DNA of 55,854 nt from Sedimentitalea nanhaiensis DSM 24252. GTDB taxonomy: Bacteria > Pseudomonadota > Alphaproteobacteria > Rhodobacterales > Rhodobacteraceae. Under the pieces are notes generated by a model. The model saw only the letters and a list, made by a program, of their open reading frames with translations, was not told the origin of the DNA and made no database searches. The stretch covers positions 1-55,854 of the forward strand of contig NZ_AXBG01000001.1 of the NCBI RefSeq assembly GCF_000473225.1. The letters run 5' to 3'. Below are positions 1 through 55,854 of this stretch, piece after piece. Positions within the stretch are counted from its first letter, which is position 1. Each line of letters opens with the position of its first letter. The translations under genes were made by a program, and so were the position numbers.

Positions 1-1
1 T

Positions 2-36
2 GGCGGCTCCGGGGATCAGTGGCCCCCGGAGCCGCC
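2..36 (+). terminator. 13-bp perfect hairpin at the window edge
   Basis: Bases 2-14 (GGCGGCTCCGGGG) pair perfectly with 24-36 (CCCCGGAGCCGCC) around a 9-base loop. No T-run follows, so it is not a textbook Rho-independent terminator. If the window is circular, the hairpin lies 14 bases after the stop of the beta-helix gene ending at 55844 and between two convergent genes, which is where a terminator is expected. Confidence 0.5.
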
Positions 37-251
37 GACAATAAGCCGACAGTAAAAGGTCAAACGACACTTTCAGTCTTACAATCCGGTTGTTGAAGCG
101 GATGAATTTGGACCCGCCTGCGTAGCGCAAAGACCTTGAAGAAGTTTCGGTGTTCGTCGCCAGAGCTTTCTGGAAAACAGGGGAGATTTACCGAGAGATC
201 CGCGTAAGACGCAACCGCCCCGGTGCTCTCTGTTTGGCCGGTGTCAACGTG

Positions 252-653
252 TCATTTGCCTGCCATCCCGGCCAGAGCCAACAAACCTTCCAACGCCTGC
301 TTGAAGGGTTCTTCGGTCTCAATCTCATCTCGCAGGTCAGCCATACGGAACATCGTGACGATTCCGAGCTCGGCATCCGACAGGGGCAGTCCAAGAACAT
401 CCACGAGGACCTCATGCACACCCGGGTGATATTCCTGGATCGCGATGATCAGGAAATGCTTTTCGTCCATGCCAAGGGTCTGGGCCAGGGCGGGAATGCG
501 ATTCAACGGAACCCGGGTTTCGCCGGACTTGAGCATCGAGATAATGTTGGCGTGTTTAAAGCCTACACGATCCGCGATTTCGCGTTGCGTCAATTCAGAT
601 GCATCGATTGCCTTTTCAAGAAGAATGGCGGTGGGACTGTAAATACTGTTCAT
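252..653 (-). CDS. Xre-family helix-turn-helix regulator
   Basis: 133-residue protein with a Cro/C1-type helix-turn-helix at about residues 21-62 (LTQREIADRVGF, then a recognition-helix region with NIISMLKSGE) and a helical C-terminal half of unknown role. The frame stays open far upstream, but the ATG at 653 is chosen because AGGAG lies 7 bases before it and the HTH follows directly. The family binds operator DNA as a dimer. The gene stands alone, convergent with whatever lies across the left edge. No toxin partner is visible next to it, so a plasmid copy-control or general regulatory role is only a guess. Confidence 0.8.
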   Translation of the reverse strand: MNSIYSPTAILLEKAIDASELTQREIADRVGFKHANIISMLKSGETRVPLNRIPALAQTLGMDEKHFLIIAIQEYHPGVHEVLVDVLGLPLSDAELGIVTMFRMADLRDEIETEEPFKQALEGLLALAGMAGK

Positions 654-1246
654 GGGATATCTCCTGAAGCTGTTTGATTGCTGATGTGCTGTTCTAGTCA
701 GCAGGGAGATGTCCGCATCAGATCGCCGGGGCCGCCGCCCCCCTCCCCGATGCCTGAGAGGGTCATGTGGCGACATAGGCTGCTTGCAGCAGGTTTTCGC
801 GCGAGATGGCGCACCAATAGGACACCTTCGTTGACACAGCGCCTTACCCGAACCAAGCTGAGGATATCTAATGCCGTGAACTTTTGTTGACCAAAAACCC
901 AATCGAGCAACGATGACCATTCGCTCGCTTGAAGTCGATCCGGGTCAACTATGGTTGGGCGCAACAGGAATCTTTGCACACGCTGGCGGATAGTAAAAAC
1001 TGCTGTTCATAATAACTTATTAGTATTCCGTACTCACTAAGCTTCAGAAGTCGCGAAATATCTCTTACCTGAACCAAATTGAAATCAGTTTGTCAGCACG
1101 AACCACCTTCTCACCCTTTCCTTGTCGAACTCAGAAAGAGTGATGCGGCTGTCGCAGTTCGAAGGACCCGCCAGGGGCCAAGAGACGAAGACCGACGCAT
1201 CACTCTAATGGGAAAGCATATCAATGGTTCTTTCGGATGGAGACAC
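654..1246. other. non-coding stretch, nothing recognised
   Basis: 593 bases between two reverse genes. Short open frames exist on both strands, but none has a ribosome binding site plus recognisable protein. The part just above 653 must hold the promoter of the Xre gene. The stretch around 1000-1060 is AT-rich. No repeat or RNA gene was seen. Confidence 0.4.
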
Positions 1247-2539
1247 CTAAACCCGCCAGTGACGCGAAAGCGCCCTGAGAGCCCGGTCAACCTTGCGGTT
1301 CAGTTCCACATAGGACATCAACCTGCCCTTCTTTCCCAACTTCGTTGGGCGGGTTGATATTTCCCTAGCCGTATACCTGGCGCGGTTGATCGCTTCGATA
1401 CTCCGGTGGAGCCGATCCAACCCATAAACACCGCTGCGCGCAAAAACATCTGTCTCACTTGCGGAGACCGAAACTGACAATGAAAGAGTATCGCAGGTGG
1501 TTCCAACCGTCGGGAGAAAGAACTCGAAGAAAGGCTTCCTCATTTTCTTGAAATCGACACGGCACAAATCACCGACCGTGTTCAGCCCCACTACCCCCAA
1601 TACCGCATGTTCATCTGTGTTCTTGAGCCTCACTTCGATCCTGGCGCGCCGCTCCTCCGGTGACAGGTCGACCGCGCTGCTGGAACTGGGGTTTCGCCTG
1701 TCGGTTGTTTTATCCATGACGCGCAGCATGACCGCAAATTCCTCTGCACCGATATAGTGGGTCGTGTCGATGGGAGCGGACCTGTGTGAGGCTCGCCGCA
1801 AAGGGACCACCTTATCGTGTGTCAGCCCTAGCCGGGTTGCTTCGACCTTCAACTTGCCCGATAAATCCGAGGTATTTCTATCAATGTTAAATATGGCCGT
1901 GTCCCTACCATTTAGATAAATGTAATACCTTGGTGCGCAACGCACTTCCTCTGTCAGAACCGGCCCCAGGCGCAGGTGTCGCCTGAGCGTATCGGCCATG
2001 CGCCAGCGCAGCAGGTTGCTTGCATCCTGATCTCGACCAGGTTTGGGCTTGACCCTGAAATCAACCGAAACTTCGGTCCCGGCAATCGGCAGCGCCATGA
2101 CCGTAGGGTTGCGTGGTCTGTAGTACTGAAGCATCTCCTCAAGAAACTCCATCATTTCCCGCGCCACGGGCTGTTGCAGACGCAGAATGAAATCGTGACC
2201 GATGTATCCGGTTTCTCCGTCAGGTCCGGAGACAAAGATGGTTGATTGCGAACCAAGCTTATCGAGCATCTTCTTGGCGTGGAAATGAATATTCCGAGCC
2301 TGATGGAGACCCGGGGTGTTTTGCATACGAACCTCGATCCAATCGATCACTGCAGTGCATCTGAAGTCGTTCAGATCGATATCAGGGCTGAGAATGCTAC
2401 GACCATCTAGAACCGGCTGTGGGCTTGCGCCTGATGCTGCTGTGTAGGTGCTCTGAGAATAACGCAGGGCGGGCGGATCCAGATGTGTGGGCCAGATCGG
2501 AGCTTTGTTGAACTTCAGGGGGATTTTCAGCCGTGTCAT
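1247..2539 (-). CDS. hypothetical protein, possibly replication-initiator-like
   Basis: 430-residue soluble protein that I cannot assign firmly. It has an N-terminal stretch with DWIEVR (about residue 66), a central part with GHDFILRLQQP and EVSVDFRVKP, and a C-terminal part with RARIEVRLKN followed by a FFEFFLP-like segment. This order (a DWIEVR strand, an 'F.IRLQ.P' strand, an 'EVSVDF' strand and a late 'R.EVRL' element) recalls plasmid or phage replication initiation factors of the Rep_trans kind, but I see no clear catalytic tyrosine motif. It stands alone on the reverse strand and ends 593 bases from the Xre gene. It could equally be a conserved plasmid protein of unknown function. Confidence 0.6.
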   Translation of the reverse strand: MTRLKIPLKFNKAPIWPTHLDPPALRYSQSTYTAASGASPQPVLDGRSILSPDIDLNDFRCTAVIDWIEVRMQNTPGLHQARNIHFHAKKMLDKLGSQSTIFVSGPDGETGYIGHDFILRLQQPVAREMMEFLEEMLQYYRPRNPTVMALPIAGTEVSVDFRVKPKPGRDQDASNLLRWRMADTLRRHLRLGPVLTEEVRCAPRYYIYLNGRDTAIFNIDRNTSDLSGKLKVEATRLGLTHDKVVPLRRASHRSAPIDTTHYIGAEEFAVMLRVMDKTTDRRNPSSSSAVDLSPEERRARIEVRLKNTDEHAVLGVVGLNTVGDLCRVDFKKMRKPFFEFFLPTVGTTCDTLSLSVSVSASETDVFARSGVYGLDRLHRSIEAINRARYTAREISTRPTKLGKKGRLMSYVELNRKVDRALRALSRHWRV

Positions 2540-3472
2540 AGATGTCTGGCGGCCTCATTGTTTGTGTGGGCTTGAGTTGGCGCGGCTGAAATCGCCGTGA
2601 CCTCGATAGAACGTGATGCGATACACGGATCAGTAAGCAACGAAACCGGAACAGGGAAAGGCCAGGTCCGGACCTGACCGGCCAGAACACATTCAGGTAG
2701 ATACCTACAAGGGTTGAATAGATCGGAAGGTCTGTTCCCTTTGGGTTGGTCGATAAGAGAAGGTGGTCTTACAGGAGGCAGCCGCAGGCCGGCAGAGCGC
2801 GCCGCTGACAGGCGTCATCGCTGGGAGTAGGGTTTTCCGCCAAAACACGATAGACACCACCCACGGTCACCCTGTGCGCTCTCATGGCCCCCTACACACC
2901 TCCCCGGTGACACGGGAGTTTCCAGACAGTCCTTCCAGTCTGATCTGGCAACCAGCTTCAAACAGTTGGAACCCGGGTCAAGGTCGCTGATCCTAGATAG
3001 CGCTCCGAAAGGGGCGATGTATAATCGAGGTCGTATTGCAACGTTTCAACTCCGAACGACGCGGGAACCCAGATGGCAGATCGAGGCAACAAGGCGGTCG
3101 AGGACAGAGTGCATCAGCGCCATCAGAAATACCGAATATTTCATATTATTGAGATCAAACATTCTCGGTCTCTTGCACGGTTTTACCCCATATTGACCCC
3201 GTATTAATCCCGGGCGGTTTTGGGGTTTTTCATAGGGGTTAGTGGTGATGTTTCGCTGGGTGTTCTGGGTTGATGTCAGCCTTGAGAAATGAAGGTTTCC
3301 AGGGAAAGGCTTGCTCCGCGCCGAGAGCGCAGGAAGATGGAAAATCGGAAGTCCTAGAGATTGGGCGATCTCTCTATGGGGCGATGCCGGCAAGAAAATC
3401 CAAACCGCCAAGCAATCCTTGGAGAGGGCCGTATGCCAGTGGGGTGATCAGAATTGTAGGTGTTCCGTGAAG
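2540..3472. other. long non-coding region upstream of origin 1
   Basis: About 930 bases without a convincing gene, between the reverse hypothetical gene and the DnaA box of origin 1. It contains G-rich and T-rich runs around 3190-3260 (GGGCGGTTTTGGGGTTTTT) and a small inverted repeat CCAAG/CTTGG near 3409-3423. No tRNA-like fold or insertion-sequence end was found. It may carry a counter-transcript or the distal part of the origin, but nothing in the sequence proves this. Confidence 0.35.
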
Positions 3473-3481
3473 TTATCCACA
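3473..3481 (+). promoter_or_regulatory. DnaA box of origin 1
   Basis: TTATCCACA, the consensus DnaA-binding 9-mer, about 100 bases before the first iteron. Origin 2 has the identical word at 14479 in the same relative place, which makes chance unlikely. Host DnaA probably helps open the origin here. Confidence 0.75.
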
Positions 3482-3500
3482 GGGGCCTGGTCGCTCATGG

Positions 3501-3531
3501 GTGTTAAATATGTGTTAGAATCTGTGTTACG
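3501..3531 (+). repeat. AT-rich 11-mer direct repeats (likely unwinding element 1)
   Basis: Three successive variants of TGTGTTA(AATA): GTGTTAAATA, TGTGTTAGAATC and TGTGTTACG. They lie between the DnaA box and the iterons. The same motif in the same place in origin 2 suggests the DNA-unwinding element. Confidence 0.65.
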
Positions 3532-3584
3532 GTCCAGATAGTTGAGGCTAACCCTCTGAAACTAATAATGTTTGCAGAGGCTCT

Positions 3585-3704
3585 GGTGGGTAAACGCACG
3601 AAAAATGGTGGGTGATAACACGAAAGATGGTGGGTAAAAGCACGAAACTCTTGACTGCGGTGTGTGAAAGCACGAACGTAAAGCATGGTGGGTGATAACA
3701 CGAA
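3585..3704 (+). repeat. iteron array of origin 1 (five copies)
   Basis: Five direct repeats of about 18 bases at 3585, 3607, 3629, 3659 and 3687. The consensus is GGTGGGTRAWARCACGAA; copy 4 begins GGTGTGTGAA. The first three are spaced exactly 22 bases, the later ones 30 and 28. The last copy starts inside the ATG of the rep gene at 3685. Iterons are binding sites for the Rep initiator, used for origin firing and usually for self-repression. Confidence 0.85.
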
Positions 3705-4725
3705 TTCGAGATCTCCGCTTCTGCCGGATCGGATGCAGCAGGCAGACTTCTTTGTCTGCGATATCTTCGATGCCGTGCCGAAGGGCGATATGGCATCTAT
3801 GGAGCACCCGATTTTCTCGATTTCAACGAAGCCGGACCGACACATCCGCCGGTATGAAAGTGGGCAAAACTTCGTCGAGGTCACACCTTCAATGAAGGGA
3901 CTAGCAACAGTCCATGACCGGGACGTGCTGATTTATTGTATCAGCCAGTGCATCGCAGCCTTGAACGAGGAACGTGAGGTCAGATCGACCATTCGCTTCC
4001 GGGCATATGACCTGCTGAAGGCTACAAATCGTGGAACGGACGGACGGGGCTATGAACAGCTTAGGGCTGCCTTGGAGCGCCTACAGGGTACGGTGATCAC
4101 GACCAACCTTATCACCGGCGGCAAGGAAGAGTTCGATGGTTTCGGATTAATCGACCGGTTCAGGATCGTTCGCGAAACACGCGACGGAAGGATGCAGGAA
4201 GTAGAAATCAGGCTTTCGGATTGGGTGTTCAACGCCATCCGCCATCGTGAAGTGCTGACCCTGCATCGCGATTATTTCCGCCTGCGAAAACCGTTGGAGA
4301 GACGCATTTATGAGCTTGCCCGCAAGCATTGCGGTGCCAAAAAGGAATGGAAGATCGGGCTCGCGAAACTGCAAGCCAAGTGCGGTTCCAGCTCTACTGA
4401 AAAGGAGTTTCGCCGCCTGGTCATGAATATCGTGCGTCAGGATGGGCAACATGCCCACATGCCCGATTATGCCGTTCGGATGGAAGACGACATGGTGACC
4501 TTTACGAACCGGCGCAACGATCAAGTCGGAACCGCGGCCGCTGCCTTCTCACACATCCGGCTTGATCCTGAAGCCTACCATGACGCCCGGGCAGTCGCCC
4601 CGGGATGGGATGTGCATGTCCTCGAACAGGAATGGCGGGGGTGGATGACGGAACCACCCCGCAACCCCAATGCCGCCTTCATTGGATTTTGCAAAAAGGT
4701 ATTCGAAAGACGCGGAAGACCTTAG
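3685..4725 (+). CDS. replication initiator protein A (RPA family), copy 1
   Basis: 346-residue plasmid initiator of the RPA family, which binds iterons and starts replication. Diagnostic segments are DFFVCDIFDA (residue 21), HPIFSISTKPD (41), DRDVLIYCISQ (about 74), YDLLKATNR, LSDWVFNAI, DYFRLRKPLERRIYELARKH and a C-terminal APGWDVH...LEQEWRGWM region. The ATG at 3685 is chosen because the homologous protein at 14737 starts at the equivalent place and both keep the conserved N-terminus. No strong Shine-Dalgarno precedes it, and the start codon is embedded in the last iteron, which implies autoregulation. By eye well over half the residues match the second copy. There is no partition gene beside this copy; a resolvase and a toxin-antitoxin pair follow. 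Confidence 0.9.
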   Translation: MVGDNTNSRSPLLPDRMQQADFFVCDIFDAVPKGDMASMEHPIFSISTKPDRHIRRYESGQNFVEVTPSMKGLATVHDRDVLIYCISQCIAALNEEREVRSTIRFRAYDLLKATNRGTDGRGYEQLRAALERLQGTVITTNLITGGKEEFDGFGLIDRFRIVRETRDGRMQEVEIRLSDWVFNAIRHREVLTLHRDYFRLRKPLERRIYELARKHCGAKKEWKIGLAKLQAKCGSSSTEKEFRRLVMNIVRQDGQHAHMPDYAVRMEDDMVTFTNRRNDQVGTAAAAFSHIRLDPEAYHDARAVAPGWDVHVLEQEWRGWMTEPPRNPNAAFIGFCKKVFERRGRP

Positions 4726-4814
4726 CCAGAACCGCCTCGCCTCTCCGACAGTAACTGCTCAAGACCCGACCAGAGCGTAAGGTCATGCCCCCAACAGGAC
4801 ACAAAATACAACAC

Positions 4815-4947
4815 CACGATAAACACATGTTTGTCGTGATGCGAACCCCGACGGCTGAGCGAGTAGTACTAATACGACCTCGCTTCTACGAAAACCCTGT
4901 ATAAATCAATTGCCGAAAATAACTTCGCCAAATAGGTTTGTCGTGAA
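4815..4947. promoter_or_regulatory. probable res site of the serine resolvase
   Basis: In the 242-base gap before the resolvase gene there is an imperfect 24-base palindrome (4815-4838: CACGATAAACAC then ATGTTTGTCGTG, 20 of 24 positions symmetric). A second copy of its right half, GTTTGTCGTGA, lies at 4936-4946, and a left-half-like word TACGAAAAC lies between them. Repeated half-sites of this sort just upstream of the gene match the layout of resolvase recombination sites. Confidence 0.5.
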
Positions 4948-4967
4948 TTCTTCGAGAGGGCATCACC

Positions 4968-5594
4968 ATGGGACTGATCGGCTACGCACGGATTTCCACC
5001 ATCGAGGGCGTACAGGTTCTCGACCGCCAACTCGATGCGCTCAACGCAGCTGGGTGTGAGCGGATATTCGAAGACCGAGCCTCCGGTGCCAAGGCCGAAC
5101 GCCCCGGTCTTGCAGCTTGTCTCGATTTCTTGCGCAAGGGAGATGTGCTGGTCGTGCTCGATCTGGATCGCCTTGGCCGCCTGGCTGGCGAGCTGATTGC
5201 TTTGATAGATCAACTGGAAGCGCGTGGCATCGCATTCCGCGCGCTAAACGCGCCGATGGACACAACGACCCCGACGGGCCGGGCTTTCCTGCAGATTCAG
5301 GCGGCTTTTGCTGAAATGGAGCGCAACATCATCCGCCAAAGGGTGAACGAAGGGCTGGTCGCGGCCCGTGCCCGAGGTCGAAAAGGCGGGCGGCCAAGGG
5401 TCATGACTGTAGACAAGCTGCGCTATGCGACGCATCTCATGGCCGACAGCACACGGTCCATTCCCGAGATCTGCAAGGAATTGGGCGGGATCCGACCCTC
5501 AACCCTGTATCACTATGTCCATGCCGACGGATCGCTGAAGACCGCAGCTCGAGAATTACTGAAAAATGCCGGAAGGGAAGAAAGGCACAATTGA
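4968..5594 (+). CDS. serine site-specific recombinase (resolvase/invertase family)
   Basis: 208 residues, the usual length of small Tn3-type resolvases and Gin/Hin-type invertases. The catalytic domain (about 1-135) begins GYARIST with the nucleophile Ser10, and continues with the D-RASG and LDRLGR motifs and the long E helix (AEMERNIIRQRVNEGL). A GRKGGRPR linker leads to a C-terminal helix-turn-helix (about 145-190, SIPEICKELGG...STLYHYV). The protein breaks and rejoins DNA at paired sites. Next to a replication gene it most likely resolves plasmid multimers or cointegrates, using the palindromes just upstream. No transposase or terminal repeats were seen, so I do not read it as part of an intact transposon. 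It could also be an invertase. Confidence 0.9.
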   Translation: MGLIGYARISTIEGVQVLDRQLDALNAAGCERIFEDRASGAKAERPGLAACLDFLRKGDVLVVLDLDRLGRLAGELIALIDQLEARGIAFRALNAPMDTTTPTGRAFLQIQAAFAEMERNIIRQRVNEGLVAARARGRKGGRPRVMTVDKLRYATHLMADSTRSIPEICKELGGIRPSTLYHYVHADGSLKTAARELLKNAGREERHN

Positions 5595-5797
5595 CCGAAA
5601 AGCGCCGTTTAAACACCGTGGGCATAGCCAATAATCATGCTTATGATCGTGCCGTAAGTGTCGAAAAATCCAAATCGTTTGGTGGGGTTAATGAGGATCA
5701 GCTGGCTGTGTTGAAGCTAGGCAATGAAGGGGTCCTGGCCGATCTCCTAGGACATTATCTTCCTCGGCAGGAACAAGCGTACGGGCGCGTTGGTGTC

Positions 5798-5827
5798 TTG
5801 ACCTTTCCATATTCTGACACAGATATT
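5798..5827 (+). promoter_or_regulatory. possible promoter of the toxin-antitoxin pair
   Basis: TTGACC at 5798-5803, then 17 bases, then AGATAT at 5821-5826, about 35 bases before the antitoxin ATG. This is the best sigma70-like pair in the 267-base gap after the resolvase. The -10 match is only partial. The rest of the gap (5595-5797) holds no recognisable gene. Confidence 0.35.
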
Positions 5828-5861
5828 GACGTACTATCAGTCACTTTGAGTGGGGTTTATC

Positions 5862-6209
5862 ATGGACCTTCAATCCGTCTCTACCGACGGCCTCTTTGCG
5901 CCGCAGCTTGTGGCGAAAACGCTGCGCACAACGGTCGCCGAGATCGCCCAGACCGCAGGTCTGGGGCGGGATGCCCTGGTGCGCTCGGCCAGGATCGGAA
6001 ACCCCAAGACCCAGAAGCGCCTGCGGGAAATGATCGAAATCATTCGCCGGGTCAGCCCCCGCTTCGGGTCGGACCTTCTGGCTTATGCCTGGTATCGCTC
6101 AACACCGCTGCCGGGATATGCGGTGACACCCATGCAGCTTGTCCGCGACGGTCGGGCCGATCTCGTGCACCGCCATCTGGATCGCCTTGATGCGGGCATC
6201 ATGGCGTAG
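5862..6209 (+). CDS. Xre/MbcA/ParS-type antitoxin
   Basis: 115-residue antitoxin of the DUF2384 type. The N-terminal half (about 15-60) carries a helix-turn-helix (TTVAEIAQTAGLGRDAL). The C-terminal half (about 65-115) has the typical toxin-binding block with PLPGYAVTPMQLV, GRADLV and the end motif LDAGIMA. The ATG at 5862 is preferred over an in-frame GTG four codons earlier. It binds and silences the RES toxin encoded next, and the pair normally represses its own promoter. The stop TAG overlaps the toxin's GTG by one base, so the two are translated together. On a plasmid this pair acts in post-segregational killing. Confidence 0.9.
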   Translation: MDLQSVSTDGLFAPQLVAKTLRTTVAEIAQTAGLGRDALVRSARIGNPKTQKRLREMIEIIRRVSPRFGSDLLAYAWYRSTPLPGYAVTPMQLVRDGRADLVHRHLDRLDAGIMA

Positions 6210-6721
6210 TGCATTACCGGGGCACGCTCTATCGGGCACTGAACCCCTATTGGGCCTACAGACCTCTGTCAGGCGAAGGGGCCGCAAACCTGGGAGGCCG
6301 TTTCAATCGGCTTGGCCGCCCCGCTCTGTATCTGTCCTGTGCAATCGAAACCACCATCCTTGAGACCAACCAGGCCGGCACCCTGATGCCAACGACGCTG
6401 GTTGCCTTTGATGTCGATCTTGACCCCCTGTTCGATGCCACGGAACCGGACGCGCTGGATCGCTTCGGAGTCACACCCGCTGATCTTGCGCTCAAGGATT
6501 GGGCCATGCAGATGGAGCTTGAGGGGATCGCGCCAACGCAGGCCTTCGCAGAGGATCTGATCGCCGCAGGGTTCTGCGGCGTGCGTGTGCCCAGCTATGC
6601 CCCCGGAGCCCCTGCCGACGCCTGTAATGTCGTCCTGTGGACCTGGGGGGCCGAGCCTCCCGCCCAGGTCCTGCTGATCGATGGGGAAAACCGCCTCCGC
6701 CATCCACCGGCACCCCCGTAA
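6209..6721 (+). CDS. RES-domain toxin
   Basis: 170-residue RES-fold toxin. The core block lies at residues 8-52: YRALNPYWA, then GGRFNRLG with Arg31, then Tyr41 in ALYLS, then Glu52 in TILE. These match the conserved Arg, Tyr and Glu of the family, which is related to ADP-ribosyltransferases and acts on NAD+ or by modifying a host enzyme. A GTG start overlaps the antitoxin stop by one base (TAGTG). The C-terminus carries the usual CNVVLWTWG segment. Length and motifs are intact, so the toxin is expected to be active. It stabilises the plasmid together with the antitoxin. Confidence 0.9.
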   Translation: MHYRGTLYRALNPYWAYRPLSGEGAANLGGRFNRLGRPALYLSCAIETTILETNQAGTLMPTTLVAFDVDLDPLFDATEPDALDRFGVTPADLALKDWAMQMELEGIAPTQAFAEDLIAAGFCGVRVPSYAPGAPADACNVVLWTWGAEPPAQVLLIDGENRLRHPPAPP

Positions 6722-6954
6722 TAGAACTTACTTCTGGCGCGGGTCGGACAGGCAGACAGTCCGGATATCCGCAATCGTGGGCGGGCGGCGGACATGTTGC
6801 AACGCTTTGGCATCGATTGCACGGCAACGGCCTGATTGTCGATGCAATCGGGCACGCCTGTGCTAAAAGCCTTCGTGTGGCACGCTAAATGTCTTAAAAC
6901 CAACACTTTGTCGGTTGATGTGCTTATCGGGTTTTGTTTGTTATGTAGGGCCTT

Positions 6955-8073
6955 ATGGAAGTTTCCGCGAATAGCTTTGATCGCCTGTGGGCGGACTGCA
7001 AGGACGATTACACCGCTGCCGTGACCCAGGTCGGGGCAAGCGGCTGGTATATTCTGGGTCGGCAGGTCGCCGCGTTCGAGGCCGATCTGGCCACCTATTG
7101 TGGCCGCGACACCGCAGTGGGCTGCGGCAACGGGATGGATGCACTGGAAATCGCATTGCGGGCGGCGGGCATCGGCCCCGGCGACCGGGTGCTGACCACG
7201 CCGCTCAGCGCCTTTGCCACCGGCCTTGCCATCCTGCGCGCCGGGGCTGAGCCGGTCTATTGCGACACCGATGGCCACGGGCTGCTGGATCCGGACGCGG
7301 CCGAGGCTGCTCTGGCCGAAGATCCGTCGATCCGCGCCATCATCCCCGTACATCTTTATGGTTATCTGGCCGACATGCCACGATTCACCGCCATGGCCGC
7401 GGCGCGGGGCATCACGGTGATCGAGGACGCCGCCCAGGCGATCGGCGCGCGCCGGGATGGCCGGGGCGTCGGGGCCGACGGCCATGCGGTGGCCTTCAGC
7501 TTTTACCCGACCAAGAACCTGGGCGCGATCGGAGACGGCGGCGCGCTGCTGCCTGCAAATGCGGATATGGACGACACCGCGCGGTCGATCCGAAACTATG
7601 GCCAGACTGAACGTTATATCCACGAGGTGATCGGCCTGAACAGTCGGCTGGACGAGCTGCACGCCGCCACGCTGCGTATGGCGTTCCTGCCCCGGCTCGA
7701 CACCTGGCTGGACCGACGCCGCGCAATCGCGGCGGCCTATCTGGCGGGCCTCGACACGCCCCATGCGACCCCTGTGCCGGGGCCCGACCCCGATGGTGCG
7801 GGCTGGCACCTGTTCCCGGTCCTGACAGCCCCCGAGCGGCGTGACGCCTTTCTGGATCACCTGAAACAGCACAGCATCCAGGGCGGGTTGCATTACCCGG
7901 TTCTGATCCCCGACCAGAAAGCGATGACCGACCGGGGCGCGCCTGTGGTCCACGGCACGCTGACCAACGCCCGCCGGTTTGCACAAAGCGAGGTCTCACT
8001 GCCGATCCATCCCTATCTGACGGATGCTGAAGTGGAACATGTAGTATCGACAGTAAGAGCTTGGAAAGGCTGA
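6955..8073 (+). CDS. DegT/DnrJ/EryC1-family sugar aminotransferase (FdtB/QdtB-like)
   Basis: 372-residue PLP-dependent aminotransferase acting on nucleotide-linked keto-sugars. The PLP lysine is Lys187 in SFYPTKNLGAIGDGGA. Other family marks are the early GxGMDALEIAL block, the VIEDAAQAIGA motif and RNYGQTERY. Because a WxcM-like 3,4-ketoisomerase lies two genes downstream, the likely substrate is a dTDP-3-keto-6-deoxyhexose and the product dTDP-3-amino-3,6-dideoxyhexose (Fuc3N or Qui3N type). No rmlA or rmlB is nearby, so the dTDP-4-keto-6-deoxyglucose precursor must come from elsewhere. First of five overlapping forward genes; its TGA shares a base with the next ATG. Confidence 0.88.
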   Translation: MEVSANSFDRLWADCKDDYTAAVTQVGASGWYILGRQVAAFEADLATYCGRDTAVGCGNGMDALEIALRAAGIGPGDRVLTTPLSAFATGLAILRAGAEPVYCDTDGHGLLDPDAAEAALAEDPSIRAIIPVHLYGYLADMPRFTAMAAARGITVIEDAAQAIGARRDGRGVGADGHAVAFSFYPTKNLGAIGDGGALLPANADMDDTARSIRNYGQTERYIHEVIGLNSRLDELHAATLRMAFLPRLDTWLDRRRAIAAAYLAGLDTPHATPVPGPDPDGAGWHLFPVLTAPERRDAFLDHLKQHSIQGGLHYPVLIPDQKAMTDRGAPVVHGTLTNARRFAQSEVSLPIHPYLTDAEVEHVVSTVRAWKG

Positions 8074-9059
8074 TGTTTTCTCTGATCATACCGGTCTACA
8101 AGAACGAGGCCAATATCCCGCCGCTGCTGGAGGCCGTGCAAAAACTACGCGACCAGATCGACGACGATTTCGAAGTGATCCTTGTCGTCGACGGCAGCCC
8201 GGATCGCTCTTATCTGGTGCTCAAGGAGTCCCTGCCGGCCACCGGGCTGAATGCACAGCTGGTTGCCCTGTCGCGCAATTTCGGTTCGCTTGCCGCCATC
8301 CGCGCCGGGTTGGAGCGGGCCAAGGGCGACAACATGGCGGTGATGGCCGCCGATCTCCAGGAACCACCGGAACTGGTCGTCGGCATGCAGCAGGCCCTGG
8401 CGGCCGACGAATGCGATGTGGTCTATGGCGAACGACAGCGGCGCGGCGATCCCTGGCACACCCGCATGGCCTCCTCTGCCTTCTGGGGGGCCTACCGACG
8501 CTTTGTCGCCCCGGACATCCCAAAGGGCGGGGTCGACACCTTTGGCATCACATCGGCGGTGCGCGATCAGATTCTGGGGCTGACCGAGCGCAACAGCTCT
8601 CTGGTCGGGCTGCTGTTCTGGATCGGCTTTCGCCGCAAGGGTTTGCCCTATGACCGGGCCGACCGCGAGATCGGCACTTCTTCGTGGACCTTCACGAAGA
8701 AGTGGAAATACATGCAGGACAGCATCTTCAGCTTTTCGGACCTGCCTATTTCGCTGCTGCTGATCCTGGGGTTCGGCGGGCTGGCGATCAGCATCTTTCT
8801 GGGGCTGGTGGTGTTCCTGAGCGCCGTTTTCGGACAGATCGATGTGCCGGGATATGCCGCGACCATGCTGGTGATCCTGTTCTTCAGCACGCTGCAACTG
8901 CTGTCTCTCGGGGTGCTGGGCATCTATCTGTGGCGCGTTTTTGAAAACACCAAGGGACGGCCCCTGCATATCGTGATGTCCTCTGAAAAATTTCCGGGAA
9001 ACCAACCCGCCATTGATCCGGCACAGGCCACGGTCGTTTCAAAAGGAGGCCCGCGATGA
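8073..9059 (+). CDS. GtrB/DPM1-like polyprenyl-phosphate glycosyltransferase
   Basis: 328-residue family-2 glycosyltransferase with two C-terminal membrane helices (about 222-248 and 258-285), the build of GtrB, ArnC and DPM1-like enzymes that load a sugar onto undecaprenyl phosphate. The GT-A fold begins SLIIPVYKNEANIP, has the VVDGSPD motif, and the metal-binding region is AADLQEPPE. The ATG at 8073 is chosen (GGAAAGG just upstream; it overlaps the previous stop). With the GtrA flippase and the multi-spanning protein downstream it looks like the first step of a GtrABC-like branch-transfer system. The sugar is probably the amino-deoxyhexose made by the flanking genes (inference). Confidence 0.87.
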   Translation: MFSLIIPVYKNEANIPPLLEAVQKLRDQIDDDFEVILVVDGSPDRSYLVLKESLPATGLNAQLVALSRNFGSLAAIRAGLERAKGDNMAVMAADLQEPPELVVGMQQALAADECDVVYGERQRRGDPWHTRMASSAFWGAYRRFVAPDIPKGGVDTFGITSAVRDQILGLTERNSSLVGLLFWIGFRRKGLPYDRADREIGTSSWTFTKKWKYMQDSIFSFSDLPISLLLILGFGGLAISIFLGLVVFLSAVFGQIDVPGYAATMLVILFFSTLQLLSLGVLGIYLWRVFENTKGRPLHIVMSSEKFPGNQPAIDPAQATVVSKGGPR

Positions 9060-9835
9060 ACACGGCATCGACCGGCATCGGACCGGACGTCACCCACGGG
9101 CAGAATGTCCAGATCGAAGAAAACGTGCGGATCGGGCGCGGCACCGTGCTGAGCGATACCGGAGCACAGCCGATCATCCTGCGCGCAGGCGTGCAGATCG
9201 GAGCCGGTGCGGTGATTGCTGCCGGAGTCGAAATCGGCCGCGGCGCACAGATCCGCGACGGCGCCGTGGTGCTGAACGCAATCCCGCCCAATGCCATCGC
9301 CGAGGGCAACCCGGCGCAGGTGGTCGGCTATACCACCGCCCTGCCCCAGGATATCACCACCTTTTCCGGTGGCGGTCCCGGCGCGGACAGCAACCGCACC
9401 GGCGCCGAAATTCTTCCGCTGGAGGTGGGAAACGCCGCAATCTACCGGATGCCCCAGGTTCTGGAGGCCAGCCGGGGCAACCTGACCGTCGGCGAGATCG
9501 AGCGCGACCTGCCGTTTTTGCCAAAACGCTATTTCGCCGTCTATGACGTGCCCTCGGCAAAGCTGCGCGGGGAGCATGCCCACCGGGCCTGTCACCAGTT
9601 CCTGATCTGCATGAGCGGCTCGTGTCGGGCGCTTCTGGACGATGGCGAAAACCGGCAGGAGGTGGTGCTGTCGCGGCCCGATATCGGCCTGTATCTGCCG
9701 CCGATGATCTGGGGCACGCAATATGACTATACCCGCGACGCGGTGCTGCTGGTCTTTGCCTCGCACGCCTACGACAACGCGGATTACATTCGGGATTACG
9801 AGACCTTCCGCACCGAGCTGGACGCCGCACGGTGA
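9056..9835 (+). CDS. WxcM-like fusion: hexapeptide acyltransferase + dTDP-sugar ketoisomerase
   Basis: 259 residues with two parts. Residues 1-90 are a left-handed beta-helix of hexapeptide repeats (VQIEENVRIGRGTVL, GVQIGAGAVIAAGVEIG) ending in EGNPAQVVGY, typical of sugar N-acyltransferases. Residues about 115-255 are a cupin of the FdtA/QdtA/WxcM type (RGEHAHRACHQFL, LYLPPMIWGTQYDY, VLLVFASHAYDNADYIRDY), which isomerises dTDP-4-keto-6-deoxyglucose to the 3-keto form. The fusion would catalyse the step before and the step after the aminotransferase encoded two genes upstream. It overlaps both neighbours (ATGA and GTGA), so translation is coupled. Confidence 0.87.
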   Translation: MNTASTGIGPDVTHGQNVQIEENVRIGRGTVLSDTGAQPIILRAGVQIGAGAVIAAGVEIGRGAQIRDGAVVLNAIPPNAIAEGNPAQVVGYTTALPQDITTFSGGGPGADSNRTGAEILPLEVGNAAIYRMPQVLEASRGNLTVGEIERDLPFLPKRYFAVYDVPSAKLRGEHAHRACHQFLICMSGSCRALLDDGENRQEVVLSRPDIGLYLPPMIWGTQYDYTRDAVLLVFASHAYDNADYIRDYETFRTELDAAR

Positions 9836-11376
9836 CAAGACGCCTGCCGCTGCTGGCGCTCTGGGCCGCGTGGTTTGCCGCCCTGGGGGCGCTCTATCTG
9901 ACCGTGCCGGTATCGCCGGATCAGGCGCTGTTTGACTACATCGCCTGGTCGCATCTGCAGGGCGATCTCTATTACAGCGGGGCGGTCGAGCAGAACTTCC
10001 CGGGCAAGATGCTCATGCACGAACTGGGCATCCGGCTGTTCGGGGTCGAATTCTGGTCTTTCCGCGCCATCGATACCTTGCTTCTGGTGCTGTCCACCCT
10101 GGCCGGGGCCGGGTTCCTGAAACGTGTCGGCTTTCAGGCCGCGCCTTGGGTGTTTCTGTTTCTCTACCCGGCGATCTACGTCACCTCGGGCTACTGGAGC
10201 GCCGGACAGCGCGATATCGTCGCCATGGGGGTGCTTCTGGGCGCGCTCTGCCTGATGGGCCCCGCCCCGGCCCGGCGGGCAGGCATGGCCAGCCTGACAG
10301 CCGGAGCGCTGGTGGCCGTGGCGGTTCTGATCCGTCCCACCTATCTGAGCGCGCTTGCGGGGCTGCTGGTCTTTGAATGGTTGCGGCTTGCAGGCGAACC
10401 TGCGCGGGTCTGGACCGCCCGGCTGGGCCAGAGCCTTGCGCTCTGCCTCGGGTTTGCTGCCGTGATCGGCGCGGTGGTCTGGTACGGAGCCCAGCTGGAG
10501 GTGCTCGACGACTTCTACCAGCAGGCCATCCTGTTCAATCTTCAAGCCTATCAGGTCCCCCAGCCCCGCAGCCGCCTGGTGCCGCCCATGTTGTTCGTTC
10601 TGAGCAATTCCTGGCACTGGATTGTCGCTCTGGGCGCGTTTGGGGGCGCGGTCTGGGGCCTGCAGCGGGGCTGGAGTCGCGGCCTGCTTCTGATCGTCGG
10701 GTTGATCGCGGCGGTATTGCTGTCCTATTTCGCCCAGAACAAGGGGTTCGGCTATCACCTGGGCGGTCTGCTGCCCCTGATGACCCTGCTGATCGCGGTG
10801 GCGGTGGACGGGCTGAACGGTTGGCGGCGCAATGCCCCTGGTCCGGCCTTGCGGACCCTCGCCATGGCCATGCTGGTTCTCACCGTTGTGCTGACAAGCC
10901 TGGGAAGTGCAAAGAAGCTGTGGTCCTACCGGGACAATATGGCCACGTTGCTGCATGGCCCGTTCGCCCCGGTGCAGCAAGATCCCCGTCGTCCCGCCTG
11001 GGCGGATATCGCCGAAACCGTACAGATCATCCGGGATGACAGCGCGCCAGACGCTTTCGTGCTGCAGTGGGGGCGGGTCTTTGCCGTCCCTTTCCTGGCA
11101 GAACGACGGTCGAGCCTGCGGTTCTTCCAACTGGCCGGTCTGGACGGTCTCGCCGCAACCGGATTCTCGGGCTATGAGGCCTGGCAGCAAGAGATCGCAC
11201 AGGATCTGCGGGATAAGCCGCCCGCCTTTGCCCTGATCGACACCAAGGAAGTGTCCCTGCCGCTGGATCCGGATGCAAACGGCATCGACGGGATCCTGTC
11301 ACAGGCTCTGGCAGGCTATCGCCTGCGCCAGAAAACGCCACATTATGTCCTGTTGGAGGCCCCCGATGCAAATTGA
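9832..11376 (+). CDS. multi-spanning membrane glycosyltransferase (GT-C-like)
   Basis: 514-residue integral membrane protein with about ten hydrophobic helices in residues 1-365 and a soluble C-terminal domain of about 140 residues facing, presumably, the periplasm. The first loop after helix 1 holds SPDQALFDYIAW and a GDLYYSGAVEQNFPGK region with acidic residues, as in GT39/GT-C enzymes that use polyprenyl-phosphate sugars. The start is the GTG at 9832, which overlaps the previous stop (GTGA). In context it is the best candidate for the GtrC-like transferase that moves the sugar from the lipid carrier onto the polysaccharide. A polymerase role is less likely. Confidence 0.75.
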   Translation: MTRRLPLLALWAAWFAALGALYLTVPVSPDQALFDYIAWSHLQGDLYYSGAVEQNFPGKMLMHELGIRLFGVEFWSFRAIDTLLLVLSTLAGAGFLKRVGFQAAPWVFLFLYPAIYVTSGYWSAGQRDIVAMGVLLGALCLMGPAPARRAGMASLTAGALVAVAVLIRPTYLSALAGLLVFEWLRLAGEPARVWTARLGQSLALCLGFAAVIGAVVWYGAQLEVLDDFYQQAILFNLQAYQVPQPRSRLVPPMLFVLSNSWHWIVALGAFGGAVWGLQRGWSRGLLLIVGLIAAVLLSYFAQNKGFGYHLGGLLPLMTLLIAVAVDGLNGWRRNAPGPALRTLAMAMLVLTVVLTSLGSAKKLWSYRDNMATLLHGPFAPVQQDPRRPAWADIAETVQIIRDDSAPDAFVLQWGRVFAVPFLAERRSSLRFFQLAGLDGLAATGFSGYEAWQQEIAQDLRDKPPAFALIDTKEVSLPLDPDANGIDGILSQALAGYRLRQKTPHYVLLEAPDAN

Positions 11377-11758
11377 TTCAGCCAGCCTGCGCGACCTTCT
11401 CTGGACAGGCACAAAATTCGGCCTGGTGGGGCTGACCACGGTCGGGCTTTACTTCATCGTCCTCGCCCTGGCGCGCCCCTTTATCGCAAATGTCGTGATC
11501 CTGAGCCTGTTCGCTTATGTGGCCAGCGCCGCTTTCAACTTTGTGGCACAGGCCCGCGTGACTTTTGGCAGCACGCCCACCGGCACCCGGCTGGTGCGCT
11601 ATATCCTGATGCATCTGTTGTGCATGGGCATGAACGCGACGTTGATTTACACCCTGATCGAACGGATGGACATGGGATTTTACCCGGCGCAGATCCTGGT
11701 CACCGTGATCATCGCCGGCACGTCTTTTGTCCTGTCCCGGCTCTGGGTCTATCGCTGA
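11366..11758 (+). CDS. GtrA-family membrane protein (lipid-linked sugar flippase)
   Basis: 130-residue protein with four membrane helices, the normal size of GtrA. Family marks are the first helix with KFGLVGLTTVGLY, the short loop FNFVAQARVTFG, and the end SFVLSRLWVYR. The ATG at 11366 lies inside the end of the upstream gene (11-base overlap). GtrA proteins are thought to flip undecaprenyl-phosphate sugars across the inner membrane. It is the last gene of the forward operon, and its 3' end overlaps the reverse gene ending at 11749 by ten bases. Confidence 0.88.
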   Translation: MQIDSASLRDLLWTGTKFGLVGLTTVGLYFIVLALARPFIANVVILSLFAYVASAAFNFVAQARVTFGSTPTGTRLVRYILMHLLCMGMNATLIYTLIERMDMGFYPAQILVTVIIAGTSFVLSRLWVYR

Positions 11759-12840
11759 GTTTGGGCCGCTTCCACAAGCGCGAGAAACACCGTGCCGAAC
11801 CGTGCATTGACCTCTGACGTGTAATGCCCGTCCGATACGAACCCGGATATATCCGTGGGATCGAAATGCTCGGCGGTGGCCAGATAAGCGACATTTGCAC
11901 GCTCAAGGCCCGGACGCGCGACCGTCAGGACATCCACATTCACCGGGTTTCGGGTCTGCACCAGCACGACAATCGGAATCTGCCCATCCGCCCGCGCAGT
12001 TCGGGCAAAGTCGACGATCATGCGGTCCAGAACCTCGACATAGGGATAGCCCGACCCGGCCAGGATATCGGCCTTGGTTTGCGAGACATGGGCAGTGCCA
12101 AGGGACCGGCGGACCAACCGCGCCAAGGGAGAGGCATCCAGCCAGACCGCCCCGAAGGTGATTGGCGAATAAAACGCATCCCGTTCCGCAAGCTGATCGG
12201 CCCAGGCCCTCGCCTGAGCCGGATCGGAGGCCAGAGCATGTTCCTGGGCTACGCTGGTCACCAGCGGCTCAATGCGTTTCAGCCCGTCTTCTTCCGGTTG
12301 GAAAATAGGATAGGTATAGGGGGCCGGTTGCTCGAACACCCAGCTTCGGCTGCTGAGCGCAGCCATGGCCGGAACTGACGAGGATAGGATACCCAGAACC
12401 GCGATGTCTCCGCGGCGCCGGTTGGCACGATCTTCCTGGAACAGGGCATAAGTGAAATTCGGCGGTGCGCCCGGCCCTGCGAGATTGTCCCACAGCAGAT
12501 CAGGATCCTGGTCCCGCGCCGCGGCGATAATGTCATTAACAAAGGACATGCCATAGCTGCGGATTACCGGCCCCGTGTCGGTCGCTTCATCGGCGAAACC
12601 CGCAGCCGATACAGCCAGCGCGTCCGGTCGCCAGGCCACGTTATAAAGGCTACCCGGTGCGTCCGGATCGGCCTCCCATCGGGCCAGTTTCCCGGGCACC
12701 GAGCGGCCATAGTCGAAATAACGCACCAGGCTGCCCATCCGGCCCTGCGCCTCGGCCCAGTGCAGAACCACGGCAACGCCCGTATCCAGCAGCGCCAGAC
12801 ACAGCAGGATCAGACCAAGCATTGCAGCGGTTCTTTTCAT
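11749..12840 (-). CDS. SGNH-like periplasmic protein, partner of the MBOAT acyltransferase
   Basis: 363 residues with an N-terminal signal anchor (1-25, hydrophobic LGLILLCLALLD) and a periplasmic domain. The region RSYGMSFVND (about 94-103) occupies the place of the GDS nucleophile block, and SDGHYT near the C-terminus occupies that of the D..H motif, so it looks like a diverged SGNH hydrolase/acyltransferase of the AlgX/AlgJ sort. It starts 7 bases after the MBOAT gene, so they form one operon. The inferred job is to take the acyl group exported by the MBOAT and place it on the polysaccharide. The SGNH assignment rests on motif positions only. Confidence 0.65.
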   Translation of the reverse strand: MKRTAAMLGLILLCLALLDTGVAVVLHWAEAQGRMGSLVRYFDYGRSVPGKLARWEADPDAPGSLYNVAWRPDALAVSAAGFADEATDTGPVIRSYGMSFVNDIIAAARDQDPDLLWDNLAGPGAPPNFTYALFQEDRANRRRGDIAVLGILSSSVPAMAALSSRSWVFEQPAPYTYPIFQPEEDGLKRIEPLVTSVAQEHALASDPAQARAWADQLAERDAFYSPITFGAVWLDASPLARLVRRSLGTAHVSQTKADILAGSGYPYVEVLDRMIVDFARTARADGQIPIVVLVQTRNPVNVDVLTVARPGLERANVAYLATAEHFDPTDISGFVSDGHYTSEVNARFGTVFLALVEAAQTQR

Positions 12841-12847
12841 AGCCCCC

Positions 12848-14269
12848 TCAGAACTGGAAATAGATGAAAGCCGAAGTCGCTGTGGTCGCTCCGAACGCCA
12901 GAAGATAAATCATTCCGGCATAGATACCGGCCCGGATCACCATCGGCCATGTCTGATAAAAGCGTACATTTCCCGTCCGTTCAATCAACACGTCCCAGAC
13001 CAGAAGAACAACCATACCCAGATAAGCGGCTGCCGGGATGGTCGGAATCGTCAGCCCCGGCGGGCCCGTGAACAGGCGACCGGTGAAATCCACGATCTGT
13101 GCAAAGGATGTCGCCCGAAACAGCAGCCAGCCGTAACAGACCGCCTGGAAGAACACGGCGATCATCAGAATGCGCCGAACCCATGCCATGGCGCTGCGCT
13201 GCGCCCCCTCCCCGCTGCGTTTGTGGGTTCCGGCAAGCGCGCGGTGGATAGACAACAGCCCGCCCTGGTACAGCCCCCACAGTACGAAATTCCAGGCCGC
13301 TCCGTGCCAGAGCCCACCTAGAGCCATCGTGGCCATCAGGTTGCGATAGGTCTTCCACGGCCCACCGCGATTACCACCCAGCGAAATGTAAAGGTAATCG
13401 CGCAACCAGGTGGACAGGCTGATATGCCAGCGCCGCCAGAATTCCTGCGGATCAACGGCGAAATACGGCTGGGCAAAATTGCGCATCAGACGGAAACCCA
13501 GCATCTTGGCCACCCCGCGCGCAATGTCGGTATAGCCCGAGAAATCGCAATAAATCTGGATGGCGAACAGCCAGGTCGCCAGAATGACATCCCATCGGGT
13601 TGGATCGGGACTGGCATAAATCGCGTCAACCGACGGGGCGATGGCGTCCGCGATCACGACCTTCTTGATCAGTCCCAGCAGGCATAGCACGGCACCTCGT
13701 CCCAGCGCATCCCAGCTCAGGATCCGGGGAGCAGAAATATTGGGTAGAAGGTTTTTGGCACGCTCGATCGGGCCGGCAACCAGTTGCGGAAAGAAGGCGA
13801 CGAAAAGGGCGAAGTCGAGGAAATCATGACAGGGTTTCAGCTCGCGCCGGTAGATGTCGATCGTATAGCTGAGCGTCTGGAACGTATAAAAGGAAATGCC
13901 GACCGGGAGCACAATGGACAGGGTAAACGGGTCGGCGGTATATCCAGCCCAGGTCAAAAGCTCCTGGAAACTGTCTAGGAAAAAGCCGAGATATTTGAAG
14001 ATGCCCAACATGCCCAGGTTGACCGCAAGCGAAATCCACAGGAGCTGTTTGCGCTTATCCTGACGGGTTGCTGTCGCCATCCGGAGACCAACGGCATAGT
14101 CGATGAAGGTGCTGAGCAGGATCAGGCTCAGAAAGCGCCAATCCCATGCGCCGTAGAAGATGTAGCTGGCCACCAGAAGCATCCGGTTCTGTGCCTTGTG
14201 GGGCAACAGCACATAGAGAGCGGACACAATGGCGAAGAACAGCCAGAAATTCAGCTGGGTAAACAGCAT
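12848..14269 (-). CDS. MBOAT-family O-acyltransferase (AlgI-like)
   Basis: 473-residue membrane-bound O-acyltransferase with about eleven helices. The family motifs are present: FFPQLVAGPIERA, DFSGYTDIARGVAKMLGF, QEFWRRWHISLSTWLRDYLY (His282) and GGLWHGAAWNFVLWG with the invariant catalytic His322. Such proteins pass acyl groups, usually acetyl, from a cytoplasmic donor across the membrane for esterification of an exopolysaccharide such as alginate. The following gene encodes its likely periplasmic partner. The 467 bases upstream hold origin 2. Confidence 0.92.
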   Translation of the reverse strand: MLFTQLNFWLFFAIVSALYVLLPHKAQNRMLLVASYIFYGAWDWRFLSLILLSTFIDYAVGLRMATATRQDKRKQLLWISLAVNLGMLGIFKYLGFFLDSFQELLTWAGYTADPFTLSIVLPVGISFYTFQTLSYTIDIYRRELKPCHDFLDFALFVAFFPQLVAGPIERAKNLLPNISAPRILSWDALGRGAVLCLLGLIKKVVIADAIAPSVDAIYASPDPTRWDVILATWLFAIQIYCDFSGYTDIARGVAKMLGFRLMRNFAQPYFAVDPQEFWRRWHISLSTWLRDYLYISLGGNRGGPWKTYRNLMATMALGGLWHGAAWNFVLWGLYQGGLLSIHRALAGTHKRSGEGAQRSAMAWVRRILMIAVFFQAVCYGWLLFRATSFAQIVDFTGRLFTGPPGLTIPTIPAAAYLGMVVLLVWDVLIERTGNVRFYQTWPMVIRAGIYAGMIYLLAFGATTATSAFIYFQF

Positions 14270-14478
14270 ACAGCGTCAGAGCCTGATCTGTGACGAACCG
14301 GGTTTGCGGTATCTTTTGATTCTTGTTCTCGTCAGTCGGATTGTCGTCACACTCGTCCCTTCTCTGCAGTTTCTATGTCTTTGATCCTGTCATCCGAACT
14401 CGGTTTCACCTCGCACTGGTGGCAATTTGTATCAATTCTTTTCTGGTAATTTGGTGTCGTTTCACGATGCATATAAAC

Positions 14479-14487
14479 TTATCCACA
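14479..14487 (+). promoter_or_regulatory. DnaA box of origin 2
   Basis: Perfect TTATCCACA, followed by GG as at 3473. It lies 92 bases before the first iteron of origin 2. The 200 bases before it (14270-14478) show no gene and should contain the promoter of the reverse MBOAT gene. Confidence 0.75.
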
Positions 14488-14494
14488 GGCTCTG

Positions 14495-14523
14495 TGTGTT
14501 AAATATGTGTTAAATATGTGTTA
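14495..14523 (+). repeat. 11-mer AT-rich tandem repeats (unwinding element 2)
   Basis: TGTGTTAAATA twice in perfect tandem (14495-14505, 14506-14516), then TGTGTTACG. This is the cleaner version of the motif seen at 3501-3531. An AT-rich stretch with AAAAAAA and GATAATAAAG follows to about 14560, where strand opening is expected. Confidence 0.7.
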
Positions 14524-14578
14524 CGCTAAAAAAACGGCCTACAATACTTTGATAATAAAGGTGTTTTTCAGACCCCCC

Positions 14579-14756
14579 GTGTGTAGAGTCACGAAAGAAC
14601 GTGTGTGAAATCACGAAAGAGCGTGTGTAGAGTCACGAAAGCGCTCGCGGTGTGTGTGAAATCACGAAACCGGTCCTGCTGTGTGTGAAATCACGAAAGA
14701 CTTGACGAGCGTGTGTGAAATCACGAAAGTGACGGCATGGTGGGTGAAATCACGAA
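14579..14756 (+). repeat. iteron array of origin 2 (seven copies)
   Basis: Seven direct repeats of GTGTGTGAAATCACGAA (two copies read GTGTGTAGAGTCACGAA, the last GTGGGTGAAATCACGAA) at 14579, 14601, 14623, 14652, 14681, 14711 and 14740. Spacings are 22, 22, 29, 29, 30 and 29 bases, so all copies sit on nearly the same face of the helix. The last copy begins one base after the rep start codon. The core word differs from origin 1, so each Rep may prefer its own array. Confidence 0.88.
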
Positions 14757-15798
14757 AGATGTCCGGTCCCCTCTCCTTCCCGATCGTCAGGATCAGAAGG
14801 ATTTCTTTGTGTGCGATATCTTCGATGCGGCCCCAAAGGGCGACATTGCATCGATGGCGCATCCGATCTTTTCGCTCTCCACCAAACCGGACCATCTGCC
14901 GCGCCGTTACGAGGACGAGAGCGGCAAGAACTACGTCGAGGTGCGCCCCTCGTCCGACGGGCTGGCCACGATCCACGACCGGGACGTGCTGATCTACTGC
15001 ATCAGCCAGGTCATCGCCGCGTTGAACGAAGGCCGGCAGGTGCAGCGGGTTGTCCGGATCAAGGCCTACGAGTTGCTCAAGGCCACGAACCGGGTGACGG
15101 ACGGACGTGGTTACAAGGCCCTGCGCGCGGCCCTAGTACGGTTGCAGGGCACGCAGATCGAGACCAACATTACCACTGGCGGCACCGAGCAACTGGATAT
15201 CTTCAGCATCATCGACCGGGCTCGCATCGTTCGCGAGACACGCGACGGCCGCATGCAGGAGATCGAGGTCGAACTGTCGGACTGGGTCTTCAACGCGATC
15301 CGGGCGCAGGAGGTTCTGACCCTGCATCGCAACTATTTCCGGTTGCGCAAGCCGTTGGAGCGGCGGCTCTACGAGTTGGCGCGCAAGCATTGTGGGCGGC
15401 AGAGGCAATGGCGGGTCAGCCTCCCTGCCCTGCAGCGCAAATGCGGCTCGACCTCGACCCTGCGTGAATTCCGGCGCCTTGTCGGCGCGATCGTGGATCA
15501 GGATGCGGCCTATGACCACATCCCGGACTACGCGATCCGTTTTGACGACGATATGGTGGTGTTCGAGAACCGGGGCACGATGGATCCGGTCGTCTGCGAC
15601 TCGGCGGCAGACCTGATCCGGCTCAGCCCCCAAGCCCATGACAAGGCCCGCGCCGCAGCCCCTGGCTGGGACGTGCATTACCTTGAACAAGCCTGGCGCA
15701 GCTGGATGGCCGATGGTGGTCTGGATGCGCCGCGTGATGCGGACAAGGCCTTTGTCGGGTTCTGTGCCAAGTGGTTCGAAAAGCGCGGTCGGCCCTAG
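14737..15798 (+). CDS. replication initiator protein A (RPA family), copy 2
   Basis: 353-residue initiator, clearly paralogous to the one at 3685. It has the same DFFVCDIFDA, HPIFSLSTKPD, DRDVLIYCISQ, YELLKATNR, LSDWVFNAI and YFRLRKPLERRLYELARKH blocks in the same order, and the same C-terminal APGWDVHYLEQAWRSWM and FVGFCAKWFEKRGRP segment. The ATG at 14737 is in the last iteron and has no strong Shine-Dalgarno, suggesting that bound Rep blocks its own expression. Codon use is more GC-rich than in copy 1, which points to separate origins of the two modules. This copy is linked to parA and a parB-like gene and is probably the main replicon. Confidence 0.92.
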   Translation: MVGEITKDVRSPLLPDRQDQKDFFVCDIFDAAPKGDIASMAHPIFSLSTKPDHLPRRYEDESGKNYVEVRPSSDGLATIHDRDVLIYCISQVIAALNEGRQVQRVVRIKAYELLKATNRVTDGRGYKALRAALVRLQGTQIETNITTGGTEQLDIFSIIDRARIVRETRDGRMQEIEVELSDWVFNAIRAQEVLTLHRNYFRLRKPLERRLYELARKHCGRQRQWRVSLPALQRKCGSTSTLREFRRLVGAIVDQDAAYDHIPDYAIRFDDDMVVFENRGTMDPVVCDSAADLIRLSPQAHDKARAAAPGWDVHYLEQAWRSWMADGGLDAPRDADKAFVGFCAKWFEKRGRP

Positions 15799-15815
15799 AT
15801 TGGTAGATTTGTATG

Positions 15816-15824
15816 ATCCTAGGA
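15816..15824. promoter_or_regulatory. CCTAGG palindrome after rep copy 2
   Basis: ATCCTAGGA, 18 bases after the rep stop. The same word follows the orphan Rep fragment at 16199, and related half-sites flank the parA-parB genes. It is a candidate binding site for the ParB-like protein or a marker of a duplicated segment. Confidence 0.45.
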
Positions 15825-15987
15825 ACTTCGATTTCTTGAGGTCAAGACGCAGATATTGATGTCTTGGATATCACCCGGGCGGCCCTCAATTATTTGGTTG
15901 TTTTGGCCTCAAGAAACCCCTTAGCGCTCGATAGTTTTTGGTTACCTTTCTATGAAGTAACGGGGGAGCCGCGAGAACCGAGGCACC

Positions 15988-16191
15988 ATGACCCCTGCCC
16001 CGCTGAACGACAGTGGTATCTCCGCGCTCAAGCCGGAGACCTTTGAGTGCGCCGGGGCCGCCGCACCGGGTTGGGATATCTACCATCTTGAACGGGAATG
16101 GCGGGATTGGATCATCGAACCGCCGCGCGACGCCGACCGCGCTTTTGTCGGATTCTGTGCGAAGTGGTTTGAGAAACGGGGTCGCGCCTAG
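15988..16191 (+). CDS. orphan C-terminal fragment of an RPA initiator
   Basis: 67-residue frame whose residues 18-67 match the last 50 residues of both Rep proteins (APGWDIYHLEREWRDW, then RDADRAFVGFCAKWFEKRGR). Residues 1-17 are not clearly related. A GAGG six bases before the ATG would allow translation. The match continues beyond the stop: both this frame and rep copy 2 end in TAGATT and are followed by a CCTAGG palindrome. It is either a remnant of a third rep gene that once headed the par operon, or the result of a segmental duplication. If translated, it could compete with or modulate Rep. Nothing proves expression. Confidence 0.65.
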   Translation: MTPAPLNDSGISALKPETFECAGAAAPGWDIYHLEREWRDWIIEPPRDADRAFVGFCAKWFEKRGRA

Positions 16192-16198
16192 ATTCATA

Positions 16199-16212
16199 CA
16201 ATCCTAGGATTG
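16199..16212. promoter_or_regulatory. perfect 14-bp CCTAGG palindrome upstream of parA
   Basis: CAATCCTAGGATTG is fully symmetric. It lies 165 bases before parA and belongs to a family of ATAGGAT/ATCCTA words at 15816, 16311, 16347 and 17277-17309, all around the par genes and not noticed elsewhere. It is a candidate centromere (parS-like) or operator element. Confidence 0.5.
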
Positions 16213-16340
16213 ATAATTATCGCAAAGCTATAATTTCATAATCCTGATATTTGTGGATCACAGAAATCTGCAATTCTGCAACTGTTGAATCCAAGCTTCC
16301 TGCTGTTGAAGGATCCTATCTTGCTCGAATACATGCTTTC

Positions 16341-16371
16341 TCGCATCATAGGATATAATAAAAATAGGAGG
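16341..16371 (+). promoter_or_regulatory. parA promoter region with embedded operator half-site and strong RBS
   Basis: TATAAT at 16354-16359 is a perfect -10 hexamer, 18 bases before the parA GTG; no good -35 box is seen. The partition half-site CATAGGAT (16347-16354) runs into the -10. AGGAGG at 16366-16371 is a strong ribosome binding site five bases before the GTG. The overlap suggests that parA is repressed by its own ParA or ParB-like product. Confidence 0.5.
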
Positions 16372-16376
16372 CAGCA

Positions 16377-17018
16377 GTGATCATTTCTTTGATTTCACAG
16401 AAGGGGGGCGTTGGGAAAAGCGCTCTTGCAAGGTTGTTGGCGGTCGAGGTCGCGCGCGCTGGATGGGTGGTGAAGATCGCCGATCTGGATCCGGCCCAGG
16501 GCACGTCGACCAAATGGAAGGCGCGGCGCGACCAGTCGGGCTTGCACCCCGAGATTGCGGTCGAGAAATACCGCACCGTCGACCGGGCGATCAAGGAAGC
16601 CGGGCGGTTCGACCTGATGATCCTGGACGGTCCGGCCCACGCCGAGCAGGGCGGTCGCACCATGGCGCGGCACAGCGATCTGGTGCTGATGCCGACCGGC
16701 TACAGTCTGGATGACATGGAACCGCAGGTCGAAGCGGCCTATGAACTGGAAGAAGCCGGCATTGCGACGGACAGAATGTTTTTCTGCTTTTGCCGGGCAA
16801 AGGGGTCCGAGGCCGAGGATCGCGCCGCGCGGGCCTATCTCACCAAGGCGCGGGTGAATGTGCTGGACCCGGTTTTCCCCGAGCTTGCGTCGATCCGCCA
16901 GGGCCATGCCGAAGGCCGCGCGGCCTCGGAAGTGCCGTTCCCGAAGGTACAGGAGCGGGCGGTTGCCGTGGCGCAGGCGATCATGAACCATCTGCCGGGC
17001 ATGAAGGAGGCTGCATGA
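16377..17018 (+). CDS. parA: ParA-family partition ATPase
   Basis: 213-residue Walker-type ATPase, the size of small type Ib ParA proteins lacking an N-terminal HTH. The deviant Walker A box SQKGGVGKS spans residues 7-15 (signature Lys9, catalytic Lys14), switch I is around DLDPAQGTS, and Walker B is LMILDGPAH. ParA moves plasmid copies apart over the nucleoid with its centromere-binding partner. The GTG start at 16377 has AGGAGG five bases before it. The stop overlaps the next gene by four bases (ATGA). The palindromes on both sides are the likely cis sites. Confidence 0.92.
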   Translation: MIISLISQKGGVGKSALARLLAVEVARAGWVVKIADLDPAQGTSTKWKARRDQSGLHPEIAVEKYRTVDRAIKEAGRFDLMILDGPAHAEQGGRTMARHSDLVLMPTGYSLDDMEPQVEAAYELEEAGIATDRMFFCFCRAKGSEAEDRAARAYLTKARVNVLDPVFPELASIRQGHAEGRAASEVPFPKVQERAVAVAQAIMNHLPGMKEAA

Positions 17019-17281
17019 TGTCCAAGGGTCTCAAGATCGCTGAACCGCCGCGCCGGCGTGGACAAGACGGGGCAGGGCGCGCGGAAGTATCAGTGCCAAA
17101 ATCGGCCCAGGTCGCCAAGTTTGACCATGTCGCCGAGGATGAAAAGGTCCAGTTCAACAAGCGGATCACGCGGCGGGTCGCGGACGGTTATGAAATCCTG
17201 GCGATCCGCACCCGGCGCAAGGTGCCCGATCTTTTGGCTGAGGCGCTGACCTTGCTGGAGGAAAAGCATGGCCGGGTATAG
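17015..17281 (+). CDS. small ParB-like centromere-binding protein
   Basis: 88-residue basic protein with a disordered, charged N-terminus (residues 1-45) and a C-terminal segment FNKRITRRVADGYEILAIRTRRKVPDLLAEAL that fits a ribbon-helix-helix-like fold. Such proteins follow small ParA genes on alphaproteobacterial plasmids, bind the centromere and stimulate ParA. Two ATG codons stand in tandem at 17015 and 17018; AAGGAGG at 17004-17010 fits either. It overlaps parA by four bases. Its stop lies within the 14-bp palindrome at 17277, so the candidate site starts inside the gene. Confidence 0.75.
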   Translation: MMSKGLKIAEPPRRRGQDGAGRAEVSVPKSAQVAKFDHVAEDEKVQFNKRITRRVADGYEILAIRTRRKVPDLLAEALTLLEEKHGRV

Positions 17282-17309
17282 GATCCTATAATCCTATCGT
17301 CATAGGATT
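17277..17309. promoter_or_regulatory. candidate partition site: clustered palindromes
   Basis: TATAGGATCCTATA (17277-17290) is a perfect 14-bp palindrome. Right after it, AATCCTAT and ATAGGATT (17290-17297 and 17302-17309) form a perfect 8-bp inverted repeat with a 4-base spacer. Three symmetric ATAGGAT-type half-site pairs in a row next to parA-parB are what a centromere would look like. Confidence 0.55.
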
Positions 17310-17352
17310 GACGTCTTAGTGCAGGGTTTCCGATGTGCGGATCTTATGGGGA

Positions 17353-17386
17353 AACAAAAGCGGATCTTGGAAAATCCGCTTTTGTT
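17353..17386 (+). terminator. 13-bp perfect stem-loop after the par operon
   Basis: AACAAAAGCGGAT (17353-17365) pairs with ATCCGCTTTTGTT (17374-17386) around an 8-base loop. The distal arm includes TTTT, so it can act as an intrinsic terminator for the par genes and perhaps in both directions. Confidence 0.7.
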
Positions 17387-17450
17387 CATTGGAGTTTAGG
17401 ACCAGCTTGCCTACAACGCCAGCCAGGGTGCTTGGACAAGGTAATGTGCT

Positions 17451-18884
17451 GTGCAGGACGGATCGAACCGGGCAATGGGGCAGGGGCGCGCGAACTCTGA
17501 AAGACAGGGCCGCATATCTGCTTCTCTGCGCCGACTGTTAGGGGGCGACGGGCTGCGCGCCCGGGCCTTGCGTGGCACTGCGTTTACTTTTTTCGGTTTC
17601 GGGGCCCAGCAGTTTCTGCGCCTGTTGCTGAATCTGGTTCTGACCCGGTTGCTGTTTCCCGAAGCCTTTGGCCTGATGGCCTTGGTCATGGTGGTTCTGA
17701 CGGGACTTCAAATGCTCTCGGACACGGGCATCAATCCATCTATCGTGCAGAGCAAGCGGGGAGACGATCCGGGCTTTCTCAAGACAGCCTGGAGCCTTCA
17801 GATCGGGCGGGGGTTTTTGCTGTGGCTGCTTACACTTGCCCTGGCGGTTCCCATGGCCCGTTTCTATGACCAGCCTCAGCTGGCCGCCCTGTTGCCGGTT
17901 GCGGGCTTTGCCACCGTCATCCAGGGACTGCAATCGATGCGGCTGGCTACGGCCAACCGTCATATTGCGCTTGGTCGCCTGACCATGATGGAACTGGGCA
18001 GCCAGACTCTGGGCATTTTGGTGACGATCCTTCTGGCCTGGTGGCTGCAATCTGTCTGGGCGTTGGTGATCGGTACGCTGATTGGAATCACGATCAAGAC
18101 GATGATGTCGCATCTGATGTTGTCCGGCCACCAAGATCGTCTGGGTTGGGATCGCGCCGCGTTCTGGGAGATCTTCCATTTCGGAAAGTACATTTTCATC
18201 GGCTCGATGGCCGGATTTCTGATCAACAATGCGGACCGTGCCGTTTTGGGGAAATTCATCAGCATTGGCGAGTTGGGAATCTATAATATCGGTTTCTTCA
18301 TGGCGTCGATCCCGTTCATTGTTTCCAACCAACTTGGCGCTCGGGTTCTGATGCCGATCTATGCCAAAACCCCGCCGCGCGAAGGCCCGGCCAATCGCCA
18401 CAAGGTGCGCTTGGCCCGGGTCATGCTGACGACGGCGCTGATTGGCTTGGGGCTGGTTCTTGCCTCGATCGGCGACTGGCTGATCAAACTGCTTTACGAG
18501 CCGGAATATGCTTTGGCCGGACCGATCATGGTTCTGCTCAGCCTGACCTATCTGCCCACGCTTGCCTTCAACGCCTATGCAAATTTGCTCCTGGCTTCGG
18601 GAAAGTCGCGAAATTTCACCATATATTTGGTCGTTCTGGGAGCGTTGCAGCTGACTCTTCTGATCCTGCTGGTCCGGGAATACGGTATCTTGGGCGCGGC
18701 CATCGCGCCGGGGTTGGCGGCCTTGCTGGTGTACCCCCTTACGGCCTGGTTGGCTCATCGCGAAAGGGGCTGGGACCCCCTGCTGGATCTGGGATTTATG
18801 ATCGTCATCGCGCTCGGGGTCGCGGGTGTGCTGAGCCTGCATGACACCGCAATTTCCGAGGTGCTGAACGGGCTGGGCGGCTGA
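17451..18884 (+). CDS. Wzx-type polysaccharide flippase (PST/MVF family)
   Basis: 477-residue membrane protein with about 12-14 helices. The N-terminal block (GTAFTFFGFGAQQFLRLLLNLVLTR, with the RLLFPEAFGLMALVMV segment) is typical of the PST branch of oligosaccharide flippases. Such proteins move the undecaprenyl-diphosphate-linked repeat unit to the periplasmic side. The GTG at 17451 gives the longest frame; an ATG at 17475 is an equal choice, and the helices begin after residue 40 in either case. It is convergent with the reverse glycosyltransferase block. It is the only flippase of this type in the window and pairs functionally with the Wzy-like gene at 21821. Confidence 0.85.
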   Translation: MQDGSNRAMGQGRANSERQGRISASLRRLLGGDGLRARALRGTAFTFFGFGAQQFLRLLLNLVLTRLLFPEAFGLMALVMVVLTGLQMLSDTGINPSIVQSKRGDDPGFLKTAWSLQIGRGFLLWLLTLALAVPMARFYDQPQLAALLPVAGFATVIQGLQSMRLATANRHIALGRLTMMELGSQTLGILVTILLAWWLQSVWALVIGTLIGITIKTMMSHLMLSGHQDRLGWDRAAFWEIFHFGKYIFIGSMAGFLINNADRAVLGKFISIGELGIYNIGFFMASIPFIVSNQLGARVLMPIYAKTPPREGPANRHKVRLARVMLTTALIGLGLVLASIGDWLIKLLYEPEYALAGPIMVLLSLTYLPTLAFNAYANLLLASGKSRNFTIYLVVLGALQLTLLILLVREYGILGAAIAPGLAALLVYPLTAWLAHRERGWDPLLDLGFMIVIALGVAGVLSLHDTAISEVLNGLGG

Positions 18885-18887
18885 GAC

Positions 18888-19889
18888 CTATTTGTATTCG
18901 ATCAACCGTCCCCGTTTGCGGGTCAAACGGTGCCAAATATAGGTCAACGCGCCCTGGGTTTCGGGGAATTTTCCCAAGAGCAGAAACAAGGCCTGCCTCC
19001 AGGAAAGGTCACGCAGTCGCAGCCGCAGGATTTGCAGCGGATAGATCAGAGTTCCCAAAATCATCCAGGGGGTGATAAAGATCGCAGTCAGCAACAGAAA
19101 GAGTGGCAAAGCCAGCCCCCAGGCCAGAGCGCTGGAAAATTCGCGGACCTTGTGTCGCTCGGGCGTGCGCCCGTACATTGCGACCCCCTCGGCATAGGTA
19201 TATCCAGCCCGGCGCGATCGCTGCCACCACTGTCCGAACCGCGTCATGGCGGCGTCATGCAGGGTCATTTCGGCATCGATGCGCCAGATCTTCCACCCCT
19301 TCAGACGCAGGCGCAGGCACAGTTCTGGTTCTTCCCCGGCGATCAGATCGGGGTTGTACCCTCCGACCTGTCGCAGAGCGTCGAGGCGCATCACGGCATC
19401 TCCGCCGCAGGCGCGCGCCTCGCCTATGGGCGTGTCCCATTCCGTATCGATCATACCGTTCCAGATCGAGGACTGGGGAAAGCGCTCGCGGCGGCGGCCG
19501 CAGACAACCGCGACATCTGGATGAGCGTGCAAGAAACCCTGGGCGATATTGAGCCATTCAGGTTGCAGGATGCAGTCGCCGTCAAGAAACTGAACCAGAT
19601 CCGGGGGAGGGGCCGCAGCGATCAGGTGATCCAGCCCGGCATTGCGTGCCCGCGCGGCTGTGAAGGGACGGGAACCATCGAGCGTGACTATTTCGGCCCC
19701 GCGTGCGCGCGCGGCATCCTGGCTGCCATCGGTGGAGCCGCTGTCCACATAGATCACTTGGGAAAACCGGCCCTGAAGGCTGTCCAGGCAGGCGATCAGC
19801 CGCGCGCCTTCGTTGCGACCGATTACGACAGCCGAGCTGACAGGGGCGGCAGAGGGTAATGCGGTATTCTGCTGCTCAGTCATTGGCAT
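18888..19889 (-). CDS. family-2 glycosyltransferase
   Basis: 333 residues. GT-A fold in about 18-245: AVVIGRNEGARL, VIYVDSGSTDGS, QFLDGDC (the DXD-type metal motif), CGGDAVMRL and GGYNPDLIAGEEPELCLRLR. Two hydrophobic segments (about 255-295) follow and probably anchor the protein to the membrane. It is similar in build to transferases that extend lipid-linked repeat units; the sugar cannot be told. Its start lies 3 bases after the sulfotransferase stop, so it is the last gene of a reverse operon. Confidence 0.85.
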   Translation of the reverse strand: MPMTEQQNTALPSAAPVSSAVVIGRNEGARLIACLDSLQGRFSQVIYVDSGSTDGSQDAARARGAEIVTLDGSRPFTAARARNAGLDHLIAAAPPPDLVQFLDGDCILQPEWLNIAQGFLHAHPDVAVVCGRRRERFPQSSIWNGMIDTEWDTPIGEARACGGDAVMRLDALRQVGGYNPDLIAGEEPELCLRLRLKGWKIWRIDAEMTLHDAAMTRFGQWWQRSRRAGYTYAEGVAMYGRTPERHKVREFSSALAWGLALPLFLLLTAIFITPWMILGTLIYPLQILRLRLRDLSWRQALFLLLGKFPETQGALTYIWHRLTRKRGRLIEYK

Positions 19890-19892
19890 CTG

Positions 19893-20735
19893 TCACGTGG
19901 CAAAGGGATAGCAAAGATCAAGCGCGGGATGATCCGGGAAGAACTCTGCCAACTGGGCCCGATCCTCCAGAAATCGCGCCTGCATCCGTTGCATCAGAAC
20001 GCCGGGAATGTCCGGTCGAGTTGTCATCTTGCGCTGATTACGGATCCAGGTTCGCACGGATTTGGGCACCAATGTGCGTCGCAGTCCCCGTGCGACCGGG
20101 TTGTCGACCAGGACCGCCTGCAGTGGGAGCCTGCGGATCCGTTCGGTGGACACGTTCTGGGCCGGAAGGTCATGTTTCCAGGCCGTGCCGTCGGGAAGGC
20201 CGAGGAAGGCGGCAATGGCGGCAAAGGCCCGGTCCGGGTCCGCCTTGATTTGCTCCAGGCTGGTCAGGTGGATGTTTGTCGCCCCATAGGCTTGGACAAA
20301 CGGCGCGATCTGCATGCCATAGCAGCCGTAATCCACGATCTCGCGGCATTGTGCAAAGGCCTGCTCGGGGTCACGGCCAAGCCGGCCCTCGGTCCATTCA
20401 TGGATGTAATGGGATTCTGCCCGCTTCACGGGATTGCGGATCATGTAGACCAGACGTGGGGTGGGCAACATCGCCTGCATGCGATTCAGGGTCTGCGGAT
20501 AGGTTGGCAGCTTGGTGTAATGGGTGCTGGCTTCGCCTTTCAGATCCTGCGCATGGGCCTCCTGAAACAGTGCAGCGTACCAGTCCGGCCCGCGGGCATA
20601 GACATCGTCGTCGGAAAAGAAATTGGGCTCCTTGGGCGTGGTGATAAAGACGCCGTCCTGTACCGCCAACTGTGCCGCCAGAGTCGATGTGCCGCATTTC
20701 ATCGCGCCGATCACCAGAAAATCCGGGCCAGTCAT
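19893..20735 (-). CDS. PAPS-dependent sulfotransferase
   Basis: 280-residue cytoplasmic sulfotransferase that moves sulfate from PAPS to a hydroxyl, probably on a sugar. The 5'-phosphosulfate loop is FLVIGAMKCGTSTL (6-19), and the 3'-phosphate-binding motif is RNPVKRAESHY (about 99-109). KEPNFFSDDD follows the P-loop, as in the heparan-type/NodH-like branch. An AGGAT lies just before the ATG. It is placed between two glycosyltransferases with gaps of 3 bases, so the polysaccharide is probably sulfated, as is common in marine bacteria. Confidence 0.88.
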   Translation of the reverse strand: MTGPDFLVIGAMKCGTSTLAAQLAVQDGVFITTPKEPNFFSDDDVYARGPDWYAALFQEAHAQDLKGEASTHYTKLPTYPQTLNRMQAMLPTPRLVYMIRNPVKRAESHYIHEWTEGRLGRDPEQAFAQCREIVDYGCYGMQIAPFVQAYGATNIHLTSLEQIKADPDRAFAAIAAFLGLPDGTAWKHDLPAQNVSTERIRRLPLQAVLVDNPVARGLRRTLVPKSVRTWIRNQRKMTTRPDIPGVLMQRMQARFLEDRAQLAEFFPDHPALDLCYPFAT

Positions 20736-20738
20736 ATC

Positions 20739-21701
20739 CTATTCTCCCGGTGCGCGGCGTGGCCCCAGCGGATGCAAGACGTTGGTCCAGATATCCCGTG
20801 GCTCTGCTTCGATGCGGCGCGGCGCGGGTTTTCCCAGCATTTGCCGGACCTGTGCCATCAGGCGTCCCGCAGACCACATGAGATTTGCCAACCACGGCCC
20901 GGCAATTCCATAGGCTTGCCGAAAGAACCGCGTTCGCGACGCATAGAAATAAGGGGGCAGGCGTTTGCGGGCCTGCTCCAGGGCTTTGACCGGACCCGAC
21001 CCCCCCCTGTAATGCACCATGACCGCCTGTGTCTCTTGCATGATCGTCCACCCGGCCCGCCGGGCGCGCAGGCTGTATTCGGCGTCCTCGAAATAGAGAA
21101 AATACCCTTCGTCCATTGGCCCGATCTGCTTGGCCATGCGGGCATTGAGCAGGATACAGGCGAAGCTGGCCCATTCGATCTGTTCTGGATCCACCGGTGG
21201 CTGCAGCGCCACGACATGACGCTTCAGGATCCTGGTGACGGGGCCGCTGCCAGCACCGCGGATCAGTTCGCTCCATGGGCTGTGAAAGCGAAAACAGCTG
21301 ACCTGGATGTCTCCATCCTCGGTTTCGATCTGCGGAGCGATCAACCCGGTCCTGGGGTTGGCCGCAGTGGCATCCTGCATTGCCTGCAGGAAGCCCGGAC
21401 GCAACACCGCGTCGGAATTCAGGATCAGGTACCAGTCGGCATCCAGCGCTGCCATGCCCAGATTATGCCCGCCGGAGAAGCCGGTATTCGCCTTGGAACA
21501 GACCAGGCGGACGGGCGTGCCCGCAGGTTGTTCCGCGATCCAGTCGGCAATGCGTTCGGCCGATCCGTCGCCCGATGCATTGTCGACCACCACGATTTGC
21601 ACCGGGAGATTGCCAACATCTGCCAAAACCGATTGTACGCAGGCAATCGTCAGTTCGGCAGTCTTGTAGTTTATGATGGAAACGCCAATGGAACGGAGCA
21701 T
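20739..21701 (-). CDS. family-2 glycosyltransferase (rhamnosyltransferase-like)
   Basis: About 320 residues. GT-A motifs are SIINYKTAELT, IVVVDNASGDGS, NTGFSGGHNLG, YLILNSDAVLRPG (DXD-like NSD) and the late DEGYFLYFEDAEYSLRARRAGW with HYRGGS. This NTGFxGGxN...FFLYFEDxDL pattern is typical of WbbL-like rhamnosyltransferases, but the sugar is not certain. An in-frame GTG at 21713 could start a protein four residues longer; neither start has a clear Shine-Dalgarno. First gene of the three-gene reverse operon with the sulfotransferase. Confidence 0.85.
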   Translation of the reverse strand: MLRSIGVSIINYKTAELTIACVQSVLADVGNLPVQIVVVDNASGDGSAERIADWIAEQPAGTPVRLVCSKANTGFSGGHNLGMAALDADWYLILNSDAVLRPGFLQAMQDATAANPRTGLIAPQIETEDGDIQVSCFRFHSPWSELIRGAGSGPVTRILKRHVVALQPPVDPEQIEWASFACILLNARMAKQIGPMDEGYFLYFEDAEYSLRARRAGWTIMQETQAVMVHYRGGSGPVKALEQARKRLPPYFYASRTRFFRQAYGIAGPWLANLMWSAGRLMAQVRQMLGKPAPRRIEAEPRDIWTNVLHPLGPRRAPGE

Positions 21702-21820
21702 CTGGAATTGCACGGATTTCTGTTATGTGTTGCCGGTATATGAGCTCTTTGCCCGATGTATATGGTGGATTTCAGGGCAGGACGATGGCAATAATCGGCA
21801 CCGAGGCGCAAATTTACTTT

Positions 21821-23302
21821 TTACTTGCGGGCGTGTCGAGATTTCTGCCGAGTGTATTGATTCTGCCGTGTTCCAGATCTGGCGGGGTTGGCTATCTGTT
21901 TTCCCAGCCGGGTGTAAATAGAACCTGAGTTGCCTGACGTGTCTGTTGACACAGTATCTGTTTCAGTCTCGATCCGACCCAGCTCAAGCCGCCCCCAAAG
22001 CGCTCCGGCCACGACCCAAGTGACAGGAGTGAGGCCGGAATTTGGAAGAAGGTCAATCAGGTTGGCCGCCAAAACCAAGGCCAGGATGGAGCTCTCCATC
22101 CCGATGTCATAGCGCCGGAGATGCCGGAAGAGCAGGATTATGGGGAGACATAACAAACCGAAATTGGACAGGTATCCAACCCAACCGCTGGCTCCGAGCA
22201 TACCAATCCAGAGACCATCGACAATTGTGATATCCACCCCAGTTATAGGATCGGAGATTCTGGATCGCCCCCAAAGGCCCCAACCAAACCATGGACGTTG
22301 CTGCGCTTTGGCAAGCAACCTGTCTTCATTCACGACACGGGTCATGAAGGATGCGGCTCTCTCAGGGCTGATGGATTCCGCAATCTGCGCGACTTGCTGG
22401 ATTGGGATGACCCCGGTGGAGCGGCCAATCGGGTAGACTAGGACCAGAACTGCGATAGCGCAGGCGGTCAGCAACTGGCCACGCACCCCCCAGAGCAGTG
22501 CCGCTGGCAGCATGAGGATGACAATGACCAGAGCCCCCAGTGACTTGGTCAACACCAGCGTCAAGAAAAGCCAGGCCATGGCGGCCAGAAATTTGCCGCG
22601 CTGCTTGTGATAGAGCCGCGACAGACCGGCCGCCGCCAAGGTGGCGCAGCAGAAGAACAGAGACACCACCAGACCATGGCTGAGGAAAACGATCGGTCGC
22701 CAACCGCCGCCGCGATAATGTTGTCTCCAGCTATGGGGAAAGAACCCGTAGACCCATTGGTTCAATTGCGGTGACATGCGAACTTCGAATAGCGCCAGAA
22801 GGGAATAGAAAAGAGCCGCGAAGCATAGGACTCTGAGAAGCAACACATGGGTTTCGGGTCTGGCAAGAAATTTTCGCGCCAGCAGCATGGGTAGAAGCAT
22901 CATCGCCATGGTGAGGGCGTGCGCAAACCCGTCATATAGGCGCATGCCTGGCTGTACCTTCGGACCATAGCGCAAAGGATCGCCATTGGTGGCGACCGTG
23001 AGCAATGCGCCCAGGACCAAACCGACCACGGCAATCCGGACAAACGGATGTTCGGGTATCAGCGATCGACTGTCTGTCTTTCCCTTGCCGGTCTGAAACA
23101 AGGTGATGAACAGAACAACGGATAATACCGGGACCGTATGTTTGGTCAGGGCCGGTAACATTGGCAGGTCGAACGCGATCGTTTCCGGCAGCAATAAAAA
23201 GCCAGTCAAGATCGCCAGGATGAATGCCAAAGCCGGGCGAAACTTGCGTGCAAGAACCACAACGACCAGCGGCCAGGAAAACAGGGCGAGAAGGGGCGGC
23301 AT
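21821..23302 (-). CDS. Wzy-like polysaccharide polymerase / O-antigen ligase-type membrane protein
   Basis: 493 residues with about twelve membrane helices between residues 5 and 430 and a hydrophilic C-terminal tail of about 60 residues rich in Thr and Arg. The large periplasmic loop around 330-380 includes RVVNEDRLLAKAQQRPWFGWGLWGRS, which resembles the 'W-GxGxG' region of the O-antigen ligase/polymerase family. With a Wzx-type flippase nearby it is best read as the polymerase that joins repeat units in the periplasm. Ligase cannot be excluded on sequence alone. It is divergent from the Ig/FN3 gene. Confidence 0.72.
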   Translation of the reverse strand: MPPLLALFSWPLVVVVLARKFRPALAFILAILTGFLLLPETIAFDLPMLPALTKHTVPVLSVVLFITLFQTGKGKTDSRSLIPEHPFVRIAVVGLVLGALLTVATNGDPLRYGPKVQPGMRLYDGFAHALTMAMMLLPMLLARKFLARPETHVLLLRVLCFAALFYSLLALFEVRMSPQLNQWVYGFFPHSWRQHYRGGGWRPIVFLSHGLVVSLFFCCATLAAAGLSRLYHKQRGKFLAAMAWLFLTLVLTKSLGALVIVILMLPAALLWGVRGQLLTACAIAVLVLVYPIGRSTGVIPIQQVAQIAESISPERAASFMTRVVNEDRLLAKAQQRPWFGWGLWGRSRISDPITGVDITIVDGLWIGMLGASGWVGYLSNFGLLCLPIILLFRHLRRYDIGMESSILALVLAANLIDLLPNSGLTPVTWVVAGALWGRLELGRIETETDTVSTDTSGNSGSIYTRLGKQIANPARSGTRQNQYTRQKSRHARK

Positions 23303-23608
23303 GGGTGGTAATCGGCCTCGGGTTCAGTCTTGGGCTCTGTAGCAGGCGGACCTTAACATGCTGGATCCCATCCCGGCGTCAAATTCAAGCAAGTTTTGTC
23401 AAATGCGCGGAACAGAAAGATTTTATCGCAACGGGTCGGGGCAACGTGCGGTGGGGTTGGGGCGTGTTAAGGATTTGGGGCGGTGGTGCAGGGGGATGCT
23501 AACGGATTTGGCGGACCTTTTACGTCGTCTGAATACGCGCCGTTTCAACGACAAGATCAGAATACCGAACCGGTGCTTCTCGAATGAACCCCTTCTGAGG
23601 AGAACCTC
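23303..23608. promoter_or_regulatory. divergent promoter region
   Basis: 306 bases between the reverse polymerase gene and the forward surface-protein gene. GAGGAG at 23597-23602, six bases before the ATG at 23609, is a strong ribosome binding site. The middle part is unusually G-rich (23440-23510). I see no convincing -35/-10 pair or repeat. Confidence 0.4.
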
Positions 23609-26260
23609 ATGCCTGATACCCTCGCCGATGACGCATTCGGTCTTGGAGCTTCTGGTGCGGCGACGGCCTATTTCGTGGTGTCGGTCTCTGGGTTGACCAC
23701 CAACTCAACCTATGGCCAGACAGCACAAATTGGCACGCCGCTCTATGCATCCGCACATCATTTTTCCGAAGCCGCCCCGGCATCCGTAGCCTGGAAATGG
23801 AACGATAACACCGGCGAGATTGCCGGGGCGACAAGTGCGTCATACACGCCTGTCCCGGGCGACAACTTGGAAAACATCTATCCGACGGCAACTCCGCTTG
23901 GCCCCTATATGCCGCAGGACGGCCCGGCGCATACCGTGCGCTTTGCCGCACCTGTGTCCACGGGGGGCTTGCCTGATGTCAGCTATTCCATCGATACCGG
24001 CGACAGCACGGTGGCGACGGCGGGTGGATTCATTGGTGAAGATCTGACCTATTCCGTCAGCACCACCGTTCCCGGCGTGATTATAGATCGCGACACCGGT
24101 GTGGTCTCGATCGAGACCGGCAACGGGATTCAGTCCGGCACGGTCGCCGTGACGGTTGAAAGCAGCGGGGGCGTCGCCCACAACCAGTTCGATGTGAGCA
24201 TCGTCGGGGCCGGCTTTTCCGTTACTCTGACCGGTCTCATGGGTGAGATCGCACAGATCGGAACCACCCTTTCGGCAGAGGTCAATTGGCTGCTGCCCAC
24301 CGGAACAGTGACCGGTTACCAATGGAACCGTGATGGGCAGATCATTCCTGGAGCAATCGGACAAACCTATCTGGTGGAGCCGTCCGTCGATGGCGCGGAT
24401 CTGTCCTGTACGGTCACCACCACCGAATACGGGTCCGCAAACTCGTCGGTTCACAGAGCGTTGTATGCCGCCCCTGTCGCGGTCGGAAGCCTGCCCAATC
24501 AGGCCTATGCCATGGGATCGGGTGATCAGATCGTCGATGCGGCGGCTGGCTTTGCAGGATCGGGGATCACCTATTCCGTTAATACTCCAATAGCAGGCGT
24601 GACCATCGACGGCACGACGGGCATCGTCACGATCCGGACCGGATCAGAGGTCAGCGGCAGTATCGCAATCACAGCCGCCAACAGCGGCGGATCGGCTCAG
24701 ATCTCCTTTGACGTTTCAATCACATCCGCCGCCACGGCCCCCGCGAAAATGTCGAGACCGACGGTTACGTCGAGCGGGCCAACATCGCTAAGGGTCGACA
24801 TGGGGAACGTCCCGGATGATGGCGGCAGTCCAATCACCTCTTATGATCTGCGATGGCGCGAAGAAGGCGGAGTCTATGTGAACATCATAGGGGCTTCCAA
24901 TCCGGAGACTCTCACGGGTTTAATAACAGGCGCGGTTTATCAGATACGAACACGTGCGCTGAACGCCGTCGGTCGGGGTCAGTGGTCCCCTGTGGCCTAT
25001 GGTTCGCCTGAGGAAATCACTTCGCCTGTGGGTCTGCCGGACATCGTGGCAAACAGTGATGATACGGTCGACATCATGGTGGACGAAGGCGAATTCACGG
25101 TCACCGTCTCTGGGTCGGATAACGTTCATCACAACGGAGCACATGGGCCATTCACCGCATCCGATCTGGACAATGGCCCGATCTCGGCTGTCGCTCCGGT
25201 CACCAGCGGTGTGGCGGGCGTGGGCCAAACGCTGGCCGCCCTTTCGGGGCTTTGGATCCACGAGGCCGGAGACACACCGACCATTGCCGGCAAATGGCGC
25301 CGCAATGGGGTTGATATCCCAAGTGCGACGGGATCAACCTATGTGGTGAACGAGGCCGACGGGGGCGAAACAATCACATATGTCGAAACGGCCACGAATG
25401 CCGCCGGGTCGCGAACGCGGGCCAGCAGTGGAATGGCCATCCCCGTGGCAACGGTTCCAGAACAGATGGCGGCACCGACGGTTACTGCGGCGGGATCGGA
25501 CGGAATCGATGTGGTTCTGGCCGCAGCGCCAAATGACGGCGGCAGTGCGATCACGTCCTACGACCTGCGTTGGCAGGCAGACGGTGGGGCATGGGTGATC
25601 GCCATGGATATCGGCAATCCGCATGTCGTCTCGGGCCTTACGGCTGCTACGATCCACCATGTCCAGACGCGGGCGGTCAGTGCGCTTGGCCATGGCGCGT
25701 GGTCAGCATCAGGGACCGCGACAACTGCGGAAGCAGGGACTGGCCTCTTGTTCACTGACACGTTCGATTATGTCGACGGAACGTTGTTGACGAGCCGACC
25801 GGAATGGTCGGATCAGTATTCTCTTGGCGGCGCTATCGAGACGCGATCGGGAAATGCGCAATTGGTTTCGGGCGGGACCCAGTGGCTCAAATGCGGCGAG
25901 GCGCTTGCAACGGATCAGTTCGCCGAGGTAGTGATCACCGAGCCACCCGCCGCTGGAGGCCAAGCCGTGGCCCTATATGTGCGACAGACCGGCCCGACCA
26001 GCTACTATGGAATCCGATGTACCGCAGGGAGCGTTTCCTTGGTTCGAGAGGGACCAAGCGGTTATACCGCACTGTGGATAGGCCCTGCCGTGGAAGCCGG
26101 GGACAGGGTTCGGATCGAGGCCGAGGGAACCATTATCCGTTACGTTTTGAACGGTATTGTGGCTCAGGCTGTCACCGACAGCGATGTTACTGACGGAGCC
26201 GCAGCGTTTGTTATGAGCGGCTCGGCAAAAATCGGTCAATTTTCTTGTGGAGAACTGTAG
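23609..26260 (+). CDS. large Ig-like / fibronectin III repeat protein with C-terminal lectin-like domain
   Basis: 883 residues made almost only of beta domains. There are three Ig-like units with a conserved 'W.R.G..I..A.G..Y.V' core (near 60-90, 240-290, 560-610), two cadherin-like units with GV.ID..TGIV.I (near 150-200 and 325-375), and two FN3 units with GGS.ITSYDLRW and H/QIRTRA.N.. (near 378-465 and 615-705). Residues about 710-883 (from FTDTFDYVDGTLL) look like a concanavalin-type jelly roll. No Sec signal, membrane helix or RTX repeats are seen, so export would need a type I or other route. A surface adhesin or polysaccharide-binding protein is likely. Its stop abuts the start of the next gene. 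Confidence 0.75.
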   Translation: MPDTLADDAFGLGASGAATAYFVVSVSGLTTNSTYGQTAQIGTPLYASAHHFSEAAPASVAWKWNDNTGEIAGATSASYTPVPGDNLENIYPTATPLGPYMPQDGPAHTVRFAAPVSTGGLPDVSYSIDTGDSTVATAGGFIGEDLTYSVSTTVPGVIIDRDTGVVSIETGNGIQSGTVAVTVESSGGVAHNQFDVSIVGAGFSVTLTGLMGEIAQIGTTLSAEVNWLLPTGTVTGYQWNRDGQIIPGAIGQTYLVEPSVDGADLSCTVTTTEYGSANSSVHRALYAAPVAVGSLPNQAYAMGSGDQIVDAAAGFAGSGITYSVNTPIAGVTIDGTTGIVTIRTGSEVSGSIAITAANSGGSAQISFDVSITSAATAPAKMSRPTVTSSGPTSLRVDMGNVPDDGGSPITSYDLRWREEGGVYVNIIGASNPETLTGLITGAVYQIRTRALNAVGRGQWSPVAYGSPEEITSPVGLPDIVANSDDTVDIMVDEGEFTVTVSGSDNVHHNGAHGPFTASDLDNGPISAVAPVTSGVAGVGQTLAALSGLWIHEAGDTPTIAGKWRRNGVDIPSATGSTYVVNEADGGETITYVETATNAAGSRTRASSGMAIPVATVPEQMAAPTVTAAGSDGIDVVLAAAPNDGGSAITSYDLRWQADGGAWVIAMDIGNPHVVSGLTAATIHHVQTRAVSALGHGAWSASGTATTAEAGTGLLFTDTFDYVDGTLLTSRPEWSDQYSLGGAIETRSGNAQLVSGGTQWLKCGEALATDQFAEVVITEPPAAGGQAVALYVRQTGPTSYYGIRCTAGSVSLVREGPSGYTALWIGPAVEAGDRVRIEAEGTIIRYVLNGIVAQAVTDSDVTDGAAAFVMSGSAKIGQFSCGEL

Positions 26261-28708
26261 ATGCGAACTCTTAATCTTTCCGGCTTCAAGACTGGCGAAA
26301 GTCTGAACATCTCTGTTTCTCAAAATGCCATCACGGCGGGACCTGCCAATGTTTCATCATGGGGCGGTGGCGGCGATGGCGGCACAATCAGCATCACCGT
26401 AGATCGCACCATGTTGCGGGTCGCGCCTGACAGTGTGCGGTTCTGGGTCGATCTTTCCGAGGCGGTATTTGACACCAATGGTCCGACCGGCGACGAAGTT
26501 TACGACGCACGGATGCACGATCTGATCTATCTTTGGGACTTTGGCGACACGGCAAGCGGGAACTGGACCGCGCCAGAAAACGTGCTGCCAGAGTGGAAAA
26601 ACCGAAACACAGCCAAGGGGCCAATGGTGACGCATATGTACACCCGGCCCGGCACCCATAACGCAACCGTGTTGGTCATTGAGCCGAGCAGCGGCAAGAC
26701 CGCCACGGCCAGCATCGACATCATCGTGGCCGATCCGGATACCGTCTATGACGGCACGTCCGGTCAAACAATCTGCGTCAACCCATACGGCGACGACGAC
26801 TGGACCTATGTTGACGCCAATTATCCGAATGCCATCAAGGTAAACGCCGACGAGAATAATGAAATTGTCTACACTGACGTGATTTATGTTGATGGTGTGA
26901 AGGGACGGTATGATGCGGTTTGGGCTGATCAACGAAACGGCGTCCCAAACCGTTGGCTGTTCAAGGGTGGGTCCACATTTGGATTGAGCATCAATCCGGC
27001 CTATCCAGAGGTTCCAGGCCTGTACTTGGGATCATATGGGGACAGCAAGGCGACGATTGTGCCCCCGCCTTACGCGTCGACCGATGTGATGAATAGCCCA
27101 GCCGCTATCATTTACGACAAAGGTTTGGGCTATATTCTAGGTGACGCCACCGGTCCTGCTCCTGATTTACGTATAGTTGAATTGAAACTGGAAGGAACTT
27201 TCGATCCAACTACACAAGTTCCCAGTGACATTGTTAGTAACTACGATACTTCGATGCGCTGGCTGGGGATGCGTCTTCTCAGTCGCTTGGACTTAATCAT
27301 CTCGCAATGTGATTTTGCCAAGTTCGGGACAGGGACGATTTCGTGGAACCCGCCTGCGGATAACGCCAACAGCACATACCCTTCTCATCTCCACATGGAC
27401 GACTGCACCATGACAGATTTCGGGGGGCAATACCCAATCTACCTCGGGGGGCCGTCTGAGCACGCTACCTCCACAATCTCATTCACCGGGTGCCGCTTCG
27501 ACCAAAACCCCCTTTCTCTTTCAAGCGATGCTTGGCGGGCGGTCATTCGATCTGACAGTTGGCGCAACAATCACATGAGAGGGTGCGACATATTCCACCT
27601 TGATAACACACAGGCCAATGTGAAGCTGGGTAATACGCCCTCCAAAGACGGCACCGTGATCAACGTGCATTCATGTGCCTTTGAGGGCGGTTATCAGGCT
27701 TTGATTATCGGTGCGAACTCCATCGCGCGAGGCAAGTTTTCCGAAGGCGGTTCCTCAGCCATGAACGCTATTATCGATGGCGTTATTAGCGTAATGAACT
27801 ATGCTGGCCACCAAGCATTCTATACTGTGGCCTCTGGTGTCACCATCCGAAATAATCTCTGCATTGTGGCAGGGCAGGCCAAGATAAATTACGGAAATGC
27901 ATTCAAGAACTTCGTCGAGGTAAAGGCGATGTATGGCGCGTATCAAGAATCACCGGTTCAGTTCGATGCTAACATTGTTGGGAATGCTCCCGTCCGTATC
28001 TACAACAACACGATGCGGGTGGACCGAACCTATCTGCAGAACAGTTCGGTTTCAGGGGTCTTTGTAGAACCGGTTCTATTGTACGAAATCACTCAAGGTG
28101 GTGCCCCAAAATTCACGAACGTGATCGAAGAAAACAACCTAACCCATATGCCGCGTTTCCAAGCACCATATGCGGAGACTTCCTATGCACCCGTATCGGA
28201 CGTAGCTCTGTGGCAGCCGCGAACCGCAGGATGGCGTCCAATTGTTGCACGGCATCCGGGTAAACTGTTGGGTCAGGATGTTCCGGACGGAGGAACCTAT
28301 TTTCAGCCGTATTGGACGCTTTCAGACGGCGTGACACAGTTGGCCCGCGCTCATATCAAGGAAGGGTCAGACAAGCACCAGCTGGTCGTTCAGGGCGTGG
28401 GTAACGGATGGATGTCACTGGACAGTGGACTGTTCGAAATGCGCTTTGAGGATGCCGGTGTCACGATCACGAACCGCAGTGGCGTGACTTGGCCCGCCTC
28501 GGCAGGGTATGGTCCCGTGTTGGACATGAGCGAAAGATCTCCGCTTCAAACCGGTTATGCCATGCCGGAAAGTGCGGTAAAGGACACGCGACCGCTGCCC
28601 GGATCAGCGGCGTTGGGGGCTGCACTGAACGGAGATGTGTCCTATATGGACATCACGCTTCAGGACCGGCCCGAGCCGCCCTCCATGGGGGCTTGGGAAG
28701 CGGAATAA
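26261..28708 (+). CDS. PKD-domain and right-handed beta-helix protein
   Basis: 815 residues. Residues about 45-160 form a PKD-like domain (LIYLWDFGDTASG and VTHMYTRPGTHNATVLV). From about 165 to 620 the pattern of short, regularly spaced strands (GCRFDQNPLSL, MRGCDIFHLDN, VHSCAFEGGYQALIIG, VTIRNNLCIVAG, VRIYNNTMRV) is that of a right-handed parallel beta-helix, the fold of pectate-lyase-like enzymes and tail spikes. The C-terminal 150 residues are a separate beta region. No signal peptide. It follows the Ig/FN3 gene with no gap and surely shares its transcript. A role in binding, trimming or cleaving the exopolysaccharide is plausible; catalytic residues cannot be named. Confidence 0.72.
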   Translation: MRTLNLSGFKTGESLNISVSQNAITAGPANVSSWGGGGDGGTISITVDRTMLRVAPDSVRFWVDLSEAVFDTNGPTGDEVYDARMHDLIYLWDFGDTASGNWTAPENVLPEWKNRNTAKGPMVTHMYTRPGTHNATVLVIEPSSGKTATASIDIIVADPDTVYDGTSGQTICVNPYGDDDWTYVDANYPNAIKVNADENNEIVYTDVIYVDGVKGRYDAVWADQRNGVPNRWLFKGGSTFGLSINPAYPEVPGLYLGSYGDSKATIVPPPYASTDVMNSPAAIIYDKGLGYILGDATGPAPDLRIVELKLEGTFDPTTQVPSDIVSNYDTSMRWLGMRLLSRLDLIISQCDFAKFGTGTISWNPPADNANSTYPSHLHMDDCTMTDFGGQYPIYLGGPSEHATSTISFTGCRFDQNPLSLSSDAWRAVIRSDSWRNNHMRGCDIFHLDNTQANVKLGNTPSKDGTVINVHSCAFEGGYQALIIGANSIARGKFSEGGSSAMNAIIDGVISVMNYAGHQAFYTVASGVTIRNNLCIVAGQAKINYGNAFKNFVEVKAMYGAYQESPVQFDANIVGNAPVRIYNNTMRVDRTYLQNSSVSGVFVEPVLLYEITQGGAPKFTNVIEENNLTHMPRFQAPYAETSYAPVSDVALWQPRTAGWRPIVARHPGKLLGQDVPDGGTYFQPYWTLSDGVTQLARAHIKEGSDKHQLVVQGVGNGWMSLDSGLFEMRFEDAGVTITNRSGVTWPASAGYGPVLDMSERSPLQTGYAMPESAVKDTRPLPGSAALGAALNGDVSYMDITLQDRPEPPSMGAWEAE

Positions 28709-28777
28709 CGCCGGACGGTTCCGGCTGGGGGGATGATGTCCTCCCTGATAGCTTCTTTGTTTTCCCTCGCAAGACAA

Positions 28778-28803
28778 GACCACCCTGCTGACACGGGGTG
28801 GTC
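28778..28803 (+). terminator. possible terminator hairpin after the beta-helix gene
   Basis: GACCACCC (28778-28785) pairs with GGGTGGTC (28796-28803) around a 10-base loop, 70 bases after the stop. There is no T-run after it, so termination would be weak or Rho-linked. Confidence 0.35.
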
Positions 28804-28890
28804 AAACCGGTAACCTGTACAAGCGCTGGAGACGGTTGGCCGAATCCGGGATCCGCGACAACTGCCGTTCTTGGCGCTAGTGACTGAATA

Positions 28891-30000
28891 ATGACACGTA
28901 TAAAAACGTTCTACCTGATCGATTTTATCAGATGTTGCGCGGCCCTTTGTGTCGTGGTTTTTCATTACAAGAACTTTTTCAAAAACGACTTCACTGCGCG
29001 GTTGAATGGTTCGAGCTGGACCGATCTGATACTCTTTCGTCACTTGGACTGGATCATCGCCAAAGGCAGCTTGGCCGTAATGTTGTTCTGGGTCATATCC
29101 GGTTTCGTATTCGCGCATGTATATTTGAGCGACCGATCTCGCAAAGTCGACCCTAAGTCTTATGCAGTAAATAGATTTTCCAGACTTTACCCGCTGCACC
29201 TTTTAACCTTGCTGTACATTGCCGTACTGCAATCCGTAGCCACACGGTACTTTGGCGAGCCTTTTATCTACGGCAACAACGATGCGTATCACTTTGCTCT
29301 CAATCTGGCCTTTGCCTCCAACTGGGGATTCGAAAGCGGCTTGTCGTTCAACGGGCCGATCTGGTCTGTTTCTATTGAGGTCGTGATCTATGTCGTGTTC
29401 ATCGTGCTGCTCGTATTGGGAGGTCCAGGCTGGCAGATTTCATTGGTAGCTTGTTTCGCTTTTTTGGGCCTCATGGCCGTATCGAACCACCTGATCCTTG
29501 TCTGTGGTGCACATTTCTACTTTGGCTGCCTGGCCTATGCGGTGTTTCGCTACACGCTTAGACTGACAAGATGCCGTCAATTGGCCATGGCTTTGTTATG
29601 CGTCGCGGCCGGGATCGCTCCGATGATGATGGCTTGGAAGCTTGGCCTTAACGTGCCGCTGACCTTGCAACTGGCCCCCTTGTTTTCAGGCTTGTTAATT
29701 CTGGTGGGACTATTTGAAGCGACGCAAGGAGACCGGTTCCGATTTCTCAAACCTGTCGGGGACATCACGTATTCCACGTATCTGCTGCATTCACCCTTGC
29801 AGATGTCCATACTCATGGTGGGATCGTTCGGAGTGTTTGCTCCCGACCTGCTAGTGACAAACGTATTCGCCTTCGGATATTTTGCTTTGCTCATCGCGAT
29901 CAGCAGGTGGGCGTATATCAAAATCGAATGCCCCGCACAGAATGCCATCCGTCGGTATCAATCACGATTGACCCGTGCGCGTGGGTCCGAAACCCTGTGA
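28891..30000 (+). CDS. acyltransferase-3 family membrane protein (OafA-like)
   Basis: 369 residues with about ten membrane helices. Family marks are LIDFIRCCAALCVVVFHY (Arg and His of the active-site region at about 14 and 24), AVMLFWVISGFVFAHVY, the basic RFSRLYPLHLLTLL loop, and GPIWSVSIEVVIYVVF. Such enzymes O-acylate extracellular polysaccharides and other glycans. There is no fused SGNH domain. No strong ribosome binding site precedes the ATG. It is a monocistronic-looking gene between the beta-helix gene and a GT4. Confidence 0.88.
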   Translation: MTRIKTFYLIDFIRCCAALCVVVFHYKNFFKNDFTARLNGSSWTDLILFRHLDWIIAKGSLAVMLFWVISGFVFAHVYLSDRSRKVDPKSYAVNRFSRLYPLHLLTLLYIAVLQSVATRYFGEPFIYGNNDAYHFALNLAFASNWGFESGLSFNGPIWSVSIEVVIYVVFIVLLVLGGPGWQISLVACFAFLGLMAVSNHLILVCGAHFYFGCLAYAVFRYTLRLTRCRQLAMALLCVAAGIAPMMMAWKLGLNVPLTLQLAPLFSGLLILVGLFEATQGDRFRFLKPVGDITYSTYLLHSPLQMSILMVGSFGVFAPDLLVTNVFAFGYFALLIAISRWAYIKIECPAQNAIRRYQSRLTRARGSETL

Positions 30001-30114
30001 CTGATCGTGTGGTTTTTCATGCCTTTCGTCATCGGTGAAATCCCAGTTAGAGCTTTACCTGCCTGGTGCGCTTCGGGATAACGGGGCGACTGCGTTTGAA
30101 AGTTTCTGTGCCGG

Positions 30115-31383
30115 ATGATCCCCACCCAAGACCCCCTGCCGCGTCTGGCCTATCTGACGTCGCTCTATCCGGCCGTATCGCATACGTTCATTCAGCGCGA
30201 GATAGCTGGCCTGCGGGATCTCGGCTTTGAGGTTCTGACCTGTTCGATGCGCCGACCCGGTACCAACCATCTGACCGGCTTGGAGGAACGTGAGGCGGCG
30301 GATACATCATTTTACATCATCGAATCCGGCAAGAAGCCATTGCAGGCTCTGTCTGCCCTGGGAGCGGCGCTTGCGTCTCCGGCACGGCTGACGCGGACGC
30401 TGGCTCTGACCTGGCGCACGGCCCCTCCGGGGGCCAAAGGCATGCTTAAACAGCTTTTTTACCTGGCCGAGGCCATGGTGCTGTCCCGACACTTGCGCCA
30501 AAGGGACATCGATCACGTGCACAGCCATTTCGCCGATCCCAGCGCCAATGTGGCGATGTTGACCAGTGCCCTGTCGGGCATTCCCTTCAGCTATACGCTG
30601 CACGGCCCGGCCGAACTCTATGAGCCTGAAAAATGGCACCTGCGTGAAAAGACCGCGCGTGCCGCCTTTGTCGCCTGCATCAGCCATTTCGCGCGCTCGC
30701 AAGCGATGTATTTCTCGGACCCCGCCCATTGGGACAAGCTGCGCATCGTGCATTGCGGGGTCGACCCGGCCCGCTATGACCGCCCCGCGCCACCGCAGCG
30801 CCCCGGTCTGCACCTGGTCTTCGTCGGGCGCATCACCCCGATCAAGGGGTTGCGGGTGCTGATCGACGCCATGACCCGTGCGCATGAAACCCATCCCGAT
30901 CTGACCCTGACGCTGGTGGGAGATGGCGATGACCGCGCGCATCTTGAGACGCTGGCGCGACCCTTGGGCGATGCGGTGCGCTTTGTCGGGTTCCAGTCGC
31001 AAGAGGGCGTGGCCGAAGCCGTGGCCGCCGCCGATGCGCTGGTGCTGCCCAGTTTCGCCGAAGGCCTGCCGGTGGTGCTGATGGAGGCGCTCGCTGCGGG
31101 CAAGCCGGTGATCGCCACCCAGGTCGCGGGCGTGGGCGAGCTGGTCGAGAATGGCGTCTCGGGGCATCTGGTGCCTGCGAGCGACGTTCAGGCGCTGGCG
31201 AATGCCATCACCGCCTTGGCCGATACCCCGCCCGGGCAGCGCGCCGAAATGGGCCGGGCCGGGCGCGAAAAGGTGCGGGCCGAATTCGACGCCAAAATCG
31301 AAGCCGCCCGGATCGGGGCGCTGTTTGCAGGGCAGGGCGGCGATGCTCCGCGCCCCGAACCTTTGCGTCCGGAGGCGGGCTGA
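30115..31383 (+). CDS. family-4 glycosyltransferase (WcaL/colanic-acid type)
   Basis: 422 residues with the GT-B two-domain build. The N-domain begins RLAYLTSLYPAVSHTFIQREI, a phrase typical of WcaL-like exopolysaccharide transferases. The middle holds HVHSHFADPSANVAM and SYTLHGPAELYE. The C-domain has FVGRITPIKGLRVLIDA, LVGDGDDRAHLE and the nucleotide-sugar site LPSFAEGLPVVLMEALAAGKPVI with the E-x7-E pattern. A retaining enzyme of the repeat-unit assembly line. Its stop codon shares a base with the asnB start (TGATG). Confidence 0.9.
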   Translation: MIPTQDPLPRLAYLTSLYPAVSHTFIQREIAGLRDLGFEVLTCSMRRPGTNHLTGLEEREAADTSFYIIESGKKPLQALSALGAALASPARLTRTLALTWRTAPPGAKGMLKQLFYLAEAMVLSRHLRQRDIDHVHSHFADPSANVAMLTSALSGIPFSYTLHGPAELYEPEKWHLREKTARAAFVACISHFARSQAMYFSDPAHWDKLRIVHCGVDPARYDRPAPPQRPGLHLVFVGRITPIKGLRVLIDAMTRAHETHPDLTLTLVGDGDDRAHLETLARPLGDAVRFVGFQSQEGVAEAVAAADALVLPSFAEGLPVVLMEALAAGKPVIATQVAGVGELVENGVSGHLVPASDVQALANAITALADTPPGQRAEMGRAGREKVRAEFDAKIEAARIGALFAGQGGDAPRPEPLRPEAG

Positions 31384-33320
31384 TGTGCGGTATCACCGGA
31401 TTTCTCGCGCCCCCCGCGCCGGGAGCAGAGGCGCGCGTCACCAAGATGATGCGGGCCATCGCCCATCGCGGGCCGGATTCCCAGGGCCACTGGTGCGATG
31501 ACGAGGCTGGCATTGCTCTTGGACATCTGCGCCTGGCCATTGTCGATCTGACACCCGCCGGGCATCAACCCATGGCCTCGTCCTCGGGCCGCTACATGCT
31601 GAGTTTCAACGGTGAGATCTACAATCACCGTCAGTTGCGTGCCGAGCTCGACGAACAGGGCCACGCAGCCGCCTGGCGCGGCACGTCGGACACGGAAACC
31701 CTGTTGGCCGGGATCGATGCATGGGGGCTGGAGGCCACGTTGCAACGCGCCGTCGGCATGTTTGCCATCGGCCTCTGGGACCGCAAGACGCGGGAACTGA
31801 CCCTGATGCGAGACCGGCTGGGGGAAAAACCGCTTTATTACGGCTGGCAGGGCGCGGGTGCGAGCCGCGCCTTTCTCTTCGGATCCGAGTTGAAGGCCCT
31901 GCGAAAACACCCTGCTTTCACAGGAGAAATCGCCCGCAGCAGTCTGACCGAAGTACTGCGCCATGGCAACGTGGGCGAAGACCGTTCGATCTATACCGGT
32001 ATCGCCAAGGTCCGCGCCGGAGAGATCGTTACCGTTTCGATGGAGCAGCCCGAACCCCGGCGCAGGCTCTACTGGGATGGCGCGGCGATCGCGGCTGCTC
32101 AAAAGCCACCGCGCATGTCGGACACGGAAACCGTGGATGCGCTGGAAAGCCTGCTGATGGATGCGGTGGGCCAGCAGATGATGTCGGACGTGCCGCTCGG
32201 CGCTTTCCTGTCTGGCGGCATCGACAGTTCAACTGTAGTGGCGCTGATGCAGCATCAGTCCGACAAGCCCGTCCACACCTTTTCCATCGGCTTCAACGAG
32301 GCGCGCTATAACGAGGCCGAGTTCGCCCGCGCGGTGGCCGCTCACCTCGGCACCCATCATACCGATCTCTATGTCAGCGACCAAGAGCTGCGCGACGTGA
32401 TCCCGCGCCTGCCGCAGATCTATGACGAACCCTTTGCCGACAGCTCGCAGATCCCCACCTACCTGGTGTCGGAACTGGCCCGGCAACATGTCACCGTGTC
32501 GCTCTCGGGCGATGGCGGCGACGAGCTGTTCTGCGGTTACGGTCGCTACGCCCATGCGTTGAAACTGCGCCGCACGTTGGACCGGATGCCTGCCCCGATG
32601 CGCAGCATGGGCGCGGGGCTGGTCCGTGCGATTCCGGCCGGGGCGCTGACCAGATTGCTGTCGCCGCTGATCCCCACGCCCCAGGGCAAGGAGCCGATCG
32701 GACAGCGCCTGCACCGTCTGGCCAATTACGCCCGTCAGGACGATCTGATGGCGCTGCACCGCGCCATGGTCTCGGTCTGGCGCTTCCCCGAAGCGGCGGT
32801 GCCCGGTGCCACGCCGCCACCCTCGCTGCTGGCCGATCACCCACCTGCGCGTGGAGGGTTGGGCGATCTGGAACGGATGATGCAGCTCGATATGCTGACC
32901 TATATGGTCGACGACATTCTGACCAAGGTCGACCGCGCCACCATGGCCGTGGCGCTGGAAAGCCGCGCGCCGCTGCTGGATCATCGGGTGGTGGAATTTG
33001 CCTGGGGCCTGCCCGAGGACATGAAACTGCGCGGGGACACGACGAAATGGGCCCTGCGCCAGGTGCTGTATCGCCACGTACCCAAACACTTGATCGAACG
33101 CCCCAAGATGGGCTTCGAAGTCCCCATCGGTCTGTGGCTGCGGTCTGGCCTGAAAGACTGGGCCGCCGCCCTTCTGGATCCCGCGCGCCTGGCCCGCGAA
33201 GGCTATTTTAATCCCCAGGCGATCGACCGCATGTGGCAACAACACCTGTCGGGCCGGTTCAACTGGGGTGGACAACTGTGGTGTGTCCTGATGGTGCAGG
33301 CTTGGCTGGAACAACCTTAG
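31383..33320 (+). CDS. asnB: glutamine-hydrolysing asparagine synthetase B type amidotransferase
   Basis: 645 residues, the full length of class B asparagine synthetases. The glutaminase domain starts with the catalytic Cys2 (MCGITGF) and has RGPDSQG, LGHLRLAIVDL and FNGEIYN. The synthetase domain has the PP-loop LSGGIDSS (277-283) and GDGGDELFCGYGRY. In exopolysaccharide clusters such enzymes often amidate a uronic acid carboxyl rather than free aspartate. The nucleotide-sugar dehydrogenase at 37259 could supply that uronic acid. It overlaps the GT4 gene by one base, so it is coupled to polysaccharide assembly. Ordinary asparagine synthesis cannot be excluded. Confidence 0.92.
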   Translation: MCGITGFLAPPAPGAEARVTKMMRAIAHRGPDSQGHWCDDEAGIALGHLRLAIVDLTPAGHQPMASSSGRYMLSFNGEIYNHRQLRAELDEQGHAAAWRGTSDTETLLAGIDAWGLEATLQRAVGMFAIGLWDRKTRELTLMRDRLGEKPLYYGWQGAGASRAFLFGSELKALRKHPAFTGEIARSSLTEVLRHGNVGEDRSIYTGIAKVRAGEIVTVSMEQPEPRRRLYWDGAAIAAAQKPPRMSDTETVDALESLLMDAVGQQMMSDVPLGAFLSGGIDSSTVVALMQHQSDKPVHTFSIGFNEARYNEAEFARAVAAHLGTHHTDLYVSDQELRDVIPRLPQIYDEPFADSSQIPTYLVSELARQHVTVSLSGDGGDELFCGYGRYAHALKLRRTLDRMPAPMRSMGAGLVRAIPAGALTRLLSPLIPTPQGKEPIGQRLHRLANYARQDDLMALHRAMVSVWRFPEAAVPGATPPPSLLADHPPARGGLGDLERMMQLDMLTYMVDDILTKVDRATMAVALESRAPLLDHRVVEFAWGLPEDMKLRGDTTKWALRQVLYRHVPKHLIERPKMGFEVPIGLWLRSGLKDWAAALLDPARLAREGYFNPQAIDRMWQQHLSGRFNWGGQLWCVLMVQAWLEQP

Positions 33321-33344
33321 ACTGCCGACCTTTGTTTCCGTCGG

Positions 33345-34505
33345 TCAAGACATCGAGGACTTCAAGGAATTCCTTTCAACCCAGCCGGATCTGTTCTCAG
33401 GATCGTCAAGAAAGGTCTCGACCAGAGCGGACCACTCCAACCCGATATACAGCCCGTCATGCGCGCGCTCCGAATTCTCGGAAACCCTTTTATAGAGTTC
33501 ACGGTCCTCGGTGGCCTGTTTCAAACATTGCGCAAGTGCCTTGGGGTTCGCAGCCGGGTACATCAGGCATTCCTCGCCCGGTTTGAGACGCCCGACGAAA
33601 GCCGGGTGGTCCGAGATGATCAAGACTGATCGCGAAGCCAGCCCTTCGTAAATCGTGTTAGGCAGACCCTCTGCGTAGCTGTGCCGCGACGGGACAATGA
33701 CAAAGTCGTGCCGATGCATTTCACGACGCACGTCGGCATTCGAAATCATCCCGAGGAACCGGACTTGATCCCAGATGCCAAGCGTCTCTGCGACCTTTTC
33801 CCAGTGGCGGAGATCACCTGGTCCCGCAAAAGCCATCGAAAAATTCACCCCCCCTTTTCGCAGCTCGGCAATTGCCTCAAGGCAATCCCCGACCCCCTTG
33901 GCTTCGGTCATGGCTCCGGCAAAAAACGCCGTTGGGCTGGCCGGATCGGCAACCCCCGCCTTGCATGCACCAGCCAGCGGAACCCTGCTCCAGTCCCAGG
34001 GCACAACCTTTTCAGACGGAACCCCCAAGGCCGAAACCAGCGAACGTGACGCGTTCAGGCTATGATTGGAAACACAGGGAGATCGCGAACGTTGCAACGC
34101 ACGACGGACCGTAAAATTCTGCAGGGCCGTACGTACGCCTTTACGAACGAAAATGTCCGCGAACACAGGAAGCAACCAGATTTTCCGCTTCTGCGTTTCC
34201 CGCAGAAACCCAAGGTGTGGCGTGCGCAGGACGATATGGCTTGGCGCGGTGTCATCGAATACCCGCGCAATGCCCGAAGAGCGAAGGCCATCCCGACGCA
34301 ACCCGACTGCCCACAGGTTCGGCGCTAGTTCCGTGCGATACGCTTTGGGACCGAAAGCGACAGTTGTCACCCGTGCCTTTGGTGCAAGGGCTGCGACAAA
34401 ATCCACTGATTTCTTCTGATCCCGGTAGGTTTCAGCACCACCATCGGCAAACCTCTTGAAAGCTTCCCGAAAGTCGCCGTTCTGAATGAATACGATACTT
34501 CGCAC
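33345..34505 (-). CDS. GT-B glycosyltransferase (GT4-like)
   Basis: About 386 residues if started at the GTG at 34505 (SVRSIVFIQNGDFREAF), which gives the usual N-terminus; the open frame runs 35 codons farther to 34610, but that part looks non-coding. The N-domain has GGAETYRDQ. The C-domain has FFAGAMTEAKGVGDCLEAIAEL, FAGPGDLRHWE, RFLGMISNADVRREM and VPSRHSYAEGLPNTIYEGLASRSVLI, the GT4 nucleotide-sugar site with two glutamates. AAGAGAG lies about ten bases before the GTG. It is convergent with asnB, 24 bases apart. The acceptor and sugar are unknown. Confidence 0.82.
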   Translation of the reverse strand: MRSIVFIQNGDFREAFKRFADGGAETYRDQKKSVDFVAALAPKARVTTVAFGPKAYRTELAPNLWAVGLRRDGLRSSGIARVFDDTAPSHIVLRTPHLGFLRETQKRKIWLLPVFADIFVRKGVRTALQNFTVRRALQRSRSPCVSNHSLNASRSLVSALGVPSEKVVPWDWSRVPLAGACKAGVADPASPTAFFAGAMTEAKGVGDCLEAIAELRKGGVNFSMAFAGPGDLRHWEKVAETLGIWDQVRFLGMISNADVRREMHRHDFVIVPSRHSYAEGLPNTIYEGLASRSVLIISDHPAFVGRLKPGEECLMYPAANPKALAQCLKQATEDRELYKRVSENSERAHDGLYIGLEWSALVETFLDDPENRSGWVERNSLKSSMS

Positions 34506-34928
34506 CGAGAATTTTCTCTCTTTGTTTACCTGGGCTTTAAACACTTTCCACACAAAGGTTCCAAGCCCAGAGGAATGCCTGTAATGGAGAATAGGTATTC
34601 CCACCAGCACGACCCTAACGCTACTTGCCCAATACAGATAAAACCAGATGAACGAACCGAATTCTCTTGGTTAGATAGGATACGACCGTTAACTCGCGCG
34701 CGCCATTTCGGGAGCTTAGCCGGATAGCGGCACCTCCAACCTTTACAGCATGCACTCAGCACTGGGCTGGAAAAGCCCCGTCGCTTTCGAACGGAAGGTG
34801 ACTTAAACGAGCACCGAGGGCGGAACGAAAGCGGGACAGGTCCAGTTTCCGCAACTATGAGGCCTGGTTCCAGAACCTGCGCCACAAACCTATGGGCCAA
34901 AGTCCCGGCCGAAGAGTGACGCACAGCC
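34506..34928. other. non-coding gap between reverse genes
   Basis: 423 bases between the GT4-like gene and the FemAB-like gene. It has a reverse open frame of 132 codons, but its composition is Ser/Arg/Cys-rich, it has no ribosome binding site, and it overlaps the spurious N-terminal extension of the GT gene. I see no repeat or RNA here. Confidence 0.35.
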
Positions 34929-35873
34929 TTAACCGGCTGGCAGGATCAGAAATTCATAGAAGTCATGCATGAAAGCCGTCCCGCCAAACCCTTCCTTCTG
35001 CGCGATCAGGCCTTCGTTCAGGACTGTACCTTCGCTTTCGGTTGAAATCCCGAAGCTGAAATACCGCTTGTCCCGGTATTCCTCGCGGATCAGCCAATCG
35101 AGCAGCAGATCCAGCGCACCGTTCGATCGACCTGCATCTGACGCGGCCAGGTATTGGGTGTGAGCGACCTGGGGGGTTTCGAAGACGATCGAACCGGCCA
35201 CCAGCGCGTTGTCCAGATAGGCCCCATAAAGCTTGATGTTGTCAGGAAACCGCCCCATCAGCAGTTCGAGCTCGGCCAGGGAATGCACCGGAGCGGCATC
35301 GTGGCGCGCCAGAACGTCGCTGAGGATCCCGTGATAGGCCGACAGATCCTGCGACTGGCGCACCTCGACGCTAGCTTTCTGGGCTTTCTTGATGTTGCCC
35401 TTCTTTCCCGACCGGATCGGCAGCCTGGCCCCGGGCACCACCACAGTTGCGATATCGCGCCTAAACAGGCGTGCCCCCTGGCGGAACAGCGCATACTGAT
35501 CCTCTTCCGAAGGGACCCGGTGATAGATCTCCGGCACAACTTTATAGACCACCCGGTCGATCGTCCCCAACCCGGCCAGATACCCCGTCATCGCCTCGAA
35601 CACATCCAGCATCAACGCGCCGCGCATCTTGTCGCCATAGACCCACCCGCCATAGGTCAGCCCCTGGTGCGACCAAAGCGTGCCGTCCCGTTCATTGGCC
35701 GGCAGAACCGCGACCAACTGACCTGAAGACACCGCCATCAGCGAATGGTCGGTGAATCGGTCCGAATGGTAATCCATATAGCCGCGCCGAAACAGAAACG
35801 TCCCGTTGCGCGAATTGTCTACGAATGCATCCCAATCGCGCGCATGTTCGGGGCTGTAACGCAGAATTTCCAT
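34929..35873 (-). CDS. GNAT-fold acyltransferase, FemAB/Acetyltransf_6-like
   Basis: 314 residues with two tandem GNAT-like halves as in FemAB proteins. The first is WDAFVDNSRNGTFLFRRGYMDYH with LVAVLPANERDG. The second begins at about 160 (GKKGNIKKAQKASVEV) and ends with LYGAYLDNALVAGSIVF and SNGALDLLLDWLI. Such proteins transfer acyl or aminoacyl groups and are often linked to exosortase and exopolysaccharide clusters. The start ATG has AAGGA 12 bases before it. It is followed upstream by a second GNAT gene 24 bases away, so the pair likely forms one operon. The donor and acceptor are unknown. Confidence 0.78.
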   Translation of the reverse strand: MEILRYSPEHARDWDAFVDNSRNGTFLFRRGYMDYHSDRFTDHSLMAVSSGQLVAVLPANERDGTLWSHQGLTYGGWVYGDKMRGALMLDVFEAMTGYLAGLGTIDRVVYKVVPEIYHRVPSEEDQYALFRQGARLFRRDIATVVVPGARLPIRSGKKGNIKKAQKASVEVRQSQDLSAYHGILSDVLARHDAAPVHSLAELELLMGRFPDNIKLYGAYLDNALVAGSIVFETPQVAHTQYLAASDAGRSNGALDLLLDWLIREEYRDKRYFSFGISTESEGTVLNEGLIAQKEGFGGTAFMHDFYEFLILPAG

Positions 35874-35897
35874 AAGCTTAATCCGTCCTTGGCCGCG

Positions 35898-36356
35898 TCA
35901 GTGCAGCGGTTTTTTGAGAAGGACCACATCATCCGCATGGCGGTCCAGCCGGTATCCGAGCTTTTCATACAGCCCCCGGGCGCGGGAATTGCCATCCCAG
36001 ACCCGCAACCAGATCCCGCCCAGCCCAAGCGCACGCGCCTGATCCTCGATGAACCCGACCATCCGACCGCCGACGCCTTTGCCCCAACAGGTCTTGTCGC
36101 CGATATAGCCCCAATACTCGCCCGTACCGTCCGCAATCCCTTTCAGGCCACAGACACCCACCGGCCTGCTGGCATACATGACGCCCCATATCAGATAGTC
36201 GCCGCGCCCCGGCAGGCTGTCATACCAACTGGCCTGCGCCGCGCGGCTGAAATCCGGCGTCATCGTCAGCGCCTTGATCTCGGGATCGTTGAGCCAGCCC
36301 CAGGACAGGGACAGGAAGGTGTCATCGTATGGGACAAATTCGATATCGTGCGGCAC
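35898..36356 (-). CDS. GNAT N-acetyltransferase
   Basis: 152-residue single-domain GNAT protein. Motif A is WGKGVGGRMVGFIEDQARALG, the R/Q-x-x-G-x-G/A acetyl-CoA loop (about 91-111). The late YEKLGYRLD segment is typical of the family. The start is a GTG (36356). It probably acetylates an amino-sugar or a small molecule; next to the FemAB-like gene it may act on the same substrate. The window has several amino-sugar aminotransferases that would need such an N-acetylase. Confidence 0.82.
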   Translation of the reverse strand: MPHDIEFVPYDDTFLSLSWGWLNDPEIKALTMTPDFSRAAQASWYDSLPGRGDYLIWGVMYASRPVGVCGLKGIADGTGEYWGYIGDKTCWGKGVGGRMVGFIEDQARALGLGGIWLRVWDGNSRARGLYEKLGYRLDRHADDVVLLKKPLH

Positions 36357-36597
36357 GTTACGTGGTCTTTATTCCGGGGACAGGTTCTGATCCCCTATCC
36401 GATACAGGACGAATGTCACCAGTGCGATAACGGATGCAATCCGCACCCGGAATTTACCGCAGCGCTCTTTTCCACCCACCGCACATACCGGTTAGGTTGT
36501 TTTCCATCCGGGAAATACAGCCTGACAGCCCACCCCACCCGTTGCTACCCTATTGCTTGGGTGAGAGTGATTTTGTTTATCTGTTAAGGATTTAGAG

Positions 36598-37257
36598 ATG
36601 TTACGTTTTTTGATGATTGCCGGGCTTCTGTCCGGACTGTTCTCCACTCAGGCTGATGCCCGAACGATCCGCTATGAATTTGATGTGGTGGACTCTTGGT
36701 TTTCGGTTGGCAACCTGACGGAAATTTCTTCACCATTTACCAGCAATGTCACGGAAAGACAGGTCGAGTACAACGATCCGCTCTATCAAGAAGTCGTGGC
36801 AGGCATTCATCCGCTGGCGGATCTTATCGGAAAAACCGGACGCGTCGCGATGCAGTTGGAGATTGACTGGTCTGATATCTACTCCATCGACTGCCTCAGT
36901 GGTATTCTGTGCGCAGAATTCAATCGGATGCATCCTCAACCCGGATCGGTCGTTGATTCAGCGGTTAATCCGAATGGCTTTACAATCTTTGCATGGGGTT
37001 CCAGTGGAGAATGGTATCTGGGCAGCAATCCGATGACGGGTGAAGGACGTCTGTTCTTCACCGACGATAGGACCTGGGGCACTGGATGGCTGAACGGCAA
37101 CTTCTATGAACACGGTGGCGCAACGGCCGATTTCGCCCTCGCCAATTTCACCAGCACCGAAATTTCCCCCGTCCCTCTGCCCGCTGCGGCACCGCTTCTG
37201 GCGATGGGACTGATGGCGTTCGGGTTCGTTCGGCGCCGCGCGCGCCGCCTGAGCTGA
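36598..37257 (+). CDS. VPLPA-CTERM sorting-signal protein
   Basis: 219 residues with an N-terminal Sec signal (1-21, ending TQADA) and a C-terminal sorting signal: VPLPAAAPLLA (about 191-201), a hydrophobic helix LLAMGLMAFGFV and a basic tail RRRARRLS. The tripartite end is the known substrate signal of the XrtD exosortase, which is encoded about 7 kb downstream at 44183. The mature part of about 170 residues is beta-rich, has one Cys pair (in SIDCLSGILC) and no known fold. AAGGA stands seven bases before the ATG. It has its own promoter region (36357-36597). Likely a secreted, sorted, surface- or matrix-associated protein. Confidence 0.9.
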   Translation: MLRFLMIAGLLSGLFSTQADARTIRYEFDVVDSWFSVGNLTEISSPFTSNVTERQVEYNDPLYQEVVAGIHPLADLIGKTGRVAMQLEIDWSDIYSIDCLSGILCAEFNRMHPQPGSVVDSAVNPNGFTIFAWGSSGEWYLGSNPMTGEGRLFFTDDRTWGTGWLNGNFYEHGGATADFALANFTSTEISPVPLPAAAPLLAMGLMAFGFVRRRARRLS

Positions 37258-37258
37258 C

Positions 37259-38578
37259 CTATACCTTGACCACCCGTTCCATCGGCAGCCCGCGCCGGGC
37301 GATGGCGTTGCGGGTGTCGATCACCGGGCACTCCAGGTCCAGCAGCGCGGCATAGTCCACCGCGTCGTGATCGGTGGCGATCAGCACCGCGTCGAACTGG
37401 CCCGGTTTCAGCTCTGCCGGGTCCAGTGCCGGGCGCGCGGTGAACTGGCGGTATTCGCGCATCGGCGGAATCTCGGGAACGTGGGGGTCGATATAGGCAA
37501 TCTCGGCCCCTGCCTCGTCCAGCAGTTCCAGCAGCTTCATCGCCGGGCTTTCGCGCATGTCGGCGACGTTCTTTTTATAGGCGATGCCCACCAGCAGGAT
37601 ACGCGCGCGGCTCAGACCCTTGCCGGCGTCGCGATCCACGATCTCGCGCAGCCGGTCGATCACGTGGTTGGGCATGGCGGTGTTGATTTCGCCCGCCAGT
37701 TCGATGAACCGCGTCGGCACCTCGTATTCGCGCGCCTTCCAGGTCAGGTAAAACGGATCGATCGGGATACAGTGCCCGCCCAGGCCGGGCCCAGGATAGA
37801 AGGGCATGAAACCAAATGGCTTGGTGGCGGCCCCGTCGATCACCTCCCACACATCGATGCCCATCCGGTCGTAGACCAGTTTCAACTCGTTCACCAAGGC
37901 GATGTTGACGGCGCGAAAGATGTTCTCGGTGATCTTCACCGCCTCGGCGGTCTGGGTGGTGGACACGCGCACCACCTGATCGACGATTCCCGCATACAGC
38001 GATTCGATCAGCTGTCCGGCCATCTCGCCGGAACCGGCAACAATCTTTGGGATCGTGCTGGTATTGTATCGCGCATTGCCCGGATCCTCGCGTTCAGGCG
38101 AAAAGCCCAGGAAAATATCTTCGCCCAGTGTCAGACCGGATTCGGCCAGGATCGGCGCCAGTACTTCGTCCGTGGTGCCCGGATAGGTGGTGGATTCCAG
38201 CACCACCAGAGTGCCGGGGCGGATGTGGCGGGCAATCTCGCGGGTGGTAACCGTAACAAAGGACAGATCCGGTTCGCGCTGTTTGGTCAGCGGCGTCGGC
38301 ACACAGATCAGGATCGCCTGGCATGTTGCAAGCCGCGCAAAATCGGTGGTCCAGTCCAGCCGCCCGGAGTCAGACAGCGTCCTGAGGTCATCGCTGGCCA
38401 CCGCGCCGATATAGCTGTCATGGGCATCCAGCCGATCCATCTTGGACTGGTCGATATCGAACCCGGTTACGGAAAATCCGCGCTGCGCGGCGGTGACCGC
38501 CAGTGGCAGCCCGACATAACCCAACCCAACCACGCCCACCCGCGCGGTCTTGTCCGCAATTGCATCCAACAATGACAT
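37259..38578 (-). CDS. nucleotide-sugar (UDP-HexNAc) 6-dehydrogenase, WbpA/WecC-like
   Basis: 439-residue NAD-dependent dehydrogenase that oxidises C6 of a UDP-sugar to the uronic acid in two steps. The NAD-binding Rossmann start is VGVVGLGYVGLPLA (13-26). The catalytic Cys270 lies in PGPGLGGHCIPIDPFYLTWKA, a form seen in UDP-GlcNAc or UDP-ManNAc dehydrogenases more than in UDP-glucose dehydrogenases. VGIAYKKNVADMRESPA marks the C-domain. It ends one base after the stop of the VPLPA gene on the opposite strand. The product is a uronic acid for the exopolysaccharide, perhaps amidated later by AsnB. Confidence 0.9.
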   Translation of the reverse strand: MSLLDAIADKTARVGVVGLGYVGLPLAVTAAQRGFSVTGFDIDQSKMDRLDAHDSYIGAVASDDLRTLSDSGRLDWTTDFARLATCQAILICVPTPLTKQREPDLSFVTVTTREIARHIRPGTLVVLESTTYPGTTDEVLAPILAESGLTLGEDIFLGFSPEREDPGNARYNTSTIPKIVAGSGEMAGQLIESLYAGIVDQVVRVSTTQTAEAVKITENIFRAVNIALVNELKLVYDRMGIDVWEVIDGAATKPFGFMPFYPGPGLGGHCIPIDPFYLTWKAREYEVPTRFIELAGEINTAMPNHVIDRLREIVDRDAGKGLSRARILLVGIAYKKNVADMRESPAMKLLELLDEAGAEIAYIDPHVPEIPPMREYRQFTARPALDPAELKPGQFDAVLIATDHDAVDYAALLDLECPVIDTRNAIARRGLPMERVVKV

Positions 38579-38761
38579 ACCTGTTTCCCGTACTGAAAGC
38601 GCAACGCGCTGAAATCTTGCAAGCTATGTCTCAGGAACAGGGGTTTTTGGCAACATGATGGGGCTGGAAAGGTAAAACCGCGGCGCGGACTGCAGGCACG
38701 GCTTGCGACACCGCCCCGGGGCGGGCAAAAGCACAATATTTCTTAACCTTGTCCAGGCCAT

Positions 38762-39700
38762 ATGCAATCCATGCCCGATCCCAGATCTTATGTCGTGATT
38801 TCCCCTGGCCGCAACGAGGCGGACTACATGCGCCGCACGCTGGACAGCATGGTGGCGCAACAGGAACGCCCCGCGATATGGGTGATCGTGGACGATGGCT
38901 CGACCGACGCATCGCCCGCGATCCTGGCGGAATACGCCGCGCAGCATGACTGGATCCGGGTGGTGCGCCGCGAGGACCGGGGCAAACGCGCCGTCGGCCC
39001 CGGCGTGATCGAGGCGTTTTATGCGGGTTTGGATACGGTCGATCTGAACGATTATACCTATCTCTGCAAACTCGACCTCGATCTGGACCTGCCGCCGCGC
39101 TATTTCGCCGGGCTGATGGACCGGATGGAGGCCAATCCCCGCGTCGGCACCTGTTCCGGCAAGACCTGGTATACCGGTGCCAGGGGCGAGCGGATATCCG
39201 AAGGCATCGGCGACGAGATGTCGGTCGGCGCGTCCAAGTTCATGCGTGTCAGCTGTTTTCAACAGATCGGTGGCTTTGTGCGCGAAGTCATGTGGGACGG
39301 GATCGACTGCCACAAGGCGCGATCACTGGGTTGGATCGCGGTCAGCTGGGACGATCCCGAGCTGCAATTCGAGCACCTGCGCCCGATGGGGTCCAGCCAA
39401 CAGAACATCCACGCCGGCCGCCGCCGCCACGGGTTCGGGCAGTATTACATGGGCACACATCCGCTGTTCCTGATCGCCTCGGCCATCAACAAGCTGCGCC
39501 AACCGCCCTATGTAACCGGCAGCCTGTCGATGCTGCGCGGCTATTTCGGGTCGTGGCTGCACCGCGTCCCACAGCAAAGCGATGCCGATCTGATCCCGTT
39601 CATCCGCGCCTACCAGCTGCGCGCCCTGCGCGTCGGCAAGGCCCGCGCCGCAGCGGAAATCGAAGCGGAACGCGCCAGTGTCTGGCAAGCGCCAGCCTGA
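38762..39700 (+). CDS. family-2 glycosyltransferase
   Basis: 312 residues. GT-A motifs are YVVISPGRNEADYM, WVIVDDGSTDASPAI and the metal site KLDLDLDLPPRYF (DLD). VGASKFMRVSCFQQIGGF and WDGIDCHKARSLGW form the acceptor-side region. The C-terminal 100 residues have one amphipathic, possibly membrane-associated stretch (PLFLIASAIN). It resembles exopolysaccharide transferases of the cellulose-synthase superfamily without the long membrane domain. It is divergent from the dehydrogenase gene across a 183-base gap and convergent with the next GT4. Confidence 0.85.
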   Translation: MQSMPDPRSYVVISPGRNEADYMRRTLDSMVAQQERPAIWVIVDDGSTDASPAILAEYAAQHDWIRVVRREDRGKRAVGPGVIEAFYAGLDTVDLNDYTYLCKLDLDLDLPPRYFAGLMDRMEANPRVGTCSGKTWYTGARGERISEGIGDEMSVGASKFMRVSCFQQIGGFVREVMWDGIDCHKARSLGWIAVSWDDPELQFEHLRPMGSSQQNIHAGRRRHGFGQYYMGTHPLFLIASAINKLRQPPYVTGSLSMLRGYFGSWLHRVPQQSDADLIPFIRAYQLRALRVGKARAAAEIEAERASVWQAPA

Positions 39701-39709
39701 GCGGCCCCC

Positions 39710-41047
39710 TCAGGATCCGGTCGGAGAGATAGCCGCCACAGCCTGCGTTGCGGCGAAATCCGGGCGGTCCGCGCGTCGGCCCAATACCCAGTCATAGACC
39801 TCGCGCACCTGGCGGGCCTTGGCCGACCAGGTGTAATTGGCCTGTACATGCGAACGCGCACGCGCGCCCATGGCCGGAAGAGCGCCTGGATCGGCCACAA
39901 TCTCTTCGAGCTGGCGGCGCAGATCGGCAATGATCTGATCGCGTGAGGAAATCGGGATCTTGTAGCCGGTCCCCGGCACAACCAGTTCGCCCGGCCCCGC
40001 ATAATCGACAACGATCGGCACCACGCCAAGCGCCATGGCTTCCAGCACCACGCCCCCGCCGAAATCCCGGATCGAAGGGAAGGTCAGCACGTTGGACCCG
40101 ACCACAAGATCCTGCACCCGGCGGTGATCCACCATGCCGTGGAAAGTCACCGAGGATCGCAAGTCGAACCTGTCGACCAGGGCTTCGATCTTGCCGCGCT
40201 CGGGGCCGTCGCCCACGATATCCAGCCGCAGACTGCCAGCGGCCAGCACCGGTGCTGCCGCCTCGATCAGCATATCCACCCCTTTGCAGGGTACCAGCCG
40301 CCCGATGAAACACGCCCGCAAAGACCCGTCGATCTTCTGTGGCGCAATCCGGTTGAACCGCGCCGTATCGATCGCATTTTCCGGCAGCCAGACGGCCCGG
40401 TCGGCAAAGGCGCGCGGCACTTCGCGGACCGCCTGACGCGACCCTGCCAGAATGGCCCGCGTCGCCTTGAGCATCCGGCGTCGCCCCGGAAACAGTTTGC
40501 GAACCCCGCGAAAACGCGACAACCATTCCCCCTCGGCCTTGCGCACGTCTTCGAACCCCTTGGGCCAGGGCACCCCGCCATTGAGCGGTCCCATGACAAA
40601 GGGCACGCCCGCCGCAGCGCATTTGGCGGCGATGGGGGACACCGTGATCGGCGACAGCGGCGTGACACGGTGAACGATGTCGTATTCCCCGGCTTCAATG
40701 GCATCCCCGAAAGCCTTCCAGATCAGATGCTCGAAATAGGGATAGCTCACCACGGCCACTGCGGTGGATATGGTCCAGCCCTTGCCCTTGCCGCCGCCCA
40801 GCACGTTTCCGAGCTTCCACAGGGGGCGGGCAATCGCCTCGCTGTCGATCACGGTGAAATCCTGTCCTTCGACCAGTCCGGCGCGCAGAATGGCGTCACG
40901 ATTGCGGATCTGCGTCACAAGATGAACATCCGCCACCTCGCCAAGCGCCCGCGCCATCGACCAGCCCACAAGCGGAACGCTGACCCATTCCGGGTTGGCG
41001 GCCTCGGCGATGACAAGAACACGTGGGCGGGAAGATGCGTTCGACAT
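39710..41047 (-). CDS. family-4 glycosyltransferase
   Basis: 445-residue GT-B enzyme. N-domain: RVLVIAEAANPEWVSVPLVGWSMARAL, VHRVTPLSP and PFVMGPLNGGVPWPKGF, a phrase common in mannosyl- and glucosyltransferases of exopolysaccharide clusters. C-domain: CFIGRLVPCKGVDMLIEAAAPV, IVGDGPERGKIE, VTFHGMVDHRRVQDL and FPSIRDFGGGVVLEAMALGVVPIVVDYAGP, with the FGGGVVLEA version of the nucleotide-sugar site. It probably adds one sugar of the repeat unit. Confidence 0.88.
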   Translation of the reverse strand: MSNASSRPRVLVIAEAANPEWVSVPLVGWSMARALGEVADVHLVTQIRNRDAILRAGLVEGQDFTVIDSEAIARPLWKLGNVLGGGKGKGWTISTAVAVVSYPYFEHLIWKAFGDAIEAGEYDIVHRVTPLSPITVSPIAAKCAAAGVPFVMGPLNGGVPWPKGFEDVRKAEGEWLSRFRGVRKLFPGRRRMLKATRAILAGSRQAVREVPRAFADRAVWLPENAIDTARFNRIAPQKIDGSLRACFIGRLVPCKGVDMLIEAAAPVLAAGSLRLDIVGDGPERGKIEALVDRFDLRSSVTFHGMVDHRRVQDLVVGSNVLTFPSIRDFGGGVVLEAMALGVVPIVVDYAGPGELVVPGTGYKIPISSRDQIIADLRRQLEEIVADPGALPAMGARARSHVQANYTWSAKARQVREVYDWVLGRRADRPDFAATQAVAAISPTGS

Positions 41048-41413
41048 GTTTGATCCTCGGAAACGAATACCACGCTACCTGTCTCGGAAACCCGGTCTCT
41101 GCGCAAGCTCTTGGGCCAAGCCTGAACTGCGCGATACCGAAGCCAACAACCGAAACATGCTGGTCCTTTGAGATACTGATGCCCAAGATACGGGATAAAT
41201 CGTAAACTGACCGGAAATCCAGTCGCCCTGGAGCCGGTACGCTAACAGCTCATCATCGGGATGGGCTTGAACCTTTTCTTAAACAGGTTCGGTGAAGTCT
41301 GACGCTTCATGCCATATTCTCTGGCTCTGCTTGCCCACGCACGCGATCACGTGCAGAAGCTTGCTGCGACATGCCATCGTGGCCCGCGCGGTGCGGTACC
41401 GGCAATTTTGTAA
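41048..41413. promoter_or_regulatory. divergent non-coding region
   Basis: 366 bases between a reverse GT4 and the forward DUF535 gene, so it should hold two promoters. The middle (41190-41280) is AT-richer. I found no clear repeat, hairpin or consensus promoter. Confidence 0.35.
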
Positions 41414-42352
41414 ATGAGGCGTAAAACCCGTCCGATGGAAACAAATTTCTCTCTCAATCTGTTGCAAGGCGCGCGGGCCTGTTTTCCAGGGTACCGCCCC
41501 GGAGCGTTGCTGTTGAGAACGCGCATGATCGTCGCGGGACATCGCCATCGCGCACTGACCCGGCGGTTCTTCACGGCGGCCCCTCGCAGCGCCCTGGCCC
41601 GGATCATGACCGATCGGCCCCAAATGCTGGGTGCCTTGATCTGGCCCTATCAATGCGCGGGATGGGACGTGCCGACACGGCTGCAACGCATTTTGGCCCA
41701 TTACCAGGCGATCGACAGCCTGCCCCCACCGTTCCGGTTTGAAACCGACGAAAAGATCGAAATTCTGGATATGTCCGATATCCATGACGATCTGCGCCTG
41801 ATCATGGATCAGCCACGGTGGTTCATGCGCGAGGGCGGTCTGGTCATCAATCTGTTCAAAGGGGATTTCAGGGCCTATTCTCTGGCCTTTTCGCTGCACA
41901 AAGCGCCGGATGGCACACTTGAAGCTGTCATAGGCGGGCTTCAGGGGCGCAAGACCGAAGATGCCCTGGCCCTGTACCGCGACCTGACCAAATCCTTCAT
42001 GGGCATCCGCCCGCGGGACTTCATGGTCGATATACTGCGCATTCTGTGCCGCCAGATTGGCGTCGAACGTATCCTGGCGGTCTCGCAGGCCCATCGTCAC
42101 CATCAACATCCTTACTTTGGCAAGGCCGACTTGACCCCTGATTATGATGATATTTGGCGTGATCGAGGAGGTGAGGAGGTCAGCCCGGAATTCTTTGAAC
42201 TTCAGGTGGACCCGGGACATCGGGACCTGGACACCGTCAAACCCAAGAAGCGATCCCTGTATCGCAAACGCCGCGCATTCCTCGAAGACACGGAGGCGGC
42301 AATATGCGAAACGTTGCCCAGAGCACCGGTCGTAACGTTCGTTGACACCTGA
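41414..42352 (+). CDS. VirK/YbjX family protein (DUF535)
   Basis: 312 residues. The build is that of DUF535: MLGALIWPYQCAGWDVPTRLQRILAHYQ near residue 75, then FLKGDF-like and FSLHKAPDGTLEAVIGGLQG, then RILCRQIGVERILAVSQAHRHHQHPYF, and finally LTPDYDDIWRDRGGE. Known members (VirK, YbjX) affect membrane or antimicrobial-peptide resistance, and the biochemical role is unknown. No signal or membrane helix. An ATG seven codons in (41435) is also possible; neither has a good ribosome binding site. It runs 11 bases ahead of the hexapeptide acetyltransferase gene, so they may act together. Confidence 0.8.
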   Translation: MRRKTRPMETNFSLNLLQGARACFPGYRPGALLLRTRMIVAGHRHRALTRRFFTAAPRSALARIMTDRPQMLGALIWPYQCAGWDVPTRLQRILAHYQAIDSLPPPFRFETDEKIEILDMSDIHDDLRLIMDQPRWFMREGGLVINLFKGDFRAYSLAFSLHKAPDGTLEAVIGGLQGRKTEDALALYRDLTKSFMGIRPRDFMVDILRILCRQIGVERILAVSQAHRHHQHPYFGKADLTPDYDDIWRDRGGEEVSPEFFELQVDPGHRDLDTVKPKKRSLYRKRRAFLEDTEAAICETLPRAPVVTFVDT

Positions 42353-42363
42353 AGGCGCTGCCC

Positions 42364-42807
42364 ATGTTACTGGCTCATCAAGATCGCAAACTCATCCGCG
42401 CCATTCATCGCTATCAGAGATACCGGAACAAACCCGGCCCCATGGCCTGGCTTGGATGTGCATGGGGAAAGCTCGGGCACATGTTCTGGACCGTGATCAG
42501 CGCATCGGACATCCATCGGGACGCCACGATAGACGCCTCGGTCCGGTTTCCACATCTGACGGGCGTCGTGATTCACCAGGACGCCATCCTCGCCGAGGGC
42601 TGCCTGATCATGCAGCAGGTCACCCTGGGCCAGACATCCGGCCCCGGCGCGCCCCGCCTTGACAGGAACGTCTACATCGGGGCCGGAGCCAAGGTTCTGG
42701 GCGGCGTTCACATCGCAAAGAACGCCAAGATCGGTGCCAATGCCGTCGTTTTGTCCGATGTCCCGGAAAATGCGACCGCCGTCGGCATCCCGGCCCGGAC
42801 CTTGTGA
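42364..42807 (+). CDS. hexapeptide acetyltransferase (serine O-acetyltransferase-like)
   Basis: 147 residues. A short helical N-terminus (1-45) is followed by a left-handed beta-helix (about 50-147) with hexapeptide turns: IHRDATIDASVRFP, GVVIHQDAILAEGCLI, NVYIGAGAKVLGGVHIAKNAKIGANAVV, and the end AVGIPART. The LGQTSG loop and the GVVIH His are like those of serine acetyltransferases and of EPS acetyltransferases such as those of the colanic acid and CysE-like groups. Much shorter than CysE, so a sugar or polysaccharide O-acetylase is more likely. Confidence 0.85.
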   Translation: MLLAHQDRKLIRAIHRYQRYRNKPGPMAWLGCAWGKLGHMFWTVISASDIHRDATIDASVRFPHLTGVVIHQDAILAEGCLIMQQVTLGQTSGPGAPRLDRNVYIGAGAKVLGGVHIAKNAKIGANAVVLSDVPENATAVGIPARTL

Positions 42808-42935
42808 GCCGCCCACATTTCCACATATTCTGAACGAGCAGCCTTACGGGAAGTAGAATAAAACCGGAAATTGAGGAATTGCAGCCTATTACCAAACCAT
42901 GATCCGGCGCGCGACGCGGCTCCGGGATTTTTTTG

Positions 42936-44039
42936 ATGGAGACGTTTTTGAAGACGCTGACTAACCAAACCATCGCGGAGATGGCATTGAAAAACAAGGG
43001 CCATACGGTCGGGTTCGATTACCTGAGGATCGGGCTTGCAACCGGAGTTGTTCTTCAGCACTGCGCCGTAGAATCAAACCCGGCCTCGAACACATGGACA
43101 TTCGGCAATACCTATGTCTGGTACTTCATTCTGCCGGCCTTTTTTGCCCTGTCCGGATATCTCGTTCTGGGCAGCCTGTTCCGAAATTCGATCATGCAAT
43201 TTGCCGCGCTGCGGATATTGCGTATTGTCCCGGCGCTGGCCGTTGAAGTTTTTCTGTCGGCGACCCTTCTGGGCGCGATCTACACAAGCCTGCCACTGTC
43301 CGAATATTTCACTCACATAGATTTCTACAAATATTTTCTCAACATAATCGGAGAAATCCACTTTACGCTGCCCGGGGTCTTCAAGGGCGGCTTTGTAAAT
43401 GCCCAGCTCTGGACAATACCCTACGAGCTGAAATGTTACATCTTCCTGATCGGCATCGCACTCGTGACGCTGAAGTTTCCCTATCTACAAAGGCATTTCT
43501 CAGTCGCGATGCTGTTGTTCGCAATCCTCCTGACCGCAAGAGAGCTGTTCAGGTTCCAACCCGATGGAGGAGAGCTGCACGTCAATGGGCGATCTCTCGA
43601 ACTCGCCTTTCTCTGGGCCTGCAGCATTTATCTGTACAAAGACAAGTTGCCCTACAGCAGGGCTCTGACGGTCATCATGTTCGTGCTGGGAGTGATTCTT
43701 CTTGAAATATATGAAACGCGGTACCTGGCGATCATACCGATTTCCTATGCAACCGTCTGTTTCGGGCTGCTGAAGCTTCCGAAGATCCCGTTCGGTGATC
43801 TTTCCTACGGTATTTTTCTGTTCCACTATCCGATCATGCAAACCCTTCATATCGAGATGGGCGTCAACAATACCCTGCTCCTGATGGCGCTAACTATACC
43901 TTTTTCGGCATTATTCGCGATGGGAAGCTGGACATTCGTGGAAAAACCGATCCTCGACCGGAAAAACCAAATCCTTGCATTCATCGCCGATTTCGAGTTG
44001 CAGGTCAAATCGGCACTGGCCCGAAACCCCAAAGGCTGA
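42936..44039 (+). CDS. acyltransferase-3 family membrane protein
   Basis: About 367 residues with roughly ten membrane helices. N-terminal block: VGFDYLRIGLATGVVLQHCAVES, with the R and H of the acyltransferase-3 active-site region (about 32 and 42). FILPAFFALSGYLVLGSL and the basic RILRIVPALAVEV loop follow, and the helix near the end reads FGDLSYGIFLFHYPIMQ. The ATG at 42936 is preferred to the TTG just before it; no strong ribosome binding site is seen. It would O-acylate a glycan, as a second such enzyme besides that at 28891. Confidence 0.85.
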   Translation: METFLKTLTNQTIAEMALKNKGHTVGFDYLRIGLATGVVLQHCAVESNPASNTWTFGNTYVWYFILPAFFALSGYLVLGSLFRNSIMQFAALRILRIVPALAVEVFLSATLLGAIYTSLPLSEYFTHIDFYKYFLNIIGEIHFTLPGVFKGGFVNAQLWTIPYELKCYIFLIGIALVTLKFPYLQRHFSVAMLLFAILLTARELFRFQPDGGELHVNGRSLELAFLWACSIYLYKDKLPYSRALTVIMFVLGVILLEIYETRYLAIIPISYATVCFGLLKLPKIPFGDLSYGIFLFHYPIMQTLHIEMGVNNTLLLMALTIPFSALFAMGSWTFVEKPILDRKNQILAFIADFELQVKSALARNPKG

Positions 44040-44182
44040 TCCGCCGTCCAGTTTTTTGCTCGGAACCCCGGCCTGGCAATAGAACTTCAACGAACGATGT
44101 GCCACTGTGCCGCCCGATCCCGCATGTCATTGTGCTGACGTGTTGCGGGGTCAGGATACGATTGGCGCCAAAGAGGTTATAT

Positions 44183-45787
44183 ATGTCTGCACCCAGTTCC
44201 GAAGTAGCCGCGCCTCCGCGCCTCTCCTCCTTTTTTACCTGGGGCATGTTCTGGCTCCTGATCACCATCATGGCGGCGGGAATTTTCTTTGCCAACGGCA
44301 TCAATGCATTGCTGGTCGCCTGGCAATTGCCGGAATACAGCCACGGCCCTCTGATCCCAGTGCTGTCGGCGCTGTTGTTCCTGCGCGAGCTGCGCGATCA
44401 GCCGGCCGATCCCGGACCCAAATCCGACCGCTGGCCCGGCGTGCTTCTGATCACCTTTTCGCTGCTGTTCGGCGCCTTGGGGATCTTGGCCAATATCGAC
44501 GATATCGTCGCCTATGCGATGATCCTCTGGGTTGGTGGATTGCTTCTGACCAGTTTCGGCTGGCGCACCGGGCGGAATTTCTGGCCCTCTGTGCTGCACC
44601 TGGTCTACATGCTGCCCCTGCCCGGAGTGATCTATTACAAGGTCTCGACCTCGCTGCAGTTCCTGTCCTCGGAAATGGGCGTCTGGTTCCTGCAGATGCT
44701 ATCGGTGCCGGTGTTTCTGGACGGCAACATCATCGACCTGGGCGTGACCAAGCTGCATGTGGCCGAGGCCTGTTCGGGCCTGCGCTACATGTTCCCGATC
44801 CTGTCCTTTTCCTACATCTTCGCGGTGCTCTATCGCGGTCCAAAATGGCAAAAGGCGGTGCTGCTGCTGTCGGCTGTCCCGATCGCCCTCCTGATGAACT
44901 CGATCCGGATCGCAATTGCCGGGATCATCGTGCAGTATTACGGGCTGGATTGGCTGGAAGGGTTCAGCCATTTCTTTGAGGGCTGGGTGATCTTTCTGGC
45001 CTGTATCGCAATCCTGTTTCTCCTGGCCTGGCTGATGCTGTTCCTGCATCCAGACAAGCTCAGCCTCGCGGACGCACTTGATCTCGAGTTGTCCGACCTG
45101 CTGCCGCAAATCTCCCGGCTGCAATATGTGCGCCCGTCAAAGGCACTGATCACGGCCGCCATTCTGGCGCTGGCAGGAGCCACGGCAATCATGACGATGC
45201 CCGACCGCGACGGCCGCGTGCCCGAGCGGGAAGGCTTCGCGACCTTCCCTCGCCAGCTTGGCGAGTGGCAGCAGCAAGGTCCGCGCGATATCCTCAATGC
45301 CCAGCTGACCGCAGCTCTGGGAGCGGATGACTACCATCAGGTCAACCTGGCCAAACCGGGTCAGGATCTCCCCGTGGGTCTGTTCATGGCCTGGTACGAA
45401 GATCAAAGCGACGGGGGGGTGCATTCCCCCGAGATTTGCCTGCCGGGTTCGGGTTGGGAAATCGCCTGGCTGGAGCGCACGGACATCACCGAGGCAATGG
45501 GATCGGACACGCCGTTCCGGATCAACCGCGCCATCATTCAGAAAGGTGAGATGCGGATGATGGTGTTCTACTGGTTCCAGCAGAAAGACCGCCGAATAGC
45601 TTGGGATTTTGCAGCAAAATTCTGGCTGATGATGGATGGTATCAAGACCGGCCGGACCGATGGTGGCTTGGTGCGTCTGACCACGCTCATCGACCGGAAC
45701 GAAACCGATGCAGAAGCGGAGGCGCGGTTGCTTGAAGTATTACGTGGCATCCAGGAGCCCCTGCCCCGCTTTATTCCGGACAAGTAA
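44183..45787 (+). CDS. xrtD: exosortase XrtD with fused EpsI domain (VPLPA-CTERM-specific)
   Basis: 534-residue inner-membrane cysteine transpeptidase/protease of the exosortase family. Helices span about 20-325, with the catalytic triad Cys197 (EACSGLRYM), Arg242 (MNSIRIAIAG) and His263 (EGFSHFFEGW). The C-terminal part (about 350-534) is the EpsI/DUF3485 domain, with HSPEICLPGSGW (His414, Cys419). Fusion of the two and the co-occurring VPLPA protein at 36598 identify the XrtD type. The ATG at 44183 with AAGAGG upstream is chosen over a frame that opens at 44099. It cuts the sorting signal of VPLPA proteins so that they leave the membrane during exopolysaccharide export. Confidence 0.92.
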   Translation: MSAPSSEVAAPPRLSSFFTWGMFWLLITIMAAGIFFANGINALLVAWQLPEYSHGPLIPVLSALLFLRELRDQPADPGPKSDRWPGVLLITFSLLFGALGILANIDDIVAYAMILWVGGLLLTSFGWRTGRNFWPSVLHLVYMLPLPGVIYYKVSTSLQFLSSEMGVWFLQMLSVPVFLDGNIIDLGVTKLHVAEACSGLRYMFPILSFSYIFAVLYRGPKWQKAVLLLSAVPIALLMNSIRIAIAGIIVQYYGLDWLEGFSHFFEGWVIFLACIAILFLLAWLMLFLHPDKLSLADALDLELSDLLPQISRLQYVRPSKALITAAILALAGATAIMTMPDRDGRVPEREGFATFPRQLGEWQQQGPRDILNAQLTAALGADDYHQVNLAKPGQDLPVGLFMAWYEDQSDGGVHSPEICLPGSGWEIAWLERTDITEAMGSDTPFRINRAIIQKGEMRMMVFYWFQQKDRRIAWDFAAKFWLMMDGIKTGRTDGGLVRLTTLIDRNETDAEAEARLLEVLRGIQEPLPRFIPDK

Positions 45788-45789
45788 CG

Positions 45790-45839
45790 AAAAAGCGCCC
45801 GCAATCCCGGACTGCGCCGCCGCATCTCATGCGGCGGCG
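45790..45839 (-). terminator. hairpin pair between convergent genes
   Basis: CGCCGCCGCAT (45815-45825) and ATGCGGCGGCG (45829-45839) form a perfect 11-bp stem with a 3-base loop. The reverse gene's TGA stop lies in the loop and the last base of the stem. On the reverse strand a GC-rich stretch and then TTTTT (45794-45790) follow, so termination of the reverse operon is likely here. Confidence 0.6.
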
Positions 45840-46735
45840 TCTCTCCAGAACCGGGCCTTGGTCAGTTCCACGAAACGCTCGGCCGTGGCCTGCCCCTTGG
45901 CTTCCTCGACTTCGAGCAAACCCAGAACCTTGTCCCGGGTCGTCACGGCGTGGGGGATGTCGTCCAGCCCGTAGGCCACACCATAGCGCGCCAGTTCGTG
46001 GTTTTTCACCCATTCCTCACGTGATCCGTAAAGCCCCGGAATCACCACCGAGGTGCAACCGCAGATAGCGGCGTATTGCGAGTACATCGTCGCCTCGTCG
46101 TAGGAATAGAACGTGTGGCAGCGGTTGAATATCTCGTTGATCTCGGCATGAGACATCTTGTCGATCTGGATCGCACCCGGCGCTTCGGTTTCCTGAATAC
46201 GCGGTTTGTCGACTCCCTTGCGGACGATATAGCAAACTCCGTCGCGATCCGGACGGTTCTCGTTGTGGTAGGTCCGGTTGATCTTCCATAGGAACAGGTC
46301 TGGTGCGCCACCGGTGATTTCGGGGAGGTCAGACATCTCTCCCGCCCGAAAAAACATGTTGTCCGAACCGAACTCGTACGGATGGCGCAGGCCCGGCTTG
46401 TAGAGCAGCCAGCGCACCACGTTTCTGGCTTTGAGTGGATTGCCAAGAACAATCTCGGGATAGACCACGATACTGGCCCCCCCCAAATCTCCGGAGGTGG
46501 CAATGGGGGTGTTCAGATTGGGGGACACCGTATAGCGCGCATGCTGCCTGTCGAGCAGAGTCCTTTTGAACTTCTTCAAACGGCCGCGGAAATTGGTTCC
46601 ATATGAAGGCAACATCGGCCATAGAAAGGCCCGCTCCCCCATCTGGTTCAGCACATGGACCAGTTCGTGCAGAAAGATGATCCCTCCCACATTTTCGTTA
46701 TAGGCCGGGGCGTAGACGATGTAGTTTCGTTGCAT
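45827..46735 (-). CDS. probable glycosyltransferase-like protein, family not recognised
   Basis: About 302 residues from the ATG at 46735 (MQRNYIVYAPAYNENVGGI); upstream in-frame starts at 46756 and 46768 also exist. The N-terminus (IVYAPAYNENVGGIIFLHELVHVLNQMG) resembles GT-B transferases, where a 'GG..vlhrLa..L...G' loop binds the acceptor. The C-terminal half has FNRCHTFYSYDEATMYSQYAAICGCTSVVIPG, a form seen in capsule and rhamnan-type glycosyltransferases in place of the E-x7-E motif. Last gene of a reverse set with an acetyltransferase and a WecE-like aminotransferase. Glycosyl transfer is inferred, not proved. Confidence 0.65.
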   Translation of the reverse strand: MQRNYIVYAPAYNENVGGIIFLHELVHVLNQMGERAFLWPMLPSYGTNFRGRLKKFKRTLLDRQHARYTVSPNLNTPIATSGDLGGASIVVYPEIVLGNPLKARNVVRWLLYKPGLRHPYEFGSDNMFFRAGEMSDLPEITGGAPDLFLWKINRTYHNENRPDRDGVCYIVRKGVDKPRIQETEAPGAIQIDKMSHAEINEIFNRCHTFYSYDEATMYSQYAAICGCTSVVIPGLYGSREEWVKNHELARYGVAYGLDDIPHAVTTRDKVLGLLEVEEAKGQATAERFVELTKARFWRDAAA

Positions 46736-46745
46736 AGAGATGCGT

Positions 46746-47312
46746 TCAACCTTCATATTCAGCGCCAAGATAGTCCCTTTCCAGCGCCAGAAGATCCCGA
46801 CTACGCGCTTTTACGCGACGAGCCGGGGTCCCGGCATAAATCGTCCACGGCTCTGTTGATTTGAGTACCAAGGCCAAAGCGCCTACCGCCGTACCCTCCC
46901 CAAGAGTGACCCCAGGCGTGAGGACGGCTCCAGCTCCAACAATACAATGCCTTCCCAAATGCACCGGTTTACCCACTTCTGCCTTATAGACAGAAGGTAC
47001 CGTGGGGTTCGTCATGGTCGCGCCACTGTAATCGTCAGACTGTGAAAACACCTTTACATGATAAGCCAAACCCGAAAAATCTTCGAAAGTGATCCCTGGG
47101 TTTCCGCCCGCGACCAGACATAAGGGCGCAATATGCACGTTTCGCCCCATCACGATCTTCCCTGAAACGACGCAGAAATCGTCAATCCGGGAATTATCCC
47201 CGATCTCCATCTTCTCGGCCTCGTAAATCGACGCCTTGTCGCTGATCTTCACGTTGCGACCCAAGCGGGCGAACCCCATGGCCTCCAGGGCCTTTTGCGA
47301 AAGATACGCCAT
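46746..47312 (-). CDS. hexapeptide acetyltransferase (WbbJ/WcaF-like)
   Basis: 188 residues, mostly left-handed beta-helix: GRNVKISDKASIYEAEKMEIGDNSRIDD, GRNVHIAPLCLVAGG, then GRHCIVGAGAVLTPGVTLGEGTAVGALALV and the family end YAGTPARRVKAR. It transfers acetyl from acetyl-CoA to a hydroxyl or amino group. Its start is 3 bases after the stop of the WecE-like gene, so it could be the N-acetylase for the dTDP-4-amino sugar made by that enzyme. That role is inferred only from position. Confidence 0.85.
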   Translation of the reverse strand: MAYLSQKALEAMGFARLGRNVKISDKASIYEAEKMEIGDNSRIDDFCVVSGKIVMGRNVHIAPLCLVAGGNPGITFEDFSGLAYHVKVFSQSDDYSGATMTNPTVPSVYKAEVGKPVHLGRHCIVGAGAVLTPGVTLGEGTAVGALALVLKSTEPWTIYAGTPARRVKARSRDLLALERDYLGAEYEG

Positions 47313-47315
47313 GGC

Positions 47316-48464
47316 TCAAACCTCTTGCTCGAAATAACGCTGCGCCACCTCGATCACCCCTTCGATCCCGTCTTCCAGCCCGTAAAACAGCGGCAGACGC
47401 ACAAGCCGGGCCGAGATGTCATCCGTCACCGGCAGGCCATTGCCGATAAACCGGGCATGTTTCCGACCGGCCGGGGCGGAGTGCAGCGGTACATAGTGGA
47501 ACGGCGTGATGATACCCGCCGCGCGCATATGCGCAATAAAGGCGTCGCGATCCTCGATGTCGCGCAGCAGCAGATAGAACATGTGACCGTTGCCCGTGGT
47601 ATCCGGCGGTGCCACCGGCAGGCGCACCCGCCCGGCCCCGGCCAGATCGGCAAAAGCCTCGGCATAGCGGTCAAACAGGGCCAAACGGCGCAGCTTGATC
47701 GCCTCGGCCTGTTCGAGTTGGCCATAAAGAAAGGCCGCCACCAACTCGCCCGGCAGGAAGGACGAGCCGATATCGACCCAGGTGTATTTATCGACCTGCC
47801 CGCGCAGGAACCGCGAGCGGTTGGTGCCCTTCTCGCGGATGATCTCGGCCCGTTCGACCAGATCCGGGCGCATCAGGGTCAGCGCACCGCCCTCGCCCGA
47901 GATGATGTTCTTGGTCTCATGAAAGGAAAACGCCGCCATGTCGCCCAGACTGCCTGCCGGACGCCCCTTGTAGGTGGATCCCAGCGCCTGGGCCGCGTCT
48001 TCGACCAGCAGCAGATCATGGTCGCGGGCGATTACGGCCAAAGCATCCATGTCGGCCGGAAAACCCGCGTAGTGTACCGCAAATATGGCCTTGGTCCGAT
48101 CCGTGACAGCGGCGGCTGTCTTTTCGGGGTCCATGTTCAGCGTTTGCGCGTCGATATCGACAAAGACCGGCGCCGCCCCACGCAAGGCCACCGCGTTTGC
48201 GGTCGAGACAAAGGTGAAGGACGGCATGATCACCTCGTCCCCCGGCTCCAGATCGCACAGGATCGCCGCCATTTCCAGCGCGGCGGTGCAGGAATGGGTC
48301 AGCAGCGCGCAGCGAGCCCCGGTCATCTCGGCGATACGGGCATTGCTGAGCCTGGTGAAATGACCATCGCCGGACAGTTGCCCCCGGTCGATTGCCTCTT
48401 GCAGATAGGCAACCTCCTTGCCCACCATGGAGGGTTTATTGAAGGGTGTCTTACTTGCGGTCAT
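47316..48464 (-). CDS. wecE: dTDP-4-amino-4,6-dideoxygalactose transaminase (WecE/RffA-type)
   Basis: 382-residue PLP aminotransferase. The long WecE-type signatures are all here: PFNKPSMVGKE at the start, THSCTAALEMAAILCDL, GDEVIMPSFTFVSTANAVAL, FHETKNIISGEGGAL with PLP Lys185, and EKGTNRSRFLRGQVDKYTWVDIGSS. These distinguish it from the aminotransferase at 6955. It converts dTDP-4-keto-6-deoxyglucose to dTDP-Fuc4N using glutamate. Needs RmlA/RmlB products from elsewhere. It heads a reverse operon with an acetyltransferase and a probable transferase. Confidence 0.9.
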   Translation of the reverse strand: MTASKTPFNKPSMVGKEVAYLQEAIDRGQLSGDGHFTRLSNARIAEMTGARCALLTHSCTAALEMAAILCDLEPGDEVIMPSFTFVSTANAVALRGAAPVFVDIDAQTLNMDPEKTAAAVTDRTKAIFAVHYAGFPADMDALAVIARDHDLLLVEDAAQALGSTYKGRPAGSLGDMAAFSFHETKNIISGEGGALTLMRPDLVERAEIIREKGTNRSRFLRGQVDKYTWVDIGSSFLPGELVAAFLYGQLEQAEAIKLRRLALFDRYAEAFADLAGAGRVRLPVAPPDTTGNGHMFYLLLRDIEDRDAFIAHMRAAGIITPFHYVPLHSAPAGRKHARFIGNGLPVTDDISARLVRLPLFYGLEDGIEGVIEVAQRYFEQEV

Positions 48465-48563
48465 TCTTATTTTTCCAAATCGATCCCGTCGGCATCGAGA
48501 ACCTGTTTTAGTCAGCGCCGGGATTAACGCAAACCTTAAGCCAATATGTGGTCTGACATTCTG

Positions 48564-51149
48564 TTAATTGTTCACGGAAACTCCAAAGTACATCCGCCAG
48601 ACGCGAAGCCCAAGCCAACCGATCCCGGACAGAAACAAGCCCATCGGAACTGCGATCGCAATGCCGCCGGGCACCCCAAGGTCCTTGCCGATGTCGGCCA
48701 CGGGAATGACCGCCCCGTGAAAGGCGTAGATCGGCAGGGCCAAAGCTCCGGTGACGATCAGGAATTTCAGACCTGTCCGCACCCCCCCGGGCCATGAGGA
48801 CCAATGCGATATGGCACGTGTGGCCAACCCCAAAAGGGTCACGACAAGCGCCGCATAAAAAACATAACCCGCAAGGGATCTGTGGAACCCGCCCAGAGGA
48901 TCCGCCAGCGCCTGTATTCCGCCGTGCTCGATACCGATCAGCACAGCCACCGCCGCAATCCCCGCCCCGGTCACGGCGGCGGTTCTTGCGGCCTTGGCCG
49001 CCTCCGTCTGACGCGCGTACCAAATTCCCGCAGCGAGCCCCAAAAGGACAAGCCCCCCGATCCTGGGAACGCTGTAATGCCCCACCGCGAGCAGTTTCAG
49101 AAGCTCTAGTGGCGACCCCAGAGAGTCCGGCGGCATCAGCGGCCGGAGCATCAGGTAAACAGACCAAAGCAACACCGCTCCCAGCAGACAATCCGCATAG
49201 GGACGGTCCCGCCGGGCGATCAGCCGCATCACAGGAAAGGCCAGCGCCAGCGCCACCAGATAGAAGGTGAGCACACCGTAAAACAGAACCGCAATCTGTT
49301 CGGCCGACAGCATGTGCCCCTGATACAGTTTCAGACGTAGCCCCAGCACCAGTGCCAGCAGCAGCGCCGCCGCCCCGACCAGCAGCCAGGATTGGCGCAA
49401 GCGTCTGCGCACCGCGGCAGGACGATCGAGAACATTGGGAAAAAGAAAGAACCCTAGCCCAAGGCCGAAAACCGTGGCAAACCCGGGTGTTCCCATACGA
49501 TAGAACGGCCCCATGATCCGGGCGGTCGCCTCCTCAAGACCAAGACGTGCAAAGACGCCCGGGGCCCAATGCGCGAACAGCACCGACAGCACCATGAGGC
49601 CACGCACCAGGTTCAGCGCCCAGCTGCGGATCGTCGCATCCGGAAATCCGTCCCGCACTTCGGCCCCGGCCAGCTCGGCCAGGGTGCGCCCCTCCAACGT
49701 GCCTTTGACAACGGCATTGGGATACCCGTCGGATTCCATCGTCAGGCCAATCTGCATCGCGCTGAGGGAATCGCCGCCCAGATCGTAAAAGCTGTCATCG
49801 GGGCGGATCAGGGTATCCCCGACCACCCGGCGCCATGCCTTGGCAATCCGGGCCTGTTCCGGGCTCAGGTCGACCTGCTCTGCCTGAACCGGCCCGGCAG
49901 GGGGCACGGGAACAAGATCCCGCAGCCTGCGGCGCTGGACCTTGTCTGTTCCGGTGGTCGGCAACTGGGAAACCTCGATGCGGCGCAAGGCACCGTCAGC
50001 CTCGACTCCGCGTTCCCGCAGTGCAATCCGTGTTGCTTCCTCCACCAGAGCCGGATTGACATCCGGCATCTGGACCACGGCCAACAGGACAATCTCGCCG
50101 CGCAAGGCATCGGACCCCGCCCCGATCGCGAATGAGCCGGGTTTCGCATGAATCAACTCCCGAACCCGTGCCTCCAAAGCTTCGGCGCCAACCTTGATCC
50201 CGGCCACGTTGATCTGGTCATCCAACCGCCCGTCGTACCAGAGCACCCCATCTTCATACCGGCCCTGATCCTTGGTCACGAGCCAGCCATCGCCATCCAC
50301 CAGAGGAAGGATCGCGCCATCATCGGTGACTGTGCCGGTCGCGACATGCGGCCCCCGGATCCGAATACTGCCATCGGGTCCGATTTCGATCTCGACCTCT
50401 CCGGTCGGATCGCCGACAGAGCCCAGGACATCGTCCGGGGCGGAATCGATGCACAGAAACGTCGTGCGTGATGCCTCGGTCAGACCATAGTGCTGGACGA
50501 TGCGGGCGTTCGGGAACAGGCGGCGCATCCCGGCCTTTTCCTCGGCGCTCATGGCCTGGCTGCCGATTTCGATCCAGCGGATCGCCCGGCCCGCATCGCC
50601 AATGATGCCGGGATTGGCAAGAACCAGACGCCACAGCGCGGGCACCGCAGAAATCGCGTTGATTTCTCCGGCGGCGGCCATCCGCGCGATCTCGGAGGGA
50701 TCGAAGCGTTCGGGCAGGAAAAAGGCACCGCCCGCCGCCGCAACCGCCCGCGCGCGGCCCAGACCGAATGAATAGGTCACCGGAACACCGATGTATTCCC
50801 GGATACTGTCATCGACCTCCATGACCCGGTTGAGGCGCACAACCACATCCGCAAGGTTGCGATGGGTTATGGCGATGGCCTTGGGGCGGCCTTCCGTTCC
50901 GGAGGTGAAAACGATCTGCGCAATCGCCTCGGAGAAATCCGGCTTGTAGTTCAGTTGCCCCCAGCCAAAGCGTTCCTCCACCGGTTCCGGATCCTGCGGC
51001 GACATGGCCTGAATCGCAGGATGCTCGATTGTATCCCGCTCGATGCAAAAGGGGGTGCTCCGACTGTAAAGTTCAAAAGCCTTCTCAAGAAACGAGAGTG
51101 AATTTTTCGCCCGAATGCGAACCAGATGATCCAGTCGGCTTACACTCAT
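48564..51149 (-). CDS. three-domain fusion: adenylation + acyl/peptidyl carrier + acyltransferase-3 membrane domain
   Basis: 861 residues. Part 1 (1-420): an AMP-forming ligase with P-loop FTSGTEGRPKAI starting at Phe81, QHYGLTEASRT, WYDGRLDDQINVAGIKV and the catalytic Lys403 in TGTDKVQRR. Its N-terminal subdomain is about 70 residues shorter than usual. Part 2 (about 425-500): a carrier domain with Ser461 in DLGGDSLSAM for 4'-phosphopantetheine. Part 3 (about 505-861): about ten helices of the acyltransferase-3 type, starting NLVRGLMVLSVLFAHWAP with the Arg and His of the active site. The protein seems to activate an acid, load it on its own carrier and pass it to a membrane acyltransferase that modifies a glycan. 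The substrate is unknown. I do not recognise this as a named system. Confidence 0.85.
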   Translation of the reverse strand: MSVSRLDHLVRIRAKNSLSFLEKAFELYSRSTPFCIERDTIEHPAIQAMSPQDPEPVEERFGWGQLNYKPDFSEAIAQIVFTSGTEGRPKAIAITHRNLADVVVRLNRVMEVDDSIREYIGVPVTYSFGLGRARAVAAAGGAFFLPERFDPSEIARMAAAGEINAISAVPALWRLVLANPGIIGDAGRAIRWIEIGSQAMSAEEKAGMRRLFPNARIVQHYGLTEASRTTFLCIDSAPDDVLGSVGDPTGEVEIEIGPDGSIRIRGPHVATGTVTDDGAILPLVDGDGWLVTKDQGRYEDGVLWYDGRLDDQINVAGIKVGAEALEARVRELIHAKPGSFAIGAGSDALRGEIVLLAVVQMPDVNPALVEEATRIALRERGVEADGALRRIEVSQLPTTGTDKVQRRRLRDLVPVPPAGPVQAEQVDLSPEQARIAKAWRRVVGDTLIRPDDSFYDLGGDSLSAMQIGLTMESDGYPNAVVKGTLEGRTLAELAGAEVRDGFPDATIRSWALNLVRGLMVLSVLFAHWAPGVFARLGLEEATARIMGPFYRMGTPGFATVFGLGLGFFLFPNVLDRPAAVRRRLRQSWLLVGAAALLLALVLGLRLKLYQGHMLSAEQIAVLFYGVLTFYLVALALAFPVMRLIARRDRPYADCLLGAVLLWSVYLMLRPLMPPDSLGSPLELLKLLAVGHYSVPRIGGLVLLGLAAGIWYARQTEAAKAARTAAVTGAGIAAVAVLIGIEHGGIQALADPLGGFHRSLAGYVFYAALVVTLLGLATRAISHWSSWPGGVRTGLKFLIVTGALALPIYAFHGAVIPVADIGKDLGVPGGIAIAVPMGLFLSGIGWLGLRVWRMYFGVSVNN

Positions 51150-51272
51150 GTTTTTTCGCTCGTCACCATGGTTTACGAATTATCTCATGCCTTGGTACCT
51201 TTACAAATCCGGAGACCGGCAAGCACAAAAACACTGATTGTTCAAACGAACACAAAGACCGCAACGGCAGGG

Positions 51273-52073
51273 TCATTCCCCGAACGGATCCCGATAGATC
51301 CCCAGCTTCTGTTTCAGCGCCAGCCACAGGAAGGGCGGGTTTTCAATGATATAGCGGCGGAACCGAACGCGGGGTTGTTTGATCAGGCGATAGAACCATT
51401 CCAGCCCAGCATCCGTCACCCACGGCGCGGGGCGGGGCAAGGTGCCTGCCTCGTAATCGATGGTGCCGCCCAAAGGCAGCCACAGCTTCACCCCCGGCAT
51501 CCTGTCGCGATATTTGACAATGAACTTCTCTTGCCGCCCGCCGCCAAGACCGACCAGGCAGGCGGAGGCACCGGACGCATTGATCGCCTCGATCACGCGC
51601 TCGATCTCGCCTTCGCGGGTCTCGAGGTCAAAGGCCGGGGCATCGGTGCCGACGATGATGTCGCGGCCGACCTTCCTGTTGATCCGCTCGCGCGCCAGCT
51701 CGGCGATCCCCGGCTTGCCGCCGCACAGAAACACGGTCACCTCCGGATTGTCCTTGTGGTGCATGTAAAAGCGCGGGAAATAGTCGCTGCCTGACACGCG
51801 CTCTTGCACCGGTGTGCCAAGCAGCTTGAGAACGGCATACATGATCTGGCTGTCGCATGTGATCACATCGAACTTGTCCAGCAGGTCATAGAACGCACGG
51901 TCGTGCTGCAGCTTCATCATCATGTCCACATGCAGCGTCAGCATGGACCCCTCGGGAAAATCCCTGACCAGGGCGTCCATGGACAGATCGTTCACCCACG
52001 CATTCAGCAGCGGCACACGCTTAAGCTCTCCCAAGCCCGCAGCCGGTACCACGTCGCGACAATTGTCCTTCAT
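51273..52073 (-). CDS. WecG/TagA/CpsF-family glycosyltransferase (GT26)
   Basis: 266 residues from the ATG at 52073, with GAAAGG nine bases upstream; an open frame extends 28 codons farther but lacks support. Motifs are LLNAWVNDLSMDALV, TLHVDMMMKLQHDRAFYDLLDKFDVITCDSQIMYAVLKL, VSGSDYFPRFY, VFLCGGKPG, CLVGLGGGRQEKFI, and WLPLGGTIDYEAGTLPRPAPWV, typical of GT26 enzymes. They add the second sugar (ManNAc or ManNAcA, or glucose in some) to the lipid-linked first sugar of a repeat unit. With WecE- and WecC-like genes nearby an enterobacterial-common-antigen-like unit is suggested. Confidence 0.9.
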   Translation of the reverse strand: MKDNCRDVVPAAGLGELKRVPLLNAWVNDLSMDALVRDFPEGSMLTLHVDMMMKLQHDRAFYDLLDKFDVITCDSQIMYAVLKLLGTPVQERVSGSDYFPRFYMHHKDNPEVTVFLCGGKPGIAELARERINRKVGRDIIVGTDAPAFDLETREGEIERVIEAINASGASACLVGLGGGRQEKFIVKYRDRMPGVKLWLPLGGTIDYEAGTLPRPAPWVTDAGLEWFYRLIKQPRVRFRRYIIENPPFLWLALKQKLGIYRDPFGE

Positions 52074-52813
52074 GTGAAAGCGCCTTTCGTTCTGTCGACC
52101 CCAGAAGGGGCAAGCGAAATGCCCTCCGCCGAAAAAACACAACTTATGGTAGAGCAAATCAAGAGTGCGTTAATCTTTGAGTAACAAGACGAACCCATCC
52201 TCTCCCCGCCGAACCCTGCCTTTTCCAAGTGCTGCTCAGACATGATCGAAATCGTTCACCCTTCAGAAATCGGCCGGCACTGCCGCGAAAATGCCCCTGA
52301 CGTATCGGGCATTCAGCCCATCCTTGCAACTGCATTGGGGCCACATTGAGACTGAAGCACAGCGACCAAAGGGCAATTCTGCACTGTACTGACGGGACCG
52401 CAGAGCGGGAAAAGGAATCCCGAAACTCGGGTGACGCAGGGTCATCTTTCCCGTTAAAGATGAACCATCGGCGAAAACCCGCAGATAGCGCGCGTATTCG
52501 GATCTCCCCATTCCGAAATCGGATCGTTGCCCGTACAAGGCGGGCGCGACGCGTCCTGCATCGCATCACACTCACGAGAACAGGCAGAGCAAATGACACG
52601 AGCAGACAGGTTATCCTGTGGCACACCTTGCCATGGCGAAACGTAAACGGACCGACACCACCTGACCATCTTGGCATCAAACAGCCTCCACCCGCAGGGG
52701 TTCCGGTTGCCGAATGGATCGAGAAACATAAAACACACACAAAAAAAACAGCCTGCGGCAGTTCGGAAGAATGATCGGCTGACGCGCAGGCCATAAAAAC
52801 TTGGGACAAACAT
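52074..52813. other. long non-coding divergent region
   Basis: 740 bases between the reverse GT26 gene and the forward beta-helix gene. It has an A-run and a CACACACAAAAAAAA stretch at 52733-52749, and a 7-bp inverted repeat GCCTGCG (52751-52757) / CGCAGGC (52785-52791) about 25-60 bases before the start codon, which could fold in the leader of the downstream mRNA. Several short frames on both strands have no features of real genes. The region presumably carries two promoters and may carry a regulatory leader. Confidence 0.4.
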
Positions 52814-52908
52814 ATGCCTTGGACTTCCAACCTTTCTTTTTCTTGGTCAAAGCCCCCCTCCTGGCAGGACATGCTTGCCTGGAGACGCGGATTGGACACC
52901 GCCGCCCC

Positions 52909-53139
52909 GGAGCCGGAAGAACCAGAAGTCGAACTGCCAAGGCCGCCCGAAGAGCCGGAAGTCGAGCTGCCAGAGCCGCCCGAGGTCGTCACTCCCGAGG
53001 TCCCGGAAGAGCCGGGAGTCGAACTCCCAAGACCGCCGGAAGAACCCGAAGAGCCGGAAGTCGAACTGCCAAGGCCGCCCGAAGAGCCCGAAGAGCCGGA
53101 AGACCCGGAAGTCGAACCGCCAGAGCCGCCCGAGGTCGA
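52909..53139 (+). repeat. imperfect DNA/protein repeat encoding Pro/Glu-rich linker
   Basis: About five degenerate units built on GAAGTCGAACTGCCAAGGCC (protein EVELPRPPEEPE), of 30-50 bases each. The DNA copies are close enough to expand or shrink by recombination. The encoded stretch is probably an extended, stiff spacer between the N-terminus and the surface domains, like proline-rich spacers in other cell-surface proteins. Confidence 0.75.
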
Positions 53140-53222
53140 TAATGGAGGGCAGATTGAACCTGTCTCGTTAAGCCAAGGGGCGACTGCCGCCGTCGCTGGT
53201 GGGCGGGTGACCGTGTTTGCGG

Positions 53223-53260
53223 TCGACGCTACGCAGAACATTCGACGCTACGCAGAACAT
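53223..53260 (+). repeat. exact 19-bp tandem duplication causing a frameshift
   Basis: TCGACGCTACGCAGAACAT occurs twice head-to-tail (53223-53241, 53242-53260). Its length is not a multiple of three, so it shifts the frame by one in the beta-helix gene. It could arise by slippage, and loss of one copy by the same route would restore the gene. Confidence 0.9.
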
Positions 53261-55854
53261 CGCTTCGATCCAGATCACCAATGGCCCCGCGCACGGAAAT
53301 GTCACGGTCAATCCCGACAACACGCTGGCCCTGGTCATGTCGGGCAGCGACTACAGCGGAGCACTCTCGTTCGACTTTAAAATCACCTATGCCAATGGCA
53401 CCACCGAGACCCGCAGCGCGGCGCTGGATGTTGCCGCCCCCGAACAGGACGCCGGCTGGGGTGAAGGCAAGCACTACATGCTGGAGACCGATGCACAGGG
53501 CGATCTGGTCGTCGAAACCGGCGACAATCACCGCAAGGTCTATGTCTCGGGCAGCGACGGCGCGCTGACAGCTGCCGACATCGCCGCCCGCGAAGGCGTC
53601 AGCGAGGGTACGGTCACCGGAAAGTGGCTGATGGATCATCCGGAATACGGTGGCTCGGAAGACATGGCCCTGGCCACGGATGTCGGCATGGACCTGTGGG
53701 ATGCGCTCCTCTACCCCTCCGGCGGAACTCCGACCATTGCATCGCATTGGCTGATGTTCGAAAAGGGCTATACCTATGAAAATGCCGGACGGCTGATCGG
53801 TGTGGCCGCATCGGGGGAAAGCCCGCTGCATCCGCTCTATGTATCGTCATGGGGCGAAGGTGATCGGCCAGTACTAACCGACCCGATCAAGATCTACCAG
53901 CTCGAAAGCCAGAATGTCGTGTTCGACGATATCGCACCGCAAGGCGGTATCCTGAGCCTGGGCGGTGAAAACATCATCGTCAACAACAGTCAAGTCTCCG
54001 ACGGTGGCGGGATTATAAACATCCAGAATACGGAAGGTTTTACCCTCCGCGATTCCGACCTCTCACACATCCTCAACCCAGCGCAAACCGATGGGTATTG
54101 GTCCGGAGGCGGAACCGCCTTTTTCTCGACCAACACAACTGGCATCCTCATGGAAGGCAACATCATCCACCACAATGGCTGGGAGGACGATTACCTGCCG
54201 GACGGATCCACTGAAGGTGGTGTGCCGCCCACCATGTTCTCCCACGGTGTTTATCTTCAAAACGACACCTCTGATGTCACCGCGCGCGACAATATCATCT
54301 CGCAGGCGAGCTCAGTGGGAGTCCAGTTCCGGGGCGGCGCATTCATCGAAGACAACGTTTTTGTCGACAACAATGTCGCCGTGAACATGATGGGCGGCAT
54401 CTATGAATCGCAGGGCGATGGCCCGATCGGAAATTTCACTTTCTTCACCGACAATGTGGTGACCTCCGGGGCGCACAAGGAATGGACCCATGGCGCTGTC
54501 GGCGGTCGGACCCTGGGCGTGGAAGTTAAGGCCATCGACACCACGCTGCTGGACAACATCATCGCGCATCTCGCAGATCCGGACAATCCGGAAGAACTGG
54601 CAAGAAAAACGGTCACCCATGATGCGCTGCAAATTCGAAACGAAACAGTCTATGACGATACTATCATCTACAATTGGGCAGGCGGCGGTTGGGTCAGCCC
54701 ATCCTCTGTCACAGACAACGGCAAAGTGACGGACACAGACCTCGCAGACCAGACCACGATCCAGAGATTTGCGGCAGAGGTTCTGGGTCAGGACAAGGCC
54801 ACCATCGCCGAACTGATGGAAGCCATCTTGGCAGATGAGGTCGATGTAACGGCGGATGATATCATCGCCTATTTCCAGAACGGGTTCGGTGTCGAAGCCA
54901 GCGGCAACGGCAGCGCCACCAGCCATCGCTTCATTCCGAACGCTCTGGCCGATGGCATCCGCTGGGACAACCGTATCAACTGGAACAACGAGGAACTGCC
55001 CGACAACGGCGACCGCGTCGATCTGGGCGGCAACCACGTGCAATACGGCGGCACCACGCAGCTGGACGATCTGGACCTGGGCGGCGGCGCACTCTACGTC
55101 AACAGCGGCAAGCTCAGCGTCGAGGATACATTGGCCTCCAGCGGAGACGCGGGCCTGATCCAGACCATCAACGCCGGACAGTTCTGGACCGACGGCTATG
55201 CCGGCAACCAGGTGCTGACGCTCCAGGTGGATGGCGGGCGCTTTGCCAATACCGGCGACGTCACTGGCAAGACCCTGCTGCAGGCCACTGATGGGCAAAC
55301 CCTGCTGGCGACCTCGGGCGCCACCTACAAGGTCACCAACGGCAGCCAGCTGATCATCGACGGCTCGGACGCCCGAATCGGATTTGACGGTGCCAGCAGC
55401 GGCGATGCCAAACTGCAAATGCAGAACGGCAGCACGCTGACCTTCAAGGGCGATGCCGACGGGTTCTCGACCATCGAGGAATTCCGTTCCGGTGCCTGGG
55501 ATCAGGCCGGAAGCCCGGTCAAATCAAGCGTCACGCTGGACGGCACCTTGCGGATCGACCTGTCCGACTATGACGGTGGGGCCGGGTCGCACACCCTGAT
55601 CGCGGTGGACGAACTGCTGGGCCAGCTGGACAAGATCGAGTTCATCGGACTGGGCAACGGTCTGGACGCCGATCTGGTGGTCGACCACGCCACCGACACC
55701 GTCCGGCTCGATATCAGCTCGGGCAGTGGCCAGGGCGTGACGGATATCATCGACAATGTCGCGCCTGCCGTCGGGCCGGTCGTTTCCGATCTGACCGATG
55801 ACATCGGTTTGCCGACCGAAGACCAGGTCTGGTTGCTTTCCTGACCCGACCACA

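Follow-up and report, generated by a model that had tools for sequence, protein, structure and literature searches.

A ligase, a carrier and an AT3-like membrane domain in one protein: a candidate self-contained surface-acylation enzyme from Sedimentitalea nanhaiensis

Introduction

Can a single polypeptide activate an acid, hold it on its own carrier and pass it to an acceptor on the outer face of the membrane? The question is raised by one gene in the window, the whole stretch of 55,854 nucleotides from Sedimentitalea nanhaiensis DSM 24252 that was analysed here. A sequence-only reading of this gene had described a fusion of AMP ligase, carrier and acyltransferase-3 (AT3) membrane domain within an exopolysaccharide cluster, and had proposed that it places an unusual acyl or aminoacyl group on a glycan, in the manner of a fused Dlt-like system and without free acyl-CoA. 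We suggest that the protein is a self-contained surface-acylation enzyme operating by the four-step scheme given below, a reading to which we assign a probability of roughly 0.6.

Three modules in one chain

The gene lies on the minus strand, and the plus-strand frame read over 48564-51149 is interrupted by stops. The open reading frame and the residues singled out earlier (Phe81, Lys403 and Ser461) are all correct in the translation.

48564..51149, minus strand: gene for the 861-residue ligase-carrier-AT3-like fusion (ATG start, ORF translation)
49905..51149, minus strand: AMP ligase with short N-terminus, residues 1-415 (PF00501, 2.4e-27)
50880..50909, minus strand: ATP-binding motif FTSGTEGRPK (F81-TSGTEG-RPK90), with S83, G84, T85, G87 and K90 invariant in 14/14
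49941..49943, minus strand: ligase Lys403, invariant in 14/14
49665..49862, minus strand: carrier domain, about residues 430-495 (PF00550, 1.1e-6 at 434-474)
49767..49769, minus strand: carrier Ser461, phosphopantetheine site, invariant in 14/14
48567..49652, minus strand: AT3-like membrane domain, spanning residues 500-861 (clade alignment with ten hydropathy peaks; PF01757 in homologous fusions)
49569..49604, minus strand: R516-x10-H527 motif of TM1, present in 14/14 and agreeing with the R/K-x10-H pattern of AT3
48717..48719, minus strand: His811, present in 14/14

In Pfam, PF00501 covers residues 67-272 with 96.2 bits against a cut-off of 29.9; the match joins the profile only from position 155 of 384, so that a complete N-terminal subdomain is lacking. 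The frame from stop to stop comprises just 871 residues, as compared with 861 for the ORF, and the short N-terminus is thus not due to a wrong start; the ATP motif is preceded by 76-111 residues in the 11 relatives listed, which makes the N-terminus short there as well, as the sequence-only reading had stated for this protein. The P-loop motif, the YGxTE motif and the catalytic Lys of the ANL superfamily are found in all 14 short ligases. The carrier domain scores 29.2 bits (cut-off 20.8), with Ser461 as the attachment serine, and the window's own genome has a single match to the phosphopantetheinyl transferase model PF01648, in a frame of 140 residues; a carrier-modifying enzyme is therefore at hand, as a candidate for this carrier.

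The membrane part is less straightforward. Residues 500-861 of the window protein are without a match to any Pfam model, PF01757 and MBOAT included, and no NCBIfam model covers them among the best 25 of the 82 matches listed, among which TIGR02353, the Pls/PosA terminal domain, is also absent. When the profile of the window's AT3 clade was compared with those of three AT3 sets, no match resulted. The alignment of the clade shows ten hydrophobic peaks, with the R516/H527 pair in the first and His811 in the ninth, and PF01757 is found at the same place in homologous fusions (L010, 1.3e-26; L077, 3.6e-26; L078, 9.6e-21; L074, 1.4e-8). One member of the window's own clade, G300, matches positions 3-321 of PF01757 with an E-value of 2e-4 for one genome, but its 20.7 bits fall short of the cut-off of 31, and an ordinary Pfam scan did not report PF01757 in this protein. 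Because of the R516-x10-H527 motif, the ten peaks, the PF01757 matches in homologous fusions and the weak G300 match, we call the third domain AT3-like on its sequence features, yet very diverged. The earlier AT3 assignment thus holds by motif, peaks and relatives, but not as a family match in the window protein itself. Structure prediction of the ligase, which had been proposed as a check, yielded models too poor for use: AlphaFold gave mean pLDDT values of 32.4 for the ligase-carrier part and 43.5 for the membrane part (window and L028 for each).

Relatives and the wider class of fusions

The nearest copy, at 85% identity, is that of Rhodobacteraceae bacterium F11138. With at most four candidates scored per genome, and the own genome counted each time, a ligase-carrier profile found the family in 12 of 394 family-level genomes (E ≤1e-50), 1 of 385 class-level genomes and 2 of 359 phylum-level genomes (both E ≤1e-60). 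A membrane part follows the ligase-carrier in 12/12 genomes; 11 of these are single open frames, and G369 is split by contig ends. Plasmid records added Paracoccus zhejiangensis WP_101754629.1 (labelled 'AMP-binding protein'), Novosphingobium resinovorum pSA1 (without annotation) and a frame-broken copy in Neorhizobium galegae ('fatty acid--CoA ligase family protein').

The 14 full-length members, which span three AT3 clades, all keep the P-loop residues, the Y, T and E of YGxTE, Lys403, Ser461, R516, H527 and H811. Loss of the ligase Lys or the carrier Ser in close relatives had been named as the observation that would count against the fusion; it was sought and not found, and the conserved residues suggest that the chain indeed combines three active modules. 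When the window's AT3 part was compared with the 394 genomes, matches were found in fusion genes only (own genome, G364, G300, G369, G276, G153). A search of the own genome for stand-alone relatives of the clade I AT3 part yielded the window gene only, and plasmids gave none when the AT3 part of G364 was the query. L055 (G356) was rejected as a member: it matches the AT3 part weakly, but by eye its ligase-carrier has a different C-terminal part.

Fusions of this order also occur with other ligases. A PF01757 scan of 13 genomes, together with reading of long frames, gave three more: L111 and L112, with a full-length ligase and YGQTEA, and L113, which by eye contains condensation, ligase, carrier and AT3 parts. 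Used as a query against plasmid records, L112 matched 718, mostly plain ligases or unread, of which 48 cover at least 80% of L112. Ten plasmid fusion loci, whose AT3 parts were recognised by R-x10-H and the tree, come from Sinorhizobium meliloti, Rhodococcus, Rhizobium phaseoli (two), Leisingera, Roseateles, Pseudarthrobacter, Rhodobacter, Shinella and Pseudorhodobacter turbinis; the annotation reads 'AMP-binding protein' in nine of them and is absent from the tenth record. The proposed search for the three-domain order in other genomes, with neighbours recorded, thus found it in several bacteria. The view that no described system has this order still stands as far as descriptions go, but the order is not unique, as ligase-carrier-AT3 fusions are present in many records.

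One ligase-carrier type with several membrane partners

In the ligase tree the 14 short ligases form one group (91/97). Three kinds of AT3 part are joined to them. Clade I (window, F11138, G300, G364, G276 and G153) gives no confident alignment to AT3. The AT3s of clade II (G028, G231, G114) group with that of L111 (99/94), whose ligase is of another type and is placed among full-length ligases (98/93). Clade III (Paracoccus, Novosphingobium, G312, G218, G244) is joined by the AT3s of twelve further fusions in a single group (100/99); the long branches of the AT3 tree leave its deep joins unsure. Between clades, identity is 39-48% for the ligase and 11-20% for the AT3 part, and the corresponding values for one half of clade I against the other are 43-48% and 25-30%. 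As the ligases are more alike than the AT3 parts across clades, the latter appear to have been exchanged, or altered stepwise, on one ligase-carrier type.

The number of carriers varies too, with four in tandem in G276 and three in G153; of the two contig ends that hold the G369 locus, one has three carriers and the other a single one. The carriers of one locus are alike at 83-100% in G153 and in G369, and at 58-62% in G276. At all three loci the fusion is preceded, at a distance of 3-12 bp, by a TauD/TfdA dioxygenase gene; as a guess, its product might hydroxylate the acid, either in free form or once on the carrier. The family therefore looks modular, with one ligase-carrier type, at least three AT3 kinds and one to four carriers, so that donor acid and acceptor are seemingly exchangeable.

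Genomic neighbourhood and the acceptor

The exopolysaccharide and exosortase setting claimed for the gene is borne out by the Pfam and NCBIfam identities of its neighbours.

51273..52157, minus strand: WecG/TagA/CpsF glycosyltransferase, 123 bp upstream of the fusion (PF03808, 1.5e-45)
47316..48464, minus strand: WecE-type sugar aminotransferase, 99 bp downstream of the fusion (TIGR02379 and NF008687 above cut-off)
46746..47312, minus strand: hexapeptide acyltransferase, 3 bp past WecE (PF00132)
44099..45787, plus strand: VPLPA-CTERM exosortase XrtD with EpsI domain (TIGR04152, 650 bits, cut-off 400)
37259..38578, minus strand: nucleotide-sugar dehydrogenase (PF03721, 2.6e-41)
21821..23302, minus strand: Wzy_C protein (PF04932, 2e-8)
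17451..18884, plus strand: polysaccharide export protein, Polysacc_synt, Wzx type (PF13440, 1.9e-51)
12848-14269: MBOAT gene, 34 kb from the fusion

The same cluster also contains further glycosyltransferases, FdtA, a sulfotransferase and two stand-alone AT3 genes. The protein at 36598-37257 gives a weak VPLPA-CTERM signal (22.4 bits, cut-off 25.35). Two RPA replication initiators, a ParA-like ATPase and a resolvase suggest that the cluster lies on a plasmid; roseobacter exopolysaccharide plasmids are known as biofilm plasmids. We had considered WecE and the hexapeptide acyltransferase as fixed partners of the fusion, an idea weakened by L028, the locus of an 85% identical protein, where a different, converging gene follows the fusion.

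Elsewhere in the family, a WecG gene adjoins the fusion of G364, with a DUF3485 part nearby; the neighbours in G300 are a mannose-phosphate nucleotidyltransferase and Wzz; and in G244, of clade III, the fusion closely follows a GMC oxidoreductase gene and shares its cluster with Wzy_C and a sugar transferase. Other fusions are found next to glycolate oxidase and gamma-glutamyltransferase (Paracoccus), housekeeping genes (Sinorhizobium) or metal and iron transport genes (Rhodococcus). As several fusions thus have plain surroundings, the wider class is not bound to exopolysaccharide.

These unrelated neighbours are what would be expected if the acceptor were a membrane lipid, a lipid-linked intermediate or a small secreted molecule, with the position in the cluster incidental. 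We regard this as possible but clearly the lesser prospect for the window protein, given that its own clade lies near polysaccharide genes wherever neighbours were identified (window, G364 and G300), as does G244 of clade III.

Donor: carrier-bound or free acyl-CoA

The phosphopantetheine of a carrier has no 3'-phosphate. An RxxR motif adjoining TM3 is proposed, in passages of PMC9833829, to hold the 3'-phosphate of CoA (OafB Arg74). Read beside the TM3 proline, this motif was present in 0 of 21 alignable carrier-fused AT3s (3 of clade II, 5 of clade III and 13 of the wider class) and in 19 of 22 other AT3s from the same genomes; by strict alignment columns the counts are 0/21 and 15/22. The other AT3s without it are L090, L099 and L106, and three of 25 control loci (L089, L108, L109) were left out as no frame was assignable; an earlier reading of the controls gave 17/18. 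Two of the 21, those of Rhodococcus (RTER) and Pseudarthrobacter (RQLR), have such a string further upstream, which was not counted. A Fisher test, run with 0/20 (two near-identical Rhizobium copies taken as one) and ignoring relatedness, gave p 3.5e-9; the 21 fused AT3s fall into only two supported tree groups, so the absence of RxxR represents one or two evolutionary events, not 21. Loss of RxxR in fused AT3s is what a carrier-bound donor predicts.

Clade I, which gives no confident AT3 alignment, has RRxR near TM3 in four of six members, the window included (RRLR), and lacks it in two. As the window protein keeps RRxR, it lies outside the reach of the CoA-site argument. The claim that the enzyme works without free acyl-CoA may thus draw on the lost CoA-phosphate site in related carrier-fused AT3s, but not on the window protein itself.

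The retained RRxR would also suit an AT3-like part that takes free acyl-CoA while the ligase-carrier loads an acyl group for some other partner; the portions of the review PMC9558356 that deal with the donor name acyl-CoA, not ACP, for published AT3 enzymes. We nevertheless consider this arrangement improbable, since the fusion is kept in 12/12 genomes with this ligase type and across AT3 kinds, RxxR is absent from two alignable lineages, and no partner gene is common to the loci among the neighbours identified.

The acid selected by the ligase

In alpha-amino-acid ligases a pocket Asp binds the alpha-amino group. All 14 short ligases have the string SFG in its place; in the window protein the column falls on Gly129 or Ser127, depending on which of two alignments is used, and neither is Asp, a residue that both NRPS-like relatives (L113 and P. 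turbinis) do have in that column. As the Asp is absent, the acid is expected to be other than an alpha-amino acid, and a Dlt-like amino acid donor, the aminoacyl option of the sequence-only reading, appears unlikely.

Arg228, three residues past the Glu of YGxTE and by the pocket, is invariant in the short-ligase family, and its column holds A, P or Q in 13 proteins with other ligase types. It is compatible with an acid that carries a second polar or negative group, which leaves the suggested small or charged acid consistent with the pocket without singling it out. The exosortase-associated ligase model TIGR03098 matches residues 70-254 of the window protein with 84.5 bits (cut-off 592 not reached). 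That the protein is a Dlt- or Alm-like system adding an amino acid ester is very improbable, for all the shared logic of ligase, carrier and membrane acyltransferase, as the Asp is missing in 14/14 and the DltA model of NCBIfam scores 49.9 bits, far below its cut-off of 476.

Proposed mechanism

Based on domain identity and conserved residues, we suggest the following scheme for the window protein as a surface-acylation enzyme. The short ligase would adenylate a small carboxylic acid other than an alpha-amino acid, and the acid would then be loaded, in the cytoplasm, as a thioester on the phosphopantetheine of the protein's own carrier. The arm may enter a cytoplasmic cavity of the AT3-like domain, placing the thioester by His527, from where the acyl group would pass to a hydroxyl or amine at the outer face. 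Judging by the neighbours, the acceptor in the window's lineage would be the exopolysaccharide of the cluster, perhaps its 4-amino-4,6-dideoxy sugar.

On balance we also favour the view that the fusions make up a modular class of AT3 enzymes fed by a carrier, with a tethered phosphopantetheine in the place of CoA as the source of the acyl group handed over the membrane. The class would combine at least three ligase types (short, full-length with YGQTEA, and NRPS-like) with at least three AT3 kinds and one to four carriers, and the AT3s that joined it would have lost the CoA 3'-phosphate site. If true, a self-made, tethered donor would widen the range of acids that can be placed on surface glycans. 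The model of a donor arm threaded through the membrane domain could then be tested cleanly on the class, where the 3'-phosphate site would no longer be needed. A likely role would be gained by proteins that at present carry just the label 'AMP-binding protein', among them the nine annotated plasmid ones, and the Dlt/Alm logic would be linked to the AT3 superfamily.

Comparison with known systems

The exosortase-A-associated acyl ligase TIGR03098 is likewise an AMP ligase model from exosortase systems, but it describes a ligase alone, of 517 positions. The poly-lysine and poly-ornithine synthetases Pls and PosA combine adenylation, carrier and membrane parts in one chain; they polymerise amino acids, and their membrane region is of a different kind.

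The described AT3 and AT3-SGNH enzymes (OafA, OafB, OatA, Oac; PF01757) have, as set out in parts of PMC7448272 and PMC9833829, an R-x10-H in TM1, ten helices and activity in the acylation of surface sugars. The fusions share the R-x10-H motif; the ten hydropathy peaks in the window's clade and the proposed acylation of a surface glycan would fit the other two features. The described enzymes differ in being AT3-only or AT3-SGNH, the two architectures named in sections of PMC7448272, and in being taken as acyl-CoA users. In the main texts, 'AMP-binding' has 0 occurrences in PMC9558356, PMC12423673 and PMC7448272, and 'acyl carrier' has 0 in PMC9558356 and PMC9833829. Among titles and abstract openings of the open-access literature, where few subscription papers are covered, no description of a ligase-carrier-AT3 protein was found.

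The closest parallels in logic are systems of separate proteins. In DltABCD, the system for D-alanylation of teichoic acids, an AMP ligase loads a carrier and a membrane acyltransferase with many helices carries the acyl group to the outside, according to passages of PMC3783018; its components are separate, the MBOAT protein DltB and DltD stand in place of AT3, and the substrate is an alpha-amino acid. AlmEFG, which adds glycine to Vibrio cholerae lipid A, likewise brings together ligase, carrier and acyltransferase in a Gram-negative bacterium (parts of PMC12930378 and PMC3783018, which assign the roles of AlmE and AlmF oppositely), again as separate proteins, with an LPLAT domain in AlmG and an amino acid as substrate. 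What sets the fusions apart is that this Dlt/Alm logic of activation, carrier and membrane acyl transfer, by the mechanism that we infer, is fused into one chain and built on AT3.

Tandem carriers and their neighboring genes

Three loci encode fusions in which carrier domains are repeated between the ligase and the membrane part, and in all three a TauD/TfdA dioxygenase gene lies 3-12 bp upstream of the fusion.

L053:7642-11052 (genome G276), four carrier domains
L054:8353-11535 (G153), three carrier domains
L052:4316-6319 with L051:1-1338 (G369), three plus one carrier domains
L052:2227-3255 (G369), stand-alone AT3 gene, followed directly by the TauD gene and the fusion

In G369, contig C92 (61320 bases) carries part of a fusion gene at either end, and its two ends overlap exactly over 152 bases; the contig is likely a circular plasmid of ~61 kb, the alternative being a break in the carrier repeats. 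The stand-alone AT3 of this genome (the same gene as L106 in our RxxR comparison) is without RxxR, the proposed CoA 3'-phosphate site, and groups in the AT3 tree with the clade II AT3s, one of three kinds of fused AT3 part (support 93/94). A carrier may supply this AT3 in trans.

Other genes in the window

3685-4725 and 14737-15798, RPA-type replication initiator genes (PF10134)
11749-14269, MBOAT gene and adjoining 363-residue gene

Both initiator genes fall within 11 kb. The 363-residue gene gave no Pfam match; by eye, a pair of frames near the fusion of G300 (L050:11315-13847) resembles this MBOAT pair.

Relatives and wider-class fusions

The Neorhizobium galegae relative (L061:14956-17393) is split over several frames, reflecting either gene decay or sequencing errors. 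Within the wider class, L113:2476-6504 encodes 1342 residues that, by eye, comprise a condensation domain, an NRPS-like ligase, a carrier and an AT3-like membrane part. At L121:7971-14968 in Rhizobium phaseoli, genes for a large AAA ATPase, YcaO and TfuA come after the fusion. The Sinorhizobium meliloti pSymB record (L119:8956-11613) holds a fusion of full-length ligase, carrier and AT3 among housekeeping genes, and offers a genetically easy model.
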